Source: Candidatus Bathyarchaeota archaeon | Lineage (GTDB): Archaea > Thermoproteota > Bathyarchaeia > Bathyarchaeales > Bathycorpusculaceae | Length of the DNA: 49,341 nucleotides | Assembly (NCBI GenBank): GCA_016927895.1 | Contig: JAFGLT010000026.1 | Location: 1 to 49,341 of the forward strand | Direction: 5' to 3' | Part shown: piece after piece, positions 1 through 49,341 of the stretch | Layout of the letters: each line of letters starts with the position of its first letter | Numbering within the stretch: the first letter of the stretch is position 1 | Made by a program: the position numbers and the translations under genes | The notes under the pieces: generated by a model | What the model was told of the DNA's origin: nothing | Database searches by the model: none | The model's input: only the letters and a program-made list of their open reading frames with translations

Positions 1-233
1 TAGAAAAAAAAGGCTACGTCAACAGCCAATGGAACATGAACAACGAAAGACCAAGAAAAACCTACAACCTAACAAACGAAGGACAAACAATGCTTAATTT
101 CACCGAAAACTCACTGAACCTGCTGTGCCAGAAAATTGGGACAAACAACGCACCACAAATGAAAGTCGAAGCGAGTGTAACAATGCCCGGCCTTGCGAAG
201 AAAACAAGCTTCGCGTCGACGCTAGCAAAGTAA
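1..233 (+). CDS. PadR-family transcriptional regulator, C-terminal fragment (5' truncated by window)
   Basis: Frame open from position 3: EKKGYVNSQWNMNNERPRKTYNLTNEGQTMLN resembles the PadR wing (RPRKxYxLTxEG). Confidence 0.7.
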   Translation, partial: EKKGYVNSQWNMNNERPRKTYNLTNEGQTMLNFTENSLNLLCQKIGTNNAPQMKVEASVTMPGLAKKTSFASTLAK

Positions 234-289
234 TTCCCCTACTTCCACAATTTTGTTAACTTGAACTACAAATAAAAAAGAGGTTTTCG

Positions 290-631
290 TCAAACTCTCA
301 GAGACTGAGTAGTCTCCAACACGTTTCTCATCGTGGTTTTGAAGGTCTTTGTTATGTCTTCCATATAGATAGCTCTGCTTTTGATGCCTTTTTGAACTGC
401 GCCGGCAGCTATGAAACATGCACCTACAGTTTCGCTTATAGGCGTAGGCTCTGGAAAAACAATTAAAGATAACCCGATTTTTATGAGACGTGACTTGTTG
501 CCTTCACGCCAAAGTTTCTTTGTATCCGCAGTAACGTTTGCCGTGCTTTTAACTGCGCCAATCACGTCAACGTAGCTTTCACTTAACTCTTTCAAAGCTT
601 CAGCTGTGGCTTTAACTTGCCCTGGCTTCAT
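290..631 (-). CDS. conserved hypothetical protein with a hydrophobic central segment
   Basis: 113-aa ORF, no recognised family. Confidence 0.5.
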   Translation of the reverse strand: MKPGQVKATAEALKELSESYVDVIGAVKSTANVTADTKKLWREGNKSRLIKIGLSLIVFPEPTPISETVGACFIAAGAVQKGIKSRAIYMEDITKTFKTTMRNVLETTQSLRV

Positions 632-822
632 TAGACATAACCTTACTCAGGATATAGTGACTTGAGAACACAAAAGCTTTCATAGGCGAAAGCATGAAGC
701 TTAAAAGTTTTTTCGCTGTTACAAGAGGATGTTTTTTAATAAACCACCTGAAAAATGAAGCCTCCACTGTGTGCACTTTCGCAGTAAATTGTCAATTTCG
801 CAACTGGCTCGAGACTTGAAAC

Positions 823-1452
823 TCACCCGTTAGTGGTGTCGTATTGGATTATTGAGAAGATTTCGTATTTGTCACCTATGGCTTTTCTTCCTTCAAGATA
901 ACCTAGTTCTATAAGAAAGCCTATTCCAACCACTTCCCCACCCAGCTTCTCAACCAAATCAATGTTCGCCTTAATGGTTCCGCCTGTAGCCAGCAAATCG
1001 TCGATTAACAATACCTTTTGCCCCTTCTCAATGGCGTCTTCATGAACCTCAATCGTGTCACACTCGTACTCCTTCTTGTAAGTAAGGTCCACACACTTGA
1101 ACGGCAGTTTCCCCTTTTTCCGAACTGGAATAAATCCGACCCCAAGCTCGTATGCTAACGCGGCGCCGACAATGAAGCCTCTAGCCTCATTTGATACGAT
1201 AACGTCTATGTCCTTGCCCCTGCAATGGTCAGCCAATAACCTTATGCTTTCTTTGAAGCATTTTTTGTCTTTCAGAAGAGGAGTTATATCCCAGAAAACT
1301 ACACCCTTAAACTCGGGTATTCTTCGAATTTTTGTTTTGAGTTCTAACTTGCAATTTTCAATTTTGTCCATTTCCAACTTCTCCTTTACAGAAACGCGCC
1401 CTTCAACGCGCTTGTACATTCGCAAGAGCATTCCTTCGGCAAACGCGCACAT
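823..1452 (-). CDS. apt: adenine phosphoribosyltransferase-like protein (true start probably internal)
   Basis: PRPP motif VLLIDDLLATGGT; GVVFWDITPLLKD; overlaps the MTAP ORF so start uncertain. Confidence 0.85.
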   Translation of the reverse strand: MCAFAEGMLLRMYKRVEGRVSVKEKLEMDKIENCKLELKTKIRRIPEFKGVVFWDITPLLKDKKCFKESIRLLADHCRGKDIDVIVSNEARGFIVGAALAYELGVGFIPVRKKGKLPFKCVDLTYKKEYECDTIEVHEDAIEKGQKVLLIDDLLATGGTIKANIDLVEKLGGEVVGIGFLIELGYLEGRKAIGDKYEIFSIIQYDTTNG

Positions 1453-2171
1453 GCTTCCAAGATTATGCGCTTAACTTTTTCAACACTAGCCTTCATCGTA
1501 GCTACAACCTCATCCGCGCTGACCACATGGTCCTTCCACACGTCGTAATCTGTAACTGTTGAGATTGAAGCGTAACATAATTCCGCTTCGCGTGCTAGAA
1601 CACACTCCGGAACCAGCGTCATACCTATTATGTCTGCGTCCCAGCTTCTGAAAAGCTTCGACTCGGCTTTAGTTGAAAAACGTGGACCTTCAATGCAAAC
1701 GTAAGTTCCAGTAGGATGCGCGCGAATGCCTATGTCTTTAGCTATGGCTATAAGCGTCTTCCTCATTTCAGGACACATCGGCTCAGCCACCGATATGTGG
1801 CATACCTTGTTGCCCGTGTAGAACGACTGCTCACGCTTGGTGGTTCGGTCGATAAACTGGTCAACAAACACAACATCGCCCGGCTTGTAATCTTCCTTTA
1901 ACGAGCCAACAGCGGAAGGCGCAAGAATCCGCTTAACACCAAGCTTCTTCAAAGCGAAAACATTAGCCCGCGAATTAACGTCTGTCGGTCTTATCGTATG
2001 CTTCTTCCCGTGCCGCGGCAGAAACGCCACACTCCTGCCCGCCAACTCTCCTACAGTAATTGAGTCAGAAGGCGCACCATACGGCGTCTCCACGGTTACT
2101 TCCTCAACGTTCTTGAGCAGTTGCGGGTCGTAAAGACCCGTTCCACCTATTATCCCGATTTCAGCTTGCAT
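1386..2171 (-). CDS. mtnP: S-methyl-5'-thioadenosine phosphorylase / purine nucleoside phosphorylase
   Basis: IGIIGGTGLYDP; FLPRHGKKHTIRPTDVNSRANVFALK; YVCIEGPRFSTKAES. Confidence 0.93.
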   Translation of the reverse strand: MQAEIGIIGGTGLYDPQLLKNVEEVTVETPYGAPSDSITVGELAGRSVAFLPRHGKKHTIRPTDVNSRANVFALKKLGVKRILAPSAVGSLKEDYKPGDVVFVDQFIDRTTKREQSFYTGNKVCHISVAEPMCPEMRKTLIAIAKDIGIRAHPTGTYVCIEGPRFSTKAESKLFRSWDADIIGMTLVPECVLAREAELCYASISTVTDYDVWKDHVVSADEVVATMKASVEKVKRIILEACARLPKECSCECTSALKGAFL

Positions 2172-2318
2172 GGAAATTTACTTCAAGCACTCCACTTATA
2201 AAAATACCGACTAAAAACCCCCAACAGGCTGCACTGGCTCGCCGTTTCTCGGCGAACGGCGTTGTTTGCGTACGCTTAATAAAAGAGGCAATCGCCCATA
2301 TTAGGGGAGAAGTTTTTT

Positions 2319-4388
2319 GTGCAAGGCAACCGAGAAAGGAAATCGAATAGGCTAATAAATGAAAAAAGCCCGTATCTGCTCCAGCACGCTTACAACCCTG
2401 TAGACTGGTATCCGTGGGGAGATGAGGCTTTTGAAGCAGCTAAAGCGCAAGACAAACCAGTTTTTGTTTCAATAGGTTATTCGGCATGTCACTGGTGTCA
2501 CGTTATGGAAAAGGAAAGCTTCGAAGACGACGCAGTGGGCACGCTGATGAACGAAGCGTTCGTCTGCATAAAGGTTGACAGGGAGGAAAGACCCGACCTC
2601 GACAGCGCCTACATGACAGTGTGCCAGATGATGGGGAGAAGCTGCGGCTGGCCGCTTAACATTATTATGACTTCAGAGAAGAATCCGTTCTTTGCAGCCA
2701 GTTACATCCCAAAAAACAGCAGGTTCGGCTTGGCGGGTATGGTTGACATAATTCCTCAGATTAAAGACATCTGGAAAAACCGCAGGTCCGACTTGGAAAA
2801 CTTAGGAAACGACATCAAACACAGAATCGAAATCCTTGAGAAGAGAACTCTGGGAGAAAAGTTGGGAAAAGACGTTTTGGCTGATGCCTACGAGAAGCTT
2901 GTCTTAAGCTTTGACGGGGAGAATGGCGGGTTTGGGCGCGCTCCAAAGTTCCCCACACCGCATAAACTTCTTTTTCTTTTGAGATACTGGAACCGAACCA
3001 AGGAGAAAAACGCTTTGGCAATGGCTGAAAAAACGTTGCGAGCAATGCGTATAGGCGGCATCTTTGACCAAGTGGGCTTCGGTTTTCACCGTTACTCAAC
3101 AGACTCGGAGTGGCTGGTTCCTCATTTTGAAAAAATGTTATATGACCAAGCCTTGTTGGCACTGGTTTACACGGAAGCGTTTCAAGCCGCGGGCGCGGGC
3201 AAGTTCAAGGTAACCGCTAAGGAAATCTTAGAGTACGTTCTTAGAGATTTAGCTTCGCCAGAGGGCGGCTTCTATGCGGCTGAAGATGCAGACAGTGAAG
3301 GTGAGGAGGGCAAGTTCTACTTGTGGACTGAAGAAGAAATCAGAAAAGCCGTGGCGCCCAAAGACGCTGAGTTGGCGGTTAGACTTTTCGGAGTCAAAAC
3401 TGGAGGAAACTATGTTGAGGCAGGTAGAAGCCGAAACGGCAAAAACATACTTCACTTGGCAAAACCGCTAGAGCAGGTTGCCTCAGAGTCACAGTTAACC
3501 GTTGATGAACTCATTGGTAGTCTGGGAAAAATTTGTAACTTGCTGTTTAAAGCCAGAGAAAAACGAGTGCACCCAAATAAAGACGACAAGATATTAGTGG
3601 ACTGGAATGGGTTAATGATTGCAGCTTTAGCAAAAGCCAGCCGCGTTTTCAGTGAACCGCGATACTTGCAGGCCGCAGTCAAAGCCGCAGGTTTCATATT
3701 TGAGAAAATGAAGGATGAGAACGGAACGCTTTATCATCGCTATGCAAAAGGTGAAAGGGCGATAGCGGGTTTTCTTGACGATTACGCGTTTCTTGTGTGG
3801 GGGCTGGTGGAAATTTACGAGGCAAGCTTTGAGGAGTCGTACTTGCAGAAGGCGGTGGAGTTAACCAACGCGATGATTTCGCGGTTTTGGGACGACGAGA
3901 ATTTAGGCTTCCACTTCACAGCTAAAGGCTCGGATGACGCGGTGCCCAGAAGAAAACAAGTTTATGATGGTGCTTTGCCTTCAGGTAATTCCGTAACGTT
4001 GCTCAACATGCTACGTTTGGCTCTTTTAACTGGAGACACGAAGTATGGAGAGCTTGCCAATAAAATAATTAACGTTTTCTCTGAGGATGTAAAGAACGCT
4101 CCTGCAGCACACACATTTATGCTTCTTGGAGTGGACTTCAGTATTGGACCCGCCTACAATGTTGTTTTAGTCGGCGACCCACAAGAAGAAAGCTTGGAGA
4201 ACATGCTCAGCGCTTTGAAAAGCGGCTATTTGCCGAACAAGGTGGTTTCGCTACGGCAGCCAGACAAGGCGGCGTTGGGCTACGAGAAAATTGACGGCAA
4301 AGCCACGGCTTACGTTTGCCGCGGACAGACATGCATGCCTCCGACGAATAAAACAGAAAAAATGCGGGAGTTTCTTGGGTTGCCGTAA
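2319..4388 (+). CDS. thioredoxin-domain protein, DUF255/YyaL family
   Basis: [29 protein letters not shown]...[18 protein letters not shown]. Confidence 0.93.
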
Positions 4389-4455
4389 GCAGAAAAGTAG
4401 ATTGCAGGTGATTCTGCTCTTGTTGGGGATTGAAATGCTCATTGAGAAAAGATTG

Positions 4456-5682
4456 TTATGTTGCTGTTGGTCGGGTTCCAAGCGTAAGTTGAAGCTTCAT
4501 CGCTTCACCGTCTCTCATTATTGTCACGTCGATTGTTTGACCCGGCGAGGTGTTTGCTTCTAGAAACGTTGAAAGGTCGTCGATGCCCTTGATTCTTGTG
4601 CCGTCTAACGCTATTATGATGTCGCCTCCAATTACCACGTATTCTCCGGCAACTGCAACTTGTTTTGTTCCTCCCTGAATACCTGCTTCATCGGCAGGTC
4701 CGCCGCTTGTAACTTGAGCAATCAGCCAGCCGTAAGTTACGTCCACGCCCATTTCCTCTGCGATTTCATAAGTCATGCCCGTTCCTGATGCGCCCAGCCA
4801 AGAATGTTGATCGTAAGAACCCTCCGTTATTAAGGATTCAATTTCACGCAGTACAGTGCTGGACGGGATTGCAAAGCCTAATCCTTGGGAGTCACTTACA
4901 ATTGCTGTGGTTATGCCTACGACTTGTCCTTGGTAGTTCAGAAGCGGTCCTCCAGAGTTGCCTGAATTTATGGGCGCGCTCATTTGTATGACGTTTGCTA
5001 TGGGGTAATCGCCAGACATTTCTTCAGTTATCGTTCTGCCCAGCGCGCTGATTATGCCTGTTGTCATCGACCCAGCTAATCCATAAGGGTTACCGACTGC
5101 GATAACTGGGTCACCAACCTGCAAAGTTGCCGAGTCAACAATCTCAAGAGCACTGTAGTCGCTTTCTGACGCATCTGTTGAAAGAACTGCTAGGTCAGCG
5201 TAGGGGTCGGAACCGAGAACTGTGGCTTCGTATCCGTTTCCGTTTATGAAGGTTACAGTAATGTTAATCGTGTCTTCAACCACGTGATAATTCGTGATGA
5301 TAACGGTCTGGCCATTGAAATTATAGACGAAACCTGACCCCTGCACCTGAGAGTAGTAAGTGCGACGAAAATTGTCATAGTCCAGTGTTAAGCCGCGAAT
5401 AATCACTATGGCTTCTTTGACTTCCTCATACAGCGGGGCAAGCGACGCATTCTCTCCAATCAGGTAGGTGTTGCTTTGACCCCCTGTACTCGATGTTGAT
5501 TGAGTATTTGACAGCTGCTCTTGAAGCCTCGAAACCTGATCTTGCATGTCAGTTATGTTCTCTGACAAGGTTAAGGTACTCACTGTATAACCTATTAGGG
5601 CGCCAGATAACAGGCTAACCAGTATAACAACTACGAGGAAAAGAGTGAAGCTAGGCCTTCTGAATTGCAGGTTGTTCTCCAA
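4456..5682 (-). CDS. HtrA/Deg-like S1C serine protease with N-terminal TM anchor and PDZ domain
   Basis: ITNYHVVED, DPYADLAVL, NSGNSGGPLLN triad; C-terminal PDZ-like region. Confidence 0.93.
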   Translation of the reverse strand: MENNLQFRRPSFTLFLVVVILVSLLSGALIGYTVSTLTLSENITDMQDQVSRLQEQLSNTQSTSSTGGQSNTYLIGENASLAPLYEEVKEAIVIIRGLTLDYDNFRRTYYSQVQGSGFVYNFNGQTVIITNYHVVEDTINITVTFINGNGYEATVLGSDPYADLAVLSTDASESDYSALEIVDSATLQVGDPVIAVGNPYGLAGSMTTGIISALGRTITEEMSGDYPIANVIQMSAPINSGNSGGPLLNYQGQVVGITTAIVSDSQGLGFAIPSSTVLREIESLITEGSYDQHSWLGASGTGMTYEIAEEMGVDVTYGWLIAQVTSGGPADEAGIQGGTKQVAVAGEYVVIGGDIIIALDGTRIKGIDDLSTFLEANTSPGQTIDVTIMRDGEAMKLQLTLGTRPTAT

Positions 5683-5700
5683 TTATATCTCCTTAATTTA

Positions 5701-6483
5701 TCATAGTTTTTTCTTGCAGGAAGGGCATCTCTCGTCGCCGGGAGCGATCTTACCCTCGCAGTGTGGACATGTGTACTTCTTTTTCGCTACGTGTCGCCCT
5801 TGCTTTTCTCTGGTTATTTTTCCATCACTTAAAAAGAGCATTCTTTCAGTTTGAGCGGCGACTTGACCATCATGAGTAACCATGATTATGGTTGTTCCCT
5901 GGTTGATGTTGAGGTTTGCAAGCAATTTCACAATTTCGTACTTGTTTTTTGAATCCAAGTTTCCAGTAGGCTCATCCGCCAAAATTATCGCAGGGTCATT
6001 TGCTAACGCTCGTGCAATCGACACCCTTTGTTGTTCGCCAGCGCTGAGGCGTTGAGGGCGATGCCGTTCTCGTCCAGAAAGCCCCACCATGCCTAAAAGT
6101 TCGCTTGCTCTCTGTTTCCTTCCAGTCTTCGAAGTAAATTTACCTTCCATTGGCAGTTCCACGTTCTCTCTGGCGTTTAAATACGGCAATAGATTAAACG
6201 TTTGAAAAACAAACCCAATCTTGTTTAGCCGTATCTTATAGAGATCCTTTTCAGGCATTTTTGTCACGTCCACATCACTCAACAGAAGCGTCCCTGAGGT
6301 TGGCTTATCAAGACAGCCTAACATGTTTAGCAGGGTAGTTTTGCCTGAACCAGAAGGCCCCATTATTGAGACAAACTCGCCTTTGTTCACTTGTAGGTCC
6401 AAGTTAGAGAGGGCGGGGACTTCACGTTTGCCCAGCATATAGGTTTTGGATACTTTTTCTAGCGTTAACAGTGGTTTACTCAT
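5701..6483 (-). CDS. MacB/LolD-type ABC transporter ATPase with C-terminal zinc ribbon
   Basis: GPSGSGKTTLL, LSAGEQQRVSIARAL, ILADEPTG; C-terminal CPHCEGKIAPGDERCPSC. Confidence 0.93.
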   Translation of the reverse strand: MSKPLLTLEKVSKTYMLGKREVPALSNLDLQVNKGEFVSIMGPSGSGKTTLLNMLGCLDKPTSGTLLLSDVDVTKMPEKDLYKIRLNKIGFVFQTFNLLPYLNARENVELPMEGKFTSKTGRKQRASELLGMVGLSGRERHRPQRLSAGEQQRVSIARALANDPAIILADEPTGNLDSKNKYEIVKLLANLNINQGTTIIMVTHDGQVAAQTERMLFLSDGKITREKQGRHVAKKKYTCPHCEGKIAPGDERCPSCKKKL

Positions 6484-7948
6484 ATCGCATAGCCTCCGCA
6501 GGTCTTGTTCTAGATGCTCTCCACGCTGGGTAAAGGCTACCCAACGCGCCTAACAGTACAGCAGCGCCAAGCGCAATGAGGATAAGTTCAGGGGTTAGAG
6601 ATATTGCAGTAGTTGCTGTGCTGGTCGCCCCTGGGTTAGTTGTTGCCATGCGTGCACCTCCAAAAGTGCTTACTTGTTGGCTTACAGTGGGGAGTAATAA
6701 TCCTGATAGTGTAGGTGCAGCAAGGCTGGCTATTGCGATTCCAACTACGCCTGCAATCAAGCTTAACATAACTCCTTCAAGCATGAACTGGCTCATAACG
6801 GTCCAATTGCTGAAACCTATCGCCTTAAGCGTGCCGATCTCTTTTGTCCTTTCACGCACGGTATATAACATCACGAATAATACTATCAGGCTTGTAGCTG
6901 CAACTGCGACAACTACCTCCTGAAACGCCGTACTTTGTGTTTGGCTTAGGCTTGCTTCAGCTTCTTCTAAAGCTGTTTCGTAGGTTGATTGCAGAGATTC
7001 AAGTTGTTCTAATCGTTCTTGCCCAGTAGTGACTGTAAGCTCTGGATGCAAGTCATTTATTTCCGTAGCAACATCAGTTACCACATCACTGCTTTCAGCA
7101 AAAACGGTTAGAGTAGTGATGTATCCAGTATTGTTAGTTAATGATTGGGCGTCAGAAAGGTTCATATAAAGAGTTGTTGTGCTCTCAACGCCCGATGAAC
7201 TATAGACGCCTATAACCTCAAAAGTTTCATCCAATATCTCAATTGTATCCCCAACTTCAGCGTTAAAAAACAGGGTATTGTTTTCGCTTAGAAGAACAAC
7301 ACCGCTATCTCCTGCTTGCAGGTTTCGTCCATCAACGATGTCCGTTGGCAGAACAGGGTAATTATCGACAATTTCAGAAGTCAGCGGAATACCCTCGATT
7401 ACGTAATCTACGCTAAGAGTTGTGAAAGTCCGCCCCATCATTTCCATCTCTTCCTCTGTGCCTTCTGACACTTCTAGGGTTGGCACAACAGCAGCAACGC
7501 CGTCAAGGGTACTGTTGATATCATTGTAGAATGTCTCGTTCATAGCGGTAGTTCCCCCGCCGCCAAATGCTCCTCCGCCAAACTGGCCAGGCGCACCAGT
7601 ACCATTGCCAAACTGGCCAGGCGTGAATCCTGAACCATCACCGCCATCTGGAGGAGTGAAATCAAATCCGCTTGGAACACTTTGGTCGGGAGCCGCGAAG
7701 CCGAAACCTTCAAAGCTTGAGCCTATGGTGCAGTCTATTTGTGTTAATGTTTGGTTTATTGTCGCCTGTGTTTCAGTGATGGTACTGCCGAGGTTCTCAG
7801 TTAGTCCCAACGCGGATTCTTGATTTGCGATGACTCCCGCTGGGATAGATATCATAATTGCCAGAGAAAAGCCTAAAGCAATAATTACTAACAAGGCTCT
7901 CATTTTTCGTCTTGAAATATTTCTAACAGCTCGTGTAATGACACCCAA
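6476..7948 (-). CDS. FtsX/MacB-like ABC transporter permease with Gly-rich extracellular segment
   Basis: N-terminal TM, large ectodomain, C-terminal TMs with RTRPAEAMRYE tail. Confidence 0.9.
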   Translation of the reverse strand: MGVITRAVRNISRRKMRALLVIIALGFSLAIMISIPAGVIANQESALGLTENLGSTITETQATINQTLTQIDCTIGSSFEGFGFAAPDQSVPSGFDFTPPDGGDGSGFTPGQFGNGTGAPGQFGGGAFGGGGTTAMNETFYNDINSTLDGVAAVVPTLEVSEGTEEEMEMMGRTFTTLSVDYVIEGIPLTSEIVDNYPVLPTDIVDGRNLQAGDSGVVLLSENNTLFFNAEVGDTIEILDETFEVIGVYSSSGVESTTTLYMNLSDAQSLTNNTGYITTLTVFAESSDVVTDVATEINDLHPELTVTTGQERLEQLESLQSTYETALEEAEASLSQTQSTAFQEVVVAVAATSLIVLFVMLYTVRERTKEIGTLKAIGFSNWTVMSQFMLEGVMLSLIAGVVGIAIASLAAPTLSGLLLPTVSQQVSTFGGARMATTNPGATSTATTAISLTPELILIALGAAVLLGALGSLYPAWRASRTRPAEAMRYE

Positions 7949-8723
7949 TTAATTCACCTTTCAGGATATTCCTAAAAAAAGGACAACCAAAAAGGGAGCC
8001 CTTGAGAGAGTGGTTGGTGCAATTGCAGCTGAGGTCAGCAAACTTGTTACATTTATTTTGGTTATTTTTGTCAACTCCCTTTTTGGCCGTCATTTTCTTC
8101 AAAGAAGTTGAAGAGTTATTAAACGATTTTTCAGAATTATACCAAAATCTTCCCCTTTTCATAATACTGTGAAATTAATTTTGACGTAATTCAAGGTATA
8201 GGCAGTTTTCGGTTTTTTAAATAAAAATCGTTAACTTTTGTGGAGCAGATTATTAATTTGGGTAAAAAGAGGGAGAAAGAAGCAGTTGTTTTTGTTTGAA
8301 CATAATTGATAATTCGGGTGGGTGTGCGTTGAGGCTTATCGCTAGCTGTTCTTGTAAGGGTTATTATTTGTGTTAGTTTTGTCTTTTCAACAGTCATAGT
8401 CACATTCATGTGGCCAATTACGTCTTTTTACAGCGTTAACCATCTAGGGCACAAGCATGATAGTGAGTACTGTAGAATACTGTAGTCTTCACCGAAAATG
8501 AAGTTGATACATTGCTTTTCCCGCTAGTGGCTATTCACCTCCATGTACGTTGGCAACTTTCCTCTTAGCGGCATCTTGTTAAGCGATTTTTCAAGATTGC
8601 ACCCGATTTTGTTCCCAATTTATACAAACTCAGGTTGAGTTTTTGTTGAGAGGTGAGGAACAAGTTTATTACTAAAGCTCAAATAGGGAATCATTAAATT
8701 CCTCAAGAAAGTGGCGGTATGGA

Positions 8724-9026
8724 TTGGGTAATAGCGCGCGTTCAATAAAGTATCTTCTCGGGTGGCTTATTGCAGGCACCAGAGGTGGCGCTACGCGTGC
8801 GAAAATGATTAAGGCGTTGAAAGAAACCCCGCAAAACGCCAATCAGCTGGCAACACAGTTGGGAATGGATTACAGAACCATAAGACATCATCTTAAAGTT
8901 CTTGAGAAAAACAGGATGGTCACTACTGGCGGAGAGGGTTATGGCATCACGTATTTCTTGTCTCCAGTTTTGGAGGAGAATTACGTGCTTTTTGAGGAGA
9001 TTGTGAATAGAATGTGGAAAAAGTAG
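8724..9026 (+). CDS. ArsR-like winged HTH regulator (TTG start)
   Basis: TPQNANQLATQLGMDYRTIRHHLKVLEKNRMV. Confidence 0.75.
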   Translation: MGNSARSIKYLLGWLIAGTRGGATRAKMIKALKETPQNANQLATQLGMDYRTIRHHLKVLEKNRMVTTGGEGYGITYFLSPVLEENYVLFEEIVNRMWKK

Positions 9027-9044
9027 AAAAAGGAGAAAAAAATA

Positions 9045-9497
9045 ATGAACAGCCATATGAATAAGAATAGAAAAATCTTGGTAGTAATAATCGTAGCTGT
9101 GATAGCGATAGCGCTAGTAGCTGCGACTTGGGCATCATATTCTTTTCCATTTCCAGTTTCAGACTTTGGGGAAAGACGTTTTCCGCCTTCGGATTATATT
9201 TTTGGTGACCTTGAGCTTTTCTATGTAGCGCAGACTGTGCTTTCCACTGTTAACGTTGCGCTTCTAATTTTCCTGTTGACCTCGTACGTGGACATATACA
9301 GGAAGACAAAGTCGCAATTCACGTTGGGTCTAATCATATTCTCAATGGCTTTCCTCTTCAGGACCCTTACTGCGAATCCGTTGTTCATGTGGATTTTCGG
9401 TTTCAAAGCGTTCGGCTTAGGGCCATTCGCCCTGTTGCCGGATATATTCGAGCTTTTGGCGTTGTCTGTACTGCTGTACCTCAGCGCTAAATACTGA
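9045..9497 (+). CDS. integral membrane protein
   Basis: four hydrophobic segments; follows the HTH gene. Confidence 0.6.
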   Translation: MNSHMNKNRKILVVIIVAVIAIALVAATWASYSFPFPVSDFGERRFPPSDYIFGDLELFYVAQTVLSTVNVALLIFLLTSYVDIYRKTKSQFTLGLIIFSMAFLFRTLTANPLFMWIFGFKAFGLGPFALLPDIFELLALSVLLYLSAKY

Positions 9498-9514
9498 GAA
9501 GGGCGATGTGAGCC

Positions 9515-9925
9515 GTGAAAAAGAAAGTGTTTATTTCAGGACCAATTCTGGGCATGGAAACTAGCCAAGGCTACAGAAAAACCATTAGTGAAATCTGTGA
9601 GAAACTGGGTTTTGAAGTAATTGACCCGTGGCACCGCGAAAAAAGCCTGTACAAGGGTGACGAGAAGTGGTGGTGGCCTAATGTTCCAGCTTCAGGTTTT
9701 GTTCAAAGGGACTTGGAGGATGCTGAACGATGCGACATCATGGTTGTTTTTTTTCCGAAGCTTTCTGCGGGAGCTTGTATGGAACTGTTTTATGCGAAAC
9801 GTAAGGGCAAAAAAATCATAGTGGTTTCTGAAATGCAGTCTTTGAGTCCTTGGATTAAAATTCACTCAGATAGGATAGTGAAAAATCTTAACGAGCTTGA
9901 GGATGAGCTAAAAAAACTTCAATGA
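9515..9925 (+). CDS. nucleoside 2-deoxyribosyltransferase-like protein
   Basis: KVFISGPILGMETSQGYR...DLEDAERCDIMVVFFPKLSAGACMELFYA. Confidence 0.75.
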   Translation: MKKKVFISGPILGMETSQGYRKTISEICEKLGFEVIDPWHREKSLYKGDEKWWWPNVPASGFVQRDLEDAERCDIMVVFFPKLSAGACMELFYAKRKGKKIIVVSEMQSLSPWIKIHSDRIVKNLNELEDELKKLQ

Positions 9926-10095
9926 TGAGTTACGTGAACGTTTTATCATTTTTAAAGGGCTCAAGCAGCTACTGAAGTCTGGTTGCCTGTTTCACGGGTT
10001 ACTAGCGTGTAATTTTTGTCTATAGCCCTCCTTATATAAATTATAAATAGAAACCATATGTAGTCTCGAGAGAACCGCTGGGCGGGCGTGGAACA

Positions 10096-10503
10096 GTGAA
10101 AAGGTGTAAGGGTATCTACGTCTTAATCATTCAAGTAAGGCGAAACATCAAGGTGGATGTGGGCGCTTTGGGTGAAATGGCTTTTGCGAAGGGTTTGTAT
10201 GCCTATGTTGGTTCCGCACAGGTTAACATGGAACAGCGAGTGAAACGTCATCTTAGAAGCGAGAAGAGAAAGTTTTGGCACATCGATTACCTGCTGGGCA
10301 ACTCAGCATCCAAAATCATCAAAGTATTCTATAAAGAAGCCGCAAAACCTGAAGAGTGTAAAACCGCGGAAAGCCTCAGCCGTGAAAGTGAGCCAGTAGC
10401 AGGTTTCGGTTGCTCCGACTGCAACTGCAAAAGCCACCTGTTCCACATAAAAAACTACGAACTCATGCAAGAAACAATGCAAGTATTTCCCAAAGAAACA
10501 TAA
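10096..10503 (+). CDS. GIY-YIG-type DUF123 protein
   Basis: KGIYVLII...KGLYAYVGSA...RVKRHLRSEKRKFWHIDYLL. Confidence 0.85.
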   Translation: MKRCKGIYVLIIQVRRNIKVDVGALGEMAFAKGLYAYVGSAQVNMEQRVKRHLRSEKRKFWHIDYLLGNSASKIIKVFYKEAAKPEECKTAESLSRESEPVAGFGCSDCNCKSHLFHIKNYELMQETMQVFPKET

Positions 10504-10548
10504 CGCTTTTTAAGACATGATAGCAAGAATACGTAGTCTAACGTTAAA

Positions 10549-10622
10549 GCGGTCGTAGTCTAGTTTGGCTAGGACATCAGCCTGCCACGCTGACGACCCG
10601 GGTTCGAATCCCGGCGACCGCA
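10549..10622 (+). tRNA. tRNA-Gly(GCC), CCA encoded at 10623-10625
   Basis: Acceptor GCGGTCG/CGACCGC, anticodon loop CTGCCAC between TCAGC/GCTGA, T-arm CCGGGTTCGAATCCCGG. Confidence 0.95.
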
Positions 10623-11007
10623 CCATTTTTACCCAACACTGATTACTTCAGCAAAAGATGGCCAAAATGAAAACGGGAAGAAACATGTTTGACAATGTTT
10701 TTTATGGGGTCGAATAGGAAAGGTTTTATATATTGCCTGGTTGGATAATCCATCCATAAATCGGAGCGTGTAACCGGGTCCACAAAACACCAAACAAACA
10801 CCTACAGCTTAACAAAACATCCATCGTAGCAAAGCCGCAACATATGCCTAGCAAAAGTCGTTGGGGTTCAGCTTCGACCCTCTCGAGTTGGCCCCAACGG
10901 CAAAGGCTACAATCGCAGTTTACAGAGGTGTGCACGCTCGAAGATATTTTCCGCTAAACGATTGGCTGAATTTCAATACTCTAACGCACTCGCACGTCCT
11001 AATTCAT

Positions 11008-11757
11008 TTAGACACTAGCTCGTTTGAGAGCCCACATGCACCCCGCGAAGAATAGCAAACCGAAGCCCAGAAGAGCCGCGAAGGACAGCCATGGAAACGT
11101 TTGCCCCAAAGCTGCCGCACGCAAACACTCACTAGAATGGGTAAGAGGTAAAAGGTATAAGACAGCTTTCACTGCTCCAGGCAGTTGATTCAAAGAAAAG
11201 AAAGTGCCGCTTAGAAAGGTCATCGGCAAAATTACAAGGGTGTTGAAGGTAGTCATATCTTGGTGCGATTTAGCCCACATACCAACAAGCACACCAAGGA
11301 AGGAAAAGACAAAGCAAGAGCTAACCAAGATTAACATGAAAAGCGGGCTAACAATGAGCGCTGGCGAAATGATTACTCCAACTGCTAATATTGCAACAGT
11401 GCTGATTAGACCCCGTACTACGCCTATCAAGGTTTTACCGACGGCTAACGAAAAGAGGCTTATTGGAGACATCAAGTATTCGTCGAAGCACCTGTAGAAA
11501 AGACGATCCACATGCAGCTTATATCCAGCACCACCATAACTACTTGACATAGCGGTAAGCGCAATTATACCAGGCATAACAAAAGCAAGGTAACTATAAC
11601 CATCAAAACTGATTCCACCCCCCAAACCATAACCAAAAGCCACAAGGTAAAGAACGGGATTCACAAGACTAGTAGCAAGTGTCCTCAGCCAGTGGCGCCT
11701 CAAAAATCTCAAATCCACCCACAAAACGGAGTATATATCCCTAAGCACGGTTATCAT
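11008..11757 (-). CDS. ABC-2 type transporter permease
   Basis: six TM segments; FLSGTFFSLNQLPGAVKAVLYLLPLTHSSECLRAA. Confidence 0.9.
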   Translation of the reverse strand: MITVLRDIYSVLWVDLRFLRRHWLRTLATSLVNPVLYLVAFGYGLGGGISFDGYSYLAFVMPGIIALTAMSSSYGGAGYKLHVDRLFYRCFDEYLMSPISLFSLAVGKTLIGVVRGLISTVAILAVGVIISPALIVSPLFMLILVSSCFVFSFLGVLVGMWAKSHQDMTTFNTLVILPMTFLSGTFFSLNQLPGAVKAVLYLLPLTHSSECLRAAALGQTFPWLSFAALLGFGLLFFAGCMWALKRASV

Positions 11758-12627
11758 TTAATCGTCGCCTACCTTTCGGCCGGTTAATTCCACAAAGACA
11801 TCTTCTAGGTTAGAATCGCGAATGATGATAGTCTTGGCATCTGAAGGCAAGTTCTGAACATAACTTGTTGCTGCCTCTCTATCAGCAAAATACTGGTAAC
11901 GAGTTTCCTTGTTATCCACGAGAGTCTCTACAGTGACCAAGCCTAATCTTTGACGTAACTCTAAAGGCTTACCAAGATCAATCAAGCGTCCCCGATGGAT
12001 TATGCCTACACGCTGACACAATGCTTCTGCCTCTTCAATATAGTGTGTAGTGAGGAAAATTGTAGTACCATCAAGATGCAAACGACGTATTGAATCCCAC
12101 AACCGCCGCCGTGTTTGAGCATCCAATCCCACAGTGGGCTCATCAAGAAAAAGCACTTTGGGCCTATGCAACAGAGAACCGATAATCATCGCTCTTTTCT
12201 TCATACCTCCTGAAAGATCGTCAACTATTCGGTCAGCTTCTTCAGTGAGCCCAACATAATCAAGCAACTCGTCAATTCGCTTCTTGCGTTCAGCCGAACC
12301 CAGATGATGCAGACGAGCACGAAACTCCAGGTTTTCTCTTACACTCAAATCACGGTCCAAACTAACATGCTGCTGCACCACGCCAATCATTTTCTTCACT
12401 TCGTCAGGCTCCTTCACAACGTCAAAACCGTTCACCAAAGCACGACCCGAAGTCGGCTTAGTCAAAGTAGTTAACACACGAATAGTAGTAGTCTTACCCG
12501 CACCGTTAGGACCCAAAAAACCATAAATCTCGCCAGCGTGAACCTTCAAATCCAAAGCGTCAATCGCCGTGACATCCCCATATGTCTTAGTTAACTTTTC
12601 AGTTACTATAAACTCTTCCATCCACAA
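11758..12627 (-). CDS. DrrA-like ABC transporter ATPase
   Basis: GPNGAGKTTTIRVL, DLSGGMKKRAMI, LFLDEPTVGLD. Confidence 0.93.
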   Translation of the reverse strand: MWMEEFIVTEKLTKTYGDVTAIDALDLKVHAGEIYGFLGPNGAGKTTTIRVLTTLTKPTSGRALVNGFDVVKEPDEVKKMIGVVQQHVSLDRDLSVRENLEFRARLHHLGSAERKKRIDELLDYVGLTEEADRIVDDLSGGMKKRAMIIGSLLHRPKVLFLDEPTVGLDAQTRRRLWDSIRRLHLDGTTIFLTTHYIEEAEALCQRVGIIHRGRLIDLGKPLELRQRLGLVTVETLVDNKETRYQYFADREAATSYVQNLPSDAKTIIIRDSNLEDVFVELTGRKVGDD

Positions 12628-12955
12628 CGTCCCCTTTTTGCTCTCCGTCCATACGCCTTCGGCTACTCATCATCTATAAAGTAAATAATTAAGAATTTCC
12701 CTCATCAATTTCTCAGTACAAGCTTTTCCACGCATCACGCCACCACCCAAGGCTGCTTCCAACTAACCATCACGCTTCATTACTGCTTCAGTTACCCGCT
12801 ATCTTTTTCGAGAACCCAATCAGTTCAGCCGCTTGGTGTCACTGATTAACAGGAACGACTTACCGAATCCTTTCCCAGAAACTGCAAATTGAATATCGTC
12901 ACTTAGGAAATAAAACGCTAAGAAAACGCTATGGAAAGCACATAATAAGTGCTTG

Positions 12956-13846
12956 TTAATCGGAAAGGAAAATTTTGCCCAGTTTTTTAATGTTGCCAAA
13001 CATAACGCAGTGACCTTTTTCTGGAAAGATTTCCAAGTAAGCACCAACAACACTTCTAGAAATCAGGTATGCGTTACTAACTCGGCAAGTCTTATCGTCA
13101 GCACCATGCCAAATAACCAATTTGCCAGCAGGAATCATTGAAAGGGAGATGTCCCAAGGCTTCATGAAAAGCTTATGCTCCTGAAACACCGCTTTAACGC
13201 CTTGATTGCCTTGTCGAAAAGCTTCAGCCATTGATTGATACATCAAGGTAACCCATGCAAGATTAGAAAAAAACGTCAAATCGTCTTTAGAGCAACCATG
13301 AAGCATATGTTTTCCCGCCCTTGACCGCAAGAAAGCGCCAACATCTTCATTTGCTTTCAGCACCTGCAAACTCATCCGTTTCAAAGCCAACAGTCCGAGG
13401 AACGGAACCTGCATGGCATAACGAGCAAAGGGCGTATTGTGAGCCGTTGCCACGTCGAAAGGCAAAGCTGGCGCACCCACGAGCACCGCCTTGGTTACGC
13501 GACTTGGAAAAAGAGCCAAGTAAGCAAGAGCAAAAACGCCTCCTCCAGACCAACCGAGAACCCCAAACCGGTTAATACCTAAGTGATCAGCCAAGAAGTT
13601 AACGTCGCCATTAAAAGCCCCAAGACTTTTTCTTGGCGCAAAAGTGGACAAGCCGTAACCGGGCCTGTCTATACCAATTATCTGCAACTTTGCGGCGTAA
13701 GCAAGTTCCGTTAAGAGCATAACTTCTAAACGGCTGCTGGCAGTACCGTGAAAGTACATAACAGGATTCCCTTTGCCGACTATAAAATATCCGAGCTGCC
13801 GCCCATCGGGCAAAGAGATAACTTGGCTGTTCAACTTTCTTTTCAC
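12956..13846 (-). CDS. alpha/beta hydrolase
   Basis: MYFHGTASSR, GVLGWSGGGVFALAY nucleophile elbow. Confidence 0.88.
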   Translation of the reverse strand: MKRKLNSQVISLPDGRQLGYFIVGKGNPVMYFHGTASSRLEVMLLTELAYAAKLQIIGIDRPGYGLSTFAPRKSLGAFNGDVNFLADHLGINRFGVLGWSGGGVFALAYLALFPSRVTKAVLVGAPALPFDVATAHNTPFARYAMQVPFLGLLALKRMSLQVLKANEDVGAFLRSRAGKHMLHGCSKDDLTFFSNLAWVTLMYQSMAEAFRQGNQGVKAVFQEHKLFMKPWDISLSMIPAGKLVIWHGADDKTCRVSNAYLISRSVVGAYLEIFPEKGHCVMFGNIKKLGKIFLSD

Positions 13847-14052
13847 CTTCCTTCGTCAAAGGGTAAATGTTCAAGATTTGATAGGAAAGGTTTTGTATCA
13901 AGGTTTATGTAGCTATTCTGGACGAGTATATGGACTGAATTCTCTAATCAACTACAAAAATATTGTTTTAATTCAAAAGAACATAAGTTGAATAAAACAG
14001 ATTAAGCCAACGATATAATACTCAAGTGTAAAATGGGCTATAGGACTACGAT

Positions 14053-15015
14053 ATGATGAATGAAATTAAATTCGGTGTATTTCTTCCCTTTTACGCTTTT
14101 GAAGCAGAAAAGAAAGAAACCTCACCCCCTTTTCACCGAGTTCGAGATATTGTCTTGGAATGCGAACGATTAGGATACGATTCAGTGTGGTTAGACGATC
14201 ACCTGATGTTTGAAAAACGCCCCATCCTCGAATGCTGGACAACGCTCTCGGCGCTCTCAACCATAACCTCAAAAATTAGGCTTGGCAGTATGGTACTATG
14301 CAACGGGTTCAGAAGCCCATCGGTACTCGCCAAGATGGCAGCCACACTCGACGTAATATCAAACGGCAGGTTAGAGCTCGGCATCGGCGCGGGCATTCAA
14401 GAAGACGAGCATGAAGCTTACGGAATACCATTTCCTAAAGCACGCACCAGAACAGCCCTCATGAAAGAGTCAGTGGAAATAATTAAGAAAATGTGGACCG
14501 AAGAAAAGGCAAACCATCGAGGAAGATACTACAGAATAAGCGAAGCGGTGTGTGAACCGAAGCCTGTGCAGAAGCCCCACCCACCAATAACAATTGGAGG
14601 CGGTGGCGAAAAATTCACTTTGAAAGTGACAGCGCAACATGCAGACCGATATGACTGGGGATACGTACCCACGTTGGAGCGGTACAAGCATAAACTAAAC
14701 GTTTTAGAAAGCCACTGCAAAGCTGTAGGCAGAGACTTCAACGAAATAGAGAAGTCATGCTGGCTCGGCGGCCAAATGTTCATTGTCAAAGACCATAAAG
14801 AAATAGATAAAACAGTGTCACAGTTGAAACCCGACAATGTTTCCCTAAAAGATTTCAGCAAATTAAATTTCGTAGCCACTCCAGATGAGTGCAGACAGGA
14901 AATACAGCGATACACGAGGCTAGGCGTAACTTATTTCATGCTGTTTTTCGGGGACCTCCCAGACCTGAACAGCTTGAGACTTTTCGCCGAAAAAGTTGCT
15001 GTAAAAATGAAATAG
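14053..15015 (+). CDS. LLM-class (F420-dependent-type) oxidoreductase
   Basis: LGYDSVWLDDHLMFE, LGSMVLCNGFRSPSVLAKMAATLDVISNGRLELGIGAG. Confidence 0.9.
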   Translation: MMNEIKFGVFLPFYAFEAEKKETSPPFHRVRDIVLECERLGYDSVWLDDHLMFEKRPILECWTTLSALSTITSKIRLGSMVLCNGFRSPSVLAKMAATLDVISNGRLELGIGAGIQEDEHEAYGIPFPKARTRTALMKESVEIIKKMWTEEKANHRGRYYRISEAVCEPKPVQKPHPPITIGGGGEKFTLKVTAQHADRYDWGYVPTLERYKHKLNVLESHCKAVGRDFNEIEKSCWLGGQMFIVKDHKEIDKTVSQLKPDNVSLKDFSKLNFVATPDECRQEIQRYTRLGVTYFMLFFGDLPDLNSLRLFAEKVAVKMK

Positions 15016-15064
15016 CGGACTGTTAAAAAAAAGAAGTGTTAGTGAAGCTGGATATATGGACTAA

Positions 15065-15373
15065 TTAGCTGGTTAGTTCTTCGACCTCTTTTTTGCCTTC
15101 AGCTAGTTCGTTTTCCTGCTGTTTGTCGTTTATCAAAAGTAGAGCTTGGAATTCTCCGACGTGTGTTTTTTCTTCTTTAGCTATGTCAAGCAGAATCGTC
15201 TTCAAGTGTTTGTTCTCGGTTAACGCTGCCATCTGCTCGTAAAGATTAATGGCATCGAATTCAGCGATTATTGCTGCTCTAAGTATCTCTTTGTCCAAAT
15301 CAGCTTTCTTTATCTTTGCAAGGTCTATCGGAATTTTAGACAACAACTTCTTCAACTCCTTTCTTTGAAGCAA
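15065..15373 (-). CDS. ferritin-like protein of the encapsulin-cargo type
   Basis: AAIIAEFDAINLYEQMAALTENKHLKTILLDIAKEEKTHVGEFQALLL. Confidence 0.75.
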   Translation of the reverse strand: MLQRKELKKLLSKIPIDLAKIKKADLDKEILRAAIIAEFDAINLYEQMAALTENKHLKTILLDIAKEEKTHVGEFQALLLINDKQQENELAEGKKEVEELTS

Positions 15374-15460
15374 AATAAGAATATAGATTTCGAATAGAAA
15401 AAGGTTGACTTCAAGCTTTGGGTTCTAAATCAACTTGAACCCTTAGCCCAGCGTTTCAAT

Positions 15461-16441
15461 TTAGCTTCTTATTCCATTGGGCAGTTTTCTCATGTAGTAA
15501 GTATTTCCTTCATATTCGAGTTCTACTAATTTGTTTTCACTTAAAAGCGCCTCGACAACTTGCCAATCCGCATCAGCACTTTCTAAAAAGTTTTTCACTG
15601 CTTCCTCACGCATAGGATGCACAGCTGTTATACTCAGCAAGTCCTCTTCAACATTTCCGGTAGAAGCAAAAGCATTCCCTTCGTAACCCATCAAACATTC
15701 AACCCTGCTAGCTCCAAGCTTTATGGAAAAGACCTGAAAAGCAGCGTTAATTACTTCTTCCTTGGCGCGTTTAACCCAATTTTCTGTTGGCGGTCTTATC
15801 GGAATGGATATGTATGCCTTATTCAAGTTTTTCAGCTCTGCTAGGAAGCCAGCTATTCTTTGGAACTCATCGCCGTAGTCAATGTTACCTATCAGCATAG
15901 TTTCGCTTACAAGTGTTCCTCGGAACGTCTCTGTGAACTTCCGTATGCCTTCCAAAACTATTTTCAATCTTAAGTCTTTGTGAGGCCTGTTCACTTTCCG
16001 CCACAAATCTTCGCTGACAGCATCCACTTTCAAAGAAATTAAATCTGCTTTTTGTAAATCCTCTCTCACACAATCTTGCCAAAGTAGCGAAGCGTTGGTT
16101 ATTACAGCTATTGGAATTCCTGTTTGCTTCAAAGAAGATATTTCCTTGGATATGTTAAGGTCTAGAGTTGGTTCTCCATCGGGCACAAAAGTAAGATAGT
16201 CAATTCTTTCATCTCTCGCGGTTACTTCGTTAATTTTTCTTCTAACTTCTCTTGTAAGTTCTTCTGGCTTGTAGAAGGCTTGCCTCTCAACAGTCAAGTC
16301 AGTTGTTTTTCCCACTTGACAGTAGACACATGAATACGTGCAGGTTTTTGGCGGAATATTATTTATTCCTAAACTTCTTCCCAGACGTCTTGATGGAACT
16401 GGACCGAACGCAAGTGTTGCAATGTTTTGCAAATTAGACAC
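15461..16441 (-). CDS. radical SAM protein (COG0731-like)
   Basis: TCTYSCVYCQVGKT; DYLTFVPDGEPTLD. Confidence 0.85.
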   Translation of the reverse strand: MSNLQNIATLAFGPVPSRRLGRSLGINNIPPKTCTYSCVYCQVGKTTDLTVERQAFYKPEELTREVRRKINEVTARDERIDYLTFVPDGEPTLDLNISKEISSLKQTGIPIAVITNASLLWQDCVREDLQKADLISLKVDAVSEDLWRKVNRPHKDLRLKIVLEGIRKFTETFRGTLVSETMLIGNIDYGDEFQRIAGFLAELKNLNKAYISIPIRPPTENWVKRAKEEVINAAFQVFSIKLGASRVECLMGYEGNAFASTGNVEEDLLSITAVHPMREEAVKNFLESADADWQVVEALLSENKLVELEYEGNTYYMRKLPNGIRS

Positions 16442-16449
16442 TTCCGAGG

Positions 16450-17310
16450 CTAAAAAGAGTCTTTACAGCGTTTCCATATGTTTTCAATTTCTTTTGCAAC
16501 ATCGCTTTCTGAAGCGTATTCTACGATGGTTTTCCCGTTGACCATGGCTTCGGTAACTTTTGGGTTGAAGGGAATTTTGCCGACAACTCTTATGCTGTTT
16601 TCTTCACAGAACCCCAAAATTTTGTCGGTGTTATCCTTGTTTATGTCGTACATGTTTACGCAGACAAGTGGCTTAACGTTGAAATGCTTTATCAGCTGCA
16701 GTGCCCTTTGAAGGTCGTGGATTCCAGACATTGTTGGCTCGGTAATTACCAGACCAACGTCTACACCTGAGAGTGAAGCTATAACGGGACAACCGATTCC
16801 AGGTGGACCGTCTATTATGATTAAGTCGCTGTTCTCTTTTTCGGATAGTACCCTAGCATTCTGCCGAACTAAAGTAACTAGTTTTCCCGAATTTGATTCG
16901 CCTGGACTAAGCAAGGCATGTGCCATTAAACCATATTTCGTTTTTGAAATGTAAGCATAACCAGAAACGCGTTCAATCATAGTTATTGCATCAGAGGGGC
17001 AAATCGCGGCGCAGACACCACATCCTTCGCAAGCAATAGCGTCAACTTCTATGGCTTCGGTTATGGCGTCGAACCGGCATTTTTCTCTGCAGACACCGCA
17101 GTTGTCGCATTTTGCTTTGTCTATAACGGCGAGTTTTGAGCCTATGAACTCTTGTGTTTTAATCACTTCAGGATGTAACAGCATGTGAAGGTCTGGCGCA
17201 TCAACGTCGCAGTCTGCGAGAACAGCGTTTCCTGCTAACACAGCTAAGGAAGCAGTCAGGGTTGTTTTACCGGTGCCGCCTTTGCCGCTTAAAATCGTTA
17301 ACTGTTTCAT
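16450..17310 (-). CDS. MinD-superfamily ATPase with inserted ferredoxin domain
   Basis: LSGKGGTGKTTLTASL; CDNCGVCREKC, CEGCGVCAAICP. Confidence 0.93.
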   Translation of the reverse strand: MKQLTILSGKGGTGKTTLTASLAVLAGNAVLADCDVDAPDLHMLLHPEVIKTQEFIGSKLAVIDKAKCDNCGVCREKCRFDAITEAIEVDAIACEGCGVCAAICPSDAITMIERVSGYAYISKTKYGLMAHALLSPGESNSGKLVTLVRQNARVLSEKENSDLIIIDGPPGIGCPVIASLSGVDVGLVITEPTMSGIHDLQRALQLIKHFNVKPLVCVNMYDINKDNTDKILGFCEENSIRVVGKIPFNPKVTEAMVNGKTIVEYASESDVAKEIENIWKRCKDSF

Positions 17311-18143
17311 TCTTCAACAAGCCTCTTTATTTCGCTGTAGAGTGCCTGAAATTTCTCTTTCCATTCGGGCATTTCTAGGCTGAACGGGATACCTTTTGAA
17401 TAAAGTTCAGCTATTCTTCTCTGATAGGGAATCTCCATCAGTATGGGGATTTTCTCTTCTTTGCAGTACTGATACACTTTGTCGTCGCCTATGCCTGCAC
17501 GGTTAACGACGACTCCAAAAGGAATACTCATTTTTCTTAAAACTTCCACAGTTATCTTCAAATCGTGCAAACCAAACGGTGTGGGTTCTGTTACCAGAAG
17601 GCAGAAATCGCTTTGCCGGACTGTTTCTATAACAGGACACGAAGTACCAACTGGTGCATCGATAATTACGTTTGTGTTATCTTGTATTTGGTTTTTTACT
17701 GCTCTTATAAGTGGAACAGACATTATTTCGCCAACGTCAAGTTCGCCGTAAACAAGCTTCAGGTCTCCGACCGTGCCAAATTTTAATGCTCCAATCCTGC
17801 GTTTTTCCTCAGTAATCGCTTGTCGGGGGCAGGCTAAGGTGCATCCGCCGCAGCTGTGGCAAAGCTCTGGGAAAAACAGATTTTTATCTGGGCTGACGAA
17901 TAGGGCGTTATATTGACAGAACTTGGCACATTCTCCGCAATGAGAACATAACTCTTCGTTTATGTGGGGAACCAAAACGTAAACTTGTTCCGTGCTGTGC
18001 ATTTTGGGATTCAACAGTAAATGCGCATTCGGTTCCTCAACGTCGCAGTCGAGAAGTTGATCATTGCCTACTGAAAGCGCCATGTTCACGGCTACGGACG
18101 TTTTACCAGTTCCACCTTTTCCACTAGCAACTGCTACAATCAT
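17307..18143 (-). CDS. MinD-superfamily ATPase with inserted ferredoxin domain
   Basis: ASGKGGTGKTSVAVNM; CSHCGECAKFC, CHSCGGCTLACP. Confidence 0.93.
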   Translation of the reverse strand: MIVAVASGKGGTGKTSVAVNMALSVGNDQLLDCDVEEPNAHLLLNPKMHSTEQVYVLVPHINEELCSHCGECAKFCQYNALFVSPDKNLFFPELCHSCGGCTLACPRQAITEEKRRIGALKFGTVGDLKLVYGELDVGEIMSVPLIRAVKNQIQDNTNVIIDAPVGTSCPVIETVRQSDFCLLVTEPTPFGLHDLKITVEVLRKMSIPFGVVVNRAGIGDDKVYQYCKEEKIPILMEIPYQRRIAELYSKGIPFSLEMPEWKEKFQALYSEIKRLVEE

Positions 18144-18180
18144 CTTTACACAATCCTAAATTTCATTGAAAACTTGAGAC

Positions 18181-18576
18181 TCATATTTCTAAGCGACCTT
18201 TTAGCTTCTCGTACTCGGCGAGGGCTTTTCGCAGTGTTTTAATTGAAAGCGTGGTGCAGTCAAGCTTTGACTTTGGTAGACCTCCGAGTTCCGTCAGTAT
18301 ATCGTTGCCTGTAATTTTTTTTGCCTGCTCAATAGTTTTGCCTCTCAGAAGCGTGGTCATGGCGGACGCTGAAGAGGCTGATCCTGGGCATCCTAGATAA
18401 TAGAATCTGGCGTCTTCAATTATGTTGTTTTCGTTAATTTTCAGGTATAATTTTATGAGGTCGCCGCATGAACCTAGAAAAGTTGTGGCGACGCTAGGGT
18501 TTTCAATTTTTCCTACGTTAACGTTGTCCACGTAAAACTTTATGGCTTTACTGGAGTAACCTGACTCAACCATCAA
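18181..18576 (-). CDS. NifU/IscU-like Fe-S scaffold protein
   Basis: GSCGDLIKLYLKI, YYLGCPGSASSASAMTTLLRGK. Confidence 0.8.
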   Translation of the reverse strand: MMVESGYSSKAIKFYVDNVNVGKIENPSVATTFLGSCGDLIKLYLKINENNIIEDARFYYLGCPGSASSASAMTTLLRGKTIEQAKKITGNDILTELGGLPKSKLDCTTLSIKTLRKALAEYEKLKGRLEI

Positions 18577-18652
18577 CTTCAGTTCTTCTTCAGAAAGTTT
18601 CCTCGACGTATTCTTTCACCCCATTACACAGTTGTCGCGTTCAGCAGGCACA

Positions 18653-19027
18653 TTAAGGGTGGCGTGCGTCGTGGCAGCCTTCTGTGAGTTCTTGAAGCCT
18701 GTTTTCCTTGTACGCCGCAATGACTTCGTTGACCGTGTTTGCGTTTGCTTGTAGCACGGCAATCCCAACGCTTTGGAAGCTAGCTATTCCTCTTCGTCCC
18801 ATACCATAAGCGATGATAACCTTAGGTTTTAATCCTAAAACGACTTCGTGAGGTTGACCCATTCTTCCGGTACCATGCGGCAAGTTTGCAACAGTTTTGA
18901 CGTTTGCGACTTCTCCATTATCGTTTAATTCAACAACAGCGAAGTAAGGTGCTCTCCCGAAATGCTCCGCTAAATAAGAGTTCAATCCGTCTTGACTTGC
19001 TGTAGGAATTACTATTCTGTTTGGCAA
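18653..19027 (-). CDS. NifX/NifB-type dinitrogenase iron-molybdenum cofactor family protein
   Basis: AEHFGRAPYFAVVELNDNGEV. Confidence 0.85.
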   Translation of the reverse strand: MPNRIVIPTASQDGLNSYLAEHFGRAPYFAVVELNDNGEVANVKTVANLPHGTGRMGQPHEVVLGLKPKVIIAYGMGRRGIASFQSVGIAVLQANANTVNEVIAAYKENRLQELTEGCHDARHP

Positions 19028-19077
19028 TCACTCACCTCCGATTTCCATTTTGATTTGTCTCTTCAAAGTTAAATCGG

Positions 19078-19476
19078 CTAACGACGCCATGCCCCTCGGC
19101 CGCCTCCTTTACCGCCCATTCCAAAATGGCTGTCAACGGTAGGTGAACCAGTTTTTGCGAATTCTCCTCGGTTAAACTTTTCAACTGCCTCTCTGACGGT
19201 CCCGAAGGCGCCTGTCACAATTTCTATACCAGCCGCTGACAACGCACCAAAGGCATTGGGTCCAACATTTCCAGTTATAAGCAGTTTCACATCTTTTTTA
19301 GCGATTGTTTGTGCTGCTTGAATTCCTGCGCCGCCTGTTGCGCCAGCAGCCATGTTGGGGATAGCCTCGAACTGCATTGTTTCAGAGTCTACTATTATAA
19401 GGTAGGAGCATCTGCCGAATCTGGGGTCTATCTGCGCGTCTAGGCTGTTTGCGGTTGCGGTTACACATATTTTCAT
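19078..19476 (-). CDS. NifX/NifB-type dinitrogenase iron-molybdenum cofactor family protein
   Basis: SLDAQIDPRFGRCSYLIIVDSETMQFEAIPN; Gly-rich C-terminus. Confidence 0.88.
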   Translation of the reverse strand: MKICVTATANSLDAQIDPRFGRCSYLIIVDSETMQFEAIPNMAAGATGGAGIQAAQTIAKKDVKLLITGNVGPNAFGALSAAGIEIVTGAFGTVREAVEKFNRGEFAKTGSPTVDSHFGMGGKGGGRGAWRR

Positions 19477-19492
19477 TTCATTTCAACTCCAT

Positions 19493-20395
19493 TTAGGTAA
19501 CTTTTAAGAATTGTCTAATGTTCGTGACTATTTCGGTGAAAGCCTTAACTGTTGGAGACCCAGGGTTTTGAGCGACGAAAGGTGTGCCGCTGTCAGAGTC
19601 AATGCAAACCGCGGGGTCTATCGGGATTTTTCCCAAGTACGGAACCGACAAGTCTTCTGCTACTCTTTTGCCTCCGCCAGTTTTGAAAATGTCAAGCTTG
19701 GCGCCGCATTCTGGACAGATAAAGCCGCTCATGTTCTCGATTATGCCTATCACTGGAACGCCTAGCTGCTTGGCGAACGAAATGGCTTTCTTGACAACAG
19801 CCTGCGAGACTTCAGAAGGCATAGTCACGATTATTACGCCGTCAATCTCTGGAATCAACTGCATGACACTTAATGGTTCGTCGCCAGTCCCTGGTGGAAG
19901 GTCAACGAACAGGAAGTCAAGGTCGCCCCATGTAATGTCAGCTAGGAACTGCTGGATAATTCTCATTTTCAAGGGGCCACGCCAAATCACTGGCGCCTCA
20001 TCGTTCGGAAGCAAAAAGTCCATGGACACGACCTTGATGCCTTGCTTGCCTGTAACAGGAAAGAGCATTCCGCCTGGTCCACCCATGAGCTTGTGCCCTT
20101 TTAATCCAAGCATTTTCGGCACACAGGGCCCGTGAATATCTGCGTCGAGAACACCAACCTTGTCTTTGTGGCCATGTAACGCGAAGGCTGCGGCGAGATT
20201 CACTGTTACGGTGCTCTTGCCTACTCCTCCTTTGCCGCTTATTATTGCTATTTTATGTTTGATTTTGCTCATTTGCGTTTTGAGCCGTTGCTCTTGTTCC
20301 GTGGCTGCGCTGGTTGGTGCTGTGTGCGCAGTAGGTGTCGAACCTGTTTTTGGTTTAAATTCGCAGTTTTTTGGTTCTGTTTTTTCAGTGTTCAT
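19493..20395 (-). CDS. Mrp/NBP35/ApbC-type Fe-S carrier ATPase
   Basis: SGKGGVGKSTVTVNLA; FVDLPPGTGDEPLS; NMSGFICPECG. Confidence 0.93.
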   Translation of the reverse strand: MNTEKTEPKNCEFKPKTGSTPTAHTAPTSAATEQEQRLKTQMSKIKHKIAIISGKGGVGKSTVTVNLAAAFALHGHKDKVGVLDADIHGPCVPKMLGLKGHKLMGGPGGMLFPVTGKQGIKVVSMDFLLPNDEAPVIWRGPLKMRIIQQFLADITWGDLDFLFVDLPPGTGDEPLSVMQLIPEIDGVIIVTMPSEVSQAVVKKAISFAKQLGVPVIGIIENMSGFICPECGAKLDIFKTGGGKRVAEDLSVPYLGKIPIDPAVCIDSDSGTPFVAQNPGSPTVKAFTEIVTNIRQFLKVT

Positions 20396-20424
20396 CAGTA
20401 GCTTTCACCGTTTCACGAAGGGTC

Positions 20425-20471
20425 AGTTTAATACGTAAACCATATTAATACTTTGTGTTTATATAATAAAC
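20425..20471. promoter_or_regulatory. 47-bp tandem palindromic operator, copy 1
   Basis: AGTTTAATACGTAAACCATATTAATACTTTGTGTTTATATAATAAAC contains two GTTTA-N5-TAAAC palindromes; 43/47 identical to 22748-22794. Confidence 0.75.
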
Positions 20472-20477
20472 TAAATC

Positions 20478-21176
20478 CTATAAATCATAATACTTTTTCA
20501 GCGGATTCGAAGGGTCAGTTGATAACTTCACTCGGCGGGAAACGAGCATGCCCGCCCAATTTTGTATATTTGATTCGCCCAACCGTCCTCCCCCACTCAA
20601 GGTATTCAGTTGAAGCTTGTAGATTAGGGCAAGATCCTGTGGCGTTTCGAGGTGAAGCATCTGCTCCAGACTCAAGTTCTCAAAGACTCTTCTTATTGGG
20701 CGTATAGAATTACTGTGACAAGAAATGACCACGTTTCCCGGAGCTTTTCCGAGCCAACTTTTTAACTGATTTAAAAACGGAATTACCCGTTTTTCAACCA
20801 TCTTTAAACTTTCTCCCTTGGTCGGAGCTAACTCGTAGCCTCTGTGAAACTGAGCATACCACTCAGGATCTAAGTCTTCGATTTTCCTTTTGCTTTTACC
20901 TTGGAGCAACCCATAGCAACGTTCAATTAGACGGTCATCTACGAAAACTGGAACGGGAGGATGTGTTTCGAGTACAATTTCGAGGGTTTTTTGGGCTCGT
21001 CTAAGATGTGAAGTAAAAGCATAATCGATGCGGTACCTCTCGAGCTGTTCAGCGATTTGCTTTGCTTGGACAAGGCCGTTTGAAGTAAGTTTGGAATCAC
21101 GCCAACCTGAGAATATTCCTCTGCGGTTATCAAACGTCTCAGAGTGTCTGAAAACAAACAATTTACAAATCATCAA
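20478..21176 (-). CDS. histidine phosphatase (phosphoglycerate mutase-like)
   Basis: LFVFRHSETFDNRRGIFSGWRDSKLTSNG. Confidence 0.88.
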   Translation of the reverse strand: MMICKLFVFRHSETFDNRRGIFSGWRDSKLTSNGLVQAKQIAEQLERYRIDYAFTSHLRRAQKTLEIVLETHPPVPVFVDDRLIERCYGLLQGKSKRKIEDLDPEWYAQFHRGYELAPTKGESLKMVEKRVIPFLNQLKSWLGKAPGNVVISCHSNSIRPIRRVFENLSLEQMLHLETPQDLALIYKLQLNTLSGGGRLGESNIQNWAGMLVSRRVKLSTDPSNPLKKYYDL

Positions 21177-21278
21177 ATTTCACTCGAAATCATCGAACTC
21201 AACTTGCTGCTCAAAGGAAGTGGAATTCTTTCAATCATATAAGTAGCACTTTCACAGATCTTAACAGGCGGTTTTGGT

Positions 21279-21803
21279 TCAAGCGTATTTTGTTCTCTTT
21301 ATGTAGCATTCAGCTAGTTGCGACTCTCTCCTATCGGGATTAAATCCATTAATTAGTTTCTCCAGCAACAAACTGAGCCTTTCAATGTCGCTGTCTGTTA
21401 TCTTTAAGGCGAATTCGTTTCTTAGAGAACCATCAAGAACCAGTGACAGCCCATCAATGTATTTTCTGTTTCTTATGATATTTTCGCGTTTTTCTCTGTA
21501 ATTTTTGAACCAGCTGGAAAGTTGGCGGTTTGTTAGTCGATCAATGCAATTATTTCCAACATTTAGTTGCTGACCGTCTTCGCCTTTTATAATCGAAACC
21601 TCAAAAATGGGATAGGTTCCACAGACATCACACCTCATATGAAGTGATGTGACGTAATTGTTGATTAATTGGTAGACTTTTCCTTCGTATTGAAATGGAA
21701 AAACACTTTCCATATATGCAGCAAGTCTCCTGCTTAACTCCAGCAAAACATCATCTGATTTCGTCAAGCCATCCAACCTCAATTCTGAAACTAGCGCCGC
21801 CAA
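21279..21803 (-). CDS. hypothetical protein with Cys motifs
   Basis: MRCDVCGTYPIFEVSIIKGEDGQQLNVGNNCIDRL. Confidence 0.6.
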   Translation of the reverse strand: MAALVSELRLDGLTKSDDVLLELSRRLAAYMESVFPFQYEGKVYQLINNYVTSLHMRCDVCGTYPIFEVSIIKGEDGQQLNVGNNCIDRLTNRQLSSWFKNYREKRENIIRNRKYIDGLSLVLDGSLRNEFALKITDSDIERLSLLLEKLINGFNPDRRESQLAECYIKRTKYA

Positions 21804-21880
21804 TGGACAACGCTAAACCTACGCTTTTTTACTAATTTCGTGATTATGTAATATCCTTTACTATGCCAGGGCGCACTTGG

Positions 21881-22252
21881 TTAACGAGTGTTTTTTCTTC
21901 TTCCGCTTACCAGACTATTTGCCTCCAACTGAAGAAGTCGTATATTTACTCTTTCCACAATTTCTTTCCTGCAGGATTCTGCCGCCAAATGCCTCTCACA
22001 CATCCTTATATTATCTATTACTTGCGCTAACTCTGCATCGCCTATAACGTCACGTATCCAATTCTGAAAATCGCCTCGCTCAAAATGAAAAACTATAGCT
22101 GCAGAACACACATATTGAAGTGCATCAGCAAACTCCTCCAAGCTGTATACACTTACTCCGCAATAATCGCCAATACCAGTGTAAAAATGAAACCCTTTGG
22201 CATCTGGTACAACACGTAACGGATTTTTGGTTTCATTATTACTCTTAACCAT
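21881..22252 (-). CDS. DUF5752-like protein
   Basis: VFHFERGDFQNWIRDVIGDAELAQ. Confidence 0.6.
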   Translation of the reverse strand: MVKSNNETKNPLRVVPDAKGFHFYTGIGDYCGVSVYSLEEFADALQYVCSAAIVFHFERGDFQNWIRDVIGDAELAQVIDNIRMCERHLAAESCRKEIVERVNIRLLQLEANSLVSGRRKNTR

Positions 22253-22311
22253 GTACTCACCCCCCTAGTTTAGCGCGGATATCAGAAGTCCTACTAATAA
22301 ACCTAGAGTGT

Positions 22312-22506
22312 TTATTCTTCCATCGTTACAGCACCAGTAGGACAGGAATTCACACACGAAATGCAGAGGATGCAATCTTCTGCTCTGACTGGAACGGATT
22401 TCTTTGAGTCTGGATAATGTTGAAGGTCTTGGAGCTCAAAGACGACAACAGGGCAGTTGTCAACACATGTCCCACATCCATTGCATTTGGTCCAGTCAAC
22501 ACTCAC
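22312..22506 (-). CDS. 2[4Fe-4S] ferredoxin
   Basis: CNGCGTCVDNCP and CILCISCVNSCP. Confidence 0.9.
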   Translation of the reverse strand: MSVDWTKCNGCGTCVDNCPVVVFELQDLQHYPDSKKSVPVRAEDCILCISCVNSCPTGAVTMEE

Positions 22507-22543
22507 TTTTGGCGTATTTTAATCCTCTAATTCTACGGGATGA

Positions 22544-22714
22544 TTATTCCTCACGAAACAGAACAAGCGGCTTGGCTGCCTCTTTTTTCGAAACCTTCTT
22601 GATTTCGGCTACGTCAGTGAAGCATTCAGATTTTTCAGAGACTTGAATTTCTTCTATAACGAGATGTATTTCGCCATTGGCAGAGTCAACCCTGTAGACC
22701 CTACAGCGTTTCAT
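22544..22714 (-). CDS. 56-aa hypothetical protein (below ORF-track cutoff)
   Basis: MKRCRVYRVDSANGEIHLVIEEIQVSEKSECFTDVAEIKKVSKKEAAKPLVLFREE, immediately downstream of operator copy 2. Confidence 0.6.
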   Translation of the reverse strand: MKRCRVYRVDSANGEIHLVIEEIQVSEKSECFTDVAEIKKVSKKEAAKPLVLFREE

Positions 22715-22747
22715 AACTTCTACACCTCGAAGACTTCTCGCACTAGT

Positions 22748-22794
22748 AGTTTAATACATAAACCATATTAATACCTTATGTTTATAAAATAAAC
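22748..22794. promoter_or_regulatory. 47-bp tandem palindromic operator, copy 2
   Basis: AGTTTAATACATAAACCATATTAATACCTTATGTTTATAAAATAAAC; see copy 1. Confidence 0.75.
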
Positions 22795-22825
22795 TCACCT
22801 ATACAAAAACTGAGGCGCTAACCAC

Positions 22826-23395
22826 TTGGATGATATTGACAGAAAAATAATCTCGCAACTCCAAGAGGACGGGAGAACAACACTTCAAGACCTGTCGAAA
22901 ATTACTGGTTACACAAGTATGGGAACCAAAAAAAGGCTGGAAAAACTCCTGAAAAGCGAAACAATCAAAGTTTCAGCTTTAATCAACCCAGACGCGCTTG
23001 AATTACACCCAGCAATTGTGATGCTGGAAATGGAAAGCGCCGAAGCCATGCAAGACCTGCTTGAAAGATTCAAAGACTGCCCCCGAGTCATCCACATGTT
23101 CAAAACTATAGGCGGCTACAACCTAATCGCGCTTGTCGTGGCGGAAACCCAGGATACGCTCGAGAGCATATCAACCGAGAAATGCTCGTTAAGATGCAGC
23201 AAAGGAATACGCAGATCCGAATTCTACCCTATAAGCGACATGTACTTTTCTCCGTTCCTGCAAATACGCGAAAACCTTTCGCATAAAGAAAAAAACGTCA
23301 CGCCTTGTAAAGTAGACTGCGTTCCATGTAACAGCTACGAAAACCAGAAATGCGTCGGTTGCCCAACAACAAGCCACTACAAAGGCCCACTCTAA
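22826..23395 (+). CDS. Lrp/AsnC-type regulator with Cys-rich C-terminus
   Basis: MDDIDRKIISQLQEDGRTTLQDLSKITG; C-terminal CKVDCVPCNSYENQKCVGC. Confidence 0.88.
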   Translation: MDDIDRKIISQLQEDGRTTLQDLSKITGYTSMGTKKRLEKLLKSETIKVSALINPDALELHPAIVMLEMESAEAMQDLLERFKDCPRVIHMFKTIGGYNLIALVVAETQDTLESISTEKCSLRCSKGIRRSEFYPISDMYFSPFLQIRENLSHKEKNVTPCKVDCVPCNSYENQKCVGCPTTSHYKGPL

Positions 23396-23409
23396 TAGAG
23401 GAACATATC

Positions 23410-24402
23410 ATGAGCAAAAGCATGAAGAAAAACAGTGAATTTAAAGTTAAGGAAGCCGAAGGTGTAGAGATACTTAGCTTAGTCGATAACTCCGTGGATT
23501 TCCTCTCCGCAATCAACCAGCAGCAGGTAAAGTCTTTTAGGCAGTGGAAAAGTGAGCAACAAAGTAAAGAGTGGAGCAAAACGCGTGCGAATCTGCCTTT
23601 TGCTGAGCACGGGTTTTCATTGTTTATCAGGGTTTTCAGAGGAGACAAGTCAAGTTGTTTTTTGTTTGACACGGGTGTAAGCCAGAGAGGAATTGTGGAT
23701 AACGCGGAGCGCATGGGCATAAGCTTGAGCGAGGTGGAGTGCATTGTCCTGTCTCATGGGCACTTCGACCATTTCGGTGGACTCGAAGCCGCGGTCAAAG
23801 CGGTCGGTAAAGCAGAGTTGCCCGTAATTGTCCATGAGAACATGTTTAAAACGAGAGGGTCAACCAACCCTAAGGGAAAAGTCCGACGATATCCTGATTT
23901 CCCAAGTGAAGCGCAGTTAAGTCCAGCGCGGCTCGTCAGCACTAAGCAGCCGTCTCTAATCGCGGATGGCATGGTTTGCGTAACGGGTGAAATTCCTCGG
24001 AGAACAAGTTTTGAGACAGGCTACCTGCAGCATAAAGCGTTCGTGAGTGGCGAGTGGAAGTCTGACCCGTTAATTATGGATGAACGGGCAGTCGCAGTAA
24101 ACATCAAAGGAAAAGGCTTGGTGGTCGTGTCGGGATGTGCCCACGCAGGTATAATCAACACCGTAAATTATGCGCAGCAGATCACTGATGCGAAGAAGGT
24201 TTACGCTGTGCTGGGAGGTTTTCACCTTGCTGGAAAAACCTTTGAGAACCGGATTCAGCCGACGATTGAAGAGCTGCAAAGAATAAATCCGCAGTTGATT
24301 GTGCCTTCGCATTGCACGGGATGGAAAGCGATGTGCGCTATAGCTAAAACGTTTCCTGAGGCTTTTGTATGGAACAGTGTTGGAAACCTGTACAAAATCT
24401 AA
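23410..24402 (+). CDS. MBL-fold hydrolase (dihydropterin/RFA-P synthase-like); start set at the internal ATG after the upstream stop
   Basis: LSHGHFDHFGGLEA; GCAHAGIINTVNYAQ. Confidence 0.88.
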   Translation: MSKSMKKNSEFKVKEAEGVEILSLVDNSVDFLSAINQQQVKSFRQWKSEQQSKEWSKTRANLPFAEHGFSLFIRVFRGDKSSCFLFDTGVSQRGIVDNAERMGISLSEVECIVLSHGHFDHFGGLEAAVKAVGKAELPVIVHENMFKTRGSTNPKGKVRRYPDFPSEAQLSPARLVSTKQPSLIADGMVCVTGEIPRRTSFETGYLQHKAFVSGEWKSDPLIMDERAVAVNIKGKGLVVVSGCAHAGIINTVNYAQQITDAKKVYAVLGGFHLAGKTFENRIQPTIEELQRINPQLIVPSHCTGWKAMCAIAKTFPEAFVWNSVGNLYKI

Positions 24403-24472
24403 TCAACCAGCAGGGGCAAGCCTTTCGCCAGCTTTTTTGTGAAGGGTTAAATAATATTTTTCCAGAAGTGTA

Positions 24473-25552
24473 TTGGAGTTTGATAAGATGAGTCAGAAGG
24501 GCCCTTTGTACATTTTGCCTTGGCGGTGTACTTTCGCATGTGACAGCAACTGTGCGCATTGTGCTTCCGCTGGTAAGTCGCCTTTTCCGGATGAATTGGA
24601 CACTGCAAGCGCCATGCGACTTGTAGACCAGGTACGCGATTTTGGAGCAACCTTTTTTGGGGTAAGCGGCGGCGAACCGCTTGTGCGCAAGGACCTCTTC
24701 GAGATAATAGGGTATGCTAGAAAAACGGGCTTGAACGCCAGCATCATAACTGATGGGCACCTTATGGACGAGAAGGCCTTTGGCAACATTGTTAAGAACG
24801 AAGTTAAGGTGTCCGTGAGCATTGACGGCGCAGAAAAGATGAATGATGTGATTCGGGGGAAGGGTTCGCATGCTAAAGCGATTTCCGCCATTGAAAGGCT
24901 GTCAGGCGCGGGGCTACTGAACTGCTTGGTGTACACGTTTGCCAATGTTGATGGAGGCACGAACGTTACTGAAGAGGATTTTACGCATGTGCTTGATTTG
25001 GCGGAGAAGTACGGTGCGCGGTGGGTTATCTATCACGGTTTCATTCCTTACAGCAAGGACAAGGAAAGTTTGAAGGCGGACCCGTCGCCGCTGCAGTATG
25101 AGTGGGCTTGGAACAAGCTCTACGACTTGCGTGCGAAGTATAAGGGGAAGCCTGAAGTCAACGTTTACTGTCCGTTCTTCGCCCGGATAGCTAAGCAGCG
25201 GGGGCTACCCGACTTCGACAACTGGTTTAATCACTTCTTTTTGGGCAGGTGCTTCTTCGGCAAGTTCATGAGCATAGCAGAAAACGGAGACGCCATCCCC
25301 TGCAGCTTCAACGACATATACAGGTTCGGCAACGTAAAAGAAAAATCGATTAAAACCATCTGGGATGAACTTCAAGCTTCAGAGTTCTTCTCGAAAGTCA
25401 GAGACAAAAGCAACCTGAAAGGCAAGTGCGGAGTCTGCGAGTACAAAGAAATCTGCGGAGGATGCCGTACCGCAGCAGAATTCTACACAGGCGACGTTTT
25501 CGGCTCAGACCCAAGATGCGTTTACATACCTAAAGTCTTGCGTGAAAAATGA
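24473..25552 (+). CDS. radical SAM/SPASM-domain protein
   Basis: CDSNCAHCASAGK, FFGVSGGEPLVRKDL; C-terminal CGVCEYKEICGGCR. Confidence 0.9.
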   Translation: MEFDKMSQKGPLYILPWRCTFACDSNCAHCASAGKSPFPDELDTASAMRLVDQVRDFGATFFGVSGGEPLVRKDLFEIIGYARKTGLNASIITDGHLMDEKAFGNIVKNEVKVSVSIDGAEKMNDVIRGKGSHAKAISAIERLSGAGLLNCLVYTFANVDGGTNVTEEDFTHVLDLAEKYGARWVIYHGFIPYSKDKESLKADPSPLQYEWAWNKLYDLRAKYKGKPEVNVYCPFFARIAKQRGLPDFDNWFNHFFLGRCFFGKFMSIAENGDAIPCSFNDIYRFGNVKEKSIKTIWDELQASEFFSKVRDKSNLKGKCGVCEYKEICGGCRTAAEFYTGDVFGSDPRCVYIPKVLREK

Positions 25553-25602
25553 CTGCCAGTTGCGAACACGGGTTAGGGCAGTTTACTTGGAAAGGCGCAG
25601 GG

Positions 25603-25722
25603 TTATTTGCTGCTCCATTTGCCGCGTATGGTTCCTTTTTTGCCTTTTTTTGTGGAGCGTTGCCTAACTCGATAGTAATGGCCTTTGATATGGACTCTTT
25701 TTCTAGGCGGCTTTTTTGCCAT
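25603..25722 (-). CDS. 39-aa very basic candidate protein (below ORF-track cutoff)
   Basis: MAKKPPRKRVHIKGHYYRVRQRSTKKGKKGTIRGKWSSK read from the minus strand. Confidence 0.5.
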   Translation of the reverse strand: MAKKPPRKRVHIKGHYYRVRQRSTKKGKKGTIRGKWSSK

Positions 25723-25792
25723 TTGAATCACTTTAAATATAACTTGTTTTTGAAGAAAAACTTTTGGTATTAAAAATAGTTATTGAAAATCT

Positions 25793-26464
25793 TTGAATGG
25801 AAATTTGATAAACTCTTCTGCATTCTTAAATATCAGGTCTGCATGTTTTGTTAGAAAGGCGATTTGCAGCGTGGAACCTGTCTTTGCATTCCAGTTTTTT
25901 CAAGCGGTTGTAGCCCTCACTTTCGCCGTGCTTATCGCTGATTTCAGAAGAAAAGCAGGCATGGTTCCGTTAATCAACGAGAAATGGACCAGCGTGTTGC
26001 AGCTTGTTCTTCTAGCGCCACTGTTTGTTTACTCTTACACGCTCCTCACTTTGAACGCCCTGTCGCCATTCGACCTATCCAGTTTCGGCCTGACTTTTCT
26101 GGGCACGTTCATTGTGGTGAAAGCAAAATGGGACCTTGCAAGGCATCACACTTGGACTGGCTTCTGCTTGGACACGCCTAAGCTTGTTTCTCACGGCATA
26201 TACTCGTACATACGGCACCCGCTTTACGCCGGCGTTTACCTGTTTGTTTCAGGGTTAATGCTGACGGTTACGTTGCATGCAAGCTGGTATCTGATTGTGC
26301 CTGTAGGGCTTGCATTAGTGTATATTTTTTCGTTTCTAGCAGTTTCAGCTTCACGAGAAACTAAGAGACTTGAAAAGAAGCTGGGGCAGGAATTCACAGA
26401 GTACAAGAATCAAGTTCACTTCTGTCTGCCCTTGCGGAAATATGCGAAACAAGAGCAGTCGTAG
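25793..26464 (+). CDS. isoprenylcysteine carboxyl methyltransferase-like membrane protein (start uncertain)
   Basis: LVSHGIYSYIRHPLYAGVYLF. Confidence 0.85.
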   Translation: MNGNLINSSAFLNIRSACFVRKAICSVEPVFAFQFFQAVVALTFAVLIADFRRKAGMVPLINEKWTSVLQLVLLAPLFVYSYTLLTLNALSPFDLSSFGLTFLGTFIVVKAKWDLARHHTWTGFCLDTPKLVSHGIYSYIRHPLYAGVYLFVSGLMLTVTLHASWYLIVPVGLALVYIFSFLAVSASRETKRLEKKLGQEFTEYKNQVHFCLPLRKYAKQEQS

Positions 26465-26583
26465 ACGTCAAGTTTGCTTGTGCATTTATTAGGTTGTTTG
26501 TTACACTTTAATTGATGTTCAGTGTCTACTTGGACGCGGAATATTGCAGACTATAATCAACAATAAAAAAAGGAGTTGAAAAA

Positions 26584-26961
26584 ATGGCAGAAGAAACAGC
26601 CCCGAAACCAGAAGCCGAAAAAGCACCAGCTAAACCAGCCGCTGAAGCACCAAAGAAACCAGTCGCGAAGCCAGCGGAGAAGAACCCTGAGGTTATTTTC
26701 ATCGGAAACAAGCCGCCCATGAGCTATGTGATGGCAGTCATCACTGCGATGTCTTCAGGAAATGTCTCTGAGATTATGCTTAAAGCCAGAGGCAAAGCAA
26801 TAACCACTGCTGTGGACGTAGCTGAAATAACCACCAACCGCTTCATTAAAGACCTCAAAGTCACAGCTATAGGCATCGGAACAGAAGAGATGCCCCCCAG
26901 AGAAGGCGACAACAGGTCAAGAATGGTTTCAACAATGGAGATAAAACTCACAAAGCAATAG
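26584..26961 (+). CDS. albA: chromatin protein Alba with Ala/Pro/Lys-rich N-terminal extension
   Basis: IGNKPPMSYVMAVITAMSSGNVSEIMLKARGKAITTAVDVAEI. Confidence 0.95.
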   Translation: MAEETAPKPEAEKAPAKPAAEAPKKPVAKPAEKNPEVIFIGNKPPMSYVMAVITAMSSGNVSEIMLKARGKAITTAVDVAEITTNRFIKDLKVTAIGIGTEEMPPREGDNRSRMVSTMEIKLTKQ

Positions 26962-27077
26962 CAACGCTGAACAAAAAAATACTTCTCCCCTAATTTTTTG
27001 CACACCCAAAAAACCAAAAACAACCACTAAACCACTTTTTTGCATGTAACTTATGGAAAAGAGCGATAGCGTGCAAG

Positions 27078-27104
27078 TGATGGGTCGCTGAGATTTAAAC
27101 CCAG
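27078..27104 (-). pseudogene. tRNA 3'-end relic (T-arm + acceptor)
   Basis: Minus strand CTGGGTTTAAATCTCAGCGACCCATCA resembles T-arm/acceptor of the tRNA-Pro at 36958-37033; no complete tRNA around it. Confidence 0.45.
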
Positions 27105-27184
27105 CCCTCAGGGGACGTTTCCAGCAATGATTTTTTTTCAAGCTTTTCTCATTAGGCTTAAGTATTCAGCAAACAGATAACGAA

Positions 27185-27895
27185 TTGATGACTAGAAAAA
27201 GCAGTGAAGAGGCTAAAGTTGCCGCAGTAAAACAGGGCGCCGTATCATCGGTGATGTTGCTTATTCAAATAGCTATCTACTTTTTATCCGCTGGTTATGT
27301 TGGGGTTCGACCATGGATTTTCTTTGCTGCGTCTTTTTTGCATTACGTCGTTAGCATAGGCGCCCAATACAAGTTGAATCCTGAGCTTCTGGCTGCAAGG
27401 CTCGTCGTGAAGAGAAAGGGATCAAAAACGTGGGATGAAATACTAATGCGGGCAAGCAACCTCGTTGTTCTAATAGGCTTGCCTGTGGCAGCAGGTTTGG
27501 ACGTTGGCAGGTTTGGCTGGTCAAGTCTGGATGTCACTTTCATGATTCCAGGGTTTATTTTGCTTGGTTTCTCCACGCTTGTTCTAAACTGGGCGATGGC
27601 AACGAACCCCTTTTTCGAACCAACCGTGAGGATACAAACAGATAGGAGTCATAAAGTGATTACGAAAGGTCCTTACGGTTTCGTGAGGCACCCGGGATAC
27701 CTCGCTGGCCTGTTATATGTTTTCTCTTTCCCACTAATAGTTGGATCAGCCTTCGCAATTGTTGCCGCTGGAATATACACGGTTCTCATCACGTTGCGTA
27801 CATCACTCGAAGACAAAACACTTTCCAGAGAATTAGCTGGATACGCAGAGTATTCTAAGAAAGTACGATACAAGCTATTCCCTTGGATATTGTAG
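27185..27895 (+). CDS. isoprenylcysteine methyltransferase/NnrU-like membrane methyltransferase
   Basis: VITKGPYGFVRHPGYLAGLLY. Confidence 0.85.
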   Translation: MMTRKSSEEAKVAAVKQGAVSSVMLLIQIAIYFLSAGYVGVRPWIFFAASFLHYVVSIGAQYKLNPELLAARLVVKRKGSKTWDEILMRASNLVVLIGLPVAAGLDVGRFGWSSLDVTFMIPGFILLGFSTLVLNWAMATNPFFEPTVRIQTDRSHKVITKGPYGFVRHPGYLAGLLYVFSFPLIVGSAFAIVAAGIYTVLITLRTSLEDKTLSRELAGYAEYSKKVRYKLFPWIL

Positions 27896-27919
27896 CAACG
27901 GGGACTATTTACCACTGCA

Positions 27920-27933
27920 GAAATCGTGGTGGG
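27920..27933. repeat. left 14-bp target-site duplication of the casposon
   Basis: GAAATCGTGGTGGG, identical to 36948-36961. Confidence 0.93.
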
Positions 27934-27998
27934 CACACACACACAGTTTCTAATTGTTAATTGTTAAGCGGAAACCTACGGTTTCCACACCTTCCCTT
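27934..27998 (+). repeat. left terminal inverted repeat, 65 bp
   Basis: CACACACACACAGTTTCTAATTGTTAATTGTTAAGCGGAAACCTACGGTTTCCACACCTTCCCTT. Confidence 0.96.
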
Positions 27999-28052
27999 AG
28001 ATGCAAAATTATTTTACAAGAATCATTCAATTAGTTCAACTGGTGAAATAGA

Positions 28053-28850
28053 TTGGATCTGTTTGATGCGTATTATCTAGGAACACTAATTGAGTATCTC
28101 AGAAGCATGAGTTACATTTTGCCGATTGTCAAAACTCGGAAGGTTACAGAGGAATTGACTGTTCTTGATACCTTTCGAGAAGTTGAGAAGATTTTAGAGT
28201 ATGCTGAAATCGAGGGACTAATTGAAGACAAAGTATGTTATTGGAAAAACAGGTTAGGAAGAGACTATAGGAGCAATCAGACTCTTAAAAAGAAAGATGC
28301 AGAAGAAATAAGAAATGATGCCAAGGCAATGGATGAATTACTTTGCACTGAAATTCTGAATCGCCCAGCATTAGAGTTGTGCTATAGGGGACGCTTAGAT
28401 TCAAAAGAGTTGCTCCGAACTTCTGAAGGTAAGCGCAGTGCACTTTTCAATATAAAAACTTGGAAGGAGTTGCCAAAAATTGCCAAAAGCGATTTTGCGG
28501 ATAGCGCTACGTGTCTACTTACTGGAGCGTCAACACCTGCTGCAATGGTTTGTTTGCGAGGAATGGAAGCGGTAATACGAAAATACTATCGAACAAAAAT
28601 TGGAGATCCAAAAAGGAAAGGACTTTTTGACTTAATTGATGAATTGAAAAAGCTGCCAAATGCTAACAAGAGCCTTTTAGGGTATTTAGATTATATTCGT
28701 GCTGAAAAACGAAATTTTGCACAACATCCTAATAGAATATTCACTCAAGAGGAAGCTGAGAGAGTTTTCATGCAGATCGTCAACGCTGTTCATGATTTGT
28801 ACTCAACATCAGATAATTTGAAATCTCAATCAAAATCAAAGAGTCTGTAA
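28053..28850 (+). CDS. HEPN-domain-like protein
   Basis: C-terminal CLRGMEAVIRKYYRTKIGDP...YIRAEKRNFAQHPNRIF with Rx4H (RNFAQH); alternative start; upstream frame possible. Confidence 0.65.
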   Translation: MDLFDAYYLGTLIEYLRSMSYILPIVKTRKVTEELTVLDTFREVEKILEYAEIEGLIEDKVCYWKNRLGRDYRSNQTLKKKDAEEIRNDAKAMDELLCTEILNRPALELCYRGRLDSKELLRTSEGKRSALFNIKTWKELPKIAKSDFADSATCLLTGASTPAAMVCLRGMEAVIRKYYRTKIGDPKRKGLFDLIDELKKLPNANKSLLGYLDYIRAEKRNFAQHPNRIFTQEEAERVFMQIVNAVHDLYSTSDNLKSQSKSKSL

Positions 28851-29449
28851 TCATATCTTTTGCTAAAAACTCGCTCAAACAAGAATATTAAACATAAAAA
28901 CATAGCAACGGTGATCCCTAGAACAACATTGTACACTGGGTTAGCTCTATCTAGATCAAAAGAGAATTGCATGGCAGTCATAACAAATGACGCGAAGTAT
29001 GCGCCGAGCAAAGCTGCTAAGAACAAAATAGACAGATGTCTGTATTTGGGACTTTCCTTTATTTTACCCCATGCCCTTAACGCATAAAAGACTGAGGCAA
29101 ATAGTACAATGAAGATGCTCAAGGCTAGTTTTGGTAAGTAATCCTCAACGAGAAAATTTACATAAAAGAAAACAATCGCTGCCGAGAAGGTCACACTTTG
29201 GAGTAATACATCATCTTCTCTTCTAAGCTCATCAGCTTTTGCCTTTAAAATCTGAATCTTGTAATGCTCAGCAATTTTTGCCCCGAGATGAAGAAGAATA
29301 GTACCAACACCAATAGTAATTAGGAAATACAAAGAGGTGTTTAATACAAAAAGTACTGCTTCGAGAAGAATACCGAGCACAGAAACAACTATTATAAACA
29401 AAATAGGGCTGAAAAAGAGTAACGTAAAAATCTTAAATGAGTTTTTCAT
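28826..29449 (-). CDS. multi-pass membrane protein
   Basis: six hydrophobic segments; 3' end overlaps the HEPN gene. Confidence 0.7.
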   Translation of the reverse strand: MKNSFKIFTLLFFSPILFIIVVSVLGILLEAVLFVLNTSLYFLITIGVGTILLHLGAKIAEHYKIQILKAKADELRREDDVLLQSVTFSAAIVFFYVNFLVEDYLPKLALSIFIVLFASVFYALRAWGKIKESPKYRHLSILFLAALLGAYFASFVMTAMQFSFDLDRANPVYNVVLGITVAMFLCLIFLFERVFSKRYDYRLFDFD

Positions 29450-29540
29450 CGAATTTCACTATATGTTGTCCTAATTTAAGATTTCTTCCTTTTTTCATTA
29501 AGAGTATTGCGAGCATCATCGACAAAAAAATATTGAGCGC

Positions 29541-29604
29541 GGTGGGCACACACACTTTTTTTGGAATTCTTGTTCTATCGTAGATAGGGAAGGTGTGGAA
29601 ACCG
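29541..29604. repeat. internal TIR/junction remnant
   Basis: GGTGGGCACACACAC (as left junction) followed by ATTCTTGTTCTATCGTAGATAGGGAAGGTGTGGAAACCG (as inner right TIR). Confidence 0.7.
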
Positions 29605-29621
29605 ATTTTTGTTTCTTAATA

Positions 29622-30935
29622 TTACTTTTTGAGCATCTTATTCTTCTTTAGATCACTAATTTCCGAGATTTGCCAAGAAGTGTCTTTAACAAGACATTCA
29701 CGATCTTTAGGTACTTTCGCGTATTTGATATCTATCTTATTCCTTTTTGCCATAGTGACTGCCTCCTTTTCGACCGAATCTGAATTTGTAACAAACCACG
29801 CATGAAGGGTCACCCTTTTTCCTTCTGCCATACCCTTTTCCTTTTCATGATCACGCACTGCACGTACAAGCTTGCAGAATTTCTCGATTTCAGTAATGTC
29901 TATGGGTTGATTGTTAAACCTGAGTTTGCACTCGCAAATCGTGATTGTAACTACTGATTCCCCTTTGAAAGCATATACATCGATGTCTCGACCTAAGTAA
30001 GGAGGTTTGTAGTTGCAGTGGGAATATGTATACTGAAATTCGCGTCTTAGATAGGACTCCACTTCTCTCTCAAACTTGTATGATGCAAGATTATCCAGAT
30101 AGCTATCAGTCTTTTCTCGAAATTGTTGAAATGCATGCATCATTTCATCTGCAATGCCTGCTTGCTTGAGTAAACTTGAGAATGTATTCAGATGCTCTTT
30201 TAGAGAAATAGTGGAAGTCAATCCCTCTTTATAGGCAAACCAGCTAGGGTCTTCTTGAAATGCTTTTATCGCAGCGTCAAGCGCAAGTTCGACCTGTTCC
30301 AAAGCCCCTGTGAAATCCTTTTCTTTCAAAGAGATCATCAATTTGCAGATGTGAATTTCTCTTTCCGAAGATTTGGTCAATGCTTTACTCTTGACCGATC
30401 GTGCATAGTCCCCTCCAATAGCTTCTAACTTCATCCAATTTTTCTTTTCCTGCATAAAGTGGCTCAGAGCTTGAGTCCAATCATCCCGCATCTTTGCATC
30501 TTTGCCATTACAATTGGCAACCAAGGCTAATAGTTGAGTTTGGTGAGCAAGAGAGTCTTGGATAAAATTCACATAGCTATCCAGGCTTATCGGTATTTGA
30601 GAGTCAGCTAATGCATATTGCTTTGCAGCTCTCTGGAAAAATTTTGCTGCTCGGGCAGGATGTTCTGAGTAATAAAAAAAATTGCCAAGTGACTTGCAAG
30701 AGTTTCCAATATTGATGTGAAAATTCGCCAAATTGATTGACTGTTGAAGCGGATCATTCGTGTCTTGTCTTGCTAATTCGTAATATCTTGCACTTTTCCT
30801 TGCGATCTTCGCTGCTTCCAAAAAGAGTTCTTCTTTTATTTGAAATGAATGCGCTTCGTTATCCAGCTTGAAAGCTTCCTTTTCTGCTTCGCGTGCTCGA
30901 ATTTCCCACTTGGAACTAGGTATTTCACTCACCAT
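29622..30935 (-). CDS. TPR/helical-repeat protein with C-terminal PD-(D/E)XK nuclease domain
   Basis: GRDIDVYAFKGESVVTITICECKLRFN (D...E-x-K); helical N-terminal region. Confidence 0.65.
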   Translation of the reverse strand: MVSEIPSSKWEIRAREAEKEAFKLDNEAHSFQIKEELFLEAAKIARKSARYYELARQDTNDPLQQSINLANFHINIGNSCKSLGNFFYYSEHPARAAKFFQRAAKQYALADSQIPISLDSYVNFIQDSLAHQTQLLALVANCNGKDAKMRDDWTQALSHFMQEKKNWMKLEAIGGDYARSVKSKALTKSSEREIHICKLMISLKEKDFTGALEQVELALDAAIKAFQEDPSWFAYKEGLTSTISLKEHLNTFSSLLKQAGIADEMMHAFQQFREKTDSYLDNLASYKFEREVESYLRREFQYTYSHCNYKPPYLGRDIDVYAFKGESVVTITICECKLRFNNQPIDITEIEKFCKLVRAVRDHEKEKGMAEGKRVTLHAWFVTNSDSVEKEAVTMAKRNKIDIKYAKVPKDRECLVKDTSWQISEISDLKKNKMLKK

Positions 30936-31011
30936 CGATATACTATGTTAGCTTGGATTTATGCTTTGATTTTGTGTTCAGCCAAGAGCGCCTGCGAGTT
31001 CAAACCTGAAG

Positions 31012-31884
31012 TCACAGCTCTTTGAAATCATAGTTTATCCATTTAGAGAGACCCATTATTTTGTCAATATCTTCTTGGATAACCCTATTGTCCCCTCTCA
31101 GAACAGCAAGAGCCTCAGTAATAGCATTCAACTGAATTTGATGCCTATATGGAAGAGAACCAGTAGCTTTTGAAAGGAGTTCCTCGCAAATGTGCAACTG
31201 GCGTAGCAAATGTTCAGGGCAGAATACCTCTTTAGGTCTCTTCTTGATACTCATTTTTACTTTTTCAATTGGGTCAGGTGTTTTAGCATCAATAGACTTC
31301 ATTATGCTGGCGGTTGTCGCAATTGAATGGCTGAAAGAAAACGGCAATAGCCTAGATAGAAATCCTGTACCTTTCCATGCCTTGTGAAATTCTTGATAGC
31401 TGTCATGTGTTGTTGCAGTAATCAATCCTGCCCTAACAGGCTTATTAGACTTGAATTCAAGATGGTAATCGGAGAGATCAACTACTCCTTCCTCTGTCAT
31501 GCTCCGCAAAACAGCAACCAAAGTGTTGCGTGTGTTCTTGCCATGACTCATACAGTTGGTGAAATCTGGAATAGCTAAGAACTTCTTTTCGCCATTCTTC
31601 ACTTTACCGAGAAACTCGACCAAGTACTTTGGTGTAATATCATTCACATAACTAACTTCTTTCATCTTTGCCAATGGAGAAAGTAATCTTGATTTGCCTA
31701 TTCCCGGCTTTCCCAAAAGCAATAGAGAAATCGGTTTTGGACAGGATTTCAAGCAAGCAGTCTGCAACACTAGATTTTCCATGAGCAGTATGGGATAGTC
31801 AGAGTGGGTCACTTGCCCCAAAAATGAACCCTGATATGTATGGTTACTTTTTAAGGTAAGTGGGTCAACCTGAGCAGTCTTCAC
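31012..31884 (-). CDS. AAA+-like P-loop ATPase, possible element helicase
   Basis: LLLLGKPGIGKSRLL Walker A; FLAIPDFTN Walker B-like; LITATTHDSY sensor-like. Confidence 0.75.
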   Translation of the reverse strand: MKTAQVDPLTLKSNHTYQGSFLGQVTHSDYPILLMENLVLQTACLKSCPKPISLLLLGKPGIGKSRLLSPLAKMKEVSYVNDITPKYLVEFLGKVKNGEKKFLAIPDFTNCMSHGKNTRNTLVAVLRSMTEEGVVDLSDYHLEFKSNKPVRAGLITATTHDSYQEFHKAWKGTGFLSRLLPFSFSHSIATTASIMKSIDAKTPDPIEKVKMSIKKRPKEVFCPEHLLRQLHICEELLSKATGSLPYRHQIQLNAITEALAVLRGDNRVIQEDIDKIMGLSKWINYDFKEL

Positions 31885-32261
31885 TGTAACATTTCCCCTT
31901 TTTCGTAGATTGTACGCAGTACATTTTCACGGACTTCGAACAGCTTGTTCCACTCTTTTAGACCAGATTTGACTCTTGCACGATTGAAATCAACTCGCCT
32001 AGAGTCATCGCCTAGAAGCCACTGAAGCATGTTAGCTAGTTCAGAATTAATTGCTGGTTTGATCCTTATGTAGAAATGTAACCCTTTCTTTTTGCTCTCA
32101 CACACACTAATCGAATTCACTGTTACGCTAAAGTCGCTGCATGTTTTTGTAATTACGTTAACGTAGAAGGGTATCCAGTCTTCATCTGGAAAGCAGTCTT
32201 TGTCAATCTTCAGTTCACTGACTTCTTCGCTTTCTCTTGAATTTCCGTTTCTTCTTAACAT
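31881..32261 (-). CDS. small mobile-element protein, possibly AEP-derived
   Basis: ESKKKGLHFYIRIKP...LGDDSRRVDFNRARVK; overlaps neighbours in an operon. Confidence 0.55.
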   Translation of the reverse strand: MLRRNGNSRESEEVSELKIDKDCFPDEDWIPFYVNVITKTCSDFSVTVNSISVCESKKKGLHFYIRIKPAINSELANMLQWLLGDDSRRVDFNRARVKSGLKEWNKLFEVRENVLRTIYEKGEMLQ

Positions 32262-32604
32262 AAGTCAACACTCTTGAAGGGAATCCAAACGCCTTCCACT
32301 TTTTTCCTCTTATTTCCATTCTTCGTGATTCAATTTGGATAAGGTCATCAGACTTTTCACGAATGGTTTTCTGTTCCCTTTCAAAGGAGACCCTTATTTC
32401 GCGTTTGGGAATCCACCGTTTGAATTTTCGGTAAATATTTTGTTGAAAATGACGTACACCTCGTTTAGCTAAATGCTCTCGTATTTTTCTGATGTCTCCT
32501 TCTCTAGCTACTTTGTAATGCATCTCATATTCTCTGACATGCTCAGCTTCTTTGTCATACCAAAAACTCGCTATGGTCATTCTATAGATTCTAACTTTGG
32601 TCAT
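32215..32604 (-). CDS. small basic hypothetical protein
   Basis: overlapping ORF in the same operon; Lys/Arg-rich C-terminus. Confidence 0.6.
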   Translation of the reverse strand: MTKVRIYRMTIASFWYDKEAEHVREYEMHYKVAREGDIRKIREHLAKRGVRHFQQNIYRKFKRWIPKREIRVSFEREQKTIREKSDDLIQIESRRMEIRGKKWKAFGFPSRVLTYVKKKRKFKRKRRSQ

Positions 32605-32851
32605 TGCTATTCACCTCTGCCATGCTAATTACATTCATTTTTTCACGGTTGCTGAAAACCCATGACTTTCCAGTTTTTAATCCTGCGATTTTACCTTCAA
32701 CCATCAGTTCCAACAAAAGGGCTTTCGTCGTTTCCCAGACTTTTATTCCAGCTTTTCTTCGGATCGTTTCAATTGCTAATGGGCACTCAGCTTTCAGGAC
32801 AACACTTAAAATTGATTCACGATATTTTTCATATTCAGTCACGTTATGCAC
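32591..32851 (-). CDS. small winged-HTH-like protein
   Basis: CPLAIETIRRKAGIKVWETTKALLLELMVEGKIAGLKTGKSWVFS. Confidence 0.6.
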   Translation of the reverse strand: MHNVTEYEKYRESILSVVLKAECPLAIETIRRKAGIKVWETTKALLLELMVEGKIAGLKTGKSWVFSNREKMNVISMAEVNSNDQS

Positions 32852-32885
32852 CTCGTAATTACAAAGGGGTCTTGAGGGGTACCCT

Positions 32886-33833
32886 ATGGCAACAAAAAAA
32901 GCACAATGCTGGTTTGATCATGATTCAAGCTACGAGTTATTAACCTATAACCTGCAAATGAATCAAAAAATTCGTATTAGAAGAACAAAAAAAGGAAATC
33001 TAGTATCTCCTCAAGGGTTCACATTCGAAATTGAAGAGATCGGTTTTGAAGGTGTGACTTTTCAATTAACTCGTAAAAACAAACTTGGCATCTATTATCC
33101 CATTTCAATGAATCTTGATGAAATTGTGTTGCGCTTGAACCCTGTATTAGCTGGAGCAGCGGGTATACCCGTGAAACTGACAACCACGTATGGTAGCCCT
33201 ACTAAGAAAATCCAGTCTGTCACTGAAGAAGCAGAAAAGTCTGTTATTTTGGAATGTATCAACAAGATCCAAAAGACTACAAATGAGACGGTCTTGTATT
33301 CAAGATTAATACCCGTTCGAAAATTGGCTATTAACAAGAGAATAGTCCATCAACCAGAAGTTTTGCAATGTTTAGACTCATGTCTGGAAAACCCCTTGGT
33401 CACCGAGAACATAGAGACTTTTCGATTAGTAATAGAAATTCTAAGATACATAATCTATTTTGAAGAAAAACAAAAAAGCCCCAATTTAGAAGCAATCAGG
33501 AAGATAAAGAATGATATTGCCCTGAAATTGATTTCAATACTAGAAAAACAAACAGCTAACCACTATCTTCTATATTCACTTCCATTTCTTGGTCTTTCTG
33601 GAAGAAAAGAGGCAGCAGATTTAATACTAGAGAAAATTAAAAGCAATCCTTCAAAATCTCTTGAAGCAGTTGTGGATTCATTCCTTTACGAATATGCAAA
33701 CGCACTTATCCATTTGTATCCAAAGCATAGAAGTCTAATAGATAATTTTCTCGACAAACTAATTGAATCGGGTGGTGAAGCCGCTGCTGCTGGCTTGGCT
33801 CTTCGCAAAAGGATAGTGAATGGAATAGACTGA
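32886..33833 (+). CDS. hypothetical protein with C-terminal helical repeats
   Basis: 315-aa ORF, divergent from the HTH operon. Confidence 0.65.
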   Translation: MATKKAQCWFDHDSSYELLTYNLQMNQKIRIRRTKKGNLVSPQGFTFEIEEIGFEGVTFQLTRKNKLGIYYPISMNLDEIVLRLNPVLAGAAGIPVKLTTTYGSPTKKIQSVTEEAEKSVILECINKIQKTTNETVLYSRLIPVRKLAINKRIVHQPEVLQCLDSCLENPLVTENIETFRLVIEILRYIIYFEEKQKSPNLEAIRKIKNDIALKLISILEKQTANHYLLYSLPFLGLSGRKEAADLILEKIKSNPSKSLEAVVDSFLYEYANALIHLYPKHRSLIDNFLDKLIESGGEAAAAGLALRKRIVNGID

Positions 33834-33884
33834 TGCTTCCGTTGATATTTTTAATCTAAAAAGTCGAATGAAGCCTGAATATAA

Positions 33885-35111
33885 TTAGACTGGCAACAGT
33901 TTCTGAGCTACCTTACGATATGTTTTGAAGGATTTGTTGCTTCTCGCATTTTTACGTAAGTAATGCAAAGTGCTCTTGCCAATTCCCAATTCCCTAGCTT
34001 CTTTCTCGGTTAATTCCATAATCCTTTTCCTTAGACCCAGCGTGTCATTGCGTTCTAATTTGAGGGGTGATTCTGCGAAATCAATTTTCTTTGTTTTTCC
34101 CGAAAGATAACGAGATAGTTCTTGAGTTTTTCGAAGTATAATTGTATCCCACTTGCAAACTCCGCCTTTGTATTTGGCACCGCTATTGAACTTTTCTTGA
34201 AATAGTTTTAGAAAGCGTCTCTTTGCTTCAACTTCTATGCGGTATCTGTAATCATTGCCAAAGAAGTAGAAGTCTTTAAGGTCAAGTACTCCGGATTCAA
34301 ATGCTTCCAATGTGGTTATGTCAGCTATCCATCTGAAAGGCTCTTGCAAGTCGTAGACCAGTGATTGCTTTGTTTGATAGTCGCTGTACTTGTGCAAGAA
34401 GCCTATTGAGGGTTCTAGTCCTACGGTGTTTATGGCTTTTCTGCAGTATCCTTCAAGCACTCCGTAGGCGTAATTTAGTGTTAGATTGATCGGATCTACT
34501 GCGTTGTTGTTGTGGCTTCCGGTGGTTCTGCCGTCAAAGGTGAAGCATTCGGGTATTGTTGATTTTATGGCTTGCCAGTATCTTAGAGCTACTCTTCCTT
34601 CTGCTGTTCGAATTTGGCTTACTGTTTTTGCTTTGAAGAGGGATAGGGTTTCTGCTTGTGCCCTTTTTTGGTGTTCTGTTATGTCGTATCGTTCTGCAAG
34701 CCAGTCAAGAACTTGCAGACTTCTTATTATTTTAGCTTGGATGAGAGCTTTAGCTACAATGAAACGCGTAGTTCTATCGAAAGCTAATTTGATTTGAGAT
34801 AGTTTGACATCTACTTTGACCGGTGTTGGAGGGAGTATATTCGATAAAACTGTACCGTCGAAGTCCATGACAAAGACTGGAATGTTATTTTTGGAAAGCC
34901 AGTGAAACGCTTGCAATGAGATGTATCCACTGTGACCATCGATTATTATGGAGTCATAAGGAATTTTTCGTGGCGAAAATTCGTGGGTTTCTTGTTTACT
35001 TGTGTGTTTATTTCGCCCATTAGTTATGGTGAGTAATGAAAGTCTTTTCAGGTTCTTTGTATTAATTTTAATCCCGTATCCATCTAAGTATAGTATGTTC
35101 AAACCTCTCAC
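33885..35111 (-). CDS. cas1: Cas1 endonuclease/integrase (casposase) with C-terminal HTH-like extension
   Basis: AEGRVALRYWQ, GRTTGSHNNNAVDPINLTLNYAYGVLEGYCRKAINTVGLEPSIGFLHK, SLVYDLQEPFR; C-terminal LTEKEARELGIGKSTLHYLRKNAR. Confidence 0.96.
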   Translation of the reverse strand: MRGLNILYLDGYGIKINTKNLKRLSLLTITNGRNKHTSKQETHEFSPRKIPYDSIIIDGHSGYISLQAFHWLSKNNIPVFVMDFDGTVLSNILPPTPVKVDVKLSQIKLAFDRTTRFIVAKALIQAKIIRSLQVLDWLAERYDITEHQKRAQAETLSLFKAKTVSQIRTAEGRVALRYWQAIKSTIPECFTFDGRTTGSHNNNAVDPINLTLNYAYGVLEGYCRKAINTVGLEPSIGFLHKYSDYQTKQSLVYDLQEPFRWIADITTLEAFESGVLDLKDFYFFGNDYRYRIEVEAKRRFLKLFQEKFNSGAKYKGGVCKWDTIILRKTQELSRYLSGKTKKIDFAESPLKLERNDTLGLRKRIMELTEKEARELGIGKSTLHYLRKNARSNKSFKTYRKVAQKLLPV

Positions 35112-35123
35112 CCCATGTATAGC

Positions 35124-35142
35124 AAGATATACAAGATATCAT
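35124..35142. promoter_or_regulatory. operator repeat 1 in cas1/RHH divergent promoter
   Basis: AAGATATACAAGATATCAT; 17/19 match to repeat 2. Confidence 0.65.
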
Positions 35143-35158
35143 GATAACTAAATATATA

Positions 35159-35177
35159 AAGATATACTTGATATCAT
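35159..35177. promoter_or_regulatory. operator repeat 2 in cas1/RHH divergent promoter
   Basis: AAGATATACTTGATATCAT, 35 nt downstream of repeat 1. Confidence 0.65.
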
Positions 35178-35193
35178 TAACGAGGTAATTACA

Positions 35194-35337
35194 ATGCCAA
35201 AAAAGAACATTTTTGTAAGAGGAATAGATGAGAAGATTTTTTTGGAATTCAAATCGAAATCAGTTGTTAAGAAAAAAACATTAGGCGAAGCCTTCAATGA
35301 TGCCATGATATTGTGGCTAAAAACAAATTCTAAATAA
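35194..35337 (+). CDS. 47-aa ribbon-helix-helix-like regulator (below ORF-track cutoff)
   Basis: MPKKNIFVRGIDEKIFLEFKSKSVVKKKTLGEAFNDAMILWLKTNSK. Confidence 0.75.
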   Translation: MPKKNIFVRGIDEKIFLEFKSKSVVKKKTLGEAFNDAMILWLKTNSK

Positions 35338-35358
35338 CATTTTACAAGAAATAATAGT

Positions 35359-36513
35359 TTGGAGGAAGAAGAAATAAAACTTGCTACCAAAGATTTGAAG
35401 TTTGAAGGTTTAAACAGGGGTGAAGTAGTAGACTTTTCAGATGTAGAAAATATTGAGCAGCTAAAAAATGTGATAATCTTAAATTATGTTTTGCTTTGCA
35501 GAAAATGCGCGTCTTCAAAGTTTTGCAAATTTCACGATTCATCTGAGCCTCCGTGTCCCATACTTGAAAAGGTAGTTAACAATTATATTGATATGAATAT
35601 CAAAGCTATTGATACGGAAAATCGATATGAACTTGCCGAGTTTATCAAATCCGTAATTCTTTTAACTAAGATTTTTTATGATTTTGAAAATTGGCGTGGA
35701 ATTTATGTTGAAAAATGGTTTAATTGGTATTTTGAAAGTGCCCATCCTGGAATTAACTCTACATATGCGCATGAATTGTTAGTCGAAATTAGTAAGTTCG
35801 TCAAAGCCTATCGAGTCGTTTCGACAAAAAGGGTAAAAAAGTTTGCGGTTTTGGTTGAAGGGGACTCTGAATATCATGCTTTACCCCAAATATTTTCTGC
35901 ATTGGGCATTACAGGAATTGAATTTGAGAGTGGTAAAAATGCTGTTACTTTCATAAACTTGAGTGGAAAAGATAGCGTGCAAAAGAAAAAAATCGAAACA
36001 GTACTAAAACGATTTCGGGAGAAAGAGACTAGTTATTTTCTAATAATAGATAATGATCCCAAAGTTGCCGAGTATATTGAAGATTTAAAAAGAGCGTGTC
36101 TAATCGAAGAGAATAATTATTTGATTTGGGAAAACAAATTCGAGGATAATTTTGGCGAAAAAGCGATTTGGTCAATTATCAAAGAAGAAGCTAAACTAAA
36201 TGCGAAGCAAATTAATCTTGCTGAATTGAAAAAAGTGAATTCAGAAAAAAACGACGTTGTCAAGTCGCTTGAATACTTACTTCAAAAGAGTGGAATTGAT
36301 TTTCATTACAACAAATACAAGGTAGCAGTAGCAAAAAGATTGGGGAAATGGGTTGCGAGAGAGATTGATCAATCAATGCGCCCAAGTCCGCATGTATACA
36401 ACGGAAACAGAACACCAACTAGCAAGAATTTTCCAGAGTTTGTAAAAATCATAAAGAGAATTACTGATGAGATAAAACGAATAAGTTCAGAATTCCATGT
36501 TGTAAGAACATAA
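35359..36513 (+). CDS. TOPRIM-domain (OLD-nuclease-like) protein (TTG start)
   Basis: KKFAVLVEGDSEYHALPQIFSALGI, YFLIIDNDPK; N-terminal Cys cluster CRKCASSKFCKFHDSSEPPC. Confidence 0.7.
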   Translation: MEEEEIKLATKDLKFEGLNRGEVVDFSDVENIEQLKNVIILNYVLLCRKCASSKFCKFHDSSEPPCPILEKVVNNYIDMNIKAIDTENRYELAEFIKSVILLTKIFYDFENWRGIYVEKWFNWYFESAHPGINSTYAHELLVEISKFVKAYRVVSTKRVKKFAVLVEGDSEYHALPQIFSALGITGIEFESGKNAVTFINLSGKDSVQKKKIETVLKRFREKETSYFLIIDNDPKVAEYIEDLKRACLIEENNYLIWENKFEDNFGEKAIWSIIKEEAKLNAKQINLAELKKVNSEKNDVVKSLEYLLQKSGIDFHYNKYKVAVAKRLGKWVAREIDQSMRPSPHVYNGNRTPTSKNFPEFVKIIKRITDEIKRISSEFHVVRT

Positions 36514-36586
36514 AATATTGATTATGAGCGTTTCTTTTTGGTTTATTCCTTATTTCGCTTTTTCATTTTTTCTTTTTTCACTTTTC

Positions 36587-36776
36587 TTTTCCACATGTTT
36601 TCTGTTATATTTCCCTATTATTTCTGAAGCACCGTTTTCATTGTTTCGGTTCTTTTTCCATCTCACACATCTTTTTTCATTGTCTTTTTACATGTTTTTT
36701 CTTCTTGTCTACTTCTGTTTTTACATGTTTTTCGTTTTTCCACATTTAATTCATGGTCTTTTTACCTTTTCCACAT
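36587..36776 (+). repeat. subterminal pyrimidine-rich repeats
   Basis: TTTTCCACAT at 36587-36596, 36736-36745, 36767-36776; two TTTTTACATGTTTTT copies near 36685 and 36718. Confidence 0.6.
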
Positions 36777-36882
36777 ATGTCCTTGTTTGTCTTGTTTCCA
36801 TTGTTCTTTTTTTGTCTTGTTTACATTATCTCTTTTCTTCTTGTTCTGTCTACTTTTGTTTCTAAGAGATTCTTGTTTATAG

Positions 36883-36947
36883 AAGGGAAGGTGTGGAAAC
36901 CGTAGGTTTCCGCTTAACAATTAACAATTAGAAACTGTGTGTGTGTG
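36883..36947 (-). repeat. right terminal inverted repeat, 65 bp
   Basis: exact reverse complement of 27934-27998. Confidence 0.96.
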
Positions 36948-36961
36948 GAAATCGTGGTGGG
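36948..36961. repeat. right 14-bp target-site duplication of the casposon
   Basis: GAAATCGTGGTGGG; includes the last 7 nt of tRNA-Pro (CCCACCA on minus strand). Confidence 0.93.
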
Positions 36962-37033
36962 GCCGCTGGGATTTGAACCCAGGTTCTCACGCGCCCCGGG
37001 CGTGAATCTTAGACCAAGCTCGACTACGACCCC
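36955..37033 (-). tRNA. tRNA-Pro(GGG) with encoded CCA
   Basis: Minus: GGGGTCG...CACGC-CCGGGGC-GCGTG...CTGGGTTCAAATCCCAG CGGCCCC A CCA. Confidence 0.93.
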
Positions 37034-37232
37034 AACCTGCTGGACTACGACCCAATCGTGAAAACTTAGTCATAAACACACTACTTAAGCTTAAGGGTTC
37101 TGGTCTCTCACAGAATACATTAGAAGGCACATCATACAAACTCAGATACCTAAGCAAATGTTGTGACTACTCTCTATCTCTGTTGTTGGTTTAAACCTTT
37201 TTAACCGCTATAAAACTAAAGGATTATTTGAG

Positions 37233-37472
37233 ATGGGAGACCCAAAACAGCCTTGTCCAAGATGTGGTTTTGATTTAGGCAGACTTCTCTATTGTACTCC
37301 ATTGAAAGATATCAAGTTCTTTTGCCCTAACTGTGGCTTGAGGGTTCAGAAAAAGTGTCGGAAATGTGGTAATTGGATGGTAATGGAGGAAGGTATTGTG
37401 GTAAGTGTGGTGGCAGGAATCCTTGTTTCTACCAAACTGAGGTATAGCAATTGGTTTTTGGTATGTTTGTGA
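37233..37472 (+). CDS. double zinc-ribbon protein, apparently frameshifted
   Basis: CPRCGF...CPNCG...CRKCG in frame; YCGKCGGRNPCFYQTEV continues in another frame from 37394. Confidence 0.6.
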   Translation: MGDPKQPCPRCGFDLGRLLYCTPLKDIKFFCPNCGLRVQKKCRKCGNWMVMEEGIVVSVVAGILVSTKLRYSNWFLVCL

Positions 37473-37537
37473 AGTGATTATTGTCTACGCATTTACTAAA
37501 AAATATAGATAATTGTTAGCTCCCAACTTTTCTGTCT

Positions 37538-37750
37538 TTAACACACGTAACCTTTATCGTTTGATGAATTTTTGGTTTCAGCTACGGCTGCATAAACCTT
37601 TTCCTCAAAGTTTAAAACTTCATTTAACAGGTTGGGCAATAGGTCCTTTGGTATCTTATACTCTTGGCTAGTATTTCTTCGCCTTTTCCACACAACAAAA
37701 TAAACAACAGCAACTATGGGAATTACCCGGAGAAGATAAAGCATATTCAA
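37538..37750 (-). CDS. small single-TM protein
   Basis: N-terminal hydrophobic segment then basic region. Confidence 0.4.
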   Translation of the reverse strand: MNMLYLLRVIPIVAVVYFVVWKRRRNTSQEYKIPKDLLPNLLNEVLNFEEKVYAAVAETKNSSNDKGYVC

Positions 37751-38186
37751 AGTAACAGCACCTTTTCAGCTTGGATAAAGATAGAAACACAACCTACGCA
37801 ACTATTATAATGATTACTCTTGCATTTGCTGCTGTCATGATATCGCGGTAACCACTTTTTGGTTAACGGCTATGCCAACCGACGTCAAAACAAGCACAAG
37901 ACTGTAAGCAACGTCTTTCCTTGTCGCAATAACGACAAGTTTAATCAGCAAGGCTACTGCAACCAAAATCATAGCCCAAGTTTCACTTCCCAAGCAAAAT
38001 CCGCCCCACCGGGTGGAAAACCAACGCGGAAGCAACATTAGCAATTGAGGCTACAGTGATCCAGCCCAAGGAGACGTAGAAAGGCAAATGCACAACCTTC
38101 CGCAACAAACCAAAAACTTTGCTGACGCCTAATTTTGATTTTGAATTCATAAACAATATCCACTATTCTCAACCTAAAGCTCCATT

Positions 38187-38591
38187 ATGCACCTAAGCAA
38201 CACAAGAAAAGCTTTATCGCCAGTTATGTCCGGCGGGATTCTGATATGCATAGCAATCGCAGTTGCCTTAGCCACCGTAGCGTGGATGAACGGCTTACCC
38301 AACCCAGACATGCAAACCGAAAACCTGCAGGTCACAAGCCACCAATTAGGACCAAAACTCTCATACGTTGACATCAGCCTACACAACAACGGAACACAAA
38401 GCGCAAAAATAAACAGCATCACAGTTAACTCCCAACCGACCACAGTAGTCTACATCGCTGGGTCAAACCAAATAAACACAGGAGAAACAGCAATCCTACG
38501 AGTAGCAAACACGTTCACCCCAAACGAAACCTACCAGATAGCGCTTCAAACCGTCAAAGGCAGCAAAATCGTTTACACAGTCACAGCATAA
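38187..38591 (+). CDS. archaeal type IV pilin/archaellin-like protein
   Basis: class III signal KALSPVMSGGILICIAIAVALATVAWM then beta-rich ectodomain. Confidence 0.8.
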   Translation: MHLSNTRKALSPVMSGGILICIAIAVALATVAWMNGLPNPDMQTENLQVTSHQLGPKLSYVDISLHNNGTQSAKINSITVNSQPTTVVYIAGSNQINTGETAILRVANTFTPNETYQIALQTVKGSKIVYTVTA

Positions 38592-38742
38592 CTGACTCCT
38601 CACATCTTCAAAATGAGTAATGTTCTCCCACAAACCTTTTCACCCTTAATGAGAATAACACGCTTTGAACTGCTAGCCACTTTTGCAAGGTAATTCCTAA
38701 ATATCTCTTCTCGCCACAATACTCTGGTTTGAGGAATAAGCT

Positions 38743-39807
38743 ATGGTAGAATTAGATTTCGGTGGCGTGAAAGAAAACGTCATCACAAGAAAAGAGTTCA
38801 CAGTGGAAAAAGCACAACAAATCCTGAAAGACGAAGTCGTCGTCTCACTCGGCTACGGCATCCAAGGTGCAGCCCAATCACTCAACATGAGAGACAACGG
38901 CGTAAAAGTAATCATCGGACAAGAAAGCACAGGCATCTTCAAGAAAGAATGGGATAAAGCAGTAGCAGACAGATGGGTTCCCGGAGAAAACCTCTTCCCG
39001 CTGGAAGAAGCAGCCAAAAAAGGAACCATCAAAATGTTCCTCCTCACCGACTCTGGACAAAAAGCAGTATGGCCAAAAGTAAAAGCTACCCTGAAAAAAG
39101 GTGACGCACTCTACTTCAGCCATGGATTCAGCATAGTCTACAAGGAACAAACTGGAGTCATCCCGCCTGAAGACATAGACGTTATCTTAGTCGCACCAAA
39201 AGGCTCAGGAACCAGCGTCCGCCGCAACTTCGTCGATGGATCAGGCATAAACTGCAGCTTCGCTGTCCACCAGGACGCAACAGGCAAAGCAGAGAATCGC
39301 GCAAAAGCCATGGGCATCGCCATCGGCGGAGGATATCTCTTCCCAACCACTTTCGAGAAAGAAGTCTACAGCGACTTAACAGGAGAACGCGGCACACTCA
39401 TGGGCGCACTAGAAGGCATTCTCGAAGCGCAGTACAACACGCTGCGCTCGCGTGGTCACAGCCCAAGCGAGGCGTTTAACGAAACAGTCGAAGAACTCAC
39501 CCAGAGCCTAATCCGCCTTGTGGATGAGAACGGCATGGATTGGATGTACTGCAACTGCAGCGAAACCGCACGCATCGGCGCACTCCGCTGGAAAGAACGC
39601 TTCCGCAGCGCAACACAACCAGTATTTGACAGCCTCTACGACCTAGTCGCAGCAGGCGAAGAAACACGCATCGTACTCGAAAAAAGCAAAGCACCAGACT
39701 ACAGACAAAAACTCGCTGACGAACTCAACGAGATGGGCAACTCTGAGATGTGGCGTGCAGGAAAAACCGTCCGCTCACTGCGGCCAAAACAACCAAAAAA
39801 AGAGTAA
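38743..39807 (+). CDS. ilvC: ketol-acid reductoisomerase
   Basis: GYGIQGAAQSLNMRDNGVKVIIGQ; DIDVILVAPKGSGTSVRR; EVYSDLTGERGTLMGALEGI. Confidence 0.95.
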   Translation: MVELDFGGVKENVITRKEFTVEKAQQILKDEVVVSLGYGIQGAAQSLNMRDNGVKVIIGQESTGIFKKEWDKAVADRWVPGENLFPLEEAAKKGTIKMFLLTDSGQKAVWPKVKATLKKGDALYFSHGFSIVYKEQTGVIPPEDIDVILVAPKGSGTSVRRNFVDGSGINCSFAVHQDATGKAENRAKAMGIAIGGGYLFPTTFEKEVYSDLTGERGTLMGALEGILEAQYNTLRSRGHSPSEAFNETVEELTQSLIRLVDENGMDWMYCNCSETARIGALRWKERFRSATQPVFDSLYDLVAAGEETRIVLEKSKAPDYRQKLADELNEMGNSEMWRAGKTVRSLRPKQPKKE

Positions 39808-40047
39808 AAACACTCTTTTCTCCCCCATTTTAGAATTTCTTGTTAGGCATCATTTTTGTTGACTTAGTTTTTACACATCCAAAAAAATGTTTGCTTAAAC
39901 TCTGAACCAGCATATTAGGATCATAATAGAAATTCATTGCAGAAGCCTATAGGGGGTCTACCTCCACCAAAAACGAGGGGGCAGGGTCTGTATTGGCGTT
40001 TTTTGCCGTCAATAGTATGTTGGAAAACGAGTAGAGGGTTGTGTGGT

Positions 40048-40911
40048 TTATTCTTTTGGTTTTGCGTTTTCTGCTGTGGTGTTGAGGCTGAGCATTTGTG
40101 TGTGTGCTTTTCTGATTATGTCTTCTATTGTTTCTTTTGTGGGTATTGTGGCGTTTAGTGAGAGGGCGTAGGCTTCTTTGTGAGCGATTTGTAGTAGTGT
40201 GTTTATGTTTTCTTTTGTTGGGTAGGCTATGGTTAGGGTTAATGCGTAGGCTTCGCCGCTGCTTTGTTGGATGTTTTTCCGTGTTTCTTCTATGTCTAGT
40301 TTGAGTTGGTCTCCGGTTATGATTAGGTCTTCGTCTAGGACTACTTTCATGCTGAGTCCTGCTTCGACTGCTTTGATTCCGAGTTTTGATAGTAGTGCTG
40401 CGAGGCGTTCGTTGATGGGTTCGCCTTTTCTGACTACTAGGGTGTCTTTGCTTACCCAGACGCTTCCGGATTCGATTCTGGTGGGCAGTCCTACGGCGTT
40501 TAGTTGGCTTATTATTGGTCCTGGAGGTTGTCCTGTGCTGCCTTCGGGGATTACTACGTCCATAGCTGCGATGTCGCCTGATTTAGCGGTTGTTTTTACT
40601 TTGCCGCGTTCCAGAAGAAGCGCGAGTTTGAAGGGGTTGATGTCGGTAAATAAGAATAGGTTTGCGCCTTCCAGATACTCATCAAGTTTTTTGAGGTTGT
40701 CATCTTCAAGGCTATCGATTGCGAATTTTGTTAACGTGTTCTTTAGAACGCGCATGTAGACTTTGTCTGCTAGGCTTTTCTTGAGTTCTTGGAGTTGTGC
40801 AGCGCGTACTTTTTGGAGGCTGGCGATGCCTATGTACTTGTATCCTTTGAGTATTTCTTTTATTTGTTCTACTTCGCTGGTTTTTTGTTCTAATACTTGT
40901 TGGGAAGGCAT
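40048..40911 (-). CDS. rpl10: ribosomal protein uL10 (P0)
   Basis: YKYIGIASLQKVRAAQLQELKKSL; GSTGQPPGPIISQLNAVGLPTRIESGSVWV. Confidence 0.93.
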   Translation of the reverse strand: MPSQQVLEQKTSEVEQIKEILKGYKYIGIASLQKVRAAQLQELKKSLADKVYMRVLKNTLTKFAIDSLEDDNLKKLDEYLEGANLFLFTDINPFKLALLLERGKVKTTAKSGDIAAMDVVIPEGSTGQPPGPIISQLNAVGLPTRIESGSVWVSKDTLVVRKGEPINERLAALLSKLGIKAVEAGLSMKVVLDEDLIITGDQLKLDIEETRKNIQQSSGEAYALTLTIAYPTKENINTLLQIAHKEAYALSLNATIPTKETIEDIIRKAHTQMLSLNTTAENAKPKE

Positions 40912-40930
40912 GTTGTGTCACTCTGTTTTG

Positions 40931-41581
40931 TTAAGGTTTGATTTTTACGGGGGTGCCCATAGAGGTTTTAATGAAGGCGAATTTGATGTTTTTTAGGCCT
41001 CTTTTGAGTTTTCCCTCTAGCATTCTTAGAACAGCTTGAATGTTGTCAACTATTTCTTCTTCTTTCATGTCGGCTGTTCCGACTGCGCATTGGATGATTG
41101 GTTGATTGCGCATGCGTACCACGACGGTTTTGCGGTGTCTCTTCACCAAGACTGTTATGTCTGCTGTTGGTGGGACTGGTACTGGTAGTTTTCCGCGTGG
41201 ACCTAGAACTGGTCCGAAAGTTCTGCCGACTAGGGGCATTAGTGGAGCTTCAGCGAGGAAAACGTCGTAGGTGTTTGCTAGTTTGCGCAGGTCTTTCTTT
41301 TTGCCTGCTAAATCTTCGAGTTCAGGTTTCTCCATGACCTTGTCGACTTTCGCGTTTCGGGCGTTCATGGCTAATTCGCCAGTGGCAATAACTAGAATCT
41401 TGTTAGGTTTCCCTGTAACGTGAGGAAGCTCAATAACTTGCTGTATTTTACCTTCTGGAGACTTCATGTCAATCTCTTTAATATCCAAAATTAACTCTAC
41501 TGACTGGTTAAACTTCTTGTCGCCAGACTTAGATTTCGCCTCTTTAACAGCATCTAACAGTGTATTCTTATCTAGGGGCAT
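40931..41581 (-). CDS. rpl1: ribosomal protein uL1
   Basis: FLAEAPLMPLVGRTFGPVLGPRGKLPVPVPP. Confidence 0.95.
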   Translation of the reverse strand: MPLDKNTLLDAVKEAKSKSGDKKFNQSVELILDIKEIDMKSPEGKIQQVIELPHVTGKPNKILVIATGELAMNARNAKVDKVMEKPELEDLAGKKKDLRKLANTYDVFLAEAPLMPLVGRTFGPVLGPRGKLPVPVPPTADITVLVKRHRKTVVVRMRNQPIIQCAVGTADMKEEEIVDNIQAVLRMLEGKLKRGLKNIKFAFIKTSMGTPVKIKP

Positions 41582-41760
41582 ACTGAATCCTCATGCCAAT
41601 GAGGAGTTGGAACCCAGTTATAAAAATATTCGCTTATTACATCACGAATTCACAAAGCACAGCACATAACTTTTTGCAAGCCACTCTAACACTCAGAAAA
41701 AACTATAACACCTCTATAAGTAGAACCAGCCAAAAGGTCAAGGCCCACCTGAACTAATCC

Positions 41761-41934
41761 TCACACAAGACTATAACCACACATAGGACATTTTGCTGGA
41801 AACTCGTTTGTAACTCTCGTTAGCGTGAGATTGCATATGAAGCACAGATAAATGTTGCATTTTAGGCAGTGTTGGTATCCACCACCAATAGGCTTCCCGC
41901 ATGCATCACAGTGTCTCGTTAAAAGGTCGGTCAA
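41761..41934 (-). CDS. 57-aa multi-zinc-ribbon mini-protein (TTG start; missed by ORF track)
   Basis: MTDLLTRHCDACGKPIGGGYQHCLKCNIYLCFICNLTLTRVTNEFPAKCPMCGYSLV; four CxxC pairs. Confidence 0.65.
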   Translation of the reverse strand: MTDLLTRHCDACGKPIGGGYQHCLKCNIYLCFICNLTLTRVTNEFPAKCPMCGYSLV

Positions 41935-42130
41935 TTACGTTCACTATTTTTCAGTAAAAAAGTTTGCAGAGCCTTGTTTCCTTTTACAAAACAGGAGAAA
42001 ACGAGAGAATATGCATAGTGTGGGTTCGTTTCGCTGGGGAATCAAGGCTCTCAAACTCCGAGTCAGCATTAGCTCTAAGAGCATAAAAGACCAGTGAAGA
42101 AACGACCTTCCGAGTTTGTACAGAGCACGG

Positions 42131-44425
42131 TTAAAGTAAAAAATCTGTAATTTGAGAGTTTTCACGTTCGTAGCCGTGAACTGACTCATACACCTTCTCA
42201 GTTGTGTACCCAGCAAAGCTCAAAAGACCAGCAGCGGACGCATACAACAAAAGCAAATACTTTTTCAAATCAGGTTTAACTCCTCTTTCAATAAGCTGTT
42301 CCGCCCTCACGCGCCTCCGGTACTTCTTATTTTTGGCGTCTGTGAAAAGAAACTTCACGTTTTTACCCGCGTGAACCTCTGCCCCTTCTTTCATCAACTG
42401 TTCAGCAGCAATAACTTGACTAACTCTCTGCTTGTACCTGTTCGGGTGTTTAGACAACCTTTTCGTGACAATTAAATCCCATACAGGCACATCGCCGTCA
42501 AGCAAACGTTGCCTATAAGCCTTCACAACATCTAACGCCTCGGGAATTTTTTGAATAAACTCGCGTGAGTTGTTCGCGGAAGCGAAAACCTGAATTATTT
42601 CCATCTGAGCATTATAAACAAACCGAGGAGTATCTCTGCGTCGCACCTCTATTCCTCTTACTTTCACGTTGCCGTTTTCCAAAGCTCCATAATACCTGTT
42701 TAGCACGCCAATGTTCGGATGCATCTTAGAAGGCAGAAAAACAAGCCACTTATAGCGACCTTCAAAATTCAACGGGACACCAATTTTCTCGCTTACTTCT
42801 CGGCATAAATCCGTGTATTCAGCTATAGTGGCGTTTTTCTTTTTCAGCCATAATGAATCCACAATACCGTGAATAACCTCAAAACCTCTCGTCTCTGCCA
42901 TACGCACAGCTTTAAGAAAAGTGTCTCTGCCAAAAGCGCAAACGCCCATATGGCCGTCAACGGTTCCAAACTTAGCGTTTCTATAACCCAAATAGCCGAA
43001 ACAAGTAACGAGAATCCATTTCAGGGCAGCCTGCCGTCTATCGTAAACTCCTCTGAGAGCTTCGTCTTTAATTTCATTCTTCAAACGTTTGTACTGCAAC
43101 CGCTTAGATACAACCAAGTCTAACGATTTGGGAACGACACCAACTCGTTTCTCGCAGATGTGATAATTCAAGTCGGGAAATCGCAACCGCGAATTTGGAC
43201 AGCATTTGCAGAGCACAGTTTCGGCGGAAATATTGTTTTTCACCATTAACACGGGATACATCGAGGAGAAATCCACCTCAGCTATGTCATCGTGGATTCC
43301 TACTTGCGGTTCGTAAACAAAGCCTCCTCGGTCACCAACTAAAAGCTCGTAAGCGGATTTGAACGCTTCAGGTATGCTCTTGTTTCGCGGTATCAAAAGC
43401 TCATCTTTTATCGCTTGGTAAAACTGAATCGAGGACATACTCGAACCTATTGAAGAACGAGCTGCGGTATGCAGCGGAACCCTGCAAGTTCTCGCTATCT
43501 CAAATAACCCGTCAAAATCAGCTTCGTCTAAAATGAACGTGTTGTGGCTATCAACGTGAACTCTGCCGTAAAGACGCATTGTAGCTGCTTTGTAAAAGGT
43601 GCGCCCATAAGAAAAGAACGTTCGACTTCTTCCCACCTTGCTGATGGAGGAGATGTCGTCTCTGTTGAGACTAAACTCGTCAATAACTTTGTTTAGTGTC
43701 GCCCTGTGAATTAGATACGGGAAAAGGTAGGAGTCGCCTCCCGATGTCAAAATGATGTCAGGGTCTAACTCTTTAACCACGCTAACAAGCTGTAGCAGTT
43801 TTTGCTTTTCAGTTCCCGAATTTAATACCATTTTTTTGTCAGCTTGAGTCGCGCCAACCTCTTTTATTGGGTCTTGGAAACTCGTTAATTTACCTTCTTT
43901 AGCTATCTTAACATCGAGCTTTGAAACCCGCAAGGGTAGAACAGGATAATGCACATACCTTACCGAATCCTTGAGCGTGTACTTCAGATGTGAGTCCTCG
44001 GTTTCTACCTCAACTTTTGCTAGCGGGAATAAGTTGTGGCTGAAGAGGTATGACCTGTCACCGTGCAAATCGCAGTTATGAACCTGATACTTGAGATAAT
44101 CACCTTGTCTTAGAACCTGGCGCGTAAACACGGAGGTTTTCTTGCAATCCTTAAGCGTAACCTCAAGAACCCGTGACTTTTCATTATCAGTTGGTTGAGC
44201 ATATTTGTAAGCGAATCTCCAAGAAGCAATCAGTTTATTCGAGAAGAACCCGCTTGCTAATTGCTCTATTTCATCCTGCTTTCCAGAAACGTATATTTTT
44301 GGTTGGAATTCGTCTCTAAGCTTAACCCTCTCGCCGTTCTCTCCGATAATCCAAACGGTGACTTCTCCTACATTTGAAGGGTAAACATCAAAAAGCCAAC
44401 CTTCAACGCGTTTGCTTGATTGCAT
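42131..44425 (-). CDS. B-family DNA polymerase with altered motif C (PolB2/Dpo2-like)
   Basis: EVDFSSMYPVLM (motif A), LKWILVTCFGYLGYRNAKFG (motif B), VIHGIVDSLW where YGDTDS is expected. Confidence 0.88.
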   Translation of the reverse strand: MQSSKRVEGWLFDVYPSNVGEVTVWIIGENGERVKLRDEFQPKIYVSGKQDEIEQLASGFFSNKLIASWRFAYKYAQPTDNEKSRVLEVTLKDCKKTSVFTRQVLRQGDYLKYQVHNCDLHGDRSYLFSHNLFPLAKVEVETEDSHLKYTLKDSVRYVHYPVLPLRVSKLDVKIAKEGKLTSFQDPIKEVGATQADKKMVLNSGTEKQKLLQLVSVVKELDPDIILTSGGDSYLFPYLIHRATLNKVIDEFSLNRDDISSISKVGRSRTFFSYGRTFYKAATMRLYGRVHVDSHNTFILDEADFDGLFEIARTCRVPLHTAARSSIGSSMSSIQFYQAIKDELLIPRNKSIPEAFKSAYELLVGDRGGFVYEPQVGIHDDIAEVDFSSMYPVLMVKNNISAETVLCKCCPNSRLRFPDLNYHICEKRVGVVPKSLDLVVSKRLQYKRLKNEIKDEALRGVYDRRQAALKWILVTCFGYLGYRNAKFGTVDGHMGVCAFGRDTFLKAVRMAETRGFEVIHGIVDSLWLKKKNATIAEYTDLCREVSEKIGVPLNFEGRYKWLVFLPSKMHPNIGVLNRYYGALENGNVKVRGIEVRRRDTPRFVYNAQMEIIQVFASANNSREFIQKIPEALDVVKAYRQRLLDGDVPVWDLIVTKRLSKHPNRYKQRVSQVIAAEQLMKEGAEVHAGKNVKFLFTDAKNKKYRRRVRAEQLIERGVKPDLKKYLLLLYASAAGLLSFAGYTTEKVYESVHGYERENSQITDFLL

Positions 44426-44663
44426 TTAACGCCTTCTCTAACCTGTGTATCTTCTTTTGCTGGAATAACAGAATTGACATTACCATAGGCTCGAAGAGTA
44501 TGGGTTGAGTGGCGTTGCTTCCTGCCGAGGCGTAAAGTCTGCAAGCATCCATCAATGCTTCAAAAGCTTCTCGGTCTTCTGCGCGTAGTGCTTTTGAGAA
44601 GCCTTTCCATCTTCGCATTTCATCTTCCAGAGCCATGCGATATGACTCAACGGTTCTGCCCAT
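44403..44663 (-). CDS. small helical protein of the PolB/RadA-paralog module
   Basis: MGRTVESYRMALEDEMRRWKGFSKALRAEDREAFEALMDACR; overlaps the PolB start. Confidence 0.75.
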   Translation of the reverse strand: MGRTVESYRMALEDEMRRWKGFSKALRAEDREAFEALMDACRLYASAGSNATQPILFEPMVMSILLFQQKKIHRLEKALNAIKQTR

Positions 44664-44666
44664 TCG

Positions 44667-45386
44667 TTACGCCTTGATGAAGTGTTCTAAGGTCAGAGTT
44701 TCAGAGGGCAAATCAGCAGTGCCTAATATGTGCCGTGGATGCTTTTCCAAGATGAACTCGCGTTCGTATTTTGATTGGTTAAGTGAAATGACTACGTTTG
44801 CCTTTCCACAAGTTACAGCTTGAAGGAAGCTGTTTCGTTTGGTTTCTTTATGTGGTGGATAAGTGGCGATTAGCGCGATTTTGTTTTCTTTTGCGAAGTT
44901 GGAAAGGTAAGCTGTTACTTGGCTGTAAACTCGGCGCGCCTCATACTCTGGGACATCTTTGTCTAAGAAGAAGCCTGCGATGTCGGATATAATGGCAAGT
45001 TTAGCGTTGTATAGTTTGACTGTTTCTTTCAGTTTTTCCAGAACGAGCACGGTCATTTGGTAAGCGGTAAAAGCCCTTGAGAGGTAGATACGTTCAAGTG
45101 TACGCTTGGGGTCAAGCTGGTGAAGTCGTGCCAAGCGAGCTACTTGATAAAGCCTAAACGTGTTTCCGCCGTCAATGAAGACAACATTGCTGCCCAACCC
45201 GCCAAGCTGAGGAGGCAATTGGGCCCTCACGCATAAAAGTGATGCCAAAGATTGGACAGAATTGGAGCCATAGAGCACGGCAAAATCGCCTATAGCGAAA
45301 CCTGAAAACAGATCGTTTAGGTTTCTCATGTTCAGTGAAAGCACAGGTTGAGACTCAACGGTTTTCAATACAGTATTTTGATGCAA
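44667..45386 (-). CDS. RadA/RecA-superfamily paralog with degenerate Walker A
   Basis: FAIGDFAVLYGSNSVQSLASLLCVRAQLP replaces GxxGSGKT; LAIISDIAGFF Walker B-like. Confidence 0.8.
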   Translation of the reverse strand: MHQNTVLKTVESQPVLSLNMRNLNDLFSGFAIGDFAVLYGSNSVQSLASLLCVRAQLPPQLGGLGSNVVFIDGGNTFRLYQVARLARLHQLDPKRTLERIYLSRAFTAYQMTVLVLEKLKETVKLYNAKLAIISDIAGFFLDKDVPEYEARRVYSQVTAYLSNFAKENKIALIATYPPHKETKRNSFLQAVTCGKANVVISLNQSKYEREFILEKHPRHILGTADLPSETLTLEHFIKA

Positions 45387-45537
45387 ACGCTCACTTCTCC
45401 CATTTCATCAGGGATTTCATAGTGCGCGGCTAACTGTTTTTAAACTATCATTGAAAAGACTAAGCCGTGCAGGGGAGAGTACAGTAAAAATGATTCAAAA
45501 GAATGGAAAAATTCAGAATTAAGAAGAGTTAGTGAGT

Positions 45538-46032
45538 TTATTCTTCGGTTTTGTTGAATAGTTCTTCATAGTTGCCTTCGTCGATTTCTGCTTGCACTTC
45601 TCTCGGGTCTTTGCCTTCAACTGTTACACCCATGCTGACGCAGGTGCCTAGTACTTCTTTGGCGGCGCCTTTAAGGGTTGATGCTAAGAGTTGTGGTTGT
45701 TTGACTTTGGCTATCCGCAGTACCTGTTCCATTGTTAGGTCGCCGACTTTCTCGGTGTTGGGTGTTCCTGAGCCTTTCTCGATTTTCAGCTCGCTCACGA
45801 TTAGGGCGGATGCTGTGGGGGTGCCTACGGTGACTTCGAAGGTTTTGTCTTCAACGTTAACAGCCACCTTCACGGGAACCTTCATGCCCGCGTAGTCTTT
45901 CGTAAGCTCGTTAATCTTGTTTACAACAGCCATTGTGTTAACGCCTAAAGGTCCAAGTGCAGGACCCAATGGTGGACCCGCGTTTGCTTGTCCGCCGCTT
46001 ACGAGCAAATCTACAATTTTTTTATCAGCCAT
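45538..46032 (-). CDS. rpl11: ribosomal protein uL11
   Basis: [33 protein letters not shown]. Confidence 0.96.
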
Positions 46033-46044
46033 ACTTTTTCACCT

Positions 46045-46518
46045 TTAATGTTTTGCTTTTTCAACCAGTTTAACATAGTCTGAATGAACGGTAATCGGCA
46101 AAGTAAACGTGGCTTCCAACAGCTCAAGCGTAACTTCGCCCTTAGACTTGTCAATGCGGGTAATCTTGGCGCGCATGCCCTTAAACGGTCCACCAGTAAT
46201 CTCCACCACGTCATCCTCATCCAAGTCTTCAATAACAGGCTTACGGATGATGTACCGCTCAATCTCATTGAAACTCACCAACCCCGGAATCCTAGACCGC
46301 ACATGGCGCACGCCCGAAATGGCTTCCTCCACATAATGCGGACCTTCAGCCTCAATGAAAACGTAACCCTTCAACGTTTCAGGAACAAGAATAGCCTTCA
46401 CAGGAATATGGGACATCTCAACCTTCGCCGCAACAAGCCGCGCCACATTACGCTCTTGTCCAGTTGTCGTCTTGACAACAAAAATCTTCGCGGGAAACTC
46501 CTCTTCTTTCTTCTCCAT
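46045..46518 (-). CDS. spt5: NusG/Spt5 transcription elongation factor
   Basis: FVVKTTTGQERNVARLVAAK; GYVFIEAEG; VEITGGPFKGMRAKITRIDKSKGEVTLEL. Confidence 0.95.
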   Translation of the reverse strand: MEKKEEEFPAKIFVVKTTTGQERNVARLVAAKVEMSHIPVKAILVPETLKGYVFIEAEGPHYVEEAISGVRHVRSRIPGLVSFNEIERYIIRKPVIEDLDEDDVVEITGGPFKGMRAKITRIDKSKGEVTLELLEATFTLPITVHSDYVKLVEKAKH

Positions 46519-46532
46519 ATCCCTTCTTCCTT

Positions 46533-46730
46533 CTAAGAAGTTAAGGCTGTCGCGCCACCCACAGCAAGAGAAATAAACCTAATCACAAAACCAACCAGTC
46601 CAATGACACCGATACCCAGGACACTAATTTTTACCGATAGCCAGAGCTCAGTTCGACCCGGCTTCACCGCTAACTTTAACGTCCTCGCTGCTTGCGATAA
46701 CCATGACCTTAAGCCCATATTTACCGACAC
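46533..46730 (-). CDS. secE: SecE/Sec61-gamma translocase subunit
   Basis: short single-TM protein upstream of spt5. Confidence 0.85.
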   Translation of the reverse strand: MSVNMGLRSWLSQAARTLKLAVKPGRTELWLSVKISVLGIGVIGLVGFVIRFISLAVGGATALTS

Positions 46731-46917
46731 TCACATTCAATTAAACAATAATAAACGTTACTGTGACTTTCAACGTTAAAAATGTAACTGCAACATCAAA
46801 TTAACCTTTCCCCTCCCAAACTTATCCGCAAACCACAGCAAATAGGAAAAACCAAAGAAAACACCTTAATAAACCCCAAAGAACACTCAGGTCTAACCCA
46901 AAATTGAGGAAAAAAAG

Positions 46918-47658
46918 ATGCATAAAATATTCTACGAAGTCCACAGCAATCTGTCAAGAGAAGGACCAGGCAACAAAGAAGCCACCAAAAAAGCCTACCT
47001 AATGCTCAAGGACCTCCCAGAAAAACCATTCATATTAGACGTAGGCTGCGGTCCAGGCATGCAAACCGTAACACTCGCTAAACTATCAAACGGAAAAATA
47101 ACCGCAGTAGACAACCACCAACCTTTCCTGGAACAACTGAAAAAGAAAGCAAAAGAAGAAGGCGTCACCAAACAAATCACTGTGGTTAACGGCGACATGA
47201 AAGCCCTGAATTATGAAAACGGTAGCTTCGACTTATTATGGTGTGAAAGCGCAATCTTCATCATCGGCTTCGAAAAAGGACTCCGAGAATGGAAAAAACT
47301 AGTAAAGACTAACGGATACCTCGTTGTCTCAGAACTCGCTTGGATACAGCCTAATCCTCCAGAAGAAATAAAACAATTCTTCGCGGAAGTGTACCCAGCA
47401 ATCAAAACAATTAACGGCAACCTTGAAATAATTAAGAAAGCAGGCTACAGAGTAATCAACCATTTCGTGCTGCCTGAAGAAGGCTGGTGGACCCACTACT
47501 ACAAGCCCATAGAAGCCAAACTCCCCGCCATGAAACAGAAATACAAAGACGACAAAGAAGCAACGGCGTTCCTAGCTACAGAAGAATTAGAAATCGAAAT
47601 GTTCCGCAAATACTCAGACTACTACGGATACGTCTTCTACATCATGCAAAAGACATAA
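46918..47658 (+). CDS. SAM-dependent methyltransferase
   Basis: ILDVGCGPGMQTVTLAKLSNGKITAVDNH. Confidence 0.93.
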   Translation: MHKIFYEVHSNLSREGPGNKEATKKAYLMLKDLPEKPFILDVGCGPGMQTVTLAKLSNGKITAVDNHQPFLEQLKKKAKEEGVTKQITVVNGDMKALNYENGSFDLLWCESAIFIIGFEKGLREWKKLVKTNGYLVVSELAWIQPNPPEEIKQFFAEVYPAIKTINGNLEIIKKAGYRVINHFVLPEEGWWTHYYKPIEAKLPAMKQKYKDDKEATAFLATEELEIEMFRKYSDYYGYVFYIMQKT

Positions 47659-47666
47659 CCACAACG

Positions 47667-48491
47667 TTAAACCTTCTTGTACGAAAGCCCAGCTTCCTCC
47701 AATGCCTCTAACAACCGAGGCTTGTCCGCGCTTTTTATGCCCTTCCAATCAAGAACCGCACACTCAACTTTTTCCAATGTTTTGTCCACGCATTGTCGGA
47801 GCATTTCAACATCCACCAGCGGAACAGCGTACTTCGCAATCATGTGACCAAAAACCGCCTCGTCATCGAGGCTCATGCGAGTAAACCTTTGATTATAGTG
47901 GGTCCCTCCTATGCCGAGAACCGCCGTATTGTCTGAAACCTCGAATTTGCCGATGGCTGACATAGCTGCGTGCGCCACAGCCTCTGCGGCTTTCATGTCG
48001 CGCCACTGCTTCTCGGAACTACCCAATTCCACAAACATGGTTGGCGCGTTTAACGATGGTCCATGATGAGTGCACTCGTAAGAAACTGCATAGTCAAGCT
48101 GCATGCCCTCTTTGAAGAATGAAAGCGCCTTCAGCGCGTCCCGCATGGCAACGGCTGGGGAAACAGAGACCTGTCGAGGTAACCCCCCATACTCCGCGGA
48201 CCCTATGTTGCCGGGTGTATGAACGGAAAGCGTGGGCTTGCCGCTTGTGCTGCTATGCCTCGAAATAAAAACGACCAGGTCGGGTTTAGTGAAGTTGTCC
48301 GTGAGAGCTTGCGCGTTTATGGTTTCCTCGCTGAGTATAAGCAGCGTAACGTCTTTCCTGTTAACTTGAGCATGGTAAACAGGGTTTTTCTGGAAGCTGG
48401 TACCAGTTACCTTGAACGGGTAATGGTCGAGAACCTGCCTTACTATCGTTAAGCCCGCAACGTCCTTGTTCGAAGCCACAAGCAAAATCAT
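47667..48491 (-). CDS. dtdA: D-aminoacyl-tRNA deacylase (archaeal DtdA/GEK1 type)
   Basis: DLVVFISRHSSTSGKPTLSVHTPGN; YECTHHGPSLNAPTMFVELGSSEKQW. Confidence 0.93.
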   Translation of the reverse strand: MILLVASNKDVAGLTIVRQVLDHYPFKVTGTSFQKNPVYHAQVNRKDVTLLILSEETINAQALTDNFTKPDLVVFISRHSSTSGKPTLSVHTPGNIGSAEYGGLPRQVSVSPAVAMRDALKALSFFKEGMQLDYAVSYECTHHGPSLNAPTMFVELGSSEKQWRDMKAAEAVAHAAMSAIGKFEVSDNTAVLGIGGTHYNQRFTRMSLDDEAVFGHMIAKYAVPLVDVEMLRQCVDKTLEKVECAVLDWKGIKSADKPRLLEALEEAGLSYKKV

Positions 48492-48592
48492 GGTCTTTAA
48501 CCTTCTGGCTAAAATAGGGGTTTCCCGAGAAAAAGGTTTCCATAAAGCTTATAATCGTTAAACAAGGTTCACCCTTCATTGTGGAGTGAACA

Positions 48593-49341
48593 GTGAAAAT
48601 GCACCTGGCAAACTTCAAAGAGCTATCCGGCGACCAGATTAACTCTTTTGTTGACTTGGGCATCGAGGTTAAAGGTAATCCTGAAAAGTACAGGGAAACG
48701 TTGGACTCGAAGTCGCTGGCGCTAGTTTTCCAGAAGACCAGCACGCGGACACGAGTTGCGTTTGAAGTGGCGATGACGCAGCTTGGCGGTCACGCATTGT
48801 ACATCGATTGGAGAACCACGAACTTTACGTTAGCAGACATTTACGATGAAATGCAGTACCTGTCCCGCAACGTTGACGGCGTAATGGCGCGGCTACTCAA
48901 GAACACTGATCTGCAAAGGATGATGGAGGCTTCTTGTGTGCCTGTAGTTAACGGTTGCGACGAAAAGTACCATCCAAGCCAAGCGATTGCGGATTTGATT
49001 ACCATGAAAGAGCGGAAGGGCAAGCTTGAAGGCGTGAAGCTCGTGTACATTGGCGTTCACAACAACGTCTGCAACTCGCTGATTGAAGGCTGCACCAAAA
49101 CCGGGGTTCAATTAACCACGGTTACGCCTATCGTCAACGAGCAAGCACGCGACGACGAGCTTATGCAGGCTGGGAAGAAAACGGGGTTGTGGAAAACCAC
49201 TTTAAACGCTGAAGAAGCAGTTGCAGACGCGGATTTCGTGTACACGGACACGTGGATTGACATGGAATTCTTTACGGACCCAAAGTTCAAGGCGGAAAAA
49301 GAGAAGCGGCTGAAACAGATGATGCCATACCAAATCAACAA
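48593..49341 (+). CDS. ornithine carbamoyltransferase-like protein, 3' truncated by window
   Basis: VFQKTSTRTRVAFEVAMTQLGGHALYIDW; YHPSQAIADLITM; open to window end. Confidence 0.82.
   Translation, partial: MKMHLANFKELSGDQINSFVDLGIEVKGNPEKYRETLDSKSLALVFQKTSTRTRVAFEVAMTQLGGHALYIDWRTTNFTLADIYDEMQYLSRNVDGVMARLLKNTDLQRMMEASCVPVVNGCDEKYHPSQAIADLITMKERKGKLEGVKLVYIGVHNNVCNSLIEGCTKTGVQLTTVTPIVNEQARDDELMQAGKKTGLWKTTLNAEEAVADADFVYTDTWIDMEFFTDPKFKAEKEKRLKQMMPYQIN

Follow-up and report, generated by a model that had tools for sequence, protein, structure and literature searches.

The 49,341-nucleotide stretch of DNA analysed herein (the window), from an uncultured Bathyarchaeia archaeon, harbors an element of ~9 kb that is almost certainly a casposase-driven transposon and that represents a new, polymerase-less variant of the casposons. 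Taken together, we consider it reasonably probable that the element is a complete, casposase-mobilised DNA transposon that lacks a family B DNA polymerase (PolB) and whose replication is started by its own module of p126, an ATPase and p129. It very probably belongs to a PolB-less lineage, rather than being a single decayed copy.

A sequence-only reading had delimited the element by 65-bp terminal inverted repeats (TIRs) and a 14-bp target site duplication (TSD) at the 3' end of a tRNA-Pro(GGG) gene, and all three assignments were borne out, the last by ARAGORN and Rfam. The boundary features are as follows.

27920-27933: left TSD, GAAATCGTGGTGGG, identical to 36948-36961
27934-27998, plus strand: left 65-bp TIR with the tip CACACACACACA, 100% complementary to 36883-36947
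29538-29604: TIR/target-like scar, with exact 15-nt and 19-nt matches to the left end and TIR
36518-36882: T-rich non-coding tract with degenerate repeats (58% T, AT skew -0.64)
36883-36947, minus strand: right 65-bp TIR, complementary to the left TIR
36948-36961: right TSD, comprising the last 7 nt of tRNA-Pro and 7 bp downstream
36955-37033, minus strand: intact tRNA-Pro(GGG), the target gene

The two TIRs are exact reverse complements (65/65 bp), the inverted match ends abruptly at 65 bp, and the identical 14-mer directly adjoins both ends. By chance alone, 49 kb offers ~1e9 position pairs, each with a probability of 4^-65 of forming a perfect inverted repeat of 65 bp, and a 14-bp direct repeat exactly at the TIR edges contributes a further factor of 4^-14. 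The element has a lower GC content (0.372) than its two flanks (0.446 and 0.450), and a TIR and TSD scan at six Cas1-free control loci gave no calls. Upon screening of 257 genomes, the TIR motif was present only in the source genome and one other (2/257), ruling out a common archaeal repeat. The left TIR holds the palindrome GGAAACC-TAC-GGTTTCC, and the T-rich tract adjoining the right TIR has a weaker counterpart at the equivalent place in a related element from Bathyarchaeota G069. The scar consists of a target-like CGCGGTGGG joined to the left tip CACACACAC (29538-29555) and a right-oriented inner TIR piece AGGGAAGGTGTGGAAACCG (29586-29604), and was probably left behind by a previous insertion into this target. 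Neither the scar nor the T-rich tract figured in the sequence-only reading.

Since tRNA 3' ends are favoured sites of tyrosine integrases, and an element of this kind lies beside a tRNA-Pro gene in the related genome G198, we also considered a genomic island moved by another recombinase with cas1 as a passenger, or an assembly artefact. Against this, no integrase gene was found among the element proteins, the perfect 65-bp TIRs and 14-bp TSD are unlike the att sites of tyrosine integrases, and the independent G069 element shows the same architecture with its own TSD, GTTGGATGGTGCTC, at another tRNA-like 3' end, and with the tips CACACACACAC; such an origin thus appears very improbable.

The genes of the element, and the searches that characterized them, were as follows.

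28053-28850, plus strand: HEPN-domain-like protein, 265 aa, cargo (Pfam HEPN at E=6e-4, narrowly below the cut-off; PHROG DNA-binding protein E=1e-4)
28826-29449, minus strand: membrane protein, 207 aa, cargo (hydrophobic ORF; weak MASE8, E=0.016)
29622-30935, minus strand: 437-aa protein, cargo, its C-terminus resembling PD-(D/E)XK on visual inspection (GRDIDV...ECKLRF); family searches gave only weak TPR
31012-31884, minus strand: AAA+-like P-loop ATPase, 290 aa, core module (Walker A GKPGIGKS; weak AAA/MCM/Rad17 matches)
31881-32261, minus strand: p126, AEP-like small protein, core module (motifs IDKD / S-KKKGLH / GDD-RVDFNRAR)
32215-32604, minus strand: p129, small basic protein overlapping p126, core module (67% and 51% identity in two relatives)
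32591-32851, minus strand: p86, probable winged-helix protein (PHROG excisionase E=0.013)
32886-33833, plus strand: p315, helical protein beside cas1 (homologue in G069, 28% identical)
33885-35111, minus strand: Cas1 casposase, 408 aa, with a C-terminal HTH-type extension (Pfam Cas_Cas1 7.5e-50)
35359-36513, plus strand: OLD-like TOPRIM protein, 384 aa, cargo, probably with a defence role (Pfam OLD-like_TOPRIM 2.6e-6; PADLOC mad4/Old ~3e-4)

Cas1 aligned with the Methanosarcina mazei casposase structure 6OPM at 1.8e-75 over residues 5-401; the C-terminal HTH characteristic of family 2 casposons is accordingly predicted from an alignment that runs through residue 401, and this stretch is kept among the relatives. 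The conserved motifs were intact as originally claimed, with E171, H240, D254 and E257 in place. In the Cas1 phylogeny, which had been proposed as a check, the window Cas1 and 6OPM fell within a 20-row casposase clade (support 99/99), apart from the CRISPR Cas1 rows; the window, G069 and Njordarchaeum proteins formed a clade (100/100) whose sister was the PolB-bearing MEZD01000043 (99/98). No CRISPR-like tandem array was found in the window, and cas1 was the only cas gene among the element genes (Pfam, PADLOC), in good agreement with the earlier statement that no array, cas2 or effector was visible nearby; the locus is thus not of the CRISPR-Cas class. The source genome (93% complete) contained no second Cas1.

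In the congener G152, both flanks were colinear around a bare tRNA-Pro without Cas1. The empty site anticipated by the sequence-only reading was therefore recovered at the level of the locus, whereas the base-exact site was unreadable, because the intergenic DNA beside the tRNA differs in G152. Given the Cas1 in the casposase clade, the TIR/TSD/tRNA anatomy and this bare tRNA-Pro, the element most likely moves like a casposon. The products of transposition, namely TIRs, TSD, an intact tRNA and an unoccupied congener locus, were directly observed; as for the chemistry, by analogy with the studied casposases, Cas1 would transfer the 3' end of each 65-bp TIR to a staggered site at the tRNA-Pro 3' end, and filling-in of the 14-nt stagger would give rise to the TSD. 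The element had further been described as structurally intact and probably recently mobile. Its intactness stood; recent mobility would be in keeping with the flawless TIRs and TSD, although identical TIRs could also be maintained if the ends are copied.

Family 2 casposons are marked by a PolB3-like polymerase, an HNH nuclease and two HTH proteins. None of the ten element proteins gave a polymerase match, tblastn with casposon PolB detected nothing inside the element, and no ORF in its list was long enough for PolB; ORF list, profile search and tblastn together rule out that a short or split ORF conceals PolB. An HNH nuclease was likewise absent among the element proteins, so that neither the polymerase nor the nuclease of family 2 was found, and p86 and p315 may be stand-ins for its HTH proteins. 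Without PolB, the element therefore falls outside the definition of the self-synthesising casposons: the "complete casposon" of the sequence-only reading was upheld as to casposase Cas1, TIRs, TSD, tRNA target and intactness, but not as to the polymerase.

The same core genes were present in the G069 element, with no PolB within its limits, and in the same order on a Njordarchaeum contig, where a protein 36% identical to p86 occupies the equivalent position. The ATPase-p126-p129 module, all as intact ORFs, is common to these three elements, whose Cas1 proteins are 62-67% identical and come from two archaeal phyla, it being noted that all genomes are metagenome assemblies and that the Njordarchaeum contig could be mis-binned. 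PolB queries matched other casposase loci and none of these three. Such conservation, together with the perfect TIRs and TSD and the comparable genes carried by the seven delimited elements of a second PolB-less group (see below), argues against decay of an ordinary family 2 casposon, in which the loss of PolB, HNH and associated genes would have left a non-autonomous element that depends on mobilisation or copying in trans. The nesting of Cas1 in the casposase clade beside a PolB-bearing element, the rearrangement indicated by the internal scar and the commonness of casposon remnants in the class speak for degradation, which we nevertheless regard as improbable.

With respect to p126, no family match was obtained in Pfam, NCBIfam or PADLOC, ruling out a family known to these collections, and a sequence search of the PDB gave nothing significant. 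All the archaeo-eukaryotic primase (AEP) motifs, namely the motif I DxD, motif II His and motif III Asp, are present; D20/D22, S56..H62 and D85-D86 were conserved in 6/6 aligned casposon and viral homologues, and D91 in close relatives only. In a PDB fold search with the AF2 model (pLDDT 69), LigD PolDom, which is an AEP, made up most of the top ten (E 7e-3 to 4e-2, probability 0.69-0.98), and the viral homologue SIFV0030 has the motif I-II pattern in common with true Prim-Pols. An hhalign comparison of p126 with true Prim-Pols did not reach significance, scoring 17.4 as against 17.6 for the best of 40 shuffles. HUH Rep proteins were also among the viral fold matches, and an RRM-fold nuclease thus stays a candidate. 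These features are suggestive of a minimal archaeo-eukaryotic primase, and the chances that p126 is AEP-like and acts in replication appear evenly balanced.

The ATPase was 76% identical to its G069 homologue and 28% to that of Njordarchaeum, and its AlphaFold model was poor (pLDDT 46). One aligned homologue matched TniB (3.7e-4), which is a transposition regulator and not a helicase. This match, the lipothrixvirus and HUH-Rep-like fold matches of p126, and the host polymerases always at hand would fit a module serving transposition or target choice, consisting of a TniB/TnsC-like ATPase and an RRM-fold protein that binds or cuts DNA, the host alone being responsible for replication. However, the conserved set of DxD, S..H and D fits AEP, with a single His unlike HUH, the second-group proteins match AEP-like, and the AEP-like gene persists in the compact L150 element, in which no ATPase was detectable; we therefore hold this explanation to be rather unlikely. 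Searches of viral contigs with Cas1, p126 and p129 recovered no relatives. In the preferred reading, the compact module most likely starts replication of the element: p126 as an AEP-like mini-primase, with the AAA+ ATPase and p129, would act at the simple-repeat ends, and bulk synthesis would be left to a host polymerase.

By following ATPase homologues, which also occur next to a second Cas1 family, we came upon the second PolB-less group, made up of compact Cas1 elements of Bathyarchaeia, seven of which were delimited (L144, L145, L146, L150, L153, L154 and L163). Like the window element, they lack PolB and have TSDs of 13-15 bp and simple-repeat TIR tips; a small AEP-like protein was recognised in at least 5/7 and a homologous ATPase in three. 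Unlike it, they are 3-6 kb long, showed no tRNA target, and encode a distant Cas1 of 345-355 aa (~27% identity) that branches on a long stem within the CRISPR half of the tree (AU test of its grouping with the casposases, p=0.08). The small proteins matched Pfam AEP-like at 2.7e-4, 1.6e-3 and 9.9e-3, below the cut-off, and the p126 profile gave P of only 0.03-0.05 against them. The tips of 9/9 delimited PolB-less elements were simple repeats, e.g., (CA)n, (AAACCC)n and (CCT)n, and those of six PolB-bearing casposons were GGGrTATAGA-like. Tentatively, there might be a broad, apparently undescribed class of PolB-less Cas1 transposons with telomere-like simple-repeat ends ((CA)n, (AAACCC)n, (CCT)n, (TTCC)n), which a mini-primase encoded by the element would copy by slippage-tolerant priming, and whose linear 3' ends Cas1 would capture. 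On this view, since module and end sequence co-vary in both of the distant Cas1 lineages, it would be the primase and not the integrase that determines the ends.

CRISPR systems employ Cas1 for recording viruses, and their adaptation machinery has been proposed to derive from casposons. A PolB-less lineage of Cas1 transposons implies that integrase and replication module are separable, makes it testable which DNA a casposase captures and who makes that DNA, and offers, with elements of 3-9 kb, a smaller system for study; if the end-sequence correlation holds, Cas1 integration would be linked to an unrecognised replication of linear DNA ends. PolB has been taken as the universal partner of casposons (PMC9939771), and the present element differs from those described in the literature, among which we found none without its own DNA polymerase. 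Like the family 2 casposons AciBoo-C1, M. mazei MetMaz-C1 and NitNCS1-C1 (PMC4046053, PMC6563490, PMC10359463), it has a Cas1 of the casposase clade that is extended by a C-terminal HTH, TIRs bounded by a TSD of 14-15 bp, a site at the 3' end of a tRNA gene (tRNA-Pro in both AciBoo-C1 and NitNCS1-C1) and apparent tandem re-use of that site, but differs from them in having the ATPase-p126-p129 module in the absence of PolB and HNH, and (CA)n rather than GGGrTATAGA-like tips. With the family 1 casposons of Nitrosopumilus, it shares the Cas1 transposon organization, TIR/TSD and OLD/HEPN-type cargo (PMC6563490), whereas the protein-primed PolB that defines them is absent from it. Finally, lipothrixvirus AFV1 ORF144 and SIFV0030, although viral genes not linked to Cas1, are homologous to p126 and share its DxD, S..H and GDD-R residues.

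Upon re-examination of the TIRs, the TSD GAAATCGTGGTGGG and the tRNA-Pro end, all structural claims of the sequence-only reading, which had taken the element (27934-36947) for a complete, probably recently mobile casposon, were borne out. The 65-bp TIRs (27934-27998 and 36883-36947) were perfectly complementary with an abrupt stop, the TSD abutted the element on both sides, and its right copy took in the last 7 nt of tRNA-Pro(GGG). The element was AT-richer than its surroundings (GC 0.372 vs. 0.446 and 0.450 in the flanks), and its cargo, encoding a HEPN-like protein, an OLD-like TOPRIM protein and a putative nuclease, appears to be of a defence type that would benefit the host. Inside the element, a target-like CGCGGTGGG with a (CA)n tip was followed by an inverted inner TIR piece (29538-29604), probably a scar from an earlier insertion or a fused tandem copy. 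In this element and the related one of the Bathyarchaeota genome JAUWDY010000017 (G069; locus L034), a strand-asymmetric T-rich tract lies directly inside the tRNA-proximal TIR (window 36518-36882; L034 16950-17240), and could possibly serve as an origin or binding tract.

The Cas1 (33885-35111, minus strand), the sole one found in the 1.69-Mb draft genome, matched the Methanosarcina mazei casposase (6OPM) over its full length including the C-terminal extension (E = 1.8e-75), while its best CRISPR Cas1 match scored 2e-22. In a 50-row tree, the casposases including that of the window formed a group apart from CRISPR Cas1 (99/99), and the window Cas1 fell into a 100/100 clade with those of G069 and JAUQYT010000275 (Candidatus Njordarchaeum). 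The sister of this clade (99/98) was MEZD01000043, a Bathyarchaeota casposon that carries an HNH gene and, at the contig edge, a fragment of PolB. Among named Cas1 relatives of the same order, the nearest belongs to the Bathyarchaeota MAG G069, and this places the host in Bathyarchaeia. Incomplete casposase sequences, in many cases just the C-terminal part, were also observed in five Bathyarchaeia genomes (G029, G034, G035, G036 and G038); these are probably casposon fossils, while some may be contig-edge fragments.

The empty site that the sequence-only reading proposed to search for was recovered at the locus level. In the congener G152, locus L121 was colinear with window 23797-27114 and 37759-39801, the two stretches enclosing a tRNA-Pro with 98% identity to that of the window over 97 nt, and neither Cas1 nor TIR sequence was found in that genome; the site was not base-exact, because the gene directly past the element position differs in G152 (an ABC transporter pair). 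Other observations at this tRNA were a 29-bp match (90%) to the inner TIR following tRNA-Pro in a related genome (L043, G198:C5, 9697-13843), on the border of a 4-kb element carrying a tyrosine recombinase as well as a 44-bp direct repeat; an ATPase homologue about 2 kb off tRNA-Pro(GGG), with no Cas1 detected there (L147, G118:C1, ~9383-12323); and a large Prim-Pol protein near the same tRNA-Pro in another genome (L123, G115:C9). From the latter two cases, tRNA-Pro seems to be a site common to several elements.

The G069 element was delimited independently, with the TSD GTTGGATGGTGCTC at a tRNA-like 3' end and the tips CACACACACAC. ARAGORN made no tRNA call at this target, which by eye is apparently split by an intron. 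A 458-bp mini-element with degenerate tips (L034 1193-1678) lies between two target copies, in tandem with the 15.6-kb element and on its tRNA-distal side. Of the two copies, the one that looks older is thus the more distant from the tRNA, which suggests, from this one case, that new insertions come in on the tRNA-proximal side. The G069 cargo (L034 2885-8173) included PbeA/PbeC-like (phosphorothioation-type) defence genes and a Schlafen AlbA_2 protein.

While casposase membership, ends, target and unoccupied locus all agreed with the casposon reading, the element has no PolB. None of its ten main proteins was polymerase-like, and casposon PolBs from two Aenigmatarchaeota elements, used as queries, found PolB at other casposase loci (L050, L051, L052 and L056) with no match within the window, G069 or Njordarchaeum elements. 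Where PolB would stand, these three elements share the following module.

31012-31884, minus strand: AAA+-like ATPase, 76% (G069) and 28% (Njordarchaeum) identical
31881-32261, minus strand: p126, 62% (G069) and 52% (Njordarchaeum) identical
32215-32604, minus strand: p129, 65% (G069) and 50% (Njordarchaeum) identical

The adjoining p86, a probable winged-helix protein, had a counterpart only in Njordarchaeum (36% identity).

In each of the three elements, p126 retains the motifs LKID(K/R)D, S...K.LH and GDD..RVDFNRAR. Its modest AlphaFold model (pLDDT 69) showed a beta-alpha-beta-beta-alpha arrangement, for which most of the top ten PDB matches were the LigD polymerase domain (E 0.007-0.04), with PrimPolC lower. 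The LigD polymerase domain is a relative of the archaeo-eukaryotic primases (AEP). AFV1 ORF144 was the best viral match (8e-6), ahead of a betalipothrixvirus protein, and HUH Reps were also among the viral fold matches. A p126 homologue on a virus-like Bathyarchaeia contig (L073, G145:C15) formed a sequence bridge between p126 and AFV1 ORF144 (tblastn 4e-4), and was also linked to SIFV0030. A motif I-to-II pattern written from the p126 family hit six of 1467 ORFs scanned, namely SIFV0030, four genuine Prim-Pol records and one unrelated ORF; p126 itself fails it at the last position. Profile comparison of p126 with Prim-Pols gave no significant score, and a Pfam search gave no match. Taken together, we give even chances to p126 being AEP-like. 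SIFV0030 (P0004) and AFV1 ORF144 (P0002), uncharacterised conserved lipothrixvirus proteins with AEP-like DxD and S..H motifs, are possibly unrecognised viral primases.

Strand transfer by Cas1 with a stagger is established for the casposases studied. In the present element, Cas1 would transfer the strands into the target with a 14-nt stagger, p126 would prime together with the ATPase and p129, and a host polymerase would carry out the bulk DNA synthesis.

A search of the class Bathyarchaeia with the ATPase profile retrieved homologues adjoining a distant Cas1 subfamily (~345-355 aa) in Bathyarchaeia genomes (loci L143-L146, L149, L150 and L153-L164). Seven of about 14 loci examined were delimited, each with its own TIRs, a 13-15-bp TSD and simple-repeat TIR tips.

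Delimited second-group elements, with TSD length and TIR tip
L144 element: 15 bp; TTCCTTCCTTCCTT
L145 element: 14 bp; AAACCC repeats
L146 element: 14 bp; CCTCCTCCTCCT
L150 element: 13 bp; CACACACACACCCCTCC
L153 element: 14 bp; AAACCC
L154 element: 15 bp; CCAACCCAACCC
L163 element: 13 bp; CCCCAAACCCAAACCC

These elements are 3.3-6.2 kb long and lack PolB, since no ORF exceeds 357 aa. An AEP-like DxD/S..H protein was recognised in L144, L145, L150, L154 and L163, with a divergent one in L146 and none recognised in L153; the homologous ATPase was present in L144, L145 and L146. This family matched Pfam 'AEP-like' below the cut-off (L155, 2.7e-4; L143, 1.6e-3; L144, 9.9e-3). The second-group Cas1 sequences clustered at 100/100 within the CRISPR half of the tree, on a long stem, and uniting them with the casposases was not rejected (AU p = 0.08); the group may consist of divergent casposons or represent an independent lineage of Cas1 transposons. 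The TSDs of L145 (8974-8987) and L153 (900-913) share AAAGTTTAATA, on the reverse strand in one of them, which is AT-rich and archaeal-promoter-element-like and possibly reflects a target preference.

Tip periodicity was at least 0.83 in the nine elements without PolB (two from the casposase clade and seven from the second group), and at most 0.67 in six casposons with confirmed PolB (L051, L055, L169-L171 and L173), whose tips were GGGrTATAGA-like. Tip type was associated with PolB (Fisher p = 2e-4) in this post hoc comparison of non-independent elements, in some of which the border between tip and TSD is uncertain by a few bases. As the pattern spans two distant Cas1 lineages, we propose that the replication module shapes the ends, for example via slippage-tolerant priming.

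A 2023 review describes the DNA polymerase as conserved across all casposons identified (PMC9939771), and our literature search, covering titles, abstracts and passages, found no casposon without PolB or with a primase. The window element is a polymerase-less casposon, a new variant, and hints at a wider collection of Cas1 transposons that lack PolB and have repeat-capped ends. In the L170 casposon, PolB is broken into two adjacent ORFs, as likewise reported for the split PolB of NitNCS1-C1.
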